Part shown: positions 1 through 64,000 of the stretch, one piece after another
How the letters are laid out: each line of letters starts with the position of its first letter
How positions within the stretch are numbered: position 1 is the first letter of the stretch
Origin: Alopecurus myosuroides
Lineage: Eukaryota > Streptophyta > Magnoliopsida > Poales > Poaceae
DNA: 64,000 nucleotides
Reading direction: 5' to 3'
Assembly: GCA_028641055.1 (NCBI GenBank)
Contig: CM054060.1
Coordinates: 241,580,833 to 241,644,832, forward strand
Notes under the pieces: model-generated
Databases searched by the model: none
The model's input: the letters and a program-made list of their open reading frames with translations, nothing else
Told to the model about the DNA's origin: nothing
Translations under genes and position numbers: made by a program

Positions 1-781
1 AAGAACTACACGAACTACTCACGAGACATCATATGGATCATAATCAGAGGTGATATAATAGTAAATAACAATCTGGTCATAAAGTGCAAACACCGATAAA
101 TCTCACAAGCATCAACTACTAACAAGTAATCCACACGGGAGAGAAATCTAGTGGAAAACAACGATAAAGACCCCTAATTGTTACAACGGGATGAAGGTGG
201 ATGGTGCTGGTGGTGAGGATGATGGCGATGATGATCTTGATGAAGCCCGGAGTGATGACGGTGACGATGGCGACGATTTCCCCTCTCCAGGGAGGAATTT
301 CCCCACCAGATTTTCCCTTCCATTGAGCTTTTCTCTCTCTGTTGTTTTCCGCCCCGAGGTGGTGGCAGAATATTTCCTCGATGATGTTCTGGGGCTTAGG
401 GTTTCGTGGATGTCAAGTAAGCGAAAGGGGGCGACTAGAGGTGGGCCAGCGTGGCCACACCACCTGGCGGCGCAGCCAGGGCGACGCGCCACCCCATGGT
501 GTGGCCCCCTGGTGGCCCCACTCTGGCTCCCTTTGCGGCTGGCTTCCTCTTCTGAACTTCTAAGACCTCTCCGGTATCCCCCCTCTTCTTCTCATCTTCT
601 GAAATAGGGTGTCCTGATGGTGCTTATTCCATCAGATTTCTGGTCCCGGTGTTTATTCTCCAATAATTATTAAACATGCAAAATAAGATGAAATAACATA
701 AGTAATGCATAATAACATGAAATATATCGATGAATAACAGAAAATAACAATAGAGAATAGTGATGCAAAATGGACGTATCA
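1..781 (-). repeat. 3' LTR of Athila copy R (partial)
   Basis: Read on the minus strand, the LTR starts at 781 with TGATACGTCC, as do the LTRs of copy C (53008 and 61804). Copy C LTRs are about 1.5 kb, so roughly 0.7 kb of this one lies left of the window. It contains the family's GAT/ATC-rich stretch near 185-275, which creates spurious Asp-rich open frames (for example 191-607) that are not genes. Confidence 0.88.
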
Positions 782-923
782 ACTCCTCCCAAGTTTAGAC
801 CTCGCTTGTCGCCAAGAAAAATTGAACTCGGTAAACATGACCATAGGTTTATGGAGTGAGGTGTCGATAAATAAAATACGGAAAAAGCATCACATCTATC
901 GATACACTAGTAAATCTAGCAAG
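782..923 (-). other. Polypurine tract and 3' internal end of Athila copy R
   Basis: Immediately inside the R 3' LTR the minus strand reads CTTGGGAGGAGT, followed at 781 by the LTR start. Copy C has CTTGGGGGGAGT in the same place (61792-61803). The rest matches the 3' non-coding end of copy C and stops at the GCAAG target duplication (919-923) of the copia insertion. Confidence 0.82.
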
Positions 924-1613
924 TGTTGGGAATATGCCCTAGGGGCAATCATGTATGATGTAATTCCCAATGCATTCATAAAGTTATTAAGTTGTCCTTG
1001 TTTTGAATATCTGATATATGTCATTGAATATGTGTTTATGCTAAATTGTCCGTGGTCATCAAGGTTGTGCTGTACACACACCCTAGACTAATGTGAGTGT
1101 TGACTGATGACTCAGTTCCACTTGTCATGCGCATTGTGATGCCATTCCAACGTTCACAGACTTGGCTAAAGAGTTTAGCAAGTCGGACTGACCCATATTG
1201 AGATGCAACGAGTAAGTCGTCATTTGCATGTCTCAATCAATGTAATCCTTAGACCAGAGGTTGTCGCACAATCCAAGTTGTGGATCACCGACTTAGGTTC
1301 TGTCAAATGATGTTCCGTGACAAGGAAGTTATAAAGGCAGAGTTCGGGTCGAATGAGAAGCAAACTGCATGATGTGGATAATCAAGGTGGGATTTTCCCC
1401 TCCGAATGGAGAGATATTCTCTGGGCCCTCTCGAGTGATATGATTCCGGAAGCATGGCCATGCGCGACTCGGTTAAGTGTTAACTGAGTGTGTTGACTAA
1501 GAGTTAGTCAAATGAATCATATATCACGGACCGAGAAGAGAGTTGAGCTATTTAAGGGATGACGACAATTCACCTATAGTTCGACAAGGTATATCGTGAG
1601 GCAAAAGGGACTT
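924..1613 (+). repeat. Copia 5' LTR, left part
   Basis: Aligns with 22967-23690 of the 3' LTR, with scattered substitutions and a deletion of roughly 30 bp near 1030-1050 relative to the 3' copy (the stretch around 23070-23110). It ends at GACTT (1609-1613), the target site of the gypsy element. Confidence 0.9.
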
Positions 1614-2523
1614 TGTCGGGGGGTTACCCCCGAGTAGGGTAAAGACAGGTGGTAAAGGCCGCTTACAGAAGAGAGGTTTGGTCGAGTAGCCGACTACAGG
1701 GTACTCGCTACCCGGTCGACTGCTACTCGGTCTCACCTCAAGATGACCAGAAGGAGATATCAATCAAGTTCTGCCCTGACGAGTAGAAGGTTTGGCCCGA
1801 GTACAATTGGCGGGAACCTTTGGCGGGAAACTACTCGGGCAGGAAGTCAAAGGAGCCGTTCTGACACAGGATCCCGCGTATCCTGGGTCCGTACTTGGCA
1901 GCATTCGAACTACTGTTCACGTGGGGACGGCCTGCCTGACAGTGACAGCATGGAAGCAGGCCGTGGCAGGATAAGGGGGGCCTACTCTGTGACTAGGTAC
2001 AGTGATACCAGTCTGTCCCCTAGTTTTGCCCAACGACTTTACAGAAGCAGACAAGATCAACGACCAAAGCTGTCAGCGGGTACTCGGAGAAAGGACAGTG
2101 TGCACACTATGTCGACACTTGTCTAAGATTTGGACGTATCCGGCTGGGCACCATGTATATAAGGTGCCCCGCCGCCTTCTGCGCGAGGCACGTACACACA
2201 TGCTCTCACCTGCTCATAGTGAACCCTAGAAACCCTAAGTCCTTAACCTAGCTCTACTCGGAGAGGAGAGAAAGGCTACTCGGTAGCGTTACCATTTGTA
2301 CTGTGGCTACTCGGAGAGACATCGTAATACATAGAGAAAGGCAGGAGTAGGGGTTTTACCTCCTCACGAGGGCCCTGAACCTGGGTACATCGTGTTGTTT
2401 GTGTTGTGTGGTTCTTACCTCACGCGGCTACTCGTCGCGTGATCCCTCCCCGGACACCTCCAGCGTCCATCGTCCCCACATCTTTAGCCATCCCATGGCA
2501 TCTGCCGTGACACCACCACGACA
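1614..2523 (+). repeat. 5' LTR of the Tat-lineage gypsy element
   Basis: 910 bp, bounded by TGTCG and CGACA. A probable promoter TATA box (TATATAA) lies at 2156-2162, with CTACTCGG motifs upstream and downstream. Transcription would start near 2190. Confidence 0.96.
2156..2162 (+). promoter_or_regulatory. TATA box of the gypsy 5' LTR
   Basis: TATATAA, followed by a GC-rich stretch and the leader sequence of the LTR. The identical copy in the 3' LTR is at 16643-16649. The role is inferred from position and sequence only. Confidence 0.7.
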
Positions 2524-2525
2524 GT

Positions 2526-2543
2526 TGGCGCCCACCGTGGGGC
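2526..2543 (+). other. Primer binding site, plant Lys-tRNA type
   Basis: TGGCGCCCACCGTGGGGC begins two bases after the LTR end. From memory it is complementary to the 3' end of a plant lysine tRNA whose acceptor and T arm read CCCCACGGTGGGCGCCA. The tRNA assignment should be checked against a tRNA set. The position as a primer site is secure. Confidence 0.85.
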
Positions 2544-2671
2544 AACCAGCGGCGCTGGCTGGAGTTTCTGTTCGGACGGGATCTTCATCGGCGGAGCGCG
2601 TAGTTTGTGGCCTTGTCCACAGATTTGGCTCCTTCGACTTCGTCACCGACAACGCCGGCTGTTTCGGCGGT

Positions 2672-5600
2672 ATGGCCATGCCCGAGGGCGGCTCGGTGAT
2701 CTCCTTCGGCTCGCATCTCGTCTACGTCGCCACCGTCGCCAACAGCGCCTACCCCGAGCTGGTGCAAGACGCGGAGGATCCTCCCGCGGTGGTTGCTGCT
2801 CGCGGAAGGCCTGCACGTAGCTCTGCATGCTGCGCTGAGGTGATGGTGACGGGCTTGGCGGCAAACACTGGCGCAGCTGCTACGGGCGCTGCGGCCGTCG
2901 TCGAGGAGGTTGACGACCCGCCTGCTGGAGGCAGGAACCACCGGCCCTACGAGAAGGAGAGCAACTTGCCGCCTTCCACGTCTACGGTCATCCCCGCGTC
3001 TGCCGCGCGAACCGGCATGCCCACGCCCACCGACGTCGAGCTCCTAGCCGCGCGGGAGCAGCTCGAGCGGCAACGCCAGGAGCTGCTCGCCGAGCAGGCG
3101 GAGTTAGAGAAGATCAGGTTGGAGCTGAGCCTGGACCAGCTCGAGTACAACAAGGCGCACGGCTTCACGCCAGTCGCCAGGAGGCCCAGCAGAGTGGGTG
3201 CTACGCGGCGCAACCTGGGTGCCGAGATGGCGACAGTTGCAGAGGAGCCCGCGCAGTCCGCTACCGCGAACACCTTCACAAGGCCGAGGTACAGCACGCC
3301 CGCCAAGACGCTGCGAGCAGCGCAAGCCGTGGCTGCCGAGTTGCCGCGCCTGGATGGCGAGGCGCGTCTCAGGCAGCAGGAGAGGCTCAATGAGTTGGTG
3401 CTGGAGGCTGCCAGGCAGAACGAGGAGTTCCGCAAGGCCAACCCGGGAGCTGGAGCTTCGCAGGTGGTTCACTCGCATGCGGCAAGATCTAACGATCAAG
3501 CCTCATCTCCGCATCCTAGTCGCGAGAAGAGCCGCAGCGGGCGTTCGGGTAGAGACAGGCAAATGCAGGTGTATGACCCGGCTGCTGCCGCGAAACAGAC
3601 TGCTGTGCCGCAGCAGCCCGGGCGGGAACACAACGCTGCAAGAGCAGGCTCTCAAGCCCATCAAGCTCAAAGCCGTGTCCGAGAAGCCGCGCGTCCGGGT
3701 ACTTCTCGGCAACCCGCAGCTCCGCCTACTCGGCAGAGGCAGCAGCCGCGCCCAGTGGCACCAGTCGCCAACCCGGTGGAGCAGCCCGCAGCAATGCAGG
3801 TGGATAGGTATGATGATGGCTACTCGGCTATGGAGATGGCTGGATATGACATCCATGACCGTGTTGGTGAGCGTGTGTTGGCGCCTGGAGATGCAAGGCA
3901 CCAGTTGGATCGTCTCAGCTTGTCGGCGCGGCTTGAGAGCACGGGTCCTCCTGGCCCCGAGTGCTTTGGCCCGCGCATCATGAACGAGCCATCCGTGAAG
4001 GGCTTCCAGCTCGCAAGAGGCACCAAGAGCTACAATGGTAGCACCAAGCCTGAAGATTGGCTCAACGACTACGTCACCGCAGTCCATATTGCGGGTGGCA
4101 ACAGGAGATGGGCGGTGCGCTACGTGCCGCAGATGCTAGAGGGTCCAGCTCGCACTTGGCTCAACAACCTGCCCAAGCACAACATAAACTGCTGGCTGGA
4201 CTTCTCGGACGCATTCGTCAGCAACTTCACCAGCACCTACAAGAGGCCGAATAGGCCACAGCAGTTGTCGGCTTGCCGGCAGCGAGAAGACGAGACGGAC
4301 CGCGAGTACCTTACTCGGTGGAGCACCTTGAGGAACACCTGTGAGGGTGTGAATGAGGCGCAGGCCATCACTTGGTTTGCGCAGGGTTGCCGACATGGCA
4401 GCATGCTTTGGCAGAGATTGCAGAGGGAGATGCCGAATACCCTGGCCGAGACCATCAAGATCGCGGATCAGTACGCACTCGGAGATCCTACTCAGCCACT
4501 GATGGATTCCTCTGAGACGAGAAGAAACTTCAACAGCAGCAAGCGCAACGAGTTCCGCAACAAGCGCCGAGTAGATACTCGGTATGATCCCGAAGAGGTG
4601 AATGCAGTGAATGTCGGAGGCGGTGGTGGCCAAAGGCAGAAACCTGCTGGAGCCTACGGGCAGAACCAGAACCAGGGCCAAGGCAACAAGAAACCGTTCC
4701 GCACTGCGCAGCCGGGTAGCGGGAACTCCGAGCAGCCGAAGAAGTTTGTCTTTGATGACATGAAGGATGGTCCGTGTAGCTTCCACACTCACCACCCCTC
4801 AAGGCCTGCCAACCACACTACTCGGCAATGCGAGTGGTGGGATGTGATCAAGAGTGATGGCTTGCCTCCTCCACCTCCTCTGCCAGCTGCCAATGCTACT
4901 GTTCAGCCTACTCGCGCTCCCGCAACTCGGCCGCCAGTATATCCGAGAAGAGAGAATGTCAACCAGGTGGCTTTAGGAGCCAACCGGAACTTCAACAACG
5001 AGAGATACCGCAACAACAACAACAACTACAACCGCAACAACAACAACAGAGGCAACAACAACTATCAGGGCAACAACAGCGGCAACAATGGCAACAATGG
5101 GGGCAATGGCTCCAACCAGTACCAAGAGCACCATGAGAGCTATATGATCTTCACTTCTGAGGCAGTCGACAAGCAGTCACAGCACAGGCGGGCCATGGAG
5201 GTCAATGCAGTGATTCCGGCTGTCCCTCACTACATGTATTGGTGCGACCAGGAGATCAGGTGGACTCGGGCAGATCACCCCAAGGTGATGCCCAATCCGG
5301 GTACCTATGCTTTGGTGCTGGATCCTACCTTCCTGGGCCCCGAGAAGAATGTGAGGTTCAGCAAAGTGCTGATCGACAACGGCAGCAGCATCAACATTGT
5401 GTACAAGGATACACTCGAGAAGCTTGGCCTGGCCGAGAACATGATGCTGCCTAGCAAGACCACCTTCCATGGCATTGTGCCTGGGATCTCGTGCAATCCG
5501 ATTGGCCGAGTGTGGATTGATGTGCTATTCGGTACTCGGGAGAACTGCCGCACAGAGCGCCTGCAGTTCGAGGTGGTGGACCATCAGAGCCCATATCATG

Positions 5601-5956
5601 CTCTACTCGGCAGGCCTGCTCTGAGCAAGTTCATGGCCTCTACCCATGTGGCTTATCTGAAGATGAAGATCCCCGGCCCCAATGGCATCATCACCATCTC
5701 GGGAGATTACAAGAAGTCCATGGAGTGTGCCTCTGCTAGCTCCCAGCTGGCGGAGTCAATGGTGATTGCTGCCGAGAAGAAGAAGATGTACGAGGTGGTG
5801 GCCATGGCTCAGTCCGCACAAGCTGGCGCACAAGGTGTGCCGAGTACTCAGCATGGTACTGCTTTCCAAGCTGCCAAGGAGACCAAGACGGTCCAGGTTG
5901 ACCCCGAGTTCCCGGAGCGTGTGGCTATCATTGGTGCCGGGTTGGCCGAGAAATAG
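2672..5956 (+). CDS. gag-pro: Gag-protease polyprotein of the Tat-lineage element
   Basis: Encodes the capsid protein and aspartic protease. The frame is open from inside the LTR (another ATG lies at 2495, in the LTR), so the start is uncertain. I chose ATG 2672 as the first one downstream of the primer site, giving 1094 residues. The N-terminal part is low-complexity, rich in Ala, Arg and Gln, with a Glu/Leu-rich helical stretch near 3040-3170. A retrotransposon gag core spans about 4000-4500 (residues 445-610). A Cys/His cluster starting CSFHTHH (residue 702) ends in QCEWW. It is followed by a proline stretch and an Asn-rich tract (4981-5115). The protease motif is DNGSS at residue 902 with a later LLGRPAL flap-side motif. 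The ORF stops at UAG 5954-5956, directly in frame with RT. Confidence 0.93.
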   Translation: MAMPEGGSVISFGSHLVYVATVANSAYPELVQDAEDPPAVVAARGRPARSSACCAEVMVTGLAANTGAAATGAAAVVEEVDDPPAGGRNHRPYEKESNLPPSTSTVIPASAARTGMPTPTDVELLAAREQLERQRQELLAEQAELEKIRLELSLDQLEYNKAHGFTPVARRPSRVGATRRNLGAEMATVAEEPAQSATANTFTRPRYSTPAKTLRAAQAVAAELPRLDGEARLRQQERLNELVLEAARQNEEFRKANPGAGASQVVHSHAARSNDQASSPHPSREKSRSGRSGRDRQMQVYDPAAAAKQTAVPQQPGREHNAARAGSQAHQAQSRVREAARPGTSRQPAAPPTRQRQQPRPVAPVANPVEQPAAMQVDRYDDGYSAMEMAGYDIHDRVGERVLAPGDARHQLDRLSLSARLESTGPPGPECFGPRIMNEPSVKGFQLARGTKSYNGSTKPEDWLNDYVTAVHIAGGNRRWAVRYVPQMLEGPARTWLNNLPKHNINCWLDFSDAFVSNFTSTYKRPNRPQQLSACRQREDETDREYLTRWSTLRNTCEGVNEAQAITWFAQGCRHGSMLWQRLQREMPNTLAETIKIADQYALGDPTQPLMDSSETRRNFNSSKRNEFRNKRRVDTRYDPEEVNAVNVGGGGGQRQKPAGAYGQNQNQGQGNKKPFRTAQPGSGNSEQPKKFVFDDMKDGPCSFHTHHPSRPANHTTRQCEWWDVIKSDGLPPPPPLPAANATVQPTRAPATRPPVYPRRENVNQVALGANRNFNNERYRNNNNNYNRNNNNRGNNNYQGNNSGNNGNNGGNGSNQYQEHHESYMIFTSEAVDKQSQHRRAMEVNAVIPAVPHYMYWCDQEIRWTRADHPKVMPNPGTYALVLDPTFLGPEKNVRFSKVLIDNGSSINIVYKDTLEKLGLAENMMLPSKTTFHGIVPGISCNPIGRVWIDVLFGTRENCRTERLQFEVVDHQSPYHALLGRPALSKFMASTHVAYLKMKIPGPNGIITISGDYKKSMECASASSQLAESMVIAAEKKKMYEVVAMAQSAQAGAQGVPSTQHGTAFQAAKETKTVQVDPEFPERVAIIGAGLAEK
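4981..5115 (+). repeat. AAC-rich low-complexity tract coding for an Asn-rich linker in Gag
   Basis: Imperfect AAC repeats encode mainly Asn with Arg, Tyr and Gly between the Cys/His cluster and the protease. It is probably a flexible linker and a site of length variation among copies. Confidence 0.9.
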
Positions 5957-8900
5957 GAAAGCGCGCTCATCCACTTCCTCCGTGAGAATCGGGACGTGTT
6001 CGCCTGGACCAATCAAGATCTACCAGGAGTCCCGAGGGAGTTGGTTGAGCACTCTTTGCATGTGCGTCCTGACGCCAAGCCCGTGAAGCAGGCTTTACGC
6101 CGCTTCGGGGATGAGAGAAGGAAGGCCATCGGTGATCAAATCACCAAGCTGCTGGTCAGTAACTTCATCATGGAAGTGCTGCACCCGGACTGGTTAGCCA
6201 ACCCGGTCATGGTCGAGAAGAAAAAGGAAGATCCCAAGGCTGCCACCGCATGGCGCATGTGCGTCGACTACACCGACTTGAACAAGGCATGCCCCAAGGA
6301 TCCTTTCCCGCTACCTCGCATCGATCAGGTGATCGATTCCACTGCCGGCTGTGAGCTGTTGTCTTTCATAGATGCCTACTCTGGTTTCCACCAGATTGCA
6401 CTCAACCCTGCTGATCAAATAAAGACTGCTTTCATTACCCCGTACGGGGCTTATTGCTATCGTGTCATGTGTTTTGGCCTGAGGAATGCGGGTGCAACCT
6501 ATCAGAGATGCATGGAGAAATGCTTGCACGACCAGCTCGGCAAGAATGTGCAGGTGTACGTAGATGACATTGTCATCAAAACGAATAAAACACATACTCT
6601 GCTTGCCGACCTGGAGGAAACCTTTGCTAACCTACGCAGGTACAAAATGAAACTGAATCCGAGTAAGTGCACCTTTGGTGTACCAGCTGGAAAGCTACTC
6701 GGTTTTCTGGTTTCTAGTCGGGGCATTGAAGCCAATCCGTCTAAGATAAAAGCTATTGAAAGCATGTCTTTGCCGAGATCATTGAAGGATGTGCAGAAGT
6801 TCACGGGGTGTTTGGCGTCTCTGAGCCGTTTCCTGGGCCGGATGGGCGAGAAGGCTCTGCCTTTGTACCAGCTGATGAAGAAAAGCGACAAGTTTGTCTG
6901 GACTCCGCAGGCGGATGTGGCATTCAATGAGCTAAAAGCAATGTTGGCTAGCGCTCCTGTCTTGGCTAGTCCGCTACCCAAGGAGCCTATGCTGCTATAC
7001 ATTGCCGCGACTAACCGAGTAGTCAGCGTGGTGATAGTGGTGGAGCGAGAAGAAGAAGGCAAGAGTGTGCAGCGCCCAGTCTATTATCTCAGTGAAGTGC
7101 TGTCCAGTTCCAAGCAAAACTATCCACATTACCAGAAGATGACATATGGTGTGTACCTGGGCGCCAGGAAGCTGAAACATTACTTCCAGGAGCATCCCAT
7201 CACTGTTGTGAGCTCAGCTCCCATCTCGGACATCATGGGTAACAAGGAGGCGAGTGGCAGAGTAGCCAAGTGGGCGATTGAGCTAGCCGCGTACGCTCCC
7301 GCGTATACGAGAAGAGAAGCAATCAAGTCTCAGGTACTGGCGGAATTTCTTGTGGACTGGGCCGAGATGCAGTATGAACCTCCCGCTCCAGTTTCCAACT
7401 ATTGGAAGATGCACTTTGATGGCTCAAAGGTGAAAGAAGGCCTTGGTGCTGGCGTGGTGCTTACATCACCCAAGCGGGATCAGCTCAAGTATGTGTTGCA
7501 GATCCATTTCAAGGCATCCAACAATGTAGCCGAGTACGAGGCAGTGGTGCATGGGTTGCGAGTAGCAAAGGAGGTTGGTGTGCAGCGCATTATATGCTAT
7601 GGCGACTCAGATCTAGTGGTGCAGCAAGTCTCAGGTACCTGGGACGCTTTGGATGCCAACATGGCATCGTATCGCTTCCTGGTGCAGTCAATGACTGGGT
7701 TTTTCGAAGGCTGTGAGTTTCAGCACATTCACCGAGCAGAGAACGAAGCCGCAGACGAGCTATCCAAGTTGGGATCTTCTCGGCAATCCATCCCGGCAGG
7801 GATTGCCTTGGAGCATTTGAGGAAGCCATCTATCAAGCCTTCCCCCAACTCGGAATCCATCTTTGTTCCTTCTCTGCCGAGTGAGGAATCTGACCCAATG
7901 GAGATTGACTGGGAGAGTGCTGCAGGGAACCCGGGGACTGCCGTCCTCTACTCGGGGACTGCCGTTCCCTACTCGGGGACTGCCACTCCTTGCTCGGGGA
8001 CTGCCACTCCCTACTCGGGGACTGCCACTCCCTACTCGGGGACTGCCACTCCTTACTCGGGGACTGCCACTCCCTACCCGGGGACTGCCATTCCTTACTC
8101 GGGGACTGCCACTCCTTACTCGGGGACTGCCGCCCTCAACCCAGAAGCTGTTGCATTCATTGAAGAAGTTCTCGCCAATCGGTCTGGGCTGCAGAGAAGC
8201 GCTCCTACTCCTCCTGTGCAACCAACAGAGCCTGTCCCAATGGAAATGGACGAACCAGTGTTTCCCGTGCGGGAGACGCTGAGTTGGGCAATGCCCATAT
8301 TATCCTTTCTAAGGGACGGTACTTTACCTGAAGATGAGGTGACCGCGAGGCAGATTCAGAGAAGGTCCAAGGGCTACACTATAGTCCGAGATGTGCTGCA
8401 CAAGAGAAGTGCCACCGGCGTGCTGCAACGCTGTGTGAGCCCAGAAGAAGGAGAAGAAATCCTGGTGGAGATACATCAAGGGGAATATGGGCATCACGCC
8501 TCTTCTCGGGCTTTGGTCAAGAAAGCTTTTCGGCATGGCTTCTACTGGCTCACTGCACTGCAGCAAGCTGAAGATATCGTGAGAAAGTGCGCCGGCTGCC
8601 AGATGTTCGCAAGTAAGATTCACATGCCAGCTTCCGAGTTGAAAACAATTCCTATCACATGGCCCTTTGCTGTCTGGTGCTTGGATATGGTTGGTCCTTT
8701 CAAGCCGGCTAAAGGCAACATGACTCATATCTTGGTCATGGTGGACAAGTTCACCAAGTGGATCGAGGTGAAGCCTATTCGGAAGTGCGATGGAGTCACA
8801 GCTGTGAAGTTTGTGAAGGATGTGATCATGAGATATGGCTACCCGCACAGTATCATCACCGACAACGGCACCAACTTTGCAGAGGGGGCAATGGTGCGAT

Positions 8901-9550
8901 TCTGCAGAGATAAGCATATCCGACTAGACGTTGCGTCAGTCGCGCACCCTGCCTCCAATGGGCAAGTTGAGAGAGCAAATGGGATGGTACTGGCAGGCAT
9001 CAAGCCGAGGCTGATTGAGCCATTGCTGAAAACACCTGGGTGTTGGCTAGAAGAGTTGCCAGCGGTGTTGTGGAGTCTAAGGACTACCCCTAACCGGTCA
9101 ACCGGCTACACGCCATTCTTCTTGGTATACGGGGCTGAGGCCGTGTTGCCAATAGACTTAGAGCATGACTCCCCCCGAGTAGCCCTCTACACTGAGGTGG
9201 AGGCGAGAGAAGCTCGAGAAGACGACGTTGACCTGCTTGAAGAAGCAAGAGAGCTGACTCTGTCACGTTCGGCTATCTACCAGCAAAACCTGCGGCGCTA
9301 TCATAGCCGAAAGGTGAACCCAAGGGTTTTCCGAGAAGGAGACATGGTCCTTAGGCTTGTGCAGCGCACAGCCGGGATGCACAAGTTGTCTCCTCTTTGG
9401 GAAGGGCCTTTCATTGTCAGCAAAGCGCTGCACAATGACGCGTACTACCTTGTAGATGTGCGCCCATCGCAGGCGAACAGGGCAGATAAAGCTGGAGAGG
9501 AAACCAAGCGTCCCTGGAATGTAGCTCTACTTCGTCGTTTTCATTCGTAA
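5957..9550 (+). CDS. pol: Pol: reverse transcriptase, two RNase H domains, integrase
   Basis: Open for 1197 codons in the same frame as gag-protease, directly after UAG 5954-5956, with no convincing ATG of its own near the start. RT has the YVDD box at 6557-6568 (residue 201). The first RNase H has lost the usual catalytic acids (AATN where an Asp is expected, YQKM where YEK is expected). A second, archaeal-type RNase H begins at MHFDGS (residue 485) and keeps its acidic residues (HFDGS, AEYEA, GDSDL, AADEL). Ten 7-residue repeats (7933-8142) separate it from integrase. Integrase has an H-H-C-C zinc finger starting near residue 840 and catalytic D910 (LDMVGP), D969 (TDNGTNF) and E1005 (GQVERAN), with 35 residues between the last two. 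The C-terminal domain follows. All essential sites are present. Confidence 0.95.
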   Translation, partial: ESALIHFLRENRDVFAWTNQDLPGVPRELVEHSLHVRPDAKPVKQALRRFGDERRKAIGDQITKLLVSNFIMEVLHPDWLANPVMVEKKKEDPKAATAWRMCVDYTDLNKACPKDPFPLPRIDQVIDSTAGCELLSFIDAYSGFHQIALNPADQIKTAFITPYGAYCYRVMCFGLRNAGATYQRCMEKCLHDQLGKNVQVYVDDIVIKTNKTHTLLADLEETFANLRRYKMKLNPSKCTFGVPAGKLLGFLVSSRGIEANPSKIKAIESMSLPRSLKDVQKFTGCLASLSRFLGRMGEKALPLYQLMKKSDKFVWTPQADVAFNELKAMLASAPVLASPLPKEPMLLYIAATNRVVSVVIVVEREEEGKSVQRPVYYLSEVLSSSKQNYPHYQKMTYGVYLGARKLKHYFQEHPITVVSSAPISDIMGNKEASGRVAKWAIELAAYAPAYTRREAIKSQVLAEFLVDWAEMQYEPPAPVSNYWKMHFDGSKVKEGLGAGVVLTSPKRDQLKYVLQIHFKASNNVAEYEAVVHGLRVAKEVGVQRIICYGDSDLVVQQVSGTWDALDANMASYRFLVQSMTGFFEGCEFQHIHRAENEAADELSKLGSSRQSIPAGIALEHLRKPSIKPSPNSESIFVPSLPSEESDPMEIDWESAAGNPGTAVLYSGTAVPYSGTATPCSGTATPYSGTATPYSGTATPYSGTATPYPGTAIPYSGTATPYSGTAALNPEAVAFIEEVLANRSGLQRSAPTPPVQPTEPVPMEMDEPVFPVRETLSWAMPILSFLRDGTLPEDEVTARQIQRRSKGYTIVRDVLHKRSATGVLQRCVSPEEGEEILVEIHQGEYGHHASSRALVKKAFRHGFYWLTALQQAEDIVRKCAGCQMFASKIHMPASELKTIPITWPFAVWCLDMVGPFKPAKGNMTHILVMVDKFTKWIEVKPIRKCDGVTAVKFVKDVIMRYGYPHSIITDNGTNFAEGAMVRFCRDKHIRLDVASVAHPASNGQVERANGMVLAGIKPRLIEPLLKTPGCWLEELPAVLWSLRTTPNRSTGYTPFFLVYGAEAVLPIDLEHDSPRVALYTEVEAREAREDDVDLLEEARELTLSRSAIYQQNLRRYHSRKVNPRVFREGDMVLRLVQRTAGMHKLSPLWEGPFIVSKALHNDAYYLVDVRPSQANRADKAGEETKRPWNVALLRRFHS
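7933..8142 (+). repeat. Ten 21-bp tandem repeats in pol
   Basis: GGGGACTGCC recurs every 21 bp from 7933 to 8122. The units encode a repeated 7-residue block (GTATPYS type) between the archaeal-type RNase H and integrase. Each unit core, CTCGGGGACTGC, is nearly the same as the 12 bases directly before the 3' LTR (16089-16100, TTCGGGGACTGC). Confidence 0.97.
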
Positions 9551-10227
9551 GCAAAGATGTGTATGTACCCTCCTATCCGAGTTGAAATTCTACTCTGCAA
9601 TCTGAAATTGTTCTCGGGGACTGCCCTCGTCCAAAATTGCTCTAAGTGTTTTTCTTACTTGGCTTGTTCCTTTGTCTATTCGGTTGCTCCACTTCAGAAC
9701 TCAAAAGTGCATTGAGTACTGTGTTTAAACCTATATGCCAACTCTTCGACTTTGCTGCTGTCCGAAACCCGGCTTCATGGCAAGCAAGAGAACAAGCAAA
9801 AGGTCAATGAGCACACGAAAATCACTAAGGAAGAAAGAGTGCAGGAACCGAGTAGATTGTCGGTTACTTTTTGTTCCCCGTTTTCGTCTTCTCGGCTAGG
9901 TGGTGGGCTGCGTTACCATGATTGTTTCTAGCGGCTAAGTATTTGCAGCCCTGCTACTTGATTGTTGTGACTCGAATACCAAACAAGCGACAAGTCGCAG
10001 GTAGAGCAGAGATGAAAAGACAGGGTGAATAAGAAAAGCTACTCGGGGACTCGCATGGAAACACAACTCGGCATTAAGCCAGTGTCGTTCAAATTGATTA
10101 ATGTCAACATAAACCGAGTGGGCATAAAAACTGAGTAGCAAGCAAGATAAAGATAGTCTGTTACATCTGCTCCCGGCATCCCGGGGATCTGATAAGTGTT
10201 CAAGTTTGAAAGAGAATGCAGGTTGTT
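9551..10227 (+). other. Gap between convergent pol and the antisense gene
   Basis: No coding potential seen. It contains TCTCGGGGACTGCC near 9613 and CTACTCGGGGACTCG near 10041, both resembling the polypurine tract. The 3' ends of the plus-strand pol and the minus-strand gene face each other here, so the antisense transcript presumably ends in this interval. I could not identify a clear polyadenylation signal. Confidence 0.7.
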
Positions 10228-13200
10228 TCAAGATGAGGAGGCGTTGTTCTCGGCGCTGGCCTTGGCTGATGTTTCCTCGGCGGCGGTCTTGGCAGCAGTT
10301 TCTTCAGTGGCGGTCGCGGTAGCTGTTCCTTCGGTGCCGGCTTGAGTGGCATCCGCCTCCGTCTGCACGGCGGCGGATTCCTCCATCTCGGCATCCTCCT
10401 GGGTGGCCGCCTGCTCGGAAGTGGCCGTGGCCACCGAGACGGGTCCTGGAGCCGAGGAGGAGCATGAAGCGTGGCCAGGAGGGGGCACCGTGTCGTCGAG
10501 AGCAGCACCTGAGGAGGTGCCGAAGTCGAGTGGCTCGGAGTCGATGTGCGCCCCTTCGTCTTCGTCGCTACTCGCGACGACGGCGGCCTTTCCCTTCCCG
10601 GCCTTGCCCTTGGGAGATTCGAAGAAGTCACCAAGTTCTTCCTCTTCGTCATCATCTTCTTCGTCCTCGTACTCGGTGTCGGGTTCGGGGACGCCATCGA
10701 TGTAGACCTCCGTCTCGGCGCACTCTGCGACCTCATACGCAATCTGCTTGCGCAAGGCCACGCTCTCGGCATCCGTCTCCCACTTGGAATTATTGCGCTT
10801 CCCGCGGATGCGCTGCATATCCAGGTTTTCATACCAAGATGCTATGCAGAGAAGCATCACGTCCGCACCAGCACGGGCTCCGGAGGCTCGCCACTTTTTC
10901 AACTCGGCCTTCACGTTCTCCAGCTTGAGGGCGAGCTCCCGCATGTTTCTTGGCTCGGGATCATGAGGCCAGAACAGCCGGTGGAGCTCAAAGCCCACAT
11001 GAATCAAGTCAGTTCCGACGCCAGACAGCATTTCGAAGTAATCTTTAAGCACCAGCAGGCTGTCCTCGATTTCAGCCCTGGTGTCAATTGGCTCACCCAG
11101 CGAAAGGCGAACTGCTCGGGCCTTGGCTACCGTAGGCGCAGAGGTAGAATCAAGACGAGGCCAGATATCTGAAATAGCAAGTAGCAAGATAAAAAACCGA
11201 GAAGAAAGAAGAAGCAGAGAAGGAACAAGACCGAGAAGAAAAGATGCAATGAAGAGAAAACTTGCCGATCAGTTGGCGGCGCAGCTGCTGCAGCTTGGTT
11301 TTCCAGGACTCCTCGTTGCCAATATGCCTGGATTGGATCAGGCGCAAGCTGTCCATCTGAGCAAAGAGATCAGCGTTGGTTTTCTTCAAAGTTTCGCACT
11401 CAGCCTCGAGGGCCCTCTCCTTGGCCTTGAAAGTGGTCTCGGCCTTGGCCTTCTCGGCGATTGCCTTGTCCCTCTCGGCGCCAATCTTGACGGCATCTTG
11501 GAGTGCTTTCTGAAGCTGGACCTGCAGCTTCTCCATCTCGGTGGTGTGGTCCTTCACCAGAGTAATGGCCTGGTCGGATAGCTGCTTCTCCACCTCCACT
11601 GGCTTGACGCAATCTTGGTGTGCCTCAGCAAATGACTTATGATCTTCTGCGAAAAGATAGATGAGGTTAGTAAATAAGCAGGGAAGAACCAAATTCAAGG
11701 TCACACCGAGTAAACAACAAACTCACCTTCAAGTTTCTTTATGGTGGCCTCGGCGTTCGCCACGAAAGTGCGGCATTTCTCATGCTCCTCGGCCAGGGCC
11801 TTTAGTTTCTCTGCAGAGAAGGAAGGGTTAGCGCATAAGAAAGCAAAAGCGGGCGTACACATAAAACGCAGAAACCGCGGAGCTAAAGGCGTACCTTGCA
11901 CTTCAGCCAGCTGTTGGGTGCTGGTGGTAGCATCTTTGCTCGCGGCCTTGGCCAGTGCTTTCTCCTTCTCCAGTATGGCGATACGCCTCCTGGCGATGGA
12001 GTGGTTCCAGAGAAGGATGCGGTATAAGTTGGTCCGCTTAAGAACGCTATCCTGAAGACCGAGAAGAAAATGAGTTAGGCAAAGCGGAGAAGATTCGGCC
12101 CGAGTAGGAGGCTACTCGGAGAGTATCCATCTACTCGACCCAAATCTCGGGGACTGGGGGTGATGGTAAGAAAGAAGAAAGGCGAGTAGAAGAGAAGAAA
12201 ATTCAACTCGGAAACGGCAAAAAAGACTTACTGCATAGCTCTGTTCGATATCTTCGGCGTTCTTGCGGTGCAAGAACATCTTGGCAGCGAGGGTTGCGGT
12301 ATCAGTGGAGACGGACATGGGCTGGTGTCCCAGGTCGATCTTGTTCCACTCCACGCGGTAGTGGTCGATGGAGCCAAGGGTCAAGCCGTGCCACTTCTCC
12401 TCTCCAAGAACCCTGCTGTCCCACTTGGCGCTGATGTGGCCAACAGTGTCCAGTACCTGCTCAAGACCCTTGGAGGTTATTGGCTTGTCTTGGGCTCCCC
12501 GAGAAGCAATATTGACGGGTTTGTTTTGAGCTGGATCGAAGGGAGGAGTATTCCTGGCTACAACTTTCCTTCCCTTCTGAATAGCTAAAGCTTTATCTTG
12601 GGGAGGGAAGCCGATGGTGTGTTGTTGGCTAACCTCAATCATATACTCCGGGTAGCAGGGCTGACCAGCAGCGCGAGCATCAGCCGAGAGCGCAGCAGGA
12701 ATAGGGCCGGACTCGCGGATCACGAGCGCTCCGCCTGCGGATGCGCCTTGGTCTCTGGCCCTTTTCTTCGTTTGCTCCTTCTCGATTCCCTGCTTCTCGA
12801 GATCCTCGGGTTTCTTCCCGTCAGTCTTGGCCTTTGCCTTCTCGGCGACTGCTTCCTCGGCAGCTTGCTTCTCGACCTTCTTCTGCTCAGCCCTGGCTTT
12901 CTTCTGCTCGGCCTTGGCTCTCTCAGCAGCTTCTTTCTCAGCTTTGACCTTCTCGGCGGCTTCCTCCTCGGCCTTGGCCTTCTCAGCAGCCACCTTATCG
13001 GCAGTCTCCTTCTCAGAAAGGCCTTTCTCGGAACAGTAATCCCTCAGAGCATCAAGGGCCTGTTGCCTGGCTACTCGCCCAGGAGGGCTGGATGTGTCCT
13101 TGCTCTGTGGAGACGAGGAGGAAGTTGGTGGCGTAGGGCCTTGCGCAGTTGGTGGCGTAGGGCCTTGCGCGGTTGGTGGCGCCCCAGACCCATCGCCCGG

Positions 13201-15411
13201 TGCAGCTCCTGGCTGAACACTACTCGGTGCGCCGCCTGGCAGTGGGTAGACATCTGCTATGGTAGCATCCGCGGCGGTGTCGTCTTTCACCAGCCGCTCG
13301 GCAGTGATGTTCTCTTGTGCGGCAGCCTCGGTGGTAGGCTGCTCCCGTTCTACTTCTGGCCGCTCAAGGGCGGCGGCGTCTTGCATTTCTTGTTCTTGGT
13401 TCTCCTCTGCGTTGCTAGCCGGAGGAGAAGGGGGTCTCTCTTCATGAATGGTGGTATCTTGTGCTGCTGGCTCTGGTTCTGCTCCTCGAGCATCGCTAGC
13501 CTGTGCGTTGGTGGCAGCAGCATTGGTGGCGTCGTTCTCATCGTCAACGAGGTCGATCAGGGGTACTGCTGTCTCCCTGTCTTGGCCGGACGCAAAGGCT
13601 GCGTTCGCATCCATGGCAGGACTGCAGAGAAGAAAGAAGTCAGGGATTGGAAGAAGATTTGGGAGAAAACAGTACTACGCGAGAAGAAGGGCAAACGAGA
13701 AGAGAACTCACGCAGTGGTGGATTTAAGCTGTCGTCGGGGTTTCTTTACAGTAACCTTCTTCTTCTTCTCGGCGGCCTCCTCCTTCTCGGCGGGCTTCCT
13801 CTTCTTGGCTGGAGGTGCCTCTGCTCCGCTGCCGGTCCGCTTGCGGGTTTCGGGAGGGACAGTAGACAGAGGTTGGACGACAAGGGGCGCATCGCCCTCG
13901 TTCTCGTCCTCATCCTCGTCGTCCTTCTCCGCAGCGGCCTCATCTGAGAAATTCAAGAGAGAAGAAGGAAGAATCAGAAACAGCAGTGCAAGGGGTTGGT
14001 ATTTCTCAGAAACAAACAAGATGAAAATAACAATACCGTGAGAGCCTTCATCCGACCAAGTGCGGAGAGCATCGCGCTTGTCAGGAACGGGACTGCTCTG
14101 TTCCGCGTCATCAGAAGGCAGCATGTCATCCTCCTCGCGATCGGCGAACCAGTTGTCTTCAAAAACTTCGCGACTCTCAATCAACTGTCGAGTAAGAGTC
14201 TGAAAGACAGAGAAGGATCATAAGTCAACCGAGTATCAGGATGGAACTCTACTCGGATAGGCGTGCAAACACAAAGCACACTAAGCCTATGCAGTTTCCT
14301 AAGTATTCTACTCGGATAGGCGTGCAGACACAAAGCACACTAAGCCTATACAGTTTTCTATGTGTTCTACCCGGATAGGCGTGCAAACACAAAGCATACT
14401 AAGCCTAAGCGCGAGTCGACTAAGTGCTCTACTCGGTGCACCAGGTGATTGCTAGTCGGGGCGGAAAGGGAAGTTATCTACTCGGGAAGCAAAGGCGAAA
14501 GCAGAGTAGGAACAGCGTACCCGGGCAATCGGTTGCGTGCGGCTGTACGGGACGAAACCATACCGCCACTTCTCGCTAAGGCTTGTCTTCAGAATGTTCT
14601 TGGCATGATAGGCAACGTCGACGTCGTCGATTTCGACGGTGGTGGTCCTGGTGCAGTCGCGGGGGCCTCCCATGTAACACATGAGATGGCAACGCTCCTG
14701 CAGAGGGAGCACTCGGCGCTTGATCCAGCACACCACCGGGTCGTCGTTCTTGAGGCCCAGTTTCTTCAGCTCGCCGAGTCTATCTTCTATCTCGATGGCG
14801 ATTTCGTCGATGGTGGGCTTCTCCTTCCAGTTTGACCCGAGTGGAGCACGATTCCTCCAAGCGGGCAGGTTGATTCGATCATCAACCGCACCTCCTTCCG
14901 TGGCGGGGACATTCTTGACGTAGAAGAACGACTGCTGCCACATTCGGCAGGAATCCAGCCCCTGGATGCGGGGATGATTCGTCCCGGTCCGCTGCACCAT
15001 CATGGCACAGCCCGTGTCGGTGGCGCGGCCGATGCCTGCGGCGTCTTTCTTCCCGACTGACTGCTGGCGAAGATTGAAATACCTGAGCCACGTATCAGTC
15101 GTGGGCCTGATGCCGAGGAAAGCCTCGCAGACCACCGCATGGTAGGCGAGGAAGACGACCGCGTTGGGCGGCAGATGATGCATCTGCAGCCCGAAGTGGT
15201 CGAGGAATTTGCGCAGGAAGTCGGAGGCGGGCAGTCCAAAGCCGCGCTCGAAGTGCGACATGAAGACCACCCGCTCGCCGTCCCGTGGAGCTGGCACAAC
15301 CTCGTCGTCGGGTGCCCGGCACTCCACGCCGGGGGGAACCCTTCTGCTGGTCACGAGCCAGGCGAGATTGGCCTTGGTGACGGAGGAACCCGCCCAGCTA
15401 GCCTTGGCCAT
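10228..15411 (-). CDS. Eight-exon antisense gene with Transposase_28 ('putative gypsy type transposon') domain
   Basis: Minus-strand exons are 15411-14521, 14199-14037, 13943-13712, 13621-12232, 12051-11895, 11810-11727, 11646-11266 and 11168-10228. They total 4239 nt (1412 codons plus stop) with no internal stop. Donors are GTACGC, GTATTG, GTGAGT, GTAAGT, GTACGC, GTGAGT and GCAAGT. Every acceptor is AG, most behind pyrimidine-rich tracts, and junction phases agree throughout. Exon 1 (residues 1-297) carries the conserved domain of Pfam PF04195, with motifs such as FGLPASDFLRKFLDHF and PNAVVFLAYHAV. Exons 2-3 give an acidic stretch followed by a Lys-rich, nuclear-localisation-like segment. 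Exon 4 is rich in Ala and Glu. Exons 5-7 look coiled-coil. Exon 8 ends in a Glu/Asp-rich and Ala/Thr-rich tail. Function is unknown. Tat elements are known to carry extra ORFs, some antisense. Confidence 0.88.
11169..11265 (-). other. Intron 7 of the antisense gene, GC-AG type
   Basis: The donor reads ATCG|GCAAGT and the acceptor TATTTCAG|ATATC on the minus strand. Splicing joins a phase-1 codon and keeps the frame. GCAAGT is the usual context of the minority GC-AG introns. No GT donor at this point gives the same frame. Confidence 0.75.
14249..14428. repeat. 59-bp tandem repeat, about three units
   Basis: Units start with CTACTCGGATAGG at 14249, CTACTCGGATAGG at 14308 and CTACCCGGATAGG at 14367, with a final CTACTCGG at 14429. 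They lie inside intron 1 of the antisense gene (14200-14520). Confidence 0.93.
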
Positions 15412-16088
15412 CGTTGCGAGTGGGAGGAGTGGATGATTTTTGAGTGGAGTTGCTCGGTGGAGTGAGTCCGCGGCGGCGCGGAAGCTTGCGCGGCGGCGGA
15501 GGGCTCGGTGGCGAAGAAGAACAAGAGGCAGAAGGGGAAAAGTGCAGGGAAGGGGAAAAGGAAGTTACCGCGGGGGTATTTATATCTCCCTCGCGAGATT
15601 ACCGTTACCACCGCGGAAGTGGGATCGACTGTGGCGTGTGGTGGGTCCTGTGGCCGGCTAGAAACGCACACAAGCGCGGGCTGCGCGCGTAACGGCCGCA
15701 TTTGATCCCACCATCAGATCGTGGCCAGTAATTGCGCGTGATGGGACATGACGGCCGGTGGGCCCACAGCGTGAAAACTGGACGCGTGGCGTCGTGTCCT
15801 GGGCAACCAAACGACGAGGTCGTGGATGCTTGACACGTGGGCAGTGCCTGCGTGAAGGGCTGGATGTTGCTCTACGCTGCAGAGGCTCAGTTTGCGAAAT
15901 TTCGCTAAGTCTTTTTACTCGGTTACAGAGTAGAAAGCAAGTGCTACTCGGAAGAGAGGAAACTCAAGGTACTTTCCAGATAGCTACTCGGAGGACCTAC
16001 TCGGCATCTTGAGGTTCGATGGCTGAGATGCAAAGGCTGGTTTTAAGCTGGCAGAGCCTAGTGAACAAGTTCGCAAGACTCAACCAGC
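15412..16088 (-). promoter_or_regulatory. 5' leader and promoter region of the antisense gene
   Basis: No ORF supported on either strand. It is GC-rich near the ATG (15412-15570), then holds the TATA box and more distal sequence with repeated CTACTCGG motifs (15955-16010). It abuts the polypurine tract, so the antisense promoter sits just inside the 3' LTR. Confidence 0.6.
15577..15584 (-). promoter_or_regulatory. TATA box of the antisense gene
   Basis: The minus strand reads GATATAAATACCCCC, a good plant TATA box, about 165 bp upstream of the ATG at 15411. The expected transcription start is near 15550, leaving a 5' leader of about 140 nt. Confidence 0.72.
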
Positions 16089-16100
16089 TTCGGGGACTGC
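16089..16100 (+). other. Polypurine tract before the gypsy 3' LTR
   Basis: TTCGGGGACTGC lies directly before TGTCGG at 16101, in the position of the plus-strand primer. It is unusually short and impure for a polypurine tract, but the sequence recurs through the element. Confidence 0.75.
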
Positions 16101-17010
16101 TGTCGGGGGGTTACCCCCGAGTAGGGTAAAGACAGGTGGTAAAGGCCGCTTACAGAAGAGAGGTTTGGTCGAGTAGCCGACTACAGGGTACTCGCTACCC
16201 GGTCGACTGCTACTCGGTCTCACCTCAAGATGACCAGAAGGAGATATCAATCAAGTTCTGCCCTGACGAGTAGAAGGTTTGGCCCGAGTACAATTGGCGG
16301 GAACCTTTGGCGGGAAACTACTCGGGCAGGAAGTCAAAGGAGCCGTTCTGACACAGGATCCCGCGTATCCTGGGTCCGTACTTGGCAGCATTCGAACTAC
16401 TGTTCACGTGGGGACGGCCTGCCTGACAGTGACAGCATGGAAGCAGGCCGTGGCAGGATAAGGGGGGCCTATTCTGTGACTAGGTACAGTGATACCAGTC
16501 TGTCCCCTAGTTTTGCCCAACGACTTTACAGAAGCAGACAAGATCAACGACCAAAGCTGTCAGCGGGTACTCGGAGAAAGGACAGTGTGCACACTATGTC
16601 GACACTTGTCTAAGATTTGGACGTATCCGGCTGGGCACCATGTATATAAGGTGCCCCGCCGCCTTCTGCGCGAGGCACGTACACACATGCTCTCACCTGC
16701 TCATAGTGAACCCTAGAAACCCTAAGTCCTTAACCTAGCTCTACTCGGAGAGGAGAGAAAGGCTACTCGGTAGCGTTACCATTTGTACTGTGGCTACTCG
16801 GAGAGACATCGTAATACATAGAGAAAGGCAGGAGTAGGGGTTTTACCTCCTCACGAGGGCCCTGAACCTGGGTACATCGTGTTGTTTGTGTTGTGTGGTT
16901 CTTACCTCACGCGGCTACTCGTCGCGTGATCCCTCCCCGGACACCTCCAGCGTCCATCGTCCCCACATCTTTAGCCATCCCATGGCATCTGCCGTGACAC
17001 CACCACGACA
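16101..17010 (+). repeat. 3' LTR of the Tat-lineage gypsy element
   Basis: 910 bp, offset from the 5' LTR by exactly 14487 with no indel and a single visible substitution (16472 T versus 1985 C). It is followed by the target duplication GACTT at 17011-17015. Confidence 0.96.
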
Positions 17011-17623
17011 GACTTGGACGAAATTCACATTGGAAGGTATGTCGTCATGACTCTATGGAACTTGGGAGTCGGCATGTTCTGCTAGGAGCCGCTACCGATT
17101 GATCCATTGGGAGTCAGACTCCAATCGTGTCCAAGTCGCCATGAGCCTGCAGGGTCGCACACTTAAGAGCGGAGGCAAGTGTATTGGTCGGGTTGTACCC
17201 GAACCAGAAATGGACTGAATTAGTGAGTTGGACTCACAGAGGGAATGGGCCACAAGAAATCTGAAACCCAATACCACTCGCTATATAAAGAGGGGCGCAG
17301 GTTGCCCAGGGGGCGCGTTATTCCACTCCCATGGGTTGGGAACCCTAGCCCCACTCAGTCCAGCCGTCGCATCGGACCTAGCAGTCCGCCGTCGGAGCTC
17401 CTTCTCGTACGTGTGGATACCGGCAGAGGTGCTGTACGTTCAGCACTTCGACGATCGCGAGATTGGATCGGCTGGATCGGATCGTGGGACTGCACTGCAT
17501 CGACGTGCTTCATCGATAATCCACACCTGCACGTCTAGTGGTAATCCTTGTGGCCTTTTAACTAGGCTAGATCTTATAAGCACCGCGTAGAAAAGTTTTT
17601 GTTTATCTCTACGCGTTCCAACA
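17011..17623 (+). repeat. Copia 5' LTR, right part
   Basis: Begins with the second copy of the gypsy target site GACTT. It aligns with about 23683-24295 of the 3' LTR and ends CCAACA at 17623. It carries the copia TATA box TATATAAA at 17282-17289 (equivalent at 23954-23961), now separated from upstream LTR sequence by 15.4 kb of gypsy DNA. Confidence 0.9.
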
Positions 17624-17624
17624 G

Positions 17625-17636
17625 TGGTATCAGAGC
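17625..17636 (+). other. Copia primer binding site (initiator Met tRNA)
   Basis: TGGTATCAGAGC starts two bases after the 5' LTR end. This is the standard initiator-methionine tRNA primer site of plant copia elements. Confidence 0.95.
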
Positions 17637-18984
17637 GGTAGCTTCTGGTTTTAGGCCCGTGATCTGCACATATGTGATATGTAGTTAGAGTTAGATTGGA
17701 TCTAATTGCTGTTTTGGTGGTCGTTCTATAAGATAGATCGGTTTTGTACAAGGTTGATAAGATCAATCGTACTCGGGGGTTAATGGATGATCTGGTTTCC
17801 GTGATCATACTGCTAAGGTCGTGGAACAACTTATCCCTACCGGTCGATTTCCGCCATCGGGGTATACCGTGACACATAAATTCAGTTGCAGTAATCGAAG
17901 ATCAAAGAGTTTGGTCGAATAGGAATATGGATCAGATTTGGGTAAAATTATTTTATCCGATAAAGAAATCCATGTTCGGAATGCAGATGAGATCTGTGTT
18001 TTCCAAAATTGTCGGGCGCTGCCTGCACCCGCGAGGGACCGCCGGCTTCGCCCTGTCGTAGCGCCTTAGATGTCGTTACGAGTTTCACAACACCAGTAGA
18101 TATCGTTACGAGTTTCACAACGCCAGTAGATATCGTTTCTATGCATAACTTGTTTTTGCAGGATGTTGTGAATGGTATGGCTTATGTGCATGTGATGTGT
18201 GTAATCCATACGTGATCTGCGTATCATGTTTTTGTCAGCCGGCTAGAGCCTAGGTGCTGTCATTTTATTGTATAACGGCCTGCGTGTCGGATTCTCTATG
18301 TAATTTTTCATTTACTAGCTAGTGTAGCTTGTTGGAGAACCCGGATGACATGCAAGTCGATGTACGAGTCGGCGACATGGAGTAAGATGACACGTGACAA
18401 GAGTTGGCACGAGTCGACTTACAAGCTTTATGGAGATGGAGATCACCATGAAGGGATCCATACCATTTCACATTATAATTGCTTTATTTGTGTTATTGTT
18501 ATGTCTTTTTTTACCTCTATTTAGATAGTTGGTAGATTTTAATCCCTCAAAGAAGGTCTAGTCGGTCGCCCCGCCAGTGCTGCACCATCACAAGTCGGAC
18601 ATTGAGGTGCTACCAATTATTTCCGATTATGTGGGTTTTGAGTCGGACTCTTACAGCGGAAGCACTTGGTAAGCTAGAAGAGTCCACCACAACGGTTGTG
18701 GGGCTCGGGGAGAGGTAGGTTAGGAGCCGGGGCATGTGATGCAACCCGACTAACAGGAGTCGTATTGGATACGATTAGCAAGGTGTTGCCTACCTAGATC
18801 ACTTGACGGCTAGCGGTGATGCTAAAGCTCACTAGTCGGCTTGCTTATTTAGGATCTTGAATCACTTGGCAACCATCAGAGGGGTGTTGGTTCTAGTGGG
18901 AGCATAAGTATTAAAGCGTTTAATATGCCTGCTCTTTTATGAATACATGTCTTAAGTGTTTTGCATATTTTATGTTGTAGATCA
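17637..18984 (+). other. Copia untranslated leader
   Basis: About 1.35 kb without supportable coding sequence between the primer site and gag. It includes a short direct repeat around 18070-18130 (GATATCGTTACGAGTTTCACAAC type). Long leaders are usual for Angela/BARE-like elements. Confidence 0.75.
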
Positions 18985-19812
18985 ATGGCACCTAGCAACC
19001 TTCCTCAGTTGTCCACTTTTGCGTTGAGGTCAATCTTAGAGAAAGATAAGCTTAATGGAACTAATTTCACCAACTGGTATCGTAATCTGAGGATAGTCCT
19101 CAAGCACGACAAGAAAGAACATGTTCTAGAAACTCCACTTCTAGATGAGCCTGATGATGATGCGACTGTCGCTGTCATGAATGCCTATCGTAAGACTAGA
19201 GATGAGTCTATGGAAATTAGCTGTCTTATACTCTTATGCTTGCACACATGGAACCGGACTTCCAGCAACAGTTCGAGAATGTTGAGGCCTACGATATGAT
19301 CGAAAGCCTCAAAAGTATGTTCCAGGCTCAGGCAAAGACCGAGAGGTATCAAGTCTCTCAAGCTTTTCTAGGCTGTAAGCTCAAAGACGGCGATCCACTG
19401 AGTCCGCATGTAATCAAGATGACTGGTTACGTGCAGTCTCTGGATAGGCTGGGCTTCCCAATTAACGAAGAGTTCGCTACTAATATAATTCTGAATTCTC
19501 TTCCTAGAGCGTATGGTCCGTTCATTTTGAACTACCACATGCATGGTATTGATAAGAAGATCACTGAATTACATGAGATACTCAAAACGGCAGAGGCTGA
19601 TCTCAAGAAAGGCGCCAGTCAAGTGTTGATGGTGCAGAATAAGGCTAAGTTCAAGAAGAGTTCTTGGACCAAGAAGAAGAAGGTTAAGTCAGGAGGCAGC
19701 GCCGATGGCCCTGTCCAGAGCTCTTCCTCAAAGACTAAGCCATCTCCTACAGCCGAAGCCAATTGCTTCTATTGCAAGCAGGATGGCCACTAGAAGAGGA
19801 ACTGCACAAAGT
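18985..19812 (+). pseudogene. gag: Copia gag, frameshifted
   Basis: ATG 18985 begins a gag-like protein that shifts frame near 19230. The second frame holds the gag core (FENVEAYDMIESLK, then FQAQAKTERYQVSQAF) and a CCHC knuckle starting CFYCKQDGH. The knuckle is cut by TAG at 19791, in the position of its usual variable residue before KRNC. It would normally make the capsid that packages element RNA. The breaks rule out an intact product. Confidence 0.9.
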
Positions 19813-21252
19813 ATTTGGCTGATAGAGCCAAGAGTGGAGGTGTGACTTCCAACTCAGGTACGCTTGTGTGCGATGTTATAGACATTTATCTTGCTGATGC
19901 ACCTAACAGTTCTTGGGTATATGATACCGAATCAGTTATTCACATATGCAACTCGTTGCAGGGACTGGTAAGAACTAGGAGCGTGGCAAGAGGAAATGTT
20001 GATATTCGGGTCGGCAACAAGGCGAGAGTCGCTGCGTTGGAAGTCGGCACGATGCAACTTCATTTACCTTCATGATTTTTAATGGAGCTGAATAATTGTT
20101 ATTATGTTCCAGTGCTTAGTCGAAACATTATTTCCGCCTCATGTTTGATGAGACAAGGTTATGATTCGAATATTAAGAATAATGGTTGTTCTTTATATTT
20201 GAAAGATATGTTTTATGTCTTTGCACTCGTTCATGACGGGTTATTTATTTTGAATCTTGATAGTGAATCAGTCTATAATATAAATGTGAAAAGGTTGAAA
20301 CCAAATGATCTAAATATGACTTATTTTTGGCACTGTCGGCTTGGTCATATAAGTTGGAAGCGCATGAAGAAGCTCCATGATGATGGACTTCTAACTTCGT
20401 TCGACTTAGAGTCATTCGAGACATGCGAATCATGCCTACTAGGCAAAATGACCAAGACACCTTTTGCAAGGATTTGTGAAAGGGCGTCCGACTTGTTGGA
20501 AGTAATACATAGTGATGTATGTGGTCCAATGAGCACGACAGCCAGAGGTGTTTATAAGTACTTCATTACCTTCAATGATGATTTGAGTAGGTATGGATAT
20601 ATCTATTTAATGAAACACAAGTCGGAAGCGGTTAAGAAATTCAAGGAATTCTAGAGTGAGGTTACAAAATCAACTCGGAAAGAAAATAAAGTTTCTACGA
20701 TCGGACCGTGGGGGTGAGTACGTGAGCCAGTTTGATGACCATCTAAAGAGTTGTGGAATAGTTCCTCAACTCACTCCGCCGGGGTACACCACAGAGGAAC
20801 GGTGTATCGGAACGGAGAAATCGGACCTTGTTGGACATGGTACGATCAATGATGAGTCGTACAGATCTACCTTTATCATTTTGGGGTTATTGTCTAGAAA
20901 CTGCAGCGTTCACACTAAACAGAGTACCATCAAAGTCAGTAGAGAAGGCACCACATGAGATGTGGACTGACAAAAGGCCAAGTTTGTCTTTTCTTAAGAT
21001 TTGGGGTTGTGAAGCATTTGTCAAGCGACTTCAGTCGGATAAGCTCACGCCCAAGTCCGATAAGTGTATTTTCATGGGGTATCCGAGGGAAACCTTGGGG
21101 TACTACTTCTACAACCGAGAAGAGGGCAAAGTGTTTATCGCTCGGAATGGTGTCTTCCTTGAGAAAGAGTTTCTCAATCGGCGAGTCAGTGGGAGCACAG
21201 TGCAATTGAACAAATTCGAGACGAACCGTCTAGGGGCGAGTCGGCAAGGGCC
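19813..21252 (+). pseudogene. pol: Copia protease and integrase, broken
   Basis: The protease active site reads DTES, where the family has DTGS/DTGC, so the Gly after the catalytic DT pair is lost. The integrase zinc region is recognisable (HCRLGH, then CESCLLGKM), as are the core motifs HSDVCGP and SDRGGEY. There is a stop at the end of KKFKEF (20652) and frameshifts near 20700-20830. Later sequence (PHEMWTDKRPSLSFLKIWGC) is the conserved integrase-RT linker. Confidence 0.9.
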
Positions 21253-22922
21253 TTGGAGGCTGAGCCGGTCGTGGTACCTACACCGGCAACGACACCTGAA
21301 CCACGGAGATCTGCCAGATTACAAAATGCTCGTGATGTTTTACTGTTAGACAGTAATGAGCCAGCAACTTATTCGGAAGCGATGGTGGGATCTGATTCCG
21401 AGCCATGGCTTGGAGCCATGAAATCCGAGTTAAAGTCCATGGATGAAAACCAAGTTTGGAATTTGGTTGATCTGCCTGACGGTGGAAGAGCCGTCGAGTG
21501 CAAATGGGTCTTTAAGAAGAAAACTGATATGGATGGAAATATTTCCGTCTATAAAGCACGACTTGTCGCGAAGGGGTTCCGACAGGTTCAAGGAGTTTAC
21601 TATGACGAGACCCTCTCGCCCGTACCGATGCTTAAGTCAGTTCGGATCATGTTAGCCATAGTAGCCTATTTCTACTATGAGATATGGAAAATGGATGTCA
21701 AGACGACTTTCTTAATGGAAATTTAACTGACGACATGTATAAGATAGAGCTCGAAGGTTTTGTCGATCCGACTAACGCTGGCAAGGTAGGCAAACTTCAG
21801 AAATCCATTTATGGGTTGAAGCAAGCATCTCGGAGTTGGAACATTCGCTTTGATGAGTTAGTCAAATCGTTTGGCTTCATCAAGAGACATCATGATTCTT
21901 GTTTATACAAGAAGTTTAGTGGGAGCAAAGTAAATTTTCTAATCTTATATGTGGACGACATATTACTGATGGGAAATGAGGTGATGATGGTGCAAGAACC
22001 CAAAGAATCATTGGAAAGGAGTTTCTCAATGAAGGATTTGGGTGATGATACTTACATATTGGGAATCAGGATCTACACAGATAGATCAAGGCGGCTCATT
22101 GGATTGAGTCAGAGTACATATCTGGAAAAAGTTTTGAAGAAATTCAAAATGGAAGAGTCTAAGAAGGGGTTCTTACCGATGTCCCATGGTGTAAAACTTA
22201 GCAAGACTCAGTGTCCTTTGACGACTGATGAGCGAAGTCAGATGAGTGTGATGTCGTATGCTTCGGCAGTCGGATCCATCATGTATGCCATGATTTGTAC
22301 TAGGCCAGATGTTTCCTATGCTCTAAGTGTAACGAGCAGATACCAGGCTGACCCTGGAGAATCGCACTGGGCAACGGTTAAAACCATCCTTAAGTACTTG
22401 AGAAGGACTAAGGACATGTTCCTAGTTTATGGAGGTGATGAGGAATTTAGTGTAAAGGGTTACACGGATGCGAGTTATCTCACCGACTTAGATGATTCTC
22501 GTTCTCAATCTGGATACGTGTTTGTAATGAACGGAGGGGCTGTGAGCTGGAAGCGTTCCAAGCAAGATACCGTGTCGGTATCTACAACAGACGCTGAGTA
22601 TATTGCTGCCTCGGAGGCTGCAAAGGAAGCTGTTTGGATCAGGAACCTCCTGATAGATCTTGATGTAGTTCAGGGCGCGTCCAATCCATTGGATGTATAT
22701 TGTGACAACAATGGTGCTATCGCACAAGCCAAGGAACCTAGATAACACCAGAAGAACAAACATATACTCATGCGTTACCACCTCATTCGCCAGTTTGTCG
22801 AACAAGGTCATATCAAGTTATGCAAAGTACACACGGATGCAAACATTGCAGATCCGTTGACAAAGGCGCTACCACAGCCAAAGCATGAGGCGCACATGAG
22901 AGGTATGGGCATTCGATGCCTA
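21253..22922 (+). pseudogene. pol: Copia reverse transcriptase and RNase H, broken
   Basis: RT begins near 21350 (EPWLGAMKSELKSM, CKWVFKKK) and shifts frame at about 21700, inside the motif before the palm. The second frame, from 21684, has IYGLKQASR and the catalytic box YVDD, then RNase H (YTDASY, STTDAEYIA, YCDNNGAIA). A stop at 22743 interrupts the C-terminal end, whose remnant (ADPLTKALP type) continues to the final stop near 22930. Confidence 0.92.
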
Positions 22923-22950
22923 GGCATATGATGTCAAGATGATTGACTCT

Positions 22951-22966
22951 AGTGCAAGTGGGAGAC
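22951..22966 (+). other. Copia polypurine tract
   Basis: AGTGCAAGTGGGAGAC directly precedes the 3' LTR at 22967. It is a typical copia plus-strand primer. Confidence 0.88.
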
Positions 22967-24295
22967 TGTTGGGAATATGCCCTAGAGGCAATCATGTATG
23001 ATGTAATTCCCAATGTATTCATAAAGTTATTAAGTCGTCATTGTTTTGAACATCTGATATATGTCATTGAATATGTGATTCGATTGTGGAACTATGTATT
23101 CATGTTGTTCATGCTAAATTGTCCTTGGTCATCAGGGTTGTGCTGGACACACACTCTAGACTAATGTGAGTGTTGGATGATGACTCAATTCCACTTGTCA
23201 TGGGCATGGTGATGCCATTCCAACGTTCACAGACTTGGCTAAAGAGTTTAGCAAGTCGTACTGACCCATATTGAGATGCAACGAGTAAGTCGTCATTTGC
23301 ATGTCTCAATCAATGTAATCCTTAGACCTGAGGTTGTCGCACAATCCGAGTTGTGGATCATGGACTTAGGTTCTGTCAAACGCTGTTCCGTGACAAGGCA
23401 GTTATAAAGGTAGAGTTCGAGTCGAATGAGAAGCAAGTTGCGTGATGTGGATAATCAAGATGAGATTTTGCCCCTCCGAATGGAGAGATATTATCTGGGC
23501 CCTCTCGAATGATATGATTCCGGAAGCATGACCATGCGCGACTCGGTTAATTGTTAACTGAGTGTGTTGACTAAGAGTTAGTCAGATGAATCATATATCA
23601 CAGACCGAGAAGAGAGTTGATCTATTTAAGGGATGACGATAATTCACCTATAGTTCGACAAGGTATATCGTGAGGTAAAGGAGACTCAGACGAAAGTCAC
23701 ATTGGAAGGTACGTCGTCATGACTCTATGGCACTTGGGAGTCGGCACGTTCTGCTAGGAGCCGCTACCGATTGATCGATTGGGAGTCAGACTCCAATCGT
23801 GTCCAAGTCGCCATTAGCCTGCAGGGTCGCACACTTAAGAGCGGGAGCAAGTGTATTGGTCGGGTTGGACCCGAACCGGAAATGGACTGAATTAGTGATT
23901 TGGACTCACAGAGGGAATGGGCCACAAGCGTTGTGAAGCCCACTACCACTCACTATATAAAGAGGGGCGCAGGTTGCCCAGCGAGCGCGTTATTCCACTC
24001 CCATGCATTGGGAACCCTAGCCCCACTCAGTCCAGCTGTCGCACCGGACCTAGCATTCCACCGCCGGAGCTCCTCCTCGTACGTGTGGATACCGGCATAG
24101 GTGCTATACGTTCAGCACTTCGACGATCGCGGGATTGGATCGGCTGGATCGGATCGTGGGACTGCACTCCATCGACGTGCTTCATCGATAATCCGCACCT
24201 GCGCCTCTAGTGGTAATACTTGTGGTCTTCTACCTCGGCTAGATCTTGGAGGCACCGGGTATAAAAGTTTTTGTTTATATTTACGTGTTCCAACA
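22967..24295 (+). repeat. Copia 3' LTR
   Basis: 1329 bp, TGTTGG to CCAACA, followed by TSD GCAAG (24296-24300). It is uninterrupted and serves as the reference for rejoining the split 5' LTR. Confidence 0.94.
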
Positions 24296-24300
24296 GCAAG

Positions 24301-25809
24301 AAACTCTCTCTCATACAATTTGACTTGAAACAAGTAAAAGGAGTCACACTAGAGGTGCAAAAGGAAATCAAAATTGGTACGGGAAAACTTCCTTCTTGGT
24401 TAGAGAACAATTAACAGTGCACTTATATTTCGACCGGAGTCTTATATTAGAGTTTATATTGCAAAGTTTAACATGCTCAATCATAACAATTTCTTTGCAA
24501 TCATTGATAACTTGCAAAGTGGTATTCATTCGCATAAAAACATTTGTACTAAACAAGGAAGACATGATTGATTATATCATCATATAGATGGATGGATCAC
24601 AACAACTCAAATGCTTGATTAAGACAGAAGGGAGTATGTTTACTCACTCAACATAAAAGTAAAAGATAGGCCCTTCGCAGAGGGAAGCGGGGATTAACTC
24701 ATGTTCTAGAGCTTTTTATTTGATAAACAGAGTCATTGAAAACAATTTTGAGAGTGGTGTATGTTTACGTCAACGAATGGCAAACATAAAATATAGTACG
24801 TCACAAGCCAGCTAGGCCTTACAAGAGCGGCTCCCATTGAAGACGCTAACTGAAATCAGCAGACCATCCCTCTTCTCTTTTTTTAACACAATCATGCTTT
24901 GACTGATAAATCAGAGGCAAAAATAGTGAAGAGAATTTGTTGTAATTAAGTTTGGGGCTGGGCACCCCGCTGCGAGCTCTTCTAGCATTTGGATAAGCGG
25001 ATGAAGACACTAGTCCAGGTGTGTAAAGTCCAATCAACAAGTGAGATAAATATTCTCTATTTGCGTCCTCATGAGCTAAAATAGGGGCACAAAACATGTG
25101 TAATTTTTAAGGTTTTAAAGGTAGAACACGAGCAATTTACTTGGAGTGGCGGTTAAATACCACATATAGATAGGTATTATGGACAAAAATGGCATGGTAT
25201 TGGGCTCAAGGTTTGGATGCACGAGAAGCATTCCCTCTCAGTACAGGTTTTTGCTAGCAAGGCTGGGTAGCAAGCATAAGAGTTGAGGGAAAACAAACAA
25301 CCATATATATGATAAAACCAATCATGCAACCTTCCTTGGAAGTACAAACAATCTTAACTTGAGAATACTAAGCTTATGAGCCAACAAGAAAGAAAGATCA
25401 TGGAATAATATATCTACATGTAACTCCCTCTTTTCTACTTAAGCCTCAAAATATTGTTGCTACTGACCAATGCTAAGTTTGCCAAAACCAACTAAATTAA
25501 CTTGATACTCCAATATTGATACCAATACTAATAACAAGATCAACCATATAATAGAAATTTCAAGCTAAAATAAAGTGTAGAAGATGATGAAACTTCTCAC
25601 TAATATTTATAATGGCAACTCAAACCAAGGGATACAACGATAACCAACTAAAGAGTGATACTTCCATACTGCAAACCATCATATATGATAATTTCTCTAC
25701 TCATGATATGACCCTACTAAAAGGTAAAAAGGTGAAAGATAAAGGTGCGATAACGCGGCACTCCTCCAAGCTTGGAACAAGCCAAGGGGATGCCAATACC
25801 AATGACGAA
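24301..25809 (-). other. 3' non-coding region of Athila copy R
   Basis: No gene supported. On the minus strand it is collinear with about 60090-61660 of copy C, for example the stretch around GTTTCAAG (24330) and the CATGAGCTAAAATAGG region (25070). It lies between the post-pol ORF and the polypurine tract. Confidence 0.82.
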
Positions 25810-26163
25810 TTAATTCTTTGGTGGTGGTGGTGAACTCTTGTCGATCAAGGCATGAAAACGCGCCAACATCTCACAGAATCTGCCATTCTCCTCTTGAAGT
25901 ATCTCCGCCTCCGTCCTTAGAGGTCGATACCGATCACAGAACTCATCTGCGACTCGAAGAGCTTCCTCTACTCCAGGTATGGGGCTGAAGCCCGGAACTG
26001 ATGGTCGCGGTCCCTGCATGCTACAAGAAGAAACACGTCCATCGCTGCTTGATGACGTCCGCTTTGCTTCTCTCTTGGCTCCCTGATACATGTTTTTGCG
26101 CTTGGGGCTTTGGAGATCATCTTCCATAGGATCCTTCCCCTTGTTGTTGTTGGTAGAGGCCAT
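25810..26163 (-). CDS. Post-pol ORF of Athila copy R (117 aa, unknown function)
   Basis: An intact small ORF downstream of pol, where Athila elements often carry a third, poorly conserved ORF. It starts MASTNNNKGKDPMEDD, is basic and Ser-rich in the middle and has a helical stretch. It ends in a proline run followed by KN. Copy C has the same start (MVSANNNKGKGPKEDD at 59554) and the same proline-rich end near 60087, but broken. Conservation of both ends supports a real element-encoded protein. I see no signal peptide or membrane segment, so it is not obviously an envelope-like protein. Confidence 0.65.
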   Translation of the reverse strand: MASTNNNKGKDPMEDDLQSPKRKNMYQGAKREAKRTSSSSDGRVSSCSMQGPRPSVPGFSPIPGVEEALRVADEFCDRYRPLRTEAEILQEENGRFCEMLARFHALIDKSSPPPPKN

Positions 26164-26402
26164 GGTTCTTCTAAAACAGAAAACAGATCCTAACAGAAAC
26201 AGGTCAAAAGAAAAACACGACGAGAAAACGATATAGGGACCATGGTGCAGGTAAAAAACGAGACGGAGAGGGGCTCCGAGGCGCCCACACCTTCGGGTGG
26301 CGCAACCAAGAGTGGGCCCGTGCCACCAGGTGGTGTGGTGCCCTCGGGCACCATCTCCTTCCCTTATTCGGCTTGATATTTATTATATTTTTCAAATATG
26401 AA
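26164..26402 (-). other. Spacer between pol and the post-pol ORF of copy R
   Basis: Collinear with 59216-59553 of copy C on the minus strand. It ends at A26402, where Helitron 1 inserted. Confidence 0.8.
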
Positions 26403-26639
26403 TCTTTACCTACTAATAAAAGCATTAAGGTTTCTGCCAAAATTTTTGTCTAACATAAATTTACCTTTTTGCCGTCCCACTAAATTACATAATACACTCA
26501 AATTGCCACCCAACGTACCGGTTCGTTCTTTTTTTTCTCCCCTCCCCTTTGTTGTGTTCTATCTTTTTTAGATGGTTCGTCGGTTCTCTTCTCCAACACC
26601 GAACGAACCCTGAAGCGGCCAACGGCCACCGCGGGCCAC

Positions 26640-27180
26640 CACCCCGTGGATCTCCGGCCACCGAAGGTCTACACATTCCCTGTCCGATGGAATTGGACCA
26701 TGGACGCCCTAAACCTCCTCGCCCCTAAATCAAGGCCCTCACGCATCCATCCATGTCCACCCGTAAGATCTAGAGTTTGGAATCGGGATCTGATGATTTC
26801 CCACTTGATGGTGTCGACCTTGGTGATCTGCTCGTGGACTAGAGTGCATCCTCTCTGCCAACAGCTCTCCAAGATGTGCGATGGCCGACAACAGAGATGT
26901 GCTCTCCGTCAAGATGCTGCAGGCGTCCGCTCGCCGGACACACCCGCCGGCGTGGTCTGGACGCGCAGAAGCGCACATGCGGGTGGGGCTTTCACGGTCA
27001 ATTTATGGTGGCACCGAACATTCCCGTTCTGTCGCCAAGGCGGCCTTGGCAGCCTGCCGACCAGGCAAGATGCAGATGATGTGCACGCATAGTGGGAAGA
27101 GGTGTGCTGATGGGAGATAGAAGTTGAAGCAGATCAGGTGACTACCGCTGCTTCCTGTGCCTTCAATATCCCCAGGACTC
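26640..27180 (+). other. GC-rich, possibly captured gene fragment in Helitron 1
   Basis: Base composition rises sharply compared with the AT-rich surroundings. Short frames exist on both strands with no recognisable domain. Capture of host sequence by the Helitron is plausible but not shown. Confidence 0.35.
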
Positions 27181-27429
27181 TCTCCTTGACTCCTACCAAA
27201 TCAAAAACAAATGGCACATGCCTCATTTGCATTCTACTCTTTCAAGGGCCTGTAAGTTCAGGTAATTTTCTATAGTATACTTTGTAATACAAAGAGTAGA
27301 CTCTGTTTACGGTTGTTGGTGGTGCATTTGGTTAACTCATGAATCTCATCGATATAGATAGGCTCTTGGTTTTTGTTCATACAGTTAGTTATATGAAGGA
27401 TAAGTGTACATGATTGCTTCTGTAAAGGA

Positions 27430-28144
27430 ATCTAAAGATAACATCCTTGGGTGTCACACGGGCCTTCCCAGGGCGTTTGGCAGTTTTGGCCGTTAGATCA
27501 AGCCTCTACGAGTGCGTGTCAGCCATCCGCGTGACGGTAAAAAATTTTTACTGCCCGACTCGGCTTCGTATAAAAGCTGCGCCCGCCTCGGTAGAAAACC
27601 CTAGCTTCCCCCAATCCCCTCGCGTCTCTCTTCTCCTCCAATCCCGCCGCCTCGCTCCCGCGCCTTTCTCCTCCTCCGTCTCGCCACCTCGCGCCGCCGC
27701 AACGCGTGCGCTCTCTCAAATCGAGCAGCGCAGCCTGCCACACACACCATCGCCGCACACCGCGCTGCCATGAGGAGCAGCTTGTGGGGCGCCTCCGTGG
27801 AGCGGTGCTCGGCTCAGATCTGTTGGGGGCGCGCTCGAGACGTGGTTTCCCTATGGCCAGGGGCGAGCAAGGCCAGTAGGAGGAACGTGAGTTGCCGCCA
27901 AGCCAGACCAGGGGCTCTCAACGCGAGGCGCTCCATCTCCTCCTCTGCTCTCAACGGGAGGAGTAGTTGTTGCACCTCGCCGACAAGACGGCGTCACCAA
28001 CGGCTCGCGCCACTGTCGGGAGGAGCAGCTGGTGGAGCTGCAGGTTTGTGTCTCCCTCTGCCTGTATATGGGTGCGTGTGTGGGTGTTTTGTGTGTGCAC
28101 GTTTTGATCCCCTTCTTCTTCCTGAAGTGGCTTGGCTGGCATAG
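27430..28144 (+). pseudogene. Captured promoter, leader and first-exon-like fragment of an unknown host gene
   Basis: TATAAAAG at 27569-27576 is followed about 25-30 bp later by AAACCCTAGC, a classic start of grass 5' leaders. A CT-rich leader of about 170 nt and ATG 27770 then open a 124-codon frame to 28144. A GTGAGT donor-like site lies at about 27888. No domain is recognisable in any frame. The promoter-like layout inside a Helitron suggests capture of the 5' end of a host gene. Whether it is transcribed is unknown. Confidence 0.45.
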
Positions 28145-30402
28145 TGGTCTTAATGGAGGATGGTGCGCTCCACCTCCCCAACCTGTTGGAAGAAGTGAGC
28201 ATCCACGGCCAGGAGTATGAACACTCGATTGGAGGCTGCTGAGGGAGGACGGCTCGGCCTGGCCGTGGCAATATTTATTGAGCATATTTTTTTTTGTTGT
28301 CCGTCTGATTTTACCTATGGTTACACGTTCAGATGTATTCCGAGGAAAGAAGAAGAAATTATGTAGAGGATTGGGCCACTATCTTTTCTATTCGAGCAGG
28401 TAATGATTGGACCCTTTAGAAACTGAACCATAGGCTATAGCCTACCATATATATTTTTTCATGCATTGCAGATTCATCGTGTACTTGAAAAAAAGCCTAT
28501 GTGATGCAAAGCATGCTGTATCTTTTAATCTTTTACAGGAATTGCATATTCTTCATAGTCGTAATTAGCATCCAATGTAATTCATCTATCTCATCTAAAC
28601 GATAATGATTTAAACGTCAAATGTCTAATGCTTGGTTTTTGTTTTAGTATGTGTTTTCCTTGCATAGTCGTGAGTTTCAGATCTATAGAGCATTAAAATT
28701 GTTGTTATTACTTCCATTATTTATTTTCTTTGCTATCCTAAATTCTAATATATACTTTCCATAATATATTGAATATAGCTTAAATTTGTACATAAAAATA
28801 GCTATACACGCTTTTAATATCTAGGAGCAGCGCGGATTGCATCTCAGTTCTGATGTTTTTCTCCAATCAAACCAGAACATATTTTTTGGTGTAAACATCT
28901 GCTTGCATTGATAATGTGATTATTGATCATTCAATTTTTGTAGCTTAGTTGGTTACTAGATTCCTTACTTTACTTGAAGGGGAGAAGCAGAGGAAAGGCT
29001 TGAAGGAATTTAGTTTATATTGAGAGAGAACGAGCATTCCTATGGCCAAATGTACGCTCGCACGGATTTTGTATTTTCATAACTTGGGATTAATTTTTTT
29101 AGTATGATCTTTATGATGGCAAGATGGTTTATGACTCTGAGGATGAGTGGATCACTAAAATATTCCTTTGGGTAGAAGAGCCTCTTACCAATTTGATTTT
29201 CCAGAGCTGTGTTATCGAGAGGTCTCCTTTATTTTTTAGCCCTTCATTTCTTATTTATAACAGATCTTTTTTTACTTTTAGGGTGTTATATGATAAGTGG
29301 TCAGCTCTCTATTTTGGCCATCGCTGAGGTTTGAAGTTGTTCTATTGGGTACAGATGGTGTGCAGCATATATGAGATGATAACAAGGTGTGTTGCCTAGC
29401 TTTTTTTGATATGCATGTTCTGTGTTTTGAAATATTTCGCATAATGTTTGGTTAAAAATCTGAATAACAATATCCTAAATAAATTGGATGCAAGATAGCT
29501 TGAATGAGTGCATATGTAATAGAGTCCATAAATTATTTTGGTTCGGGTGTATTTTAGAGAAAGAAGATAAAGTTCTTATTGTTTCGTATCCAATGTATTT
29601 TGTTTCAGGTGCGCCTCTCTGCCAGTCTAACGATTTTATCGTTTACATGGTATAGCTGATGGTTAGAGAATTTCTAAATCCTATTGTTTGGTCTCCATAC
29701 GTAACCATGGAACATATACGTGTTTCATGCAACTTACTATGAGTACTTTTATCCATGGTGGCTTTATTGTTTCTATTCTTCATAGTTTTTCTGGTTGATG
29801 TCCATATATTTTTAATTCATTTCGAATAGATTTTGCTGGATTCAAATGTCCAAACTCCGCCTCGACTGTCTGGCACGGTACTGGACCTCGACGGCGGTGG
29901 CACGAGAGAGGACTTCGACGGCGGCACCTGCTTGACCAGCAGCCTATAGGTTGGTCCTCCTCTGCCACAAAGTCGTTTTTTCCTCTCCTCGGAGCAGCCC
30001 ACGGGCCACCGCTGCATCGTCGGTGCGTCCCTGGCTGTGTATTGAAGATCCTCTGGCCGACATCCACTTGCAGCAAACCTCCAACCAGTTTCTTTCCAGA
30101 TTTGTGCCCTCTCTCTATCTCTCTCTCTCTCATCCCTCTTTTGAGTTAGTCCCTAAAACTTCCCATCTTTGCTTGTGCAGATTCTTTTGTTATCTCTGCC
30201 TATAACGCTATCTGATCAAAATCCAAGCAGGCCGCCTGGGAAGATTAATCTTCAGTTAACGATAACAGGTCATTTGCTCGATCTAGCTGTTTGCAATTCT
30301 TATTTTTGTCTGTTTTCCTCTCTGTATGTGCATGCTGAGATGATGCAAATTTATTTCTTTTTTGGAAGAAGATATGTTACTTTGGATTTCTTCTTTGTGC
30401 AA
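28145..30402 (+). other. Helitron 1 interior, no supportable gene
   Basis: AT-rich intron-like sequence with one GC-richer, CT-rich island at about 29840-30140. Short frames lack recognisable domains. It could be introns and exons of a captured gene, but I cannot define exon boundaries. Confidence 0.4.
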
Positions 30403-30680
30403 GATAAAAGAGAGGCTTTATCTAAAATGAGTGTTGCAAAGATAAAACAGAGGTACTAAATACCAATAATACCCATTGGCTACTGCCTTTGGGTACCAAA
30501 ATTTTCTTTGCATTTGTACCTTAATTATTGCGTGGTACGTTCATAGGAAGACTTAGTTAGTGTGTGATTCGTTATAGATAAAAGAGAGGCTTTATCTGGT
30601 ACCATTCTTAGTATTTGTATTTGTATTTGTATTTGTATTTGTATTTGTATTTGCAGACAAGATAAAAGAGGGGCTTTATC
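30403..30680 (+). repeat. Three copies of a 20-bp near-palindrome
   Basis: GATAAAAGAGAGGCTTTATC occurs at 30403-30422 and 30577-30596, and with one change at 30661-30680. Each is an imperfect inverted repeat (GATAAA/TTTATC arms). Confidence 0.9.
30611..30652 (+). repeat. Microsatellite (GTATTT)7
   Basis: Seven perfect hexamer units between the second and third copies of the near-palindrome. Confidence 0.97.
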
Positions 30681-33600
30681 TGAAATGAAGAGGCGTTGCT
30701 ACTGGTTTCCAAGGTAAAGGTGAGGCTTTATGATGCTATTGTTTCATGGCAATTACAGTAGTACTTCTTAAGACGAGTCGATCCATAATAACGCTTGTGT
30801 TTTCTCTCGAAACAATGCCATATGGAGAGCTTATGCTCTTTGCGTTTCAGTTTATATTGTCTATTTTAATTTTGCTTATAAAATAAAAATGTGATAGCAT
30901 CGACAAGCTGAAATTTCCTTGAGTTGACCATGCAGCTATTGTGTTGTAAAAAACATCAAGTTCTTTGTACTCTCTCCAATGCATTTTAGGTCATTGGGTG
31001 TGTTGCGACAGTAGTATACTGAGTGCTATTTCATAACCATGTAGTGTTTTTCTGTTTTATTTCATAGTCGATCTAAATTTAATATGCGACCTGGTCATGT
31101 TCTTCATTGCAGGTGATGATCTATCCATTAGTTGCTAGCGAAAATATTGCAGTGGACTTCGTCGATTCAGGTTTGATGTCTTTCTCTGCTCCATCCTTTG
31201 GTGTCACTGGACGTTCTGAAATTTACTTATCCTGCACTGGAAGTGCTATTTTGGTATGTGGGAGGTGTCGCAGCCGATATGTCTCAATGTTTCTTCTGTG
31301 TGCTTATGTTCCAGTCAGCTCAATGTGTTGTTATATTGTGCCACAGTAGATAGTTTCCTCTGCCTGATGGTGATTCTTTGAATGAAGTCTCTTGATTTTT
31401 TTCTGGTGCAAACACATGTCTCTGTCTGCTTAATTTCCTTTGATCTACCTGTATACAGGCTCATGGTTGGTGGTTGCACGATATCTTGATCTGCTTTATA
31501 TGGGGTTCACTTTCTTTCTTTTTTATTTTCATTTGTTTGGATGAATAACATATTGGTCTGCTCTGGTTCGCCAAATTTAATCCCCATAAACTTGCATTTC
31601 TATATGTGCAGAGTTCTGTGTGTAAGAAGCACATGCATATTTGAGATCGCCACACATTATCTTGAAAAAAAAAGGTGAGTGAGCACCAAAACTATTTTGC
31701 TAATATTATATGTTTTACCGGCGAGAAGATAATGCTCAATATTGTTATGCCCATCAGCATATTCAGGGTTGTGCAATTATATGTTTTTATTCAAATGTGA
31801 TAAATTTTGTCAGAATGATCAATGTCTTAGTGTACTTTTTTCAGTTTTAATGTGTGATATTTTTTAATGATCAACATGGTGTACATATATCTAAAATGAG
31901 TGGTGCAAGGACAGATACTATGACATATTGGCTACTGCATTTTGGTACCAATTTGTTTTCTAGAATTATATGAATTCTTTTTGTGCCTCTAATAACTAGG
32001 TTGTATAAATACGGGGCATATGTCTACCTACAACTAGAATACAACAGGTTTTCCATCTAAAATATGGAATTATCCGTATTTTTTTTACGTCTCTTAGTAA
32101 TGATACTTTTTACGGATAAATATGGGTACCTAAGTGTTTCTAGCTCGGTTGAGTCATTTTAGACTTATTCGTTTTTATTACATTTATAAAAAAATATTAA
32201 TATTCTCTCTGTTTGGAAATTAAAGGCAAGAAAATTCATGTCCAACAGAGGCTGAGCAAGCCGGGCACAAGTGTCGCACTGAAGCAAGTCTCATAGCCCA
32301 TCCAAAGACATAATTTCTTTTATCATCAATTATGTACTCCGTTGTCAAAGCTTTCATTGTACGGAAGACAAGCCAATTCTACTTATGGAGATCAGACACT
32401 TCTACCTGTAGTGATTCAAACCGTCACTGTACCGCTACAATGTTGTGCAAGTGATTTGGTTTCATAGCCTGATTTCCCCTCATGAAATAGCACTGCTTAG
32501 ATTCTCATTTCCCCACGCTAGGCTGCCGATTAGGTTTCTAAGACTTGGGATACATACTTGGTACACAGATAAACTATTATCCATATAAACGAGCAATGAA
32601 GATTATTGCGAAGATGCTACAATTTTGGGCTCCTAGATGCCGTAGAAACTCGATATACATGAGGTTAACTATGATTTTTGGTCATGATTTCCTTCAGCCT
32701 TATAGAAATTTTCAATCCTCGAATCAAGTTAAATAATTTGATGTTAGTTTTTTGTTTTCAACCTTACAGCAATAACTTATTTTTAGTATTTTACTTCCAT
32801 GTGTAAAATTGCACCTCTTTCTCGGGGTTCCGCCTCAATTTATCATCATATGCATGACGTTTCTTATTTAACTGACAATGGCCTGCAATATCACCGGAAG
32901 CATGTTTCTTTATAGGTATCGCGTCTTAGCAATTGTTTCAGATCAGATAGGTGAGGCTGAATATATCCAGCTTCGAAGCCTCGCTTAACACGTGGGTTGG
33001 AGGCACATTCACCAGGTTATTGAAATTAACCAGCCAGCCCGAGATCCGATCACTAATATTAACATTGTTGCTATATAGGTTGGTTTCTCACTGTCAGAGA
33101 TTGCTAACATACTATGGTATTCAGTTTTGCATATCACATATTGATGTTATACAGGTTTGGATGGCTGGTTGGAAATTTGGACAAGGAGATGAAGTGGTCA
33201 AGAGCTCTGGATTTTCCCAATTATCCCTGTATTTTTGCAGGATATCTATCCAGAAGTATTTGACTTGCGTTCCTGGAATGAGCCAGAAAGCTTCAGCATG
33301 TATAGGGAAGCTCCTCAAGAAATTTCCTACACTTTCACGGTAGTAGTGCTGCAGAGAGATGCATACCAAGGCATTTAGATGGTTGGTCACTGAACATCAA
33401 TGCAACCTTTAGATGCGTAGGAGAGTAGAGAAGGTGTTGAAATTCTGTTTTTGAGTCGTTGTCCTGCATATATAAATAAAATTCGGTATGTGTGTACCAA
33501 CAGTAGTATTTGTACCATAGATGACAGAATAGGCATTTTGTAGAAGTTGAGTGCAAACAACTTTTCTTCGTCTGAGCCATCAGTTTGACCTGATCTCATT

Positions 33601-33770
33601 GTGTGCTGCTGGTTGGTGACTTTTGAATATATGTTTGAATCTGTGAGCATTTTGAATCGTGTGTGCTATTACCTTCCCATATGGTTTATATTCATGCCTG
33701 GTATATTGTGCATCTTATTAATCTGTACAACAAATGAAAATTACGGGCAAAATATTTTCAGAACCAACAG
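30681..33770 (+). other. Helitron 1 interior, no supportable gene
   Basis: AT-rich. About 31890-31960 is a diverged duplicate of about 30420-30510 (shared pieces such as AAAATGAGTG and TTGGCTACTGC). No ORF with a recognisable domain. Confidence 0.5.
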
Positions 33771-33803
33771 GTGTCGCGCGGCAAGCCGCGTTTCCTAAAC
33801 TAG
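33771..33803 (+). other. Helitron-like 3' terminus inside Helitron 1
   Basis: A perfect 6-bp stem CGCGGC-AA-GCCGCG (33777-33790) is followed nine bases later by CTAG (33800-33803) and T. This is the structure of a Helitron 3' end, with a different stem from the Helitron 1 terminus. It may mark the end of a second, nested element whose 5' end I could not place. Confidence 0.6.
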
Positions 33804-34032
33804 TAGTGGGACATGACTGGTGTTACATTTGTCGGGTCTTAGTTAATTGAGGTATGAGAAAGGATCCTACCATGCAGTGTGCCTTTCCTTAGAAATTTGT
33901 AAGAGGGAAGTAAAAAAAAAATTGAAGGCACAGAATGTTTTTGGAAAAAAATCCACATATCTATGCATATGTTCCTACATACCTATGCAGATGTCCATGG
34001 AGCATGGCATAATGCTGACTGCTTGTTGAGGT

Positions 34033-34908
34033 TCACGCTGGGCGTTCGGGTTACCCGAAATAATCGGGACGGGTAATTCGGGTTTTAGAAATTTCGGGCT
34101 TCCAAAAATGATACCCGAGATTCTCCCATAATATGTGCTACCCGACAAATCGGGAACCCGAAAATTCGGGTTCGGGTTCGGGAATTCCCGATTTGCCCGA
34201 GATACAACGCGGAAAATAAAAAATACAACGACTGTAGAGGTGAGGCGAGGGGCTGGGAAGCTGGCCGAAACAGGAGGCCATCGGACGAGGTGGGATGACA
34301 TAGGTAGAGGTGGGCGAGCTCGCTGGCCGGACGTCGCAGAGAGCGACCGACGGACGCTGGAGCCGGCGCGCAGCGCTGCTGGCCTGCTGCTGGAGATGCG
34401 GCTGGGAGGCTGGTCGGGGCAAGCAGGAGGCAGAGGAGGGCATCAGAGATGGCACATGGAAGCTCCAGCAAAGCGCCTTGCAGATCCCTTGAGCAGAGCG
34501 CAGCGTTGCGAGGTGGTGGGAGTTGGCCTGCCCCGGCGGCGCGCGGGTGTGAGCGAGTACAGAGAAGGGGGAGGAGGAAGCTGGAGGCGGGGACTGGGAG
34601 TCGCGTGAGCCGTGAGGGGCTGCGGGCAAGGTCGAGCGACCTAACTTTTTCCAGTGTAACGTGAAAACTAGCTTATTTTGGGCTGGGCCGTCTCTATGAG
34701 TGTGATTTTTTACTGGGCTGCGAATTATTTCGGGTTGATCGGGAAGTTCGGGTGTCATGGCCTTTTACCCGAATTAGTTGAATAAAATTCGGGTTTCCAG
34801 AACAGCTACCCGATGTAGTACTCGGGTTTTTCGGGTTCGGGCTATACGGGTTCGGGATCGGGTTTTTCGGGTTCAGGATTCGGGTATCGGGTTTTATGCC
34901 CACCGTGA
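34033..34908 (+). mobile_element. Non-autonomous hAT-type DNA transposon, 876 bp
   Basis: An 8-bp duplication GTTGAGGT flanks it (34025-34032 and 34909-34916). The terminal inverted repeats are TCACGCTGGGC and GCCCACCGTGA, 11 bp with one mismatch. Both ends are crowded with CGGGTTCGGG-type motifs in both orientations, likely transposase binding sites. The middle (about 34230-34640) is GC-rich with open but unrecognised frames. No transposase is encoded. Confidence 0.85.
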
Positions 34909-34916
34909 GTTGAGGT

Positions 34917-36449
34917 GACCAGTTGCTTGCTAAGTCCACAACTCTTGCATATTCTTGATCGGGAGACATGTGAATCTCATTCACTACATCCTACCAATTT
35001 ATATATTGTTCAGCTTCATTTTCTTTTTTCAGTATGCAGCAGTTCACCAGTTAATGTAGCAAGCCTAATGAGCAACTAGGAAAAGCTGATACATTGATGT
35101 GCGTCGGATGTACCACTCTGCAACTGTAATATAACCATATCACTTAGAGTCTTAAATAAACTTTCAACTGAGGGCGTTTAAGGGATTTGAGGATCTGATT
35201 TTGATTGTGGCTGTATTGAGGTGCAAGTCATTTAACCAAGTGATATTTTTACCATAAAGACAAAACGTAGTCTGCTTATGCGGTGCTCAAAATTGAATCA
35301 CACATAGTTCAGTTTTAGTGGATCGATTCATGGAGACCCTGATAACTTGAAGAGAAGATCGTGTTAAGCTTATTCCTTTCTGGGAATCGGCAATATGTAA
35401 TTTTAATTTGGATTTGGTTTATTATGGATTTGGTTTCATTTTTTCAGTGGGGATTTAACTATTTTTTATTTAATATGTTAGAACATCCCAAAAAATGTAC
35501 CAGTAAAACACACGGTATCGTCATGCCGTCATCTAACCCGGTAACCATGCCATGCCAACAATAACTTACTTTGTGTGTTTTCAATAATGCGAATATTGTT
35601 TTCTATCCCGTTGCAATGCACGGGCATGTTTACTTCATTACTCAATTTTAGATATGTCAAAAAATAATTTTGAAGTATATATTAAGGTGAATAGATTAAA
35701 AAAAGGCTGAACAAATGGCGGAGATACTTCAAAGGTGAAAATAAGTAAGTCTACATAGCTCTGCATTCCTTGGTTGCGCATTGCGCTTGGCAATTCCTAG
35801 CAATTGTGAAGTTGTTTTGTAAGCACGATTCAGTGACAACTCTCTAAATTAAATCCTTGGTGCTAGACCTCGTTCTGGTTGCAAGCAAATCTGAGGAAGC
35901 TCTGCTTCTGTATATTATTGTGAACTGAAATCTTATTACATCCTACCAAATATGTTGATTCTTGTGATATGTGGAAATGTTGTTTCAACTGTTTGGCGCA
36001 ATTTCACGGTTGTTGCATATTTTTAAAAATACAAGGCAAAGGGCACCCTGCTCCGTTTCTTTAAGGAGAAGAGTTGAACATTCCATTATTTCTGAAAATC
36101 TGGGAGGAGTTGTATACGATTAATTTTTTGGCCTAGAATAATAGTAACAATTCAAATATCTCAAATATGCTAATCCATTCTTTTATTAATTCTAAATACT
36201 TTTGTGTGTGTTTTTCTTAAGAAGTGCTGGAACATACGCAGGTGTTTATCAGATTTAACTTTTCTGATCACAATATACAGATTTAACTTTTCTGATCACA
36301 ATATAATCAACGAGCACAAAGGACAGATAGAATTAAAAGTAAGAACTAAAACATAAGTTTTTGAAGATAGATATAAAACATGTATCCTTATGTATCTCAA
36401 CCCGTTGAAGCGATTGAGCCACACAAAAAAATAACATGATTTTTTATCT
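34917..36449 (+). other. Helitron 1 right interior
   Basis: AT-rich, no gene. It includes the duplicated terminal hairpin at 35607-35624 described separately. Confidence 0.6.
35607..35624 (+). other. Second copy of the Helitron 1 terminal hairpin, without CTAG
   Basis: CCCGTTGCAATGCACGGG differs from the true terminus hairpin (36450-36467, CCCGTTGCAACGCACGGG) at one base, but it is followed by CATGTTTACTTC rather than CACTTTTGCTAGT. Confidence 0.8.
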
Positions 36450-36479
36450 CCCGTTGCAACGCACGGGCACTTTTGCTAG
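36450..36479 (+). other. 3' terminus of Helitron 1
   Basis: A hairpin with 5-bp stem CCCGT/ACGGG, an eight-base spacer, then CTAG next to host T36480. Confidence 0.85.
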
Positions 36480-36532
36480 TAAATTATAACTTGGAAAGTA
36501 ATCTGCGAAATTTTTCTTAACAGAACTGTTGC

Positions 36533-39491
36533 CTATTTGAAAACAGAGTCAGCAGATTCGGGAACTTTCTCCCTTATGAACTCTTCCGGGGTTACCACTT
36601 CAATAGTATCAACATCTTCATCATAAGAATCTCCGGAAATATAATGTTTGATTCGTTGCCAATTTACAACTTGTGTAGTATTATCTTTGAGGGACGAAAT
36701 TTTGATTGCACCCGAACAATACACCTCTTCAATAACATAAGGTCCTTCCCATCTCGAGAGTAATTTTCCTGCAAAAAATCTGAGACGAGACCGATACAAT
36801 AGAACGTTCTCACCAACTTGAAACTCTCTTTTAAGAATTCTCCTATCATGCCATTGTTTAACTTTCTCTTTAAAGAGTCTAGCATTTTCATAGGCTTCAC
36901 ATCTCCATTCATCTAGAGAACTCAAATCAAGTATTCTTTTCTTACCAGCAAGTTTAAAATATTTACTAAGTTCTTTCACTGCCTAGTAAGCTTTGTGTTC
37001 TAATTCTAAAGGCAAGTGACAAGCTTTCCCATAAACCATTTTATAAGGAGACATACCCATAGGGTTTTTATAAGAAGTTCTATAAGCCCATAAAGCATCA
37101 TTCCAATTATAGACCATTTTTTCCTAGATTTATTAACATTCTTTTGCAAGATAGATTTAATTTATCTATTTGATAATTCTACTTGACCACTGGTTTGAGG
37201 ATGATAAGATGAGGCAATTCTATGATTAACATCATATTTAGCAAGGGTTTTTCTAAAACCAACATTAATAAAGTGAGAACCTCCATCAGTCATAAGATAG
37301 ATAGGCACACCAAACCTAGGGAAAATAACATCTTTATGCATTTTTAATGAGGTTTCACCGTCATCAGTTTTTGTAGGTATATCTTCTACCCATTTAGTAA
37401 CATAATCATAAGCAACAAGAATATGAGTATAACCATTCGAAGGAGGAAACATACCCATAAAGTCAAATCCCCAACTATCAAAAGGTTCAATAACAAGAGA
37501 ATAATTTATAGGCATTTTATTACGTCTAGAAATATTACCAACTCTTTGACATTCATCACAAGATAAAAAAGTTTACGTGCATCTTTAAAAAGAGTAGGCC
37601 AATAGAAACCTGATTGTAGAACCTTTTGTGCGGTTCTATTTCCAGCGTGATGTCCTCCACAAGCACTACCATGGCATTTTCCCAATATTTCACGTTGTTC
37701 ATATTCTGGAACACATCTTCGCATAATATCATCTACTACTTCTTTATATAAGTGTGGGTCATCCCAAAAATAATGCATCAAATCATAAAATAATTTCCTT
37801 CTCCGTTGAGCTGTAAGTGTAGCAAATACTTGGAAACAATAACGGTAGCATAATCTGCATACCATGGACTATCCCGCGAGCTTACTTTTATTGCAGCTAG
37901 TTGTTCATTTGTAAAACTATCATTAATAGGAATACGGTCATAAGCAATGTTTTCCAATCTAGATAAATTATCAGCAACAGGATTTTCAGCACCCTTTCTA
38001 TCCACAATATGCAAATCAAACTCTTGTAAAAGCAACACCCATCTAATAAGCCTAGGCTTAGCATCTTTCTTTTCCATAAGGTATCTAATAGCAGCATGAT
38101 CAGTATGAATAGTGACTTTTGAATCAACAATATAAGATCTGAATTTATCACATGCAAAAACTACAACTAAGAACTCTTTTTCAGTAGTAGCATAATTCTT
38201 TTGAGAAGCATCAAAAGTCTTACAAGCATAATGAATAACATTCAATTTCTTATCTATTCGCTGTTCAAGAACAACACCTGCAGGAAAATCACTAGCATCA
38301 CACATAATTTTGAAAGGTAAATTCCAATCAGGTGGTCGAACAATAGGAGCAGTAGTTAAAGCCTTCTTTAAAGTTTCAAAAGCTTCCTTGCAATCATCAT
38401 AAAAAACAAAAGGTACGTCTTTTTGAAGAAGTTTAGTAAGAGGCTTTGATATTTTAGAGAAATCTTTAATAAACCTCCTATAAAAACCAACATGACCAAG
38501 AACACTATGAATACCTTTAACATCCATGGGAGAGTGAATTTTCTCTATTGCTTCCACTTTAGCTGTGTCAACTTCAATACCTCTTTTCAGAAATTTTATG
38601 TCCAAGAACAATTCCTTCTTTAACCATAAAGTGGCATTTCTCCCAATTAAGAACAAGATTACTTTCCTCACATCTCTGCAAAAATTTATCAAGATTTTGC
38701 AAACAGTTATCAAAAGAAGTTCCATAGACGGAGAAATCGTCCATCAATACTTCCACAATTTCTTCACAAAAGCCATGAAAAATAGTAGACATGCATCTTT
38801 GAAACGTAGCAGGAGCATTACACAAACCAAAAGGCATACACCTATAAGAATAAGTTCCATAAGGACAAGTAAAGGTTGTTTTCTCTTGATCTTTTGCCCT
38901 AACATCAATTCGGGAAAAACCAGAATAACCATCAAGAAAGCAAAAATGAGTTTTCTTACAAAACCTCTCTAGCATTTGATTAATAAACGGTAAAGGACAA
39001 TGGTCTTTCTTAGTAACTATATTAACCTTTCTAAAATCAATGCACATTCTATAACCAACTACTACTCTTTGTGGAATAAGCTCATTATTTTCATTAGGCA
39101 CAACGGTCATCCCACCTTTCTTAGGGACACAATGCATATGGCTTACCCATCTACTACCAGCAATAGGATAAATAATACCAGCATCAAGGAGTTTCAATAC
39201 CTCATTTCTTACCACTTCCTTCATCTTAGGAATTAAACGGCGTTGATGTTCAACTATTGGCTTTTGCATCTGGTTCAATATTAATAACACAATGACATAT
39301 AGTAGGAGAATTCCCTTTTAAATCATCAAGAGTATATCGAATAGCTCCACGGTGTTTCTTCAGTATCCCCAATAATCTTTCCTCTTCGTCACCTGAAAGT
39401 TTAGAACTAAGAATAACATGATATATTTTCTTATCATCAATATAAGAATATTTAAGATCATCAGGAAAAGGTTTTAAATTGAAAACAGGAT
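36533..39491 (-). pseudogene. pol: Athila copy R pol: RT, RNase H, integrase
   Basis: Read from 39491 downwards. A protease-RT linker comes first, then RT with PKKGGMTVV, IDFRKVN and the Athila palm box LMDDFSVYG (near 38750). RNase H follows ([30 protein letters not shown]), then integrase with its zinc region (37500-37760) and core (WGFDFMG, TDGGSHF, GQVELSN), and the C-terminal segment to a stop at 36533. At least four frameshifts or stops (near 39250-39290, 38580, 37800-37860 and 37160) make it a pseudogene. It would have supplied the replication enzymes. The upstream part continues beyond the solo LTR at 44294. Confidence 0.93.
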
Positions 39492-40474
39492 CCTCCTGTA
39501 ACATCCCAAGTATGAAAATATCCCTTAGAATGTTTGATTTATTGTTTTAATTCAAGTATTGCATCATGTCATCATGTTTAATTATTTGTTTGCATTTGTT
39601 ACTATTTGTTTTTGCATCTGTTTTATCTTGTTTTCATAATGAAACTCAAACAATTTCAAATGGTTATTTCATACTTGCTCTGTTACAACATTTGAAATAA
39701 AAATCACAAATAAAAACCATCTATTTGTTGCCATAATTCTCAATATGGATCAATTAATAAAATGGTGCTTTATTTCAAATAAATAATTCCCAAATTGTTT
39801 TCAAACTCAAACTCAAATTCAACAGCACCCCATCTGGAAATTATATAAATACCAAACCATTCCAATAATTCTAATCCAACTAATAATAGGGTTCACCCTA
39901 TTAAGTTGTTGTTTCTATATTAATTAACAAAATATTCCAATGCAAATCAAATATTTTCAAACAGAACCAATTTGAAACTATAAAAATAATAACCAAAACA
40001 TTCTTTTATTCTTTGTATCCAATTGAATCAATTTGGGTCACCTTATGAAAGTGTTGGTTTTAATAATCCTTTTAATATTCAAAAATCACTCACATTTGGT
40101 TTATTCAACAAACAGCACAAAAATTTAAACATTTTGAACTCCCAACTTGTTAACTGTTTGAAATTAACATAACAAGCACATCCAATTTTTCCTAGAATTT
40201 TTACTAACCAAAACCTCATGTTTTTCTTCCTTTTCTAATTGCTACAAAAAAAAAACAGAAAGCAGAAAAAATAAAAGAAGGAAAACCAGCCGCGCGCGCA
40301 GCAACTAACTAGCCCAAACCCACCTAAGCTAACTAACCCGCAGCCCAGCCCGCCTACAGCGCCTCGTACCGCTTCAATTTTCGTGCGCCCCTTCTGTTCG
40401 GAGTACGGTGGGCATCCGAGGCCGCCACGTCGGCGTACGGCGGCACCCGACGGCCAGGGAGCTCCCCCGCACTC

Positions 40475-40482
40475 CATAAATA
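40475..40482 (+). promoter_or_regulatory. TATA-like box of the solo LTR
   Basis: CATAAATA followed by CCCCCTAGGG and, about 40 bp on, GAGCCCTAGCCC, a typical grass leader start. It supports plus-strand orientation of the LTR. Confidence 0.6.
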
Positions 40483-40727
40483 CCCCCTAGGGCACAGCTA
40501 GCGCCGCCAGACCGAGCCCTAGCCCTCTAGCCTCCTCTCCGCCGCCAATTTCACCTCGCAGCCACCGTGCTCCTCTCTATATCCACCTCACCGGAGCCGC
40601 CGACCTGAATCCATCCACGCCGCCATCGCCATGACCCTCCTCCACCCTACCTGAGTGCTGGAATCGTTTCCCCTCTCCTTCCTCTACGTCTTCGACACCT
40701 AATCGACCTCGGTAAGCCGTTGATTCG

Positions 40728-43700
40728 ATGCCGCGATCCTCGACCGCCTCCGGCCACCGTGGCTCCATTGCTGAACCCGAGGTTGCCGTCGTCGATGCAG
40801 GTACCCTCGTCGTGATCTGAGTACGGGAACCACTCCGCCACTCCTTCCTCTACACGTTGGACACCGGAGCGCGAACGGAGGAGCACGGCAGCCAAGCCAC
40901 CGTCCACGCCGTCGTCGCCTCACCGTCGGGCTCGCCCTCTGTTTTCCCTCTGCAATCGCGGTGAGCACCGCCGTCCCCTCCCATCTCATCCCCTCTCTGT
41001 CGCGCGTCCAGGTCTGCACGCATCGCTACCACCGCATCACCAGCACGAGCGCATGTTTCCGTTGATCGCCGCCGGCCGCTCCGTCAGGTTGCAATCGCGG
41101 TTGCATTTGTTCGTCAGAGTTTCAGTTCACGCCTTGTAACGATATCCTCTCTGCGCCCTGCTATCTGACAAGCAACGCTCACTCACCGTACTGGTTCAGT
41201 CTAACGCGCAGCGAGCGAGAGGTGCAGGGTTCGAGCCCCTGCCCTCGCGGGATTAAAATCCCCTCTTTTTTCGACGGGGTACTGACAGGGAGGGCCCCCT
41301 GTCAGTCACTCGTGTGGCCACGCCAGCACAGCGCTAGTGGGGTTCCCCCCTGGCAGTGACAGGGTGTATCCCCTGTGCGTGTAAAACGAATTTTAAATTT
41401 TCTGTAATCAAATCTAGGTCCAATTAAATCACAGATTGGTCCCTGAAAGCATTCTGGTTATAACTTTTATTTTATAACTCTAAAAACTGAAAATAAAATA
41501 TGTGTGCTAGTCTAAATTCAATTGTCTACCTTTTGGTAACTTTTGTTTCCTGTTTTGAATTTTCAAAATGCATTTAAAATTCAAATTTGAGTAATTCAAA
41601 TGTAATTTGCAATAATTCATAAATAATTCATACTAATTCCAAATAAGGCAAATAAAATATGTTTTTCATACCATTTTGAATATCCTATTCAAATATAAAA
41701 TTTGTTTCCTGGTTTGAGTAATTTAAATTGCCTAAATAATTTAATACTTGTTTAATTCATTTAAATTTGATAAAAATCATAACTTGCTCAAAATAAAATA
41801 TTTTTGAACATGCAAAATATGTTTTTAAACCATCAAAGTGTGAACTTTTCAAATGTGAGTTTGAAATTATGTTTTGAATAAATAAAATTCAAATAATATT
41901 CAAACTTGTTTTAAAATCATTTAAAACTTGTTTAATATTGTTTAATTCATAATTAAAATTATCCTAACTCCTATTTCAATATGTGAAACATGTAATCCAA
42001 CTAAAATTTGATGTCCTTTTCAAATATAAATTTTGTTAATTGATTTGCACACTTTAAATTGATGAAAACAATAATTGCTTGTGTGACATGTTTAAGTAAC
42101 CAAACTTTCCAAACTTAATAAATGATTTCCAAAACTTGTTAAATCATTTTATCACTTGCATCTATTATTGTTATTTGTTGTTATTTTGTTGTTAACATCA
42201 TGCATGCATCATGCTAACAACTTTCACATAATAATTAATTGTAAATCATTTGTTCCACTTAATTATGGACCCTTTCCCATATGCCACTCAAAATAGCATA
42301 GGGGTCCATTTAAATTGTGTTATCATGTTAGCTAGTTTATTTTGATGCAACCATTAACTTGTCATGCATCATCTTGATTGTGCACAATGCCATGATAATG
42401 ATTGTTTACATTCCTGTTTTGTTTGTTTGCTTCTTCTCGAATAGACGACGTTGAGACAGACGATCTTTACAGCACCCCTTCTGAGGATCTAGCTCAGTAC
42501 CAGGCTGCTGAGTTCGCAGGCAAGTTATCACTCACATGAACCATTGTGTTCCTTTCAACCCTGGTTACCGATACTTTCCGTTGTCTATTTCTGCTAGCCT
42601 TAGTGGTAGTTGTTTCTGTTACGAACCTATCACATGAATCCTTTAACCCTGATATTGCCTCACCACCCCTCCTACAACCCTATTGTTTGAGCCAGTGTCT
42701 TACTAGCATGCTTAGGTTGTTTTTGCTCGAGTCTGGTACACGCTACTTTTCTGTTACTATTTCATTATGTTCTGGGGGCTCGATGTTTAATCAATCAATC
42801 AATCATGCTAATATTATTGTTAATAATAATTTGATGATAAGGCACCGGCAGGAGGCCCTGTGTGGTTTTGAGGCCTGCTAGTGTCGACCCTAATAGGAAA
42901 AAGGGTCTTGTCTACAGATCCATGATGAGCGCACTACCCGCATGTGGGAAGCGAGTATGGGCGCCCCCCTCAGTTTGATTCGATTCGCATCTCGTCCAAA
43001 TCATCTCATTTAGTTCGTGCTTTCTATTTGCCGCATGCATGTTTTTGCGAGCCCAGCGCAGGGTGGAACTTTTGTAGTCGGCATATAGGGGGACACGTTC
43101 TTAGAGTGCTATGAGGGTCCATTTTCTTCTGGGCTCGATTAGCCGTGCGCCCAAGGTGCTTTGGGCTTGATGCGAAGAAGAGTTGAGTTGTGTTGAGTGC
43201 CCCGCTTGGTGGGAGGCATCCCATCTGGCGGGTTATTCATACGTGTACGGCCAAATTGGTGCAACCCTGCAGGGATAATCTTCTCGAGAAGCCGTGTTTT
43301 CCGCGGTTATGGTTAACTTGGTGAAAGTACTGGCTAACAAGTACTCAGGACAACTTAAACCTAATGATTCACAATCTCACACCCCATGATTAACAACTTG
43401 ACTAGTAATAGGATTATTGACACAATAACTTGATTCATCTTTAATCCAACTGTGTGAGTTATCCTCGGATTGCTTCTTTGGATAAGGGGCGAGATCCAGG
43501 ACGGGTTTGTTTGAAGTTATCTTTCAGTTGGTTACAATACTCGATCTTATCCCCTTTCTGATAGTTGGAAGTGGTAGATTCTCTGTAGTTGGTTAGTGCA
43601 GCCAGTTGCAGCATCCTTTATATCCCCTTCCTTCCGTTGAACCCAAGTCATCTGTGCTTGTGTTGACGGGCTATACTTTGGTGAACTGTGAGTCTTGCTT

Positions 43701-43812
43701 GCCAGTACTTCTATGTACTGACCCCTTTGGGGCTGTGGTTTCCGCAGACTACGCTTACGAGGATCCAGGTGACGGCTACTACGTGGAGTTTGACGAGACT
43801 GCTGACGAGTAG
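40728..43812 (+). CDS. Candidate three-exon mini-gene in the solo LTR (70 codons)
   Basis: Proposed exons are 40728-40800, 42445-42519 and 43748-43812. Exon 1 starts at an ATG and ends GATGCAG|GTACCC. Exon 2 starts after CGAATAG and ends TTCGCAG|GCAAGT, a GC-type donor. Exon 3 starts after TTCCGCAG and stops at TAG 43810. All three are joined in phase 1, giving an uninterrupted frame whose last 45 residues are strongly acidic (DDVETDD, then YVEFDETADE). No domain is recognised. Alternative donors (40712 and near 40960) mean that exon 1 is the least certain part. It could instead be a spliced untranslated leader of the parent element. Confidence 0.4.
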
Positions 43813-44293
43813 TTAGCGGACCCGGGCAGGATCCGAGACATCGTGGATGGGCTCCGTCTTTATTTCAGTTTCCGGCTTCTTAAGCCTATTTGGATTTGTC
43901 TGTACTCAGACCCCCTTTGAATGCTTCCGCTGAGATGTAATGATGCTATGTTGGGACATGTGTCCTCTGGATGATTGTATTCGCTATCTCTGCCCTAGTG
44001 AGGGCCATTTGCAAACTTATTTCAATCTTTTGTGTCTTAGAGGCATGTTGTGTTATCCTTTTGTTCAAAGCCGTTGACGTACCATGTGTGTATGGTATGA
44101 AGTACGTCAATGGTAGTGTCCTGATTTCTACGGGATAGTTTACATCGACGGTGAACAGTAGCGATGGGTTGTCACACATAAGTGTTGGCCTACTCGTAAG
44201 AGGACGCGGGTGCCGGTAAGCCCCGTAATCCCATCAGAATACTGTTCAGTTCGTACGGTGAATATCCTCTAGAAGTCCGGGTGCGACACCTCC

Positions 44294-45852
44294 TTGGGTG
44301 GTAATGTGGTACCCAAATCCTCCACAGGTAAATTGTGTCTCAGCATCACTGGTTCACAAATAAGAATATCGTCAATGTCATTTCTCTCTTCCATAAAGAC
44401 CTCACTTTCATGGTCCTCCATGTATTTCTGCAAAGCATTGCTAGGAGCAAGAGAAATAGAAGCAAGCTATTCAAATCTAAAATTTCCATTAGGAAATTCA
44501 GATTCATAAGGAGCTCTAGCAAATTTAGAGAAATTAAACTCATAATAGTTTCCATCAAATTTAGTAAATATTTTCTCCTCCCTACAATCTATAACTGCAC
44601 CACAAGTGTTCAAGAAAGGTCTACCAAAAATAATTGGACACGTCTTACTAGCGGCCTTACCCAGTACTAGAAAATCAGTAGGATATTTAGTTTTACCACA
44701 TAAAACTTCCACATATCTAGCAATACCCATCGGAAAGACAGTTTCTCTATTAGCAAGCTGAATAGCAGCATCTATATCTTCAAGTTCACAGGAACCAATT
44801 TCATGCATGATTTCTTCATAAATTTCGTAAGGAATAGCACTAGAACTTGCACCAATATCCCATAAACCATAATAGCAAAGATCAACAATCTTAACAGAAA
44901 GCACATGGACACTAGTTTTCTTAGGTCTATAAGGATGGGAAACAATATTATAAGCATCCTCAAAGAAGACAATGTGTCCATCTTCTACATTTTCGGAAAC
45001 AAGATCTTTAACTATAGCTACTATAGGTTCTATAGTTATTTGTTCATTAGATTCAATAGGTTTCTTTATACTTTTGTTAACTACAATATCTATAATAGAG
45101 TGTTCCTTTACCTTAGCAGGGAAAGGATTTTCTCAATATAAGGTTCAGGCACAACAGGATTAACAGCATGCACTTCTATGTTTCTAACAGGATCACAATT
45201 AACAATATCTTTATAAGGTGCATGATATTTGTTCAACTCCTTTTTAGGAATATCACGATACGAAGCAAAGGCTTAAAGACAGTTTGCAAAAATTTGAGAA
45301 TCAAGACCACAAACAACACTGACGTTATAGAAATTATCAGTTCCCATAAAAGATTTGATGCATTCATAATCATAATTTATACATGACTTTCTACCTTTGT
45401 CATTCTCCCATCCTTCAGTACTTTCTTGAATATACGATCAAGACGGCCCCACTTAGCTTCTTCCTTCATACATGTGAATCATCCAAAACAGGAAGCATCC
45501 AATAAATCCTTATCATGAAGAGAAAGGCTTGCATAAAAATTATCGATAACAATATTACTCGAGAGCTCATGAAAGGGGCATTTAAGCATTAATAACTTCA
45601 TTCTCCCCCAACGTTGGGCAATACTCTCTCCATCATGAGGCCAGAAATTATATATTTGATTCCGGTCTTTATGAATCTCACTGGGAGGATAGAATTTAGG
45701 ATTAAAGAGAGGTACAATCTCCTCACATCCAATAGATTGACCATTCTTCAGCATTTTAAACAATTCCGCAGCTTTGACCTTCAGTGACGAACAGAATAAT
45801 TTGCTTTAGTTTGATCCATTGCAATACCCACACACTTGAATAACTCGCATAA
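44294..45852 (-). pseudogene. gag-pro: Athila copy R gag (3' part) and protease
   Basis: Continues the gag that starts at 49259, after Helitron 2. The gag core is at 45763-45479 (FYPPSEIHKDRNQIYNFW, WGRMKLLMLKCPFHEL). Further fragments lie around 45140-45420. Protease is at 44904-44467 with active site DIGASSSAIP and flap-side IIFGRPFLNT. Several frame changes between these parts show decay. The upstream half corresponds to 54860-56250 of copy C. Confidence 0.9.
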
Positions 45853-47877
45853 TCTATTATATATTAAAAGTACATGACGGGCTACCACAAATTAAAGAAA
45901 TAGTCTAGAAAATCTCATAAAAAACAGACACATCCGGCCATCTATTTAACTATTTAGTCAATGCCAGCCAATGGATCTAACAAATTATCTATTGACTATG
46001 AAGTTGGAAAATATTTACCCACCAATGCCCTACATAAATTTTACGGTACCGCTTCGATATTTTAGACTCCATCGATGCAAACACATACCTACGTACCTAG
46101 CGTGTCCTCGCGGGCGTAGCTGCCACCGTCGTATTTACCTCACGCCGTCGGCCGGCCAACCTTCACCAAGTGCATGAAGCGGCTCATGTTGAATTCGTGC
46201 TTGCCTCATGGGCGGAACATGCCACGAGCGGACACCTATCCCTGCAAGATGGATGGATCGATCTAGGTATAATGGAAGACATGCATGCCTCAAGATACAA
46301 CCCAGATCTAACTACGTAGCTGTGTGTGATGTGTATCTTTTCTTTGATTGGTCCGCCCTAGCTAGCTGCTAACGTTATTCCCATCATCATATTCCTCCTC
46401 ACACTTGTGCCATCATCAGAAATTCAGATGGCGTGTAACCAACCTGGCCGATATGGCTGCTCTCTCTCGAACAAGTGACCACGATTTGAGGTGGATAGGG
46501 TGTCCAGAAGCAGCCCTCCTGTGCGTTTTCCGACCCACAATCAGTTCTTCATATCTAATCTTATTCGCAGTCTTCATACCATGGATGTCAAAGGTAATCA
46601 CGTTTCTCCCTATTTTAGATTTCACAAAACTAAACTCTTATAATGACCCTATCTTCCACTACCGAGGGTATCTTGCAAATGGCTACAAGAGTAGAAAAGC
46701 AGTCATCAACATAGTAGAACAATATTTTATAAAAAATATTGTGTGTAATTTTTATGTAATTTTTTTTGCATAGTCATATTACCTTCGGTGACGATGGCGG
46801 CGGGACCAAAGCACCTGGGCATTTTGGACAAAGAGATGCTGAGAAGGATAGGGAGAACTCAACACTTTTGTCCTCAAGTAAACACATGAATATGTGTACT
46901 TGAATTTGTGGGTAATTCATATGTAATTTGTTCGCTGTTCTTCATAAGTTGATTTATGCATTCTACTGGTCTTTGCAGGTAATTGATGTATCTAAATGGT
47001 GACCAAATGATTTATCCCAATGGTAATATATGTCTGTTGTAAAATATTCTCCATGAAATTTAGTATTTTCCTCTAATGGCCCCTCATAGATATAGTTGGT
47101 AGTATATCCTTATGTTGCTTACCACTCCTCCTATTTGTCTTTCCAATATCAAAGTACACGGCAGACCTTCTCAGATGCATGGTAAAAAAAACGCTGGAGT
47201 CTTATACTTGGAACGCCTACCAAAGTCAGTAATACATTCTCCAGTATTAGTTTGTGGTCAGTTTGCCACTAAATGATTTATGGGCCATGAGCATATATTT
47301 GTTACGTTCTAAATAAATTATTTTATGAGCTCAAGACGATGCACCATTTAGTAGATAAGTTTATCACTGGCAAGTCAAAACTTTTGTACTTAGATTCCTG
47401 GGATGTGGATTTCTATGTGTAATTTGATATTTTCCAATGCAAGAATTTTGCAATAATATGTTGTGGCTCATATTTTCATATGATTATCTGCATCGTTCCA
47501 CATATTTGTGTAGTTAAAATTTTACCAGAAGAAACGAATTCACATCTTCAAACTCGGATCGTTAAAAAATGTGGCACCTCGGCAGAAGAAGCAAATTCAG
47601 TAGGTTGAACCGACTCCCTAGGCTCTGAACAGCGATGCAGTCATGATGGAGATATTTTTGGCAGGAAAAATCATAGCTTGACACCCTTAAATGGAGACGA
47701 CTCGGAGGAGACTGATGATGACCTGTAGGGCAGCAGGGCGAACCGAGCGAATGTTGATTAGGCGACCGAAGATGACGGAGCACATATGAGGGCATGAGGC
47801 TGAAACAGGTAATAAAAAGGCAGTCGCCAGCGTCGTTCCCTTGCTTCACCTACCACTCTGTACGTTCCAGGTTTCAG

Positions 47878-47899
47878 ATGGTTCATATATATGAACCAT
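47878..47899. repeat. 22-bp perfect palindrome in Helitron 2
   Basis: ATGGTTCATAT and its exact reverse complement meet at the centre. It could form a hairpin. No role is known. Confidence 0.93.
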
Positions 47900-49043
47900 T
47901 TTTACCAGAAGAGGTGAAGAGTCCGCCCACGACTGAAGCTGTTGGTATGAATCAGTAGGAGGACATGCTAGGAGATAATGAGTGACGGCCAAATAAAATC
48001 TACAATATCGTCGGAAGGGGTTGAGCCGCAAGCGTCAAAACTGCACGTACTCTACTGACACGGCTGATTTACTTGCGTCAAAACCGGACCTTATTTTTTT
48101 AACGCGCATTTTGTGATTGATGATTAAAAGGTTGTTCTTATGTGTATTTAAGTAATCAACTTAGGATTTTCGTGTGTCGAATTTTTTTAAAATAATTAAT
48201 GGAAAAAAAATATAGGTTTCATATGTTGTTGAAAAGGGTTTGTGAAGGATATGATGCTTCCACTAAAATATAGTTCTTGAACTTATAAACTGTATTCTCC
48301 CAAGTAATCTCTTACTGAATCATAGTCATATCAAACACTACATCCAGGGTTTTCAAGTGTCACTTTCCAAGTGTAACTCAGTATGTATCTGAGTTCTATT
48401 ATATAACTTTAGTTCACATGGTAAAATCAGACAATATTATGTGAAATAAACATGTTATACTTGCTCTACGTCCATTGAACTTCGCTAACATATAATAAAT
48501 GGATCCTTTCATACTATGATATGAGCAACCTAATGAATGTTAGGTGGTAAAATATCACCACCAAGTCTTGGGAGTCTTTATGATGGTGTCTGGTAAGTTT
48601 TTGTCATCTCCAATTACATGTTTCATTTGTGTCACATATTTTTGTGCTTATGGCGAATTTTCAATGGTTATTTTGTGGGATTTTAAACCTGGAGAAAAAT
48701 TATGTAGCTGGAGATGTGCTCATGAATATTGAAGATTCTCCATTTATATTCATACATATAAAAATTCTTCAATGAGTTAGAGAAGATCATTTCCTAACAT
48801 TTGATATAACATGTTAGTGTGTATGCTTTTCGTTCACCAGATGGAGATGTATATACGAACGCTTTTGCGACTTTTCCCACAAGAATAATTGCGTGTGTTC
48901 GTGTATTCTTATCGGTATATATTTCAATATGTGCTAGGCCTATGAAGATCAAACTCCACATATGGTATATTCTTCTGAATGATGGTAAAATATATAAAAA
49001 TTATCTTTATTCAAAATGCAAAAAAAAGCACAATAAAGTTGTT

Positions 49044-49074
49044 GCCCGCGCATGTGCGCGGGCCACTGTGCTAG
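49044..49074 (+). other. 3' terminus of Helitron 2
   Basis: GCCCGCGCA and TGCGCGGGC arms with a two-base centre, a seven-base spacer, then CTAG next to host T. Confidence 0.88.
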
Positions 49075-49259
49075 TTCATGTAAAAGAGGAAATGATCGCC
49101 CGAATGGACAGTTCCATCTCCACAATGGCAGTTATCCATAAAACGTCCAACAATTTTCATAGGTATTTTATAAGGATCTAATTCAGCAGATAACGGGTCA
49201 TCTACTACCCTAGAAGTAATAGTAGTTCCGTGAAATAAAGAACCATATAGACTATCCAT
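49075..49259 (-). pseudogene. gag: Athila copy R gag, 5' end
   Basis: ATG at 49259 on the minus strand begins MDSLYGSLFHG and contains LSAELDPYKIPMKIVG. Copy C has the same block at 54591-54780. It is cut at 49075 by Helitron 2. Confidence 0.88.
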
Positions 49260-49350
49260 AGTAAAATAAAGCAGCACACATAAATAAAAACATCACTCAC
49301 AGTAAAAGTTTCTCTTACCAATTCCACTTACCAATAGCTCTTCACTCCCC

Positions 49351-49441
49351 GGAACTTTTCTCTGCCGAAGAATCCTCCAAGTCTTCTACAGGGCAGAAGC
49401 GAAAGGTGGCAAGGCACCAGCCTGCCCTGATTTTGCCCGGT
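49351..49441 (+). other. 91-bp LINE ORF1 fragment replacing the primer site of Athila copy R
   Basis: The plus strand reads GGAACTTTTCTCTGCC to TTTTGCCCGGT and then the R LTR. It aligns over 91 bp, with 8 substitutions and no gaps, to the LINE ORF1 sequence on the minus strand at 63403-63313, which directly adjoins the 3' LTR of copy C. The R primer site and the spacer expected here are missing. The R leader resumes as GGGGAGTGAAGAGC. Confidence 0.85.
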
Positions 49442-50949
49442 TGATGACCCACAATTATAGGTGGTGTATCGTAGTAATTTCAATAAATAAGAGTGTTGAA
49501 CCCAACGAGGAGCAGAAGGTCTTGACAAGGAGGTTGGATAGAGGATTCACTTTAAACACTAGCAAACATGTTTTTGATGGTTTTGGATATAGCAGATAAA
49601 TAAAGTGGGAGTTAATAAATAACAGTAATAATAATTGCAGCGAGTGGCCCAATCCTTTTGAGAGCAAAGGACAAGCCGGTTGTTTTACTTATGATTACCA
49701 AACGTTCTCGACGACACATGTGAATCTCGTCAAGTGCTTTCGTTTCATACATTTGATTAATATTTATTATTTTGATAGGTGTTGTGTGCGTAAACCTATG
49801 TTAATGCACCTCCCAACTAGGACTAATACATACTTGTTATTATACCCCTCATAAGCATCCGCAAATACAACAAGTAATTAAGATAAATCTAACCACAATC
49901 TTAAACTCTGGGATCCTACACTCCCCCGTGCATCAGTCTCATAACGGGGGTTTAGTTTCTGTCAATCCGGCAACCCCACCATTAGTAGCCAAATACACCA
50001 TGCATCCTACTAGACCCATAAAGGTTAAGTGTCATGTAGTCGATGTTCACATGATACCACTAGAAGAATAACACCACAACTTAAATATCAAACCATATAG
50101 ATATTACTTCAACATAATTGCACTACTAACATCATGACTTCTCCCATGTCCTCAGGAACTAAACAAACTACTCACGAGACATCATATGGATCATACTCAG
50201 AGGTAATATAATGGTAAATAACAATCTGTTCATAAAGTGCAAACACCGATAAATCTCACAAGCATCAACTACTAACAAGTAATCCACACGGGGAGAGAGA
50301 TCTAGTGGAAAACAATGATAAAGACCCATAATTGTTACATCGGGATGAAGGTGGACGGTGAGGGTGATGGTGCTTGTGGTGAGGATGATGACGATGATGA
50401 TCTTGATGAAGCCCGAAGTGTTGACACTGACGGTGGCGATGATTTCCCCTCTCCGGGGAGGAATTTCCCCGCCAGATTTTCCTTGCCGGAGAGCTTTTGT
50501 CTCTTTGTTGTTTTCTACCCCGAGGGGGCGGCGGAATATTTCCTCGGTGATGTTCTGGGGCTTAGGGTTCTCTGGGGGTCAAGTACACGAATGGGGTCGA
50601 CCAGAGGTGGGCCAGGGTGGCCACACCACCTGGCGGCGCGGCGGGGGGGGGGGGGCGCCACCCCTTGGTGTGGGCCCCTGGTGGCCACACTCTGGCCCCC
50701 TTGCATCTGGCTTCCTCTTCTTAACTTCTAAGACCTCTCCGGTATCCCCCCTCTTCTTCTGATATTCTGAAATAGGGTGTCCTGACGGTGCGTTTTCCAT
50801 CTGATTTCTGGTCCCGGTGTTTATTCTCCAATAATTATTAAACATGCAAAATACGATGAAATAACATAAGTAATGCATCATAACATGAAATATATCGATG
50901 AATAACAGAAAATAACAATATAAAATAGTGATGCAAAATGGACGTGTCA
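49442..50949 (-). repeat. 5' LTR of Athila copy R
   Basis: 1508 bp. On the minus strand it starts TGACACGTCC at 50949 and ends GTCATCA at 49442. It contains a G homopolymer run near 50643-50655 and GAT/ATC-rich sequence near 50340-50440. The open frame at 50315-50731 is a product of that composition. Confidence 0.92.
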
Positions 50950-52832
50950 GTCAGCTCCCCATTGACTTTAACTGCATATCTAGTTGTTGTTACACACCTC
51001 ATAAATGATAAAATCCAACTAGAAGCAAATCCCAACTTACTCAGGCAGACAAGGAGGTAATCCCACTCGATTCGTTTATATGCCTTCATCATGTCAATCT
51101 TCAAGGCAAAGAACGATTTTATACTCCATTGTTTCCGAACTGCGTGGACGCACTCGAAAGAAATAAGAGCACTATCCCTGATCAGCTGCCCTTGTACAAA
51201 AACACTATGATACTCCGAGATAACGCTAGGTAGAAGTATCTTGAGTCTATTGGCAAGTACCTTTGAAGCTAACTTTCACATTGCATAGACTGATGGGTCT
51301 AAATTTACAAAAGTGTTTAGCTCGGGACACCTTGGGGATGAGAACAATAATGGAGTCATAAAAACCATCTGGGATCTGTGCCCCCCAAAGAAAACCCCTC
51401 ATAGCATCACATACCTCCTGCCAAATAAGATCCGAGTGAAGTTTGGTAAAAAAAAAGCAGGGAAGCCATCTAGACCAGACGCCTTTGTTGGTCCCATCTA
51501 GAACAGAGCGGTCTTGATATCCTCATCTGAATAAGGTGCGCACAAGTCCGCGTTCATACCATCATGAACCTTAGCAGGAATTGAGTCAAGGACCTCATCC
51601 ATGGGCAGGAAAGGTTATTAGGTGAACAAATCTTCATAGAAAGTGTGGACCATAGCTTTGATCCCCTCCCGATCTTCACATTTGGAGCCATTCTCGTGGA
51701 CAAGAACATCGATACGGCTGTTCTTCTTCCTCAAAGTGGCACGTGAGTGGAAAGGCTGTATTTCTATCACCTTCATGCAGCCGTTCCACTATGGATCGTT
51801 GTCGAGATATTACCTCTTCGCGCTAAAAAAGTTCACACAGACCCCTTTCAATTTCCTTTTCCAAAGAGAAACCATGCTCGATGACCGGAGCATCCCGAAT
51901 GACCCTTAATCTCCACTAAAGGCGCTAAATAATGCGTCTGACCGAGCCAATGGTAGATTTACTCTATTTTGGAGGGATGCTGCCGTTTGAATCAACGATG
52001 ACCATGTGTCCTGTAACGGGTTTGGCCCATTATCTTTATGTTTCCAGGCTTCTTCGACAATGGACTTGTAATCCTCTGCCCTTCGCCACATAGCTTCGTA
52101 CCGAAAGGATTGCGGCATTGGTGCCCTTACTTGGGAGCCACCACCAGCTTCAAAGATGGTAACAAGTGAGTAGTGGTCATATGATGTCGTAATGACGTTC
52201 TCCACATGAGCATGCTCAAATCGAGAAACAAACACACCTTGATCCAGTCGGACGCGAACATTACTCTAAGCATCCTGCCGGTTGCTCCAGGTAAACTTAG
52301 GTCCAGAGTAACCCAAATCCATCAAAGTGCAGTCCTCAAGACAAATTCTGAACAACTCAATTTGTTAATCTGTATGATCCCGCAGTCCAACATGTTCATC
52401 ATGGTACAAGACTTTGTTGAAGTCTCCGTAGCAGAGCCATGCACCACTCCATTCTCGCCAGATGCGTCGTAGCATATCCAAGAAGATGTGCCGATGCTCT
52501 CGCCTCAGCTCACCATATACAAAGTTAGAACGCCAGGTTTCAGCGTCCACCGGCTTCACTACAACATCGATGCAATGTGAGTTGAAACCCTTCAGGTACG
52601 CATCATATGGTTGCTTCCAAAAAAGAACCAGGCCTCCACTTCGGCCTACGCAACTGACAACAAAGAAACTTGAGTAGCCTAAAGACCACATGAAGTTCTT
52701 CGCCTTTGTATCCCACATCTTAGTTTCGAACAAGAAGAGGAGGGCAGGTATGTATTTCTTCACTAGATAGCGAAGTTCTCCCACTATCGCGTCAGGCCCT
52801 AAACCACGACAGTTCCACGGGAGGATACTCAT
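50950..52832 (-). pseudogene. LINE (L1-type) ORF2: endonuclease and start of reverse transcriptase, broken
   Basis: ATG 52832 on the minus strand starts an apurinic-type endonuclease with WNCRGLGPD, FETKMWD and YGDFNK, which nicks the target for retrotransposition. The first frame stops at 52365. The linker continues in another frame (52235-51906). RT pieces follow: IPDGF and RPISLCN-like motifs near 51300-51450, and DMMKAYKRIEWDYL near 51060-51100. The catalytic palm is missing because copy R inserted at 50950, so the rest should lie left of the window beyond the R 3' LTR. Frame changes make it non-functional. Confidence 0.9.
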
Positions 52833-53007
52833 TGCGTCGGGCGAGACTGCACTTCAGTCTCTAGCAGGTCCGCCGATCTATTTTGTGTAGTCCTTTGCTT
52901 CTTGTTCGAGTCTAAGCTCAAAGCATCTTCTGCAGCCTAAATAGGCACCACTTTGTTGTCCTTCACAACAATGGCTAGATAGTTTTATTCCTGCGCCTGC
53001 TGACTGG
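52833..53007 (-). pseudogene. LINE ORF1 tail and ORF1-ORF2 spacer
   Basis: Continues on the minus strand from 63313 once copy C and one TSD are removed. It is basic and Gln-rich with stops, and is followed by the ORF2 start at 52832. ACTGG at 53003-53007 is the left TSD of copy C. Confidence 0.75.
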
Positions 53008-54488
53008 TGATACGTCCATTTTGCATCACTGCTTTATATTGTTATTTTTTGTTATTCATTGATATATTTCATGTTATGATGCATCACTTATGTTATTTTA
53101 TCTTATTTGACACGTTTCATAATTTTTGGAGAATAAACACCAGGACCAGAAATTTGATGGAAAAAATACCGTCGACATACCCTATTTCAGAAGTTCAGAA
53201 GAATAGGAGGGATACCGGAGATGTCTTAGAAGTTCATATGAGGGAGCTAGCCAGAAGGGGAGCCAGAGGGGGGCCACCAGGGGCCCACACCTTGGGGTGG
53301 CGCGCCCCCCTTGGCCGCGCCGCCTGATGGTGTGGCCACCCTGGCCTACCTCTAGTCGATCCCTTTTGCGAACTTGACCCCCAGGAAACTCTAAGCCCCA
53401 AACTATCATCGAAGAATTATTCCGCCGCCGCCTCAAGGCGGCAAACACCAGAGAGAGAAAAGCTCTCCGGCAGGGAGAAATCTATCGGGGAAATTCCTCT
53501 CCGGAGAGGTGATATCATCGCCATCGTCACCGTCATCGCTCCAGGCATCATCAAGATCGTCATCGTCATCATCGTCACCATCAGAACCATCACCGTCATC
53601 ATCCACCGTCATCATGTTGTAACAATTAGGGGTCTCTATCGTTGTTTTACATTAGATTTCTCTCCCGGTGTGGATTACTTGTTAGTAGTTGATACCTGTG
53701 AGATTTATCGGAGTTAGCACTTTATGACAAGATTGTTATTATCCATTATATCACCTCTGATTATGATCCATATGATGTCTAGTTAGCAGTTCGTTTAGTT
53801 CTAGAGGACATGGGAGAATTCATGATGTTAGTAGTGAAGTTATGTTGAAGTAATATCTCGTGGTTCCGTATTAATGTTTTGGTGCTATTCTTCTAGTGGT
53901 GTCATGTGAACGTCGATTACATGATGCTTCACCTCTATGGGCCTAGGAGGATGCACTGTGTATTTGGATACTAATTGTGGGGTTGCCGGAGTGATAGAAA
54001 CCTAAACCCCCGTTATGAAACCAATGCACGAGGGAGCGTAAAATCCCAGAGTTTTAAGGCTGTGGTTAGATTTATCTTAATTACTTTCTTGTATGTGTGG
54101 ATGCTTACGAGGTTATAATCACAAGTATGTATTAGTCCTAGTTGTGAGGTGCATTAGCATAGGTTCACCCACACAACACTTCACAAACCAATAAATATTA
54201 ATCAACCGTAACAAAACGAAAGCACTTGACAAAATTCCCATGTGTCCTCGAGAACGTTTGGTAGTCATAAGTAATACAATCGGCTTCTCCTTTGCTCTCA
54301 AAAGTATTGGTCCACTCGCTGCAATATTATTTACTCGCACTTTATTTATTTGCTATATCCAAAACAACCAGTGTTTACGGTGAATCATCTATCCAACCTG
54401 CTTTTCAACACGTTCTGCTCCTCGTTGGGTTCAACACTCTTATTTATCACAAGTACTACGATACACCCCCTATACTTGTTGGTCATCA
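53008..54488 (+). repeat. 5' LTR of Athila copy C
   Basis: Bounded by the TSD on the left and an 11-base spacer before the primer site on the right. It has a CAT/ATC-rich trinucleotide stretch near 53510-53615. Confidence 0.94.
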
Positions 54489-54499
54489 AGACTATTTTC

Positions 54500-54517
54500 T
54501 GGCGCCGTTGCGGGGGA
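54500..54517 (+). other. Primer binding site, Asp-tRNA type
   Basis: TGGCGCCGTTGCGGGGGA matches the Asp-tRNA primer site known for Athila elements (TGGCGCCGTTGCCGGGGA) except for one base. Confidence 0.92.
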
Positions 54518-54590
54518 GTGAAGTGCTATTGCTAAGAGAAACTTTTAGTGTGAGTGCTATTTTTATTTCCTTCTGTTGTTTTATTTCATT

Positions 54591-55500
54591 ATGGAGAATA
54601 CTTTTTGTTCTCTCTTTAGGGGTACTTCTACTGTTACTACTAGGGTAGTAGGTAACCCGTTATCTGCTGAATTAGATCCTTATAAAATACCTATGAAAAT
54701 TGTTGGACGTGTTATGGATAACTGCTATTACAGTCATGGAACTGTCCATCCCGGTGATCATTTTCTCTTTATACATGAATTCTTCAGGTGTGCAGGTATT
54801 ACAATGGATCTAGTTAAAAGGAAATTATTTTGTTTATCGCTGAAAGGAAGAGCCGCTAAATAGTTCAAATTAATGAAGAATGGTGAATCTATTGGATGGG
54901 AGTAAATTGTTCCTCTCTTTTATTCCAAATTCTATCCTCCTAGTGAGATTCATAAGGACCGGAATCAAATATATAATTTCTGGCCTCATGATGGTGAGAG
55001 TATTTCCCAAGCGTGGGGAAGAATGAAGTTATTAATGCTCAAATGTCCCGTTCATGAACTCTCGCGTAATATTGCTAGCAATAATTTTATGCAAGGCTTT
55101 CTCTTCATGATAAGGATCTATTGGATGCTTCTTGTTCTGGACCATTCACACGTATGAAGGAAGAAGCTAAATGGGATCTTCTGGATCGTATTCAAGAGAA
55201 CACTTAAGGATGGGAGAATGACAAAGGTAGAAAGTCAGGTATAAATTATGATTATGAATGCATTAAATATTTTATGGGAACCAATGATTTCTATAATGTT
55301 AGTGTTGTTTGTGGTCTTGATTCTCAAATCTTTGCAAAATTTATCAAAACTTTTGCCTCCTATCTTGATATTCCTAAAAAGTATTATCACAAGTACCATG
55401 CACCTTATAAAGATATTGTTCCTGCTAGTAAAGTAGAAGTGCATGCTGTTAATCCTGCTGTTCCTGAGCCTTATGTTGAAAAAAATGCCTTTCCCTCCTA
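54591..55500 (+). pseudogene. gag: Athila copy C gag
   Basis: ATG 54591 starts MENTFCSLFRG and continues with the capsid core. It has a stop at 54861 (after KGRAAK), a second around 54903 and further frame changes. Homologous pieces continue (FYPPSEIHKDR-like near 54945, GTNDFYNVSVVCGLDS near 55275). It would form the virus-like particle. The product cannot be made intact. Confidence 0.9.
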
Positions 55501-55632
55501 AGGTGAAAGAACACCCTATGGTGGCTAGTGTGGTTAATAAGAGTAATAAGAAATCTATTGAACTTGATGAACAAATAACTGTTGAACCTGCTATAGCAAT
55601 AATGAAAGATCTTGTTTGTGGAAATATAGAGG

Positions 55633-56275
55633 ATGAACACATTGTCTTATGTGAGGATGCTGGATGCTTCTAATATTGTTTCCCATCCTCATAGAGCTAA
55701 GAACACTAGTGTTCTTGTGCTTTTTATTAAGATTGGTGACCATTGCCATTATTGTTTGTGTGATATTGGCGCTAGTTCTAGTGCTATACCTTATGAGCTT
55801 TATAGAGAAATTATGCATGAAATTGGTTCTTGTGAGCTTGAAGATATTGATGTGGTTATTCAGCTTGCTAATAGATAAAATGTTTTTCCAATTGGTATTG
55901 TTAGAGATGTGGTAAGATTAAATATCCCACTGATTTTCTAGTACTTGGTAAGGCTGCTAGTATAACTTGTCCTATTATTTTTGGTAGACCTGTCTTGAAC
56001 ACTTGTGGTGCTATTATAGATTGTAAGAGGGAGACTATATTGAATTTGATGGAAAATCTTATGAGTTCAATTTATCCAAATTTGCTAGATCACCTTATGA
56101 ATCTAAATTGCCTGATGAGAATTTTAAAGTTGAACAACTTGCTTCTATAGCTCTTGCTCCTAACAATTCCTTGCAGCAATATATGGAGGACCACGAGAGT
56201 GAAGTTTTTATGGAAGAGAGAAATGAGATCGACGATATTCCACATTACCACCGAAGGAGGATCCTGTTTTTGATT
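55633..56275 (+). pseudogene. pro: Athila copy C protease
   Basis: Active site DIGASSSAIP in the frame 55633-55878, then a stop in the ANR region. The flap-side motif (IIFGRPVLNT) appears further on in another frame near 55975. A shift near 56250 separates it from the RT linker. Confidence 0.88.
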
Positions 56276-59215
56276 TAGAACCTTTGCATGCTGATCTTAA
56301 ATATGCTTATCTTGATGATAAGAAAATATATCCTGTTATTATTAGTGCTAAACTTTCAGGTGAAGAAGAGGAAAGTTATTGGGAATTCTGAAGAAACACC
56401 GTGGAGATATTGGATATACTCTTGATGATTTGAAGGGAATTTCTCCTACTATTTGTTAGCATGCTATTAATATTGACCTGTTGCAAAGCCAGTAGTTGAA
56501 CATCAACATCGTTTAATTCCTAAGATGAAGGAAGTGGTAAGAATGATGTATTATAACTTCTTGATGCTGGAATTATTTGTCCTATTGATGATAGTAGATG
56601 GTTTAGCCCTATGTATTGTGTCCCTAAGAAGGGAGGAATGGCTGTTGTGCCTAATGAAAACAATGAGCTCATTCCACAAAGAGTAATAGTTGGTTATAGA
56701 ATGTGTATTGATTTTATAAAGGTTAATAAAGTTACTAAGAAAGATCATTATCCTTTACCCTTTATTGATCAAAATACAAGAGAGGTTGTCTAAGAGAACT
56801 CATTTTTGCTTTCTTGTTGGTTATTCTGGGTTTTCTCAAATTGCCGTTAGGAAGCAAGATCAAGAGAAAACAACCTTTACTTGTCCTTATGTTACTTATG
56901 CTTATAGACGTAGGCCTTTTGGTTTGTGTAATGCTCCTGCTACTTTTCAAAGATGCATGTCTGCTATTTTTCATGGTTTTTGTGAAGAGATTGTGGAAGT
57001 ATTCATGGACGATTTCTCCGTCTATGGAATTTCTTTTGATAATTGTTTTCAAAACCTTGATAAAGTTTTGAAGAGATGTGAGGAAACCAATCTTGTTCTT
57101 AATTGGGAGAAATACCACTTTATGGTGAATGAAGGAATTGTCGTTGGACACAAAATTTCTGAAAGAGGTTTTGAAGTTGACATAGCTAAAGTGGAAGCAA
57201 TAGATAAAATTCCTTGTCCTAGGGATGTTAAAGGTATTTGTAGCGTTCTTGGTCATGCTGGTTTTTATAGGAGGTTTATTATAGATTTCTCTAAAATATC
57301 AAAGCCTCTTACTAATCTTCTTCAAAAAGATGTACCATTTGTTTTTATGATGATTGTAAGGAAGCTTTTGAAACTTTAAAGAAGGCTTTAACTATAGCTC
57401 CTATTGTTCAACCACCTGATTGGAACTTACCTTTTGAAATGATGTGTGATGCTAGTGATTTTGTTGTAGGTGCTATTCTTGTACATCGCGTAGATAAGAA
57501 GTTGAATGTTATTCATTATGCTAGTAAGACTCTTGATGCTGCTCAAAAGAATTATGCTACTAATAAAAAAGAGTTCTTAGTTGTAGTTTTTGCATGTGAT
57601 AAGTTTAGACCTTATATTGTTGACTCAAAGGTTACTATTCATACTGATCATGCTACTATTAGATACCTTATGGAAAAGAAAGATGCTAAACCTAGGCTTA
57701 TTAGATGGGTGTTGCTTTTACACGAGTTTTATTTTCATATTGTGGATAGGAAGGGTGCTGAAAATCCCGTTGCTGATAACTTGTCTAGATTGGAAAACAT
57801 TACTTTTGACCCTATTCTTGTTAATGATAGTTTTCCAAATGAACAGTTGTCTGCAATAAAGGTAAAACCCTAGGATAGTCCTTGGTATGGTGATTATGCT
57901 AACTTTATTGTTTCAAAGTATTTGCCTCCAACATTTACAGCTCAACAAAGAAGAAATTTCTTCTATGATTTGAGGCATTATTTTGGGATGATCCACATTT
58001 ATATAAAGGAGTAGATGGTATTATGAGAAGATGTGTTCTAGATCATGAACAACGTGAAATATTGAAGAAGTACCATGGTAGTGCTTATGGAGGATAACAC
58101 GTTGTAGATAGAACCGCATAGAAGGTTCTACAATCAGGTTTCTATTGGCCTACTCTCTTTAAAGATGCACGTAAATTTATTTTATCTTGTGATGAATTTC
58201 GAAGAGCAGGTAATATTTCTAGACGTAATGAAATTCCTATGAGTTATTCTCTTGTTATTGAACCTTTTGGTTGCTGGGGATTTGACTTTATGTGTCCTTT
58301 TCCTCCTTCGAATGATTACATTCACATTCTTGTTGCTATTGATTATGTTACTAAGTGGGTAGAAGCTATACCTAGAAAAAGTGCTGATGGTGAGACCTTT
58401 TTAAAAATGCTTAAAGATCTTATTTTCTCTAGGTTTGGTGTGCCTAGATATCTTATAATTGATGGAGGTTCTCATTTTATTCATGGTGGTTTTAGAAAAC
58501 CCCTTGCTAAATATGATGTTAATCATATAATATCCTTAGCTTATCATCTTCAAACTAGTGGGCAAGTAGAATTATCAAATAGAGAAATTAAAACTATCTT
58601 GCAATAGACTGTTAATAAATCTAGGAAGAATTGGTCGGATAAGTTGAATGATGCTTTATGGGCATATAGAAGTGATAATAAAAATCCTATGGGTATGTCT
58701 CCCTATAAAATGGTTTATGAAAATCTTGTCACTTGCCTTTAGAATTAGAACAGAAATCTTATTGGGCAGTGAAAGAACTTAACAAAGATTTTAAACTTGC
58801 TGGTAAGAAAAGAATGCTTGATTTGAATCATCTAGATGAATGTAGATGTGAAACTTGTGAAAATGCCAAGCTCTTCAAAGAGAAAGTTAAACAATGGCAT
58901 GATAAAATAATCCTTAAAAGAGAGTTTCATGTTGGTGAGAAAGTTCTATTGTATCGGTCTCGTCTCAGATTTTTTGCAGGAAAATTACTCTCCAGACGGG
59001 AAGGAACTTATATTATTAAAGAAGTGTATCGTTCGGGTACAATCAAGATTACTTCCCTCAAAGATAAGACTGGCCAAGTGGTAAATGGGCAAAGATTCAA
59101 ACATTATATTTCTGGGGATTCCTATGATGAAGATGTTGATGTTATTCAAGTAATGACTCCGAAGAAGTTCATTAGAGGGAAGATTCTAGAATCTGCAGAG
59201 TCTGTTTTGGAATAG
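56276..59215 (+). pseudogene. pol: Athila copy C pol: RT, RNase H, integrase
   Basis: RT fragments include PKKGGMAVV (56620), IDFIKVN and the palm box FMDDFSVYG (near 57005). A frameshift near 57350 leads to RNase H (57439-57873: [30 protein letters not shown]). Integrase has a damaged zinc region (58000-58200) and core WGFDFM, IDGGSHF, GQVELSN (58239-58607). A stop at 58605 and another shift precede the C-terminal segment 58733-59215. Same order and sequence family as copy R. Confidence 0.93.
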
Positions 59216-59553
59216 TTAATAGTTATGTTTAGAAAAAGTTCGTGAAATACCTTTTCAGTTATAATTTATTGGTTTTTGGAAAATATAAAAAATACCGAGC
59301 CGAAGAGGAGTTGGAGAAGTTGCCCGGAGGCACCACAGCACATGGGGCATGGGCCCACCCCTTTCCGCGCCACCCTATGGTGTGGGCTCCCCGGAGCCCC
59401 TCTCCGACCCATTCTCGACCTAGACTTTCCTTTCTTTACGCATATTTTTGCTATATAACCCCCCGGACCCCCCGAGGTCCGTATATCGTTTTCTCGTCGT
59501 GTTTCTGTTTCGAGTTGTTTCATCCAGGATCTGTTTTCAGTTTTAGCAGCATC

Positions 59554-60087
59554 ATGGTCTCCGCCAACAACAACAAGGGGAAGGGACCGAAGGAAGATGA
59601 TATCCAAGACCAAAGCCGGAGGAGGAGATCGAGAGTGGAGCTAAAGGAGATGTAGAAGAAAACCCACGAGTGCGTTACGCACTACCATCACAAGCATTGG
59701 ATGGTTGCAAAACCTTCCAAGCAAATGGAAACGATGAGCACCAGAGGGAAGGCCCCACGTCATTGCTTAGCTTCAAGGACACCACTTTCTGGCATAAAGA
59801 AACCTTTCCATACTTTAATTCATGAGTATCAATCTAGGAGGGTACCCGAGGCAGATTTTCTTTCTTGCTGGGATATGGATCGTTCTAACCGTGCAGATAG
59901 AGAAAGCTCTCAACCTAAGGAAGTGTGGGGGAAAATCTTGATGGCTGGCATTCACCGTATGACAAGCATGCAAAACGTATTTATCACAATACGGAGATTA
60001 TGCATATGCTTATGTTCGCAATTGAATATCTGAAGAAATCAATTGATAAGCTCATCGAGAAGGATTCACCACCACCACCTAAGAATT
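59554..60087 (+). pseudogene. Post-pol ORF of Athila copy C, broken
   Basis: The start MVSANNNKGKGPKEDD (59554) and proline-rich end (SPPPPKN near 60087) match the intact 117-codon ORF of copy R. The middle is interrupted (stop at 59653 and frame changes) and longer than in R, with extra coding-like sequence between 59700 and 60030. Confidence 0.65.
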
Positions 60088-61785
60088 GATTCGTCAGTGG
60101 TATTGGCATCCCCTTGGCATGTTCCAAGCTTGGGGGAGTGCCGCGGTATCACTTTTATCTTTCACCCTTTTTACCTTTTTGGTAGAGTCATATCGTGAGT
60201 ATAGAAAATATCATATAGGTTTGAGTTTGAGTCATTGTATCCCTTGGTTTGAGTCGTTGTAATGAAATATTAATGAGAAGTTTCATCATCTACTTGTTCT
60301 AGTTTATTTTAGTTTGCAATTTTTGTTCTGTGGTTGATCTTGTTATTAGTATTGACATAGGTTTTCGAGCTTCAAGATAATCTAGTTGGTTTTGGCAAAC
60401 TTAGCATTGGTCAGTAGCAACAATACGTTGATACTTAAGTAGGAAAGAGGGAGTTGCATGTAGATATATTATTCCATGATCTTTCTTTCTTGTTATCTCA
60501 TAAGCTTAGTATTCTAAAATAAGTTTGTTTGCACCTTCAAGGAAGATTGCATGATTGACTTTATCATACATGGTTTCGTTTATTTTACTTTGATTCTTAT
60601 GCTTGCTACCTAACCTTGCTAGCCAAAAACCTGTACTGAGAGGGAATGCTTCTCATGCATCCAAACCTTGAGCCCAAAAGCTTTCCATTTGTGTCCACCA
60701 TACCTGCCTATGTGTGGTATTTCACCTCCACTCCAAGTAAATTGGTTGTGTGCTACCTTTAAACCTTCAAAATTACACCTGTTTTGTGCCCCTATTTTAG
60801 CTCATGGGGACACAAATAGAGAATCTTTATCTCACCTGTTGATTGGATTTCCCACCCTGGACCAATGGCTTCATCCGCTTATCCAAATGCTAGAAGACTT
60901 GGCAGCAGGGTTCTCAGCCCCAAAGAATAATACAAGTGATCTTCACTATTTTTACCCCTGATTTATCAGTCAAAGCATAATTGTGTAAACAAAGAGAAAG
61001 AGGGATGACCTTCTATACCAGTTGCGTCCTTCTATGGGAGCTGCTCTTGTGAACTCTAGTTTTCTTGTTACGTACTGCATTTTCTGTTTTCTATTCGTTG
61101 ACATAAACATACACGTCTCAATTAGACACTCCTCCATGGTTTGTGATTGTTGGCAGCCACCCGAGGATTCAGTTAGCCATGGTTTGTGTAAGAAAGTTTG
61201 GGAGGAGTGTCAACCATTTTATACCTCTGTTTTACAAAATAAAAGCTCTAGCACATGAGTGATCCATGCTTCCCTCTGGGAAGGGCCTATCTTTTACATT
61301 TATGTTGAGTCAGTAAACCTACTTCTTTTTGTCTTCAGAAAAGATTTGAGTTGTTGTGATTCATCCAGCTATATGGTTATTTACTCAATCATGTTATTTA
61401 TTCTTCCTTGTTTCTACAAATGCTTTTATCTGTTTGAATACCACTTTGAAAGTTACCAATGTCTGCAAAGAGGCCTTTATAATTGAGCATGATAAACTAT
61501 GCAATATAAGCTCTAGTATAAAGACTCTGATCGGAAGATAAGTACACTGTTAATTGTTCTCTAACCAAGAACAAAGTTTTCCTTTACCAATTTTTATTTA
61601 CTTTTTGCACCTTTATTGTTCCTTTTCTTGTTTCAAGTTTGATTATATGAGAGGAAGTTGATGTCTAAAATGACATGTATTTGTTAGATGTTATGCCTCT
61701 TGTCTGTATTTTATTAATCGATCCGTAACTCCATAAACCTGTGGTCATGCTTACTGAGTTCAGTTTCGCTTGGGGACAAGCGAGG
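60088..61785 (+). other. 3' non-coding region of Athila copy C
   Basis: No gene supported. It is homologous to 24301-25809 of copy R in opposite orientation. Small frames (60668-60961, 61022-61258) are not conserved. Confidence 0.75.
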
Positions 61786-61803
61786 TCTAAGCTTGGGGGG
61801 AGT
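61786..61803 (+). other. Polypurine tract of Athila copy C
   Basis: TCTAAGCTTGGGGGGAGT directly precedes the 3' LTR start at 61804. Confidence 0.88.
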
Positions 61804-63312
61804 TGATACGTCCATTTTGCATCACTGTTTTAAATTTTTATTTTCTGTTATTCATCGATATATTTCATGTTATGATGCATCACTTATGTTATTTTGTCTT
61901 ATTTTGCATGTTTCATAATTTTTGGAGAATAAACACAGGGACGAGAAATCTGATGGAATAAGCACCGTCGAGATACCCTATTTCAGAAGTTCAGAAGAAG
62001 AGGGGGGACACCGGATATGTCTTAGAAGTTCATATGAGGGAGCTATCCATAAGGGGAGCCAGAGGGGGGCCACTACAGGCAACACCATGGGGTGGCGCGC
62101 CCCCCTTGACTGCGTCGCCTGATGGTGTGGCCACCCTGGCCCACCTTTGGTCGATCCCTTTCGCGTACTTGACCCCTAGGGAACCCTAAGCCCCAGAATA
62201 TCATCGAAGAATTATTCGCTGCCGTCTCGAGGCGGCAAACACCAGAGAGAAAAAAGCTCTCCGGCAGGGAGAAATCTGCCGGGGAAATTCCTCTCCGGAG
62301 ATGGGATATCATCGCCATCGTCACCGTCATCGCTTCGGGCATCATCAGGATCGTCATCGTCATCATCATCACCACCAGCATCATCACTCTCATCATCCAC
62401 CGTCATCCTGCTGTAACAATTAGGGGTCTCTATCGTTGTTTTACATTAGATCTCTCTCCCGGTGTGGATTACTTGTTAGTAGTTGATACCTGTGAGATTT
62501 ATCGGTGTTAGCACTTTTTGACCAGATTGTTATTATCCATTATATCACCTCTGATTATGATCCATATGATGTCTTGTGAGTAGTTCGTTTAGTTCTTGAG
62601 GACATGGGAGAAGTCGTGATGTTAGTAGTGAAGTTATGTTGAAGTAATATCTCGTGTTTTAGTATTTAAGTTGTCGTGCTATTCTTCTAGTGGTGTCATG
62701 TGAACGTCGACTACATGATACTTCACCTTTATTAGCCTAGGAGGATGCATTGTGTATTTGGCTACTAACTGTGGGGTTGCCGGAGTGACAGAAACCTAAA
62801 CTTCCGTTAGGGAACCAATGCACGAGGGAGCGTAGAATCCCGGAGTTTTAAGGTTGTGGTTAGATTTATCTTAATTACTTTCTTGTATTTGCGGATGCTT
62901 ACGAGGGGTATAATCACAAGTATGTATTAGTCCTAGTTGGGCGGTGCATAAGCATAGGTTCACCCACACAACACTTCACGAACCAATAAATATTAATCAA
63001 CTGTAACGAAGCGAAAGCACTTGATGAAATTCCCATGTGTCCTCGAGAACGTTTGGTAGTCATAAGTAGTACAATCGGCTTGTCCTTTTCTCTCAAAAGG
63101 ATTGGGCCACTCGCTGCAATATTATTTACTACACTTTATTTACTCGCACTTTATTTATATGCTATATCCAAAACAACCAAAAACCAGTTTGCTAGTGTTT
63201 ATAGTGAATCCTCTATCCAACCTGCTTGTCAACACCTCCTGCTCCTCGTTGGGTTTGACACTCTTATTTATCGAAAGTACTACGATACACCACCTATACT
63301 TGTGGGTCATCA
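61804..63312 (+). repeat. 3' LTR of Athila copy C
   Basis: 1509 bp, TGATACGTCC to GTCATCA, followed by TSD ACTGG (63313-63317). Confidence 0.94.
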
Positions 63313-63317
63313 ACTGG

Positions 63318-64000
63318 GCAAAATCAGGGCAGGCTGGTGTTTTGCCGCCTTACGCTTCTGCCCTATAGAAGACTTGGAGGATCCTTCAGCAGAGAAAAGT
63401 TCCTTCTCGACCGAGTTTCTGCCTCGCCCTCGACCACATCGTCCACGCTCGCGACGTTTACGTCCTTTTTAAGGTGAGGACACCTCCTCTCCTACAACCC
63501 AACTCCCTGTCGTGCCATCACCACGACCCATGCGTTGGCCCGCCACTAAGGAGCCAACATCTGATCCTTGGACCCTAGGGCAGAATGGTCACCACCTGTA
63601 GACGAGGCATTAGTACCAAATCTCGCACCCCCTAACCTCCTCACATCCGGGGCTGACACCCTCCTCAAAGCATAGGGTAGTTCATCTCGTTCAGCCGGAT
63701 TAGAGCATGTCAAGTAGGACTCACCAACGAGCCCACAAGAGAAATAATAGAAAGGAGGATGTTCATACTCAACAACATAGCGTTCTTAAGTTTGGAGCTT
63801 GCTAGAATAAACCGTGAAAAAGCGTCCTAAGAGCTCATGAACCTTAATCTCCACCCTAAATCGCATAAAACCTCCCACACCATCTTCCTAGGGAATCGTA
63901 TTCCACCTTCTTCACTAGGCCAATAGGTTTGGCAATTTCAATCCCCCGTTGCACATTCATCAGCCTGTAGGGCAATGCTAGGATTCTTGCCCAAATCTCT
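63318..64000 (-). pseudogene. LINE ORF1 (RNA-binding, DUF4283/CCHC type), partial
   Basis: The minus strand from 64000 reads IWARILALPYRLMNV, then a shift within a DUF4283-like segment. A zinc-knuckle-like CGLVGESYLTC follows near 63720, then a basic tail ending in QKRKAAKHQ-like sequence by 63318. This is the gag-like nucleic-acid-binding ORF of plant L1 elements. It continues across copy C at 53007 into ORF2. The 5' end lies right of the window. Frameshifts show decay. Confidence 0.85.

What the first reader, a model, noticed from the sequence alone, without database searches (positions are those of the whole stretch)
10228..15411. Eight-exon antisense gene preserved inside a young Tat-lineage retrotransposon
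Seen: eight minus-strand exons join without loss of phase into 1412 codons plus stop, with plausible splice sites at all seven introns. A TATA box lies 165 bp upstream of the ATG. Known: Tat elements carry extra ORFs, and the exon 1 domain is annotated as 'putative gypsy type transposon' (PF04195) with no known function. Inference: an intact, spliced, oppositely oriented gene in a nearly unmutated element is probably used, either for the element's own mobility or for control of host silencing. The reverse orientation protects the genomic RNA: its introns are not recognised on the sense strand, so they survive reverse transcription.
Basis: partly seen in the sequence, partly recalled or inferred. 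Interest (0 to 1): 0.86.

Follow-up and report, generated by a model that had tools for sequence, protein, structure and literature searches.

The report
Spliced antisense gene in a retrotransposon
A young jumping element in a plant genome carries, on the strand opposite to its own replication genes, a large gene with intron-like interruptions that its relatives also keep intact, which suggests that the element uses the protein, although no RNA or function has been shown.

Summary
In detail: eight minus-strand exons (15411-10228) join into 1412 codons plus stop; six introns are GT-AG, intron 7 is GC-AG. The host is a young Tat/Retand-type element (LTRs differ at 1 of 910 sites, TSD GACTT). In 18 own-genome copies all splice dinucleotides are kept apart from a GC/GT switch at intron 7, and 16 have neither stop nor frameshift. 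Nonsynonymous variants shared by copies are depleted in this frame but not in the introns. A relative about 42% identical in exon 1 keeps the same order of parts in shifting frames. Introns 4-6 were present wherever measurable in 40 places. Antisense PF04195/TRP28 ORFs are already known as typical of Retand elements (PMC11963269, PMC7264820); what I did not find in the papers I could see is their union in one multi-intron gene. The role is unknown: TRP28 models confidently (pLDDT 92) without a PDB match; a nuclear accessory role is my inference. No RNA was available, and most donors are weak by a rough score.

The parts
1609..1613 (.). target-site duplication GACTT, left copy
1614..2523 (+). 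5' LTR, 910 bp, TG...CA
   Evidence: 1 mismatch to the 3' LTR
2524..2545 (+). stretch behind the 5' LTR where the primer binding site is expected (no tRNA compared)
   Evidence: sequence
2351..5956 (+). gag open frame, stop to stop (Retrotrans_gag at aa 591-681); its first part overlaps the LTR
5957..9550 (+). pol open frame, stop to stop: RT, RNase H, second RNase H (RVT_3) between RNase H and integrase
10228..11168 (-). antisense gene, exon 8: C-terminal part conserved in L067, and Ala/Glu/Ser/Thr-rich tail, stop TGA
11169..11265 (-). intron 7, GC-AG here and in 3 of 18 copies; GT-AG in 15 of 18
11266..11646 (-). exon 7, Ala/Lys/Glu/Leu-rich (coiled-coil-like by composition; no predictor run)
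11647..11726 (-). intron 6
11727..11810 (-). exon 6
11811..11894 (-). intron 5 (84 nt, stop-free in frame; no coding constraint seen)
11895..12051 (-). exon 5
12052..12231 (-). intron 4
12232..13621 (-). exon 4: Ala/Glu/Pro/Lys-rich linker that holds all 15 exon indels seen in 18 copies; 3' end conserved in L067; an in-frame ATG lies near its start
13622..13711 (-). intron 3
13712..13943 (-). exon 3, acidic then basic stretch with KKRK/KKKK motifs (NLS-like)
13944..14036 (-). intron 2 (93 nt, stop-free in frame; no coding constraint seen)
14037..14199 (-). exon 2, homologue found behind exon 1 in 19 of 20 diverged loci
14200..14520 (-). intron 1, holds a 59-nt tandem repeat; an intron at the same place in diverged loci
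14521..15411 (-). exon 1: ATG, TRP28 / PF04195 domain; 297 aa, confidently modelled
15577..15584 (-). TATA motif TATAAATA upstream of the antisense gene, invariant in 18 copies
16076..16100 (+). stretch before the 3' LTR where the polypurine tract is expected (not tested)
   Evidence: sequence
16101..17010 (+). 3' LTR, 910 bp
17011..17015 (.). target-site duplication GACTT, right copy

Best explanation
The feature is a real eight-exon gene, carried in antisense between pol and the 3' LTR of a young Tat/Retand-type Ty3/gypsy element. It encodes a roughly 155 kDa TRP28 (PF04195) protein: an N-terminal TRP28 domain, an acidic/basic linker with NLS-like motifs, a low-complexity region, a stretch with coiled-coil-like composition and a conserved C-terminal part. 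Shown here: the frame, purifying selection on it, kept splice dinucleotides, non-coding behaviour of the introns, and the same order of parts in a diverged relative. Inferred: it is transcribed from the TATA motif beside the 3' LTR, spliced and translated. Because the RNA genome of the element is the other strand, the introns are not removed before reverse transcription and persist from copy to copy. Most likely function (inferred, about 45% for this step): a nuclear accessory protein that acts on the element's own chromatin or transcription, in the manner of the antisense accessory proteins of some retroviruses.
For: Frame and joins. Element type and age. Selection: distinct variants shared by at least 2 of 18 copies are 164 synonymous to 126 nonsynonymous with no stop (pN/pS 0.23); singletons 148 to 167 plus 3 stops (0.35). 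Context-corrected omega 0.37 (z -9.9) against 1.72-1.91 in four other frames and 0.73-1.13 in introns; pol part 0.07. Splice sites: 1 distinct variant at the 28 dinucleotide positions, 4.9 expected, and it is a GC/GT donor switch; 4 at 63 wider splice positions, 11.0 expected. Indels, counted: exon 14 of 15 a multiple of three, intron 1 of 26; seven of eight exons have none. ATG and TGA in 18 of 18, TATA stretch invariant. No coding constraint in any of the seven introns read in the continued frame; introns 4-6 kept wherever measurable in 40 places. Deep conservation: exon 2 homologue behind an intron in 19 of 20 diverged loci, GTAAGT donor in 17 of 19; L067 has colinear matches to exon 1, exon 2, the end of exon 4, exon 7 and exon 8 in changing frames, last part E 1.7e-34, with GTAAGT or GTAAGC behind the exon 4, 6-like and 7 parts, read by eye. 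Of eight Lolium-named gene models whose junction I saw, seven join exon 1 to the exon 2 homologue. Grande gene23 antisense promoter and nuclear protein: PMC7264820 (passages read).
Against: No RNA: transcription and splicing are not observed, and no intronless copy was found for junctions 4-6 (40 of 3087 candidates scored). Six of seven donors score below 4 or are GC, and the antisense strand has no more donor-like sites than the sense strand at that threshold. All 15 exon indels lie in repeat-rich exon 4, so their in-frame lengths may partly reflect repeat units. Exons 4, 5 and 6 hold about as many variants per site as the introns, and in 4 of 18 copies the introns differ less than the exons. 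Exon 3 shared variants show no nonsynonymous deficit (7 seen, 5.8 expected), and singletons in exons 4, 5 and 6 are near neutral (omega 0.78-0.95). Selection is far looser than on pol. TRP28 has no PDB, viral or plant-mobile-domain match. Searches with C-terminal parts found no protein relative, though the candidate lists were full (7985 and 7993 scored), probably with low-complexity matches. L067 itself has a stop in its exon 2 part, and the E-values were computed with composition correction off.
Confidence: 0.72

Rival explanations
1. The antisense transcript, rather than the protein, is what matters: it pairs with the genomic RNA and tunes silencing or reverse transcription, and the open frame is secondary.
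For: Antisense RNAs of other elements act or are proposed to act this way (PMC7264820 and PMC12786077, passages read); the gene would overlap about 5.2 kb of the sense genomic RNA.
Against: Codon-level constraint and kept splice dinucleotides are not expected if only the RNA mattered.
Confidence: 0.1
2. The gene encodes a structural or replication protein of the particle, or a factor of the pre-integration complex, rather than a transcription or chromatin regulator.
For: Long low-complexity protein with coiled-coil-like composition; constraint across copies; nuclear import of the pre-integration complex is discussed as a role in PMC7264820 (passages read).
Against: An own antisense promoter would not tie it to Gag-Pol amounts (inference); NLS-like motifs fit either view.
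Confidence: 0.2
3. Separate antisense ORFs, not one spliced gene, as ORF surveys list them.
For: [quoted passage not shown] exon 4 has an in-frame ATG near its start, so it could be read alone; the donors are weak.
Against: Constraint follows the exons while the introns look neutral; splice dinucleotides are kept; intron 1 with a GTAAGT donor recurs in diverged loci, and further donors in L067.
Confidence: 0.06
4. A host gene caught recently in this one copy.
For: An intron-bearing gene inside an element looks at first like a captured host gene.
Against: The same gene lies in all 18 analysed copies, and its first two exons, diverged, in 19 of 20 other loci; 81 of 82 exon 1 relatives carry PF04195, which PMC11963269 reports for nearly all Retand clusters.
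Confidence: 0.02

Closest known systems
Antisense TRP28 (PF04195) ORFs of Retand LTR-retrotransposons (Vicient 2025, PMC11963269; abstract, results section 11 and passages read)
   Same: Same place between pol and the 3' LTR, same orientation, same N-terminal domain; pol-to-3'LTR length 6550 bp here, against a stated maximum of 6,566 bp.
   Different: Here the antisense ORFs are joined into one eight-exon gene with splice dinucleotides kept across copies; 'intron' has no occurrence in that paper's main text. The internal region (13,577 bp) is longer than the largest that paper gives (12,869).
Grande gene23 of maize (as described in PMC7264820, passages read; the 2013 original is not held)
   Same: Antisense accessory gene after pol, reported as transcribed from its own upstream promoter and encoding a nuclear protein.
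   Different: Homology to gene23 was not tested here; whether gene23 has introns I could not read.
Ogre elements with a spliced polyprotein intron and plant-mobile-domain extra ORF (PMC6317226, passages read)
   Same: Tat-clade relatives with extra ORFs and an intron; the same position of the second RNase H.
   Different: The Ogre intron lies between the gag-protease and RT frames of the polyprotein and is removed from only part of the transcripts; here seven introns lie in an antisense gene. No PF10536 match.
Antisense genes of HTLV-type retroviruses (named in PMC11963269)
   Same: Works alike in outline: an antisense accessory protein made from the 3' part of the provirus.
   Different: No homology claimed or tested.

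Membership tests
Tat clade, Retand lineage, of Ty3/gypsy | second (archaeal-type) RNase H between RNase H and integrase (shared by Ogre and Retand) | tested here: met
   RVT_3 at aa 487-604, between RT_RNaseH (341-446) and rve (903-998); feature as stated in PMC6317226. It does not part Retand from Ogre
Tat clade, Retand lineage, of Ty3/gypsy | antisense TRP28 ORF between pol and 3' LTR | tested here: met
   feature from PMC11963269
Tat clade, Retand lineage, of Ty3/gypsy | RT phylogeny inside Retand | not tested
   no reference RT set was aligned
LTR retrotransposon, complete and young | matching LTRs, TG...CA ends, target-site duplication | tested here: met
   910 bp each, 1 mismatch, GACTT on both sides
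PF04195 Transposase_28 / TRP28 | passes the curated Pfam cutoff | tested here: met
   68.9 bits, cutoff 26.2; 42 of 42 members of A1 match
Plant mobile domain (PF10536) | match to the profile | tested here: not met
   PF10536 is not among the 8 families matched by any of 42 members at E up to 10 (the filters drop most matches above about 0.1)
Grande gene23-type accessory gene | transcription from its own promoter | tested here: inconclusive
   only a kept TATA motif; no RNA
Grande gene23-type accessory gene | nuclear protein | not testable with these tools
   NLS-like motifs only
spliced protein-coding gene | splice sites and frame maintained across copies, introns neutral | tested here: met
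   donors weak by a rough score
spliced protein-coding gene | spliced transcripts | not testable with these tools
   no RNA data; no intronless copy in 40 places scored for junctions 4-6

The most novel reading that the evidence does not exclude
Retand elements as a lineage carry one ancient, multi-intron antisense gene. Because it is antisense, its introns pass unspliced through the RNA genome, a natural counterpart of intron-based laboratory reporters. The ancestor would then have taken up an intron-bearing gene in reverse orientation, through read-through RNA or at the DNA level, not as a spliced mRNA, and the roughly 155 kDa nuclear product with a fold of its own controls the element or opposes host silencing.
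Probability: 0.35. Interest if true: 0.75.

Novelty: new variant of a known kind. Interest (0 to 1): 0.6.

Why it matters
A late-2025 review states that plant LTR retrotransposons generally lack introns, with Ogre and EVADE as exceptions (PMC12786077, passage read). A kept seven-intron gene in a numerous family (4945 first-look candidates in this genome; not a copy count) would change how the coding capacity of such elements is annotated: surveys that stop at each intron would miss most of the protein. It would make the function of TRP28, called unknown in PMC11963269, more testable, because the whole protein rather than the first ORF alone can be expressed. And it offers a reason why the gene sits in antisense: only that orientation lets introns survive replication through RNA.
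Full report
Setting. The named protein relatives are from Lolium, so the host is probably a grass (inference). The element runs from 1614 to 17010. Its LTRs are 910 bp each and differ at one site; the target duplication GACTT flanks both ends. With a recalled rate of 1.3e-8 per site and year that is about 40,000 years. It sits inside an LTR of another element. The gag and pol frames are open, and pol has a second RNase H (RVT_3) between RNase H and integrase, which PMC6317226 gives as a mark of Ogre and Retand elements. No RT tree was made.

The observation. Intron 7 has a GC donor. In 15 of 18 other copies the donor there is GT; the window and three copies carry GC. Both kinds are used by plant spliceosomes (general knowledge).

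Is it kept? A search with part of exon 1 listed 40 own-genome matches, the window among them, all 99-100% identical in that part, out of 4945 first-look candidates. I fetched 20 of the other 39, picked by hand along the list, and used 18 (L014 and L019 align only in part). Against the window these 18 differ by 0.5-4.5% in the exons and 1.2-6.7% in the introns; in 14 of 18 the introns differ more. Sixteen have neither an in-frame stop nor a frameshift; L010 has one stop, L026 one stop and a 1-nt insertion. Counting, 14 of 15 exon indels are multiples of three against 1 of 26 intron indels; these are not all independent, and all 15 exon indels lie in exon 4, which is repeat-rich. Variants shared by two or more copies are 164 synonymous to 126 nonsynonymous with no stop; in the part of pol compared (5957-8000, 18 of 18 copies) they are 93 to 11. 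After allowing for trinucleotide context, omega of the shared variants is 0.37 in this frame (z -9.9); two other antisense frames and two sense frames give 1.72-1.91, the sense frame that mirrors the antisense wobble positions 0.50, and introns 0.73-1.13. Exon by exon, shared variants give 0.00-0.49 for seven exons and 1.72 for exon 3, where only 10 variants were available. Singletons are nearer to neutral (0.56 overall; 0.78-0.95 in exons 4, 5 and 6; introns 0.76-1.67), as expected if part of them arose after insertion. In plain variant density exons 1 to 3 are the quietest (0.06-0.09 per site), while exons 4 to 6 (0.19-0.25) are like the introns (0.12-0.26).

Are the introns real? At the 28 splice dinucleotide positions there is one distinct variant, where 4.9 are expected from the intron rate, and it is the GC/GT change. 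None of the seven introns shows coding constraint when read in the continued frame. Read-through meets stops in introns 1, 3, 4 and 6 in the window and in every copy. Introns 2 and 5 are stop-free in 18 of 18 copies, and so is intron 7, but its length (97 nt) shifts the frame. In diverged loci found with a Lolium protein (20 of 89 matches fetched), a homologue of exon 2 follows exon 1 after an interruption in 19 of 20; GTAAGT stands at the end of exon 1 in 17 of 19, and an AG directly precedes exon 2 in 15 of 19, with L066 offset by one base and three reading CAA. Two of the 19 (L048, L052) supplied the query peptides, and some loci are near-duplicates of each other. One such locus, L060, was fetched further down as L067: parts matching exon 1, exon 2, the end of exon 4, exon 7 and exon 8 follow in order but in changing frames, and the last aligns over 327 residues at 28.6% identity, E 1.7e-34 with composition correction off. 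By eye, an exon 5-like stretch also follows an acceptor, and GTAAGT or GTAAGC closes the exon 4, 6-like and 7 parts. L067 has a stop in its exon 2 part, as an old copy would. Of eight Lolium-named gene models whose junction I saw, seven join exon 1 to the exon 2 homologue (P0028 does not, and three more were not viewed there); these are gene predictions, not RNA. One database protein, P0014, reads through its intron 1 in frame.

Why antisense? The element replicates through sense RNA. Introns on that strand would be lost; introns of an antisense gene should not be recognised. In 40 scored places, the window included, introns 4, 5 and 6 were present in 39 of 39, 31 of 31 and 31 of 31 measurable cases; the longest match to the joined query was 162 nt, 11 nt past one junction, and none covered two exons. 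It is a prediction met, not a proof, because a region never spliced at all would look the same; the splice-site and selection evidence argues against that.

What does the protein do? The modelled domain extends over the whole of exon 1: 296 residues with mean pLDDT 92.4 and pTM 0.92, far longer than the 69-residue Pfam profile. No fold or sequence match identifies it. The rest has NLS-like KKRK motifs, low-complexity acidic and alanine-rich stretches, and a stretch with coiled-coil-like composition (no coiled-coil predictor was run). PMC11963269 reports a predicted DNA-binding capacity of TRP28, and PMC7264820 reports nuclear location and antisense transcription of Grande gene23. From this I take a nuclear accessory role as most likely, with the particle-associated role as the main rival. 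Neither was tested.

What is known. PMC11963269 (abstract, section 11 and passages read) shows that antisense ORFs after pol are general in recently active Retand elements, and that 97% of clusters encode TRP28. PMC7264820 (passages read) reviews antisense ORFs and asks that spliced antisense transcripts be looked for. PMC6317226 (passages read) gives PF04195 in 23% of Retand and the plant mobile domain in 57% of Ogre elements. PMC12786077 (passages read) says plant LTR retrotransposons generally lack introns. Among the rows listed by my searches of the held library I saw no title or abstract start that described a multi-intron antisense gene in these elements. The primary papers on Grande (2013) and on extra ORFs (2011) are not held, and the RIRE2 paper was not looked up. 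So the claim of novelty is limited to what I could see.

Verdict. The setting is known; the one-gene, seven-intron architecture with selection evidence is the new part. Function remains open.

Noticed in passing
7929-8131: Short tandem repeats in pol between the second RNase H and integrase, encoding repeats of the type GTATPYS.
   Followed up: no
14248-14407: 59-nt tandem repeat inside intron 1; copies L027 and L028 lack 59 nt and L026 lacks 62 nt of intron 1.
   Followed up: partly
924-1612 and 17010-17624, against 22967-24296: The element is inserted in the LTR of another element, which looks like Ty1/copia by eye from frames at 19221-22745 (no family search was run on them).
   Followed up: partly
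11811-11894 and 13944-14036: Introns 5 and 2 are multiples of three, stop-free and indel-free in 18 of 18 copies, so retention would keep the frame; no coding constraint was found.
   Followed up: yes
L067, about 3076-3160 and 3234-3300 on the reverse strand: A diverged relative seems to carry a duplicated small exon (two stretches with KHQDC, each behind its own acceptor).
   Followed up: no
36480-39497 against 56255-59268; 49351-50949 against 61804-63403: Long inverted repeats at 87-88% identity in the right part of the window.
   Followed up: no
13712-13943: Exon 3 shared variants show no nonsynonymous deficit (7 seen, 5.8 expected), in contrast to its singletons (2 seen, 6.0 expected); too few to interpret.
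   Followed up: no
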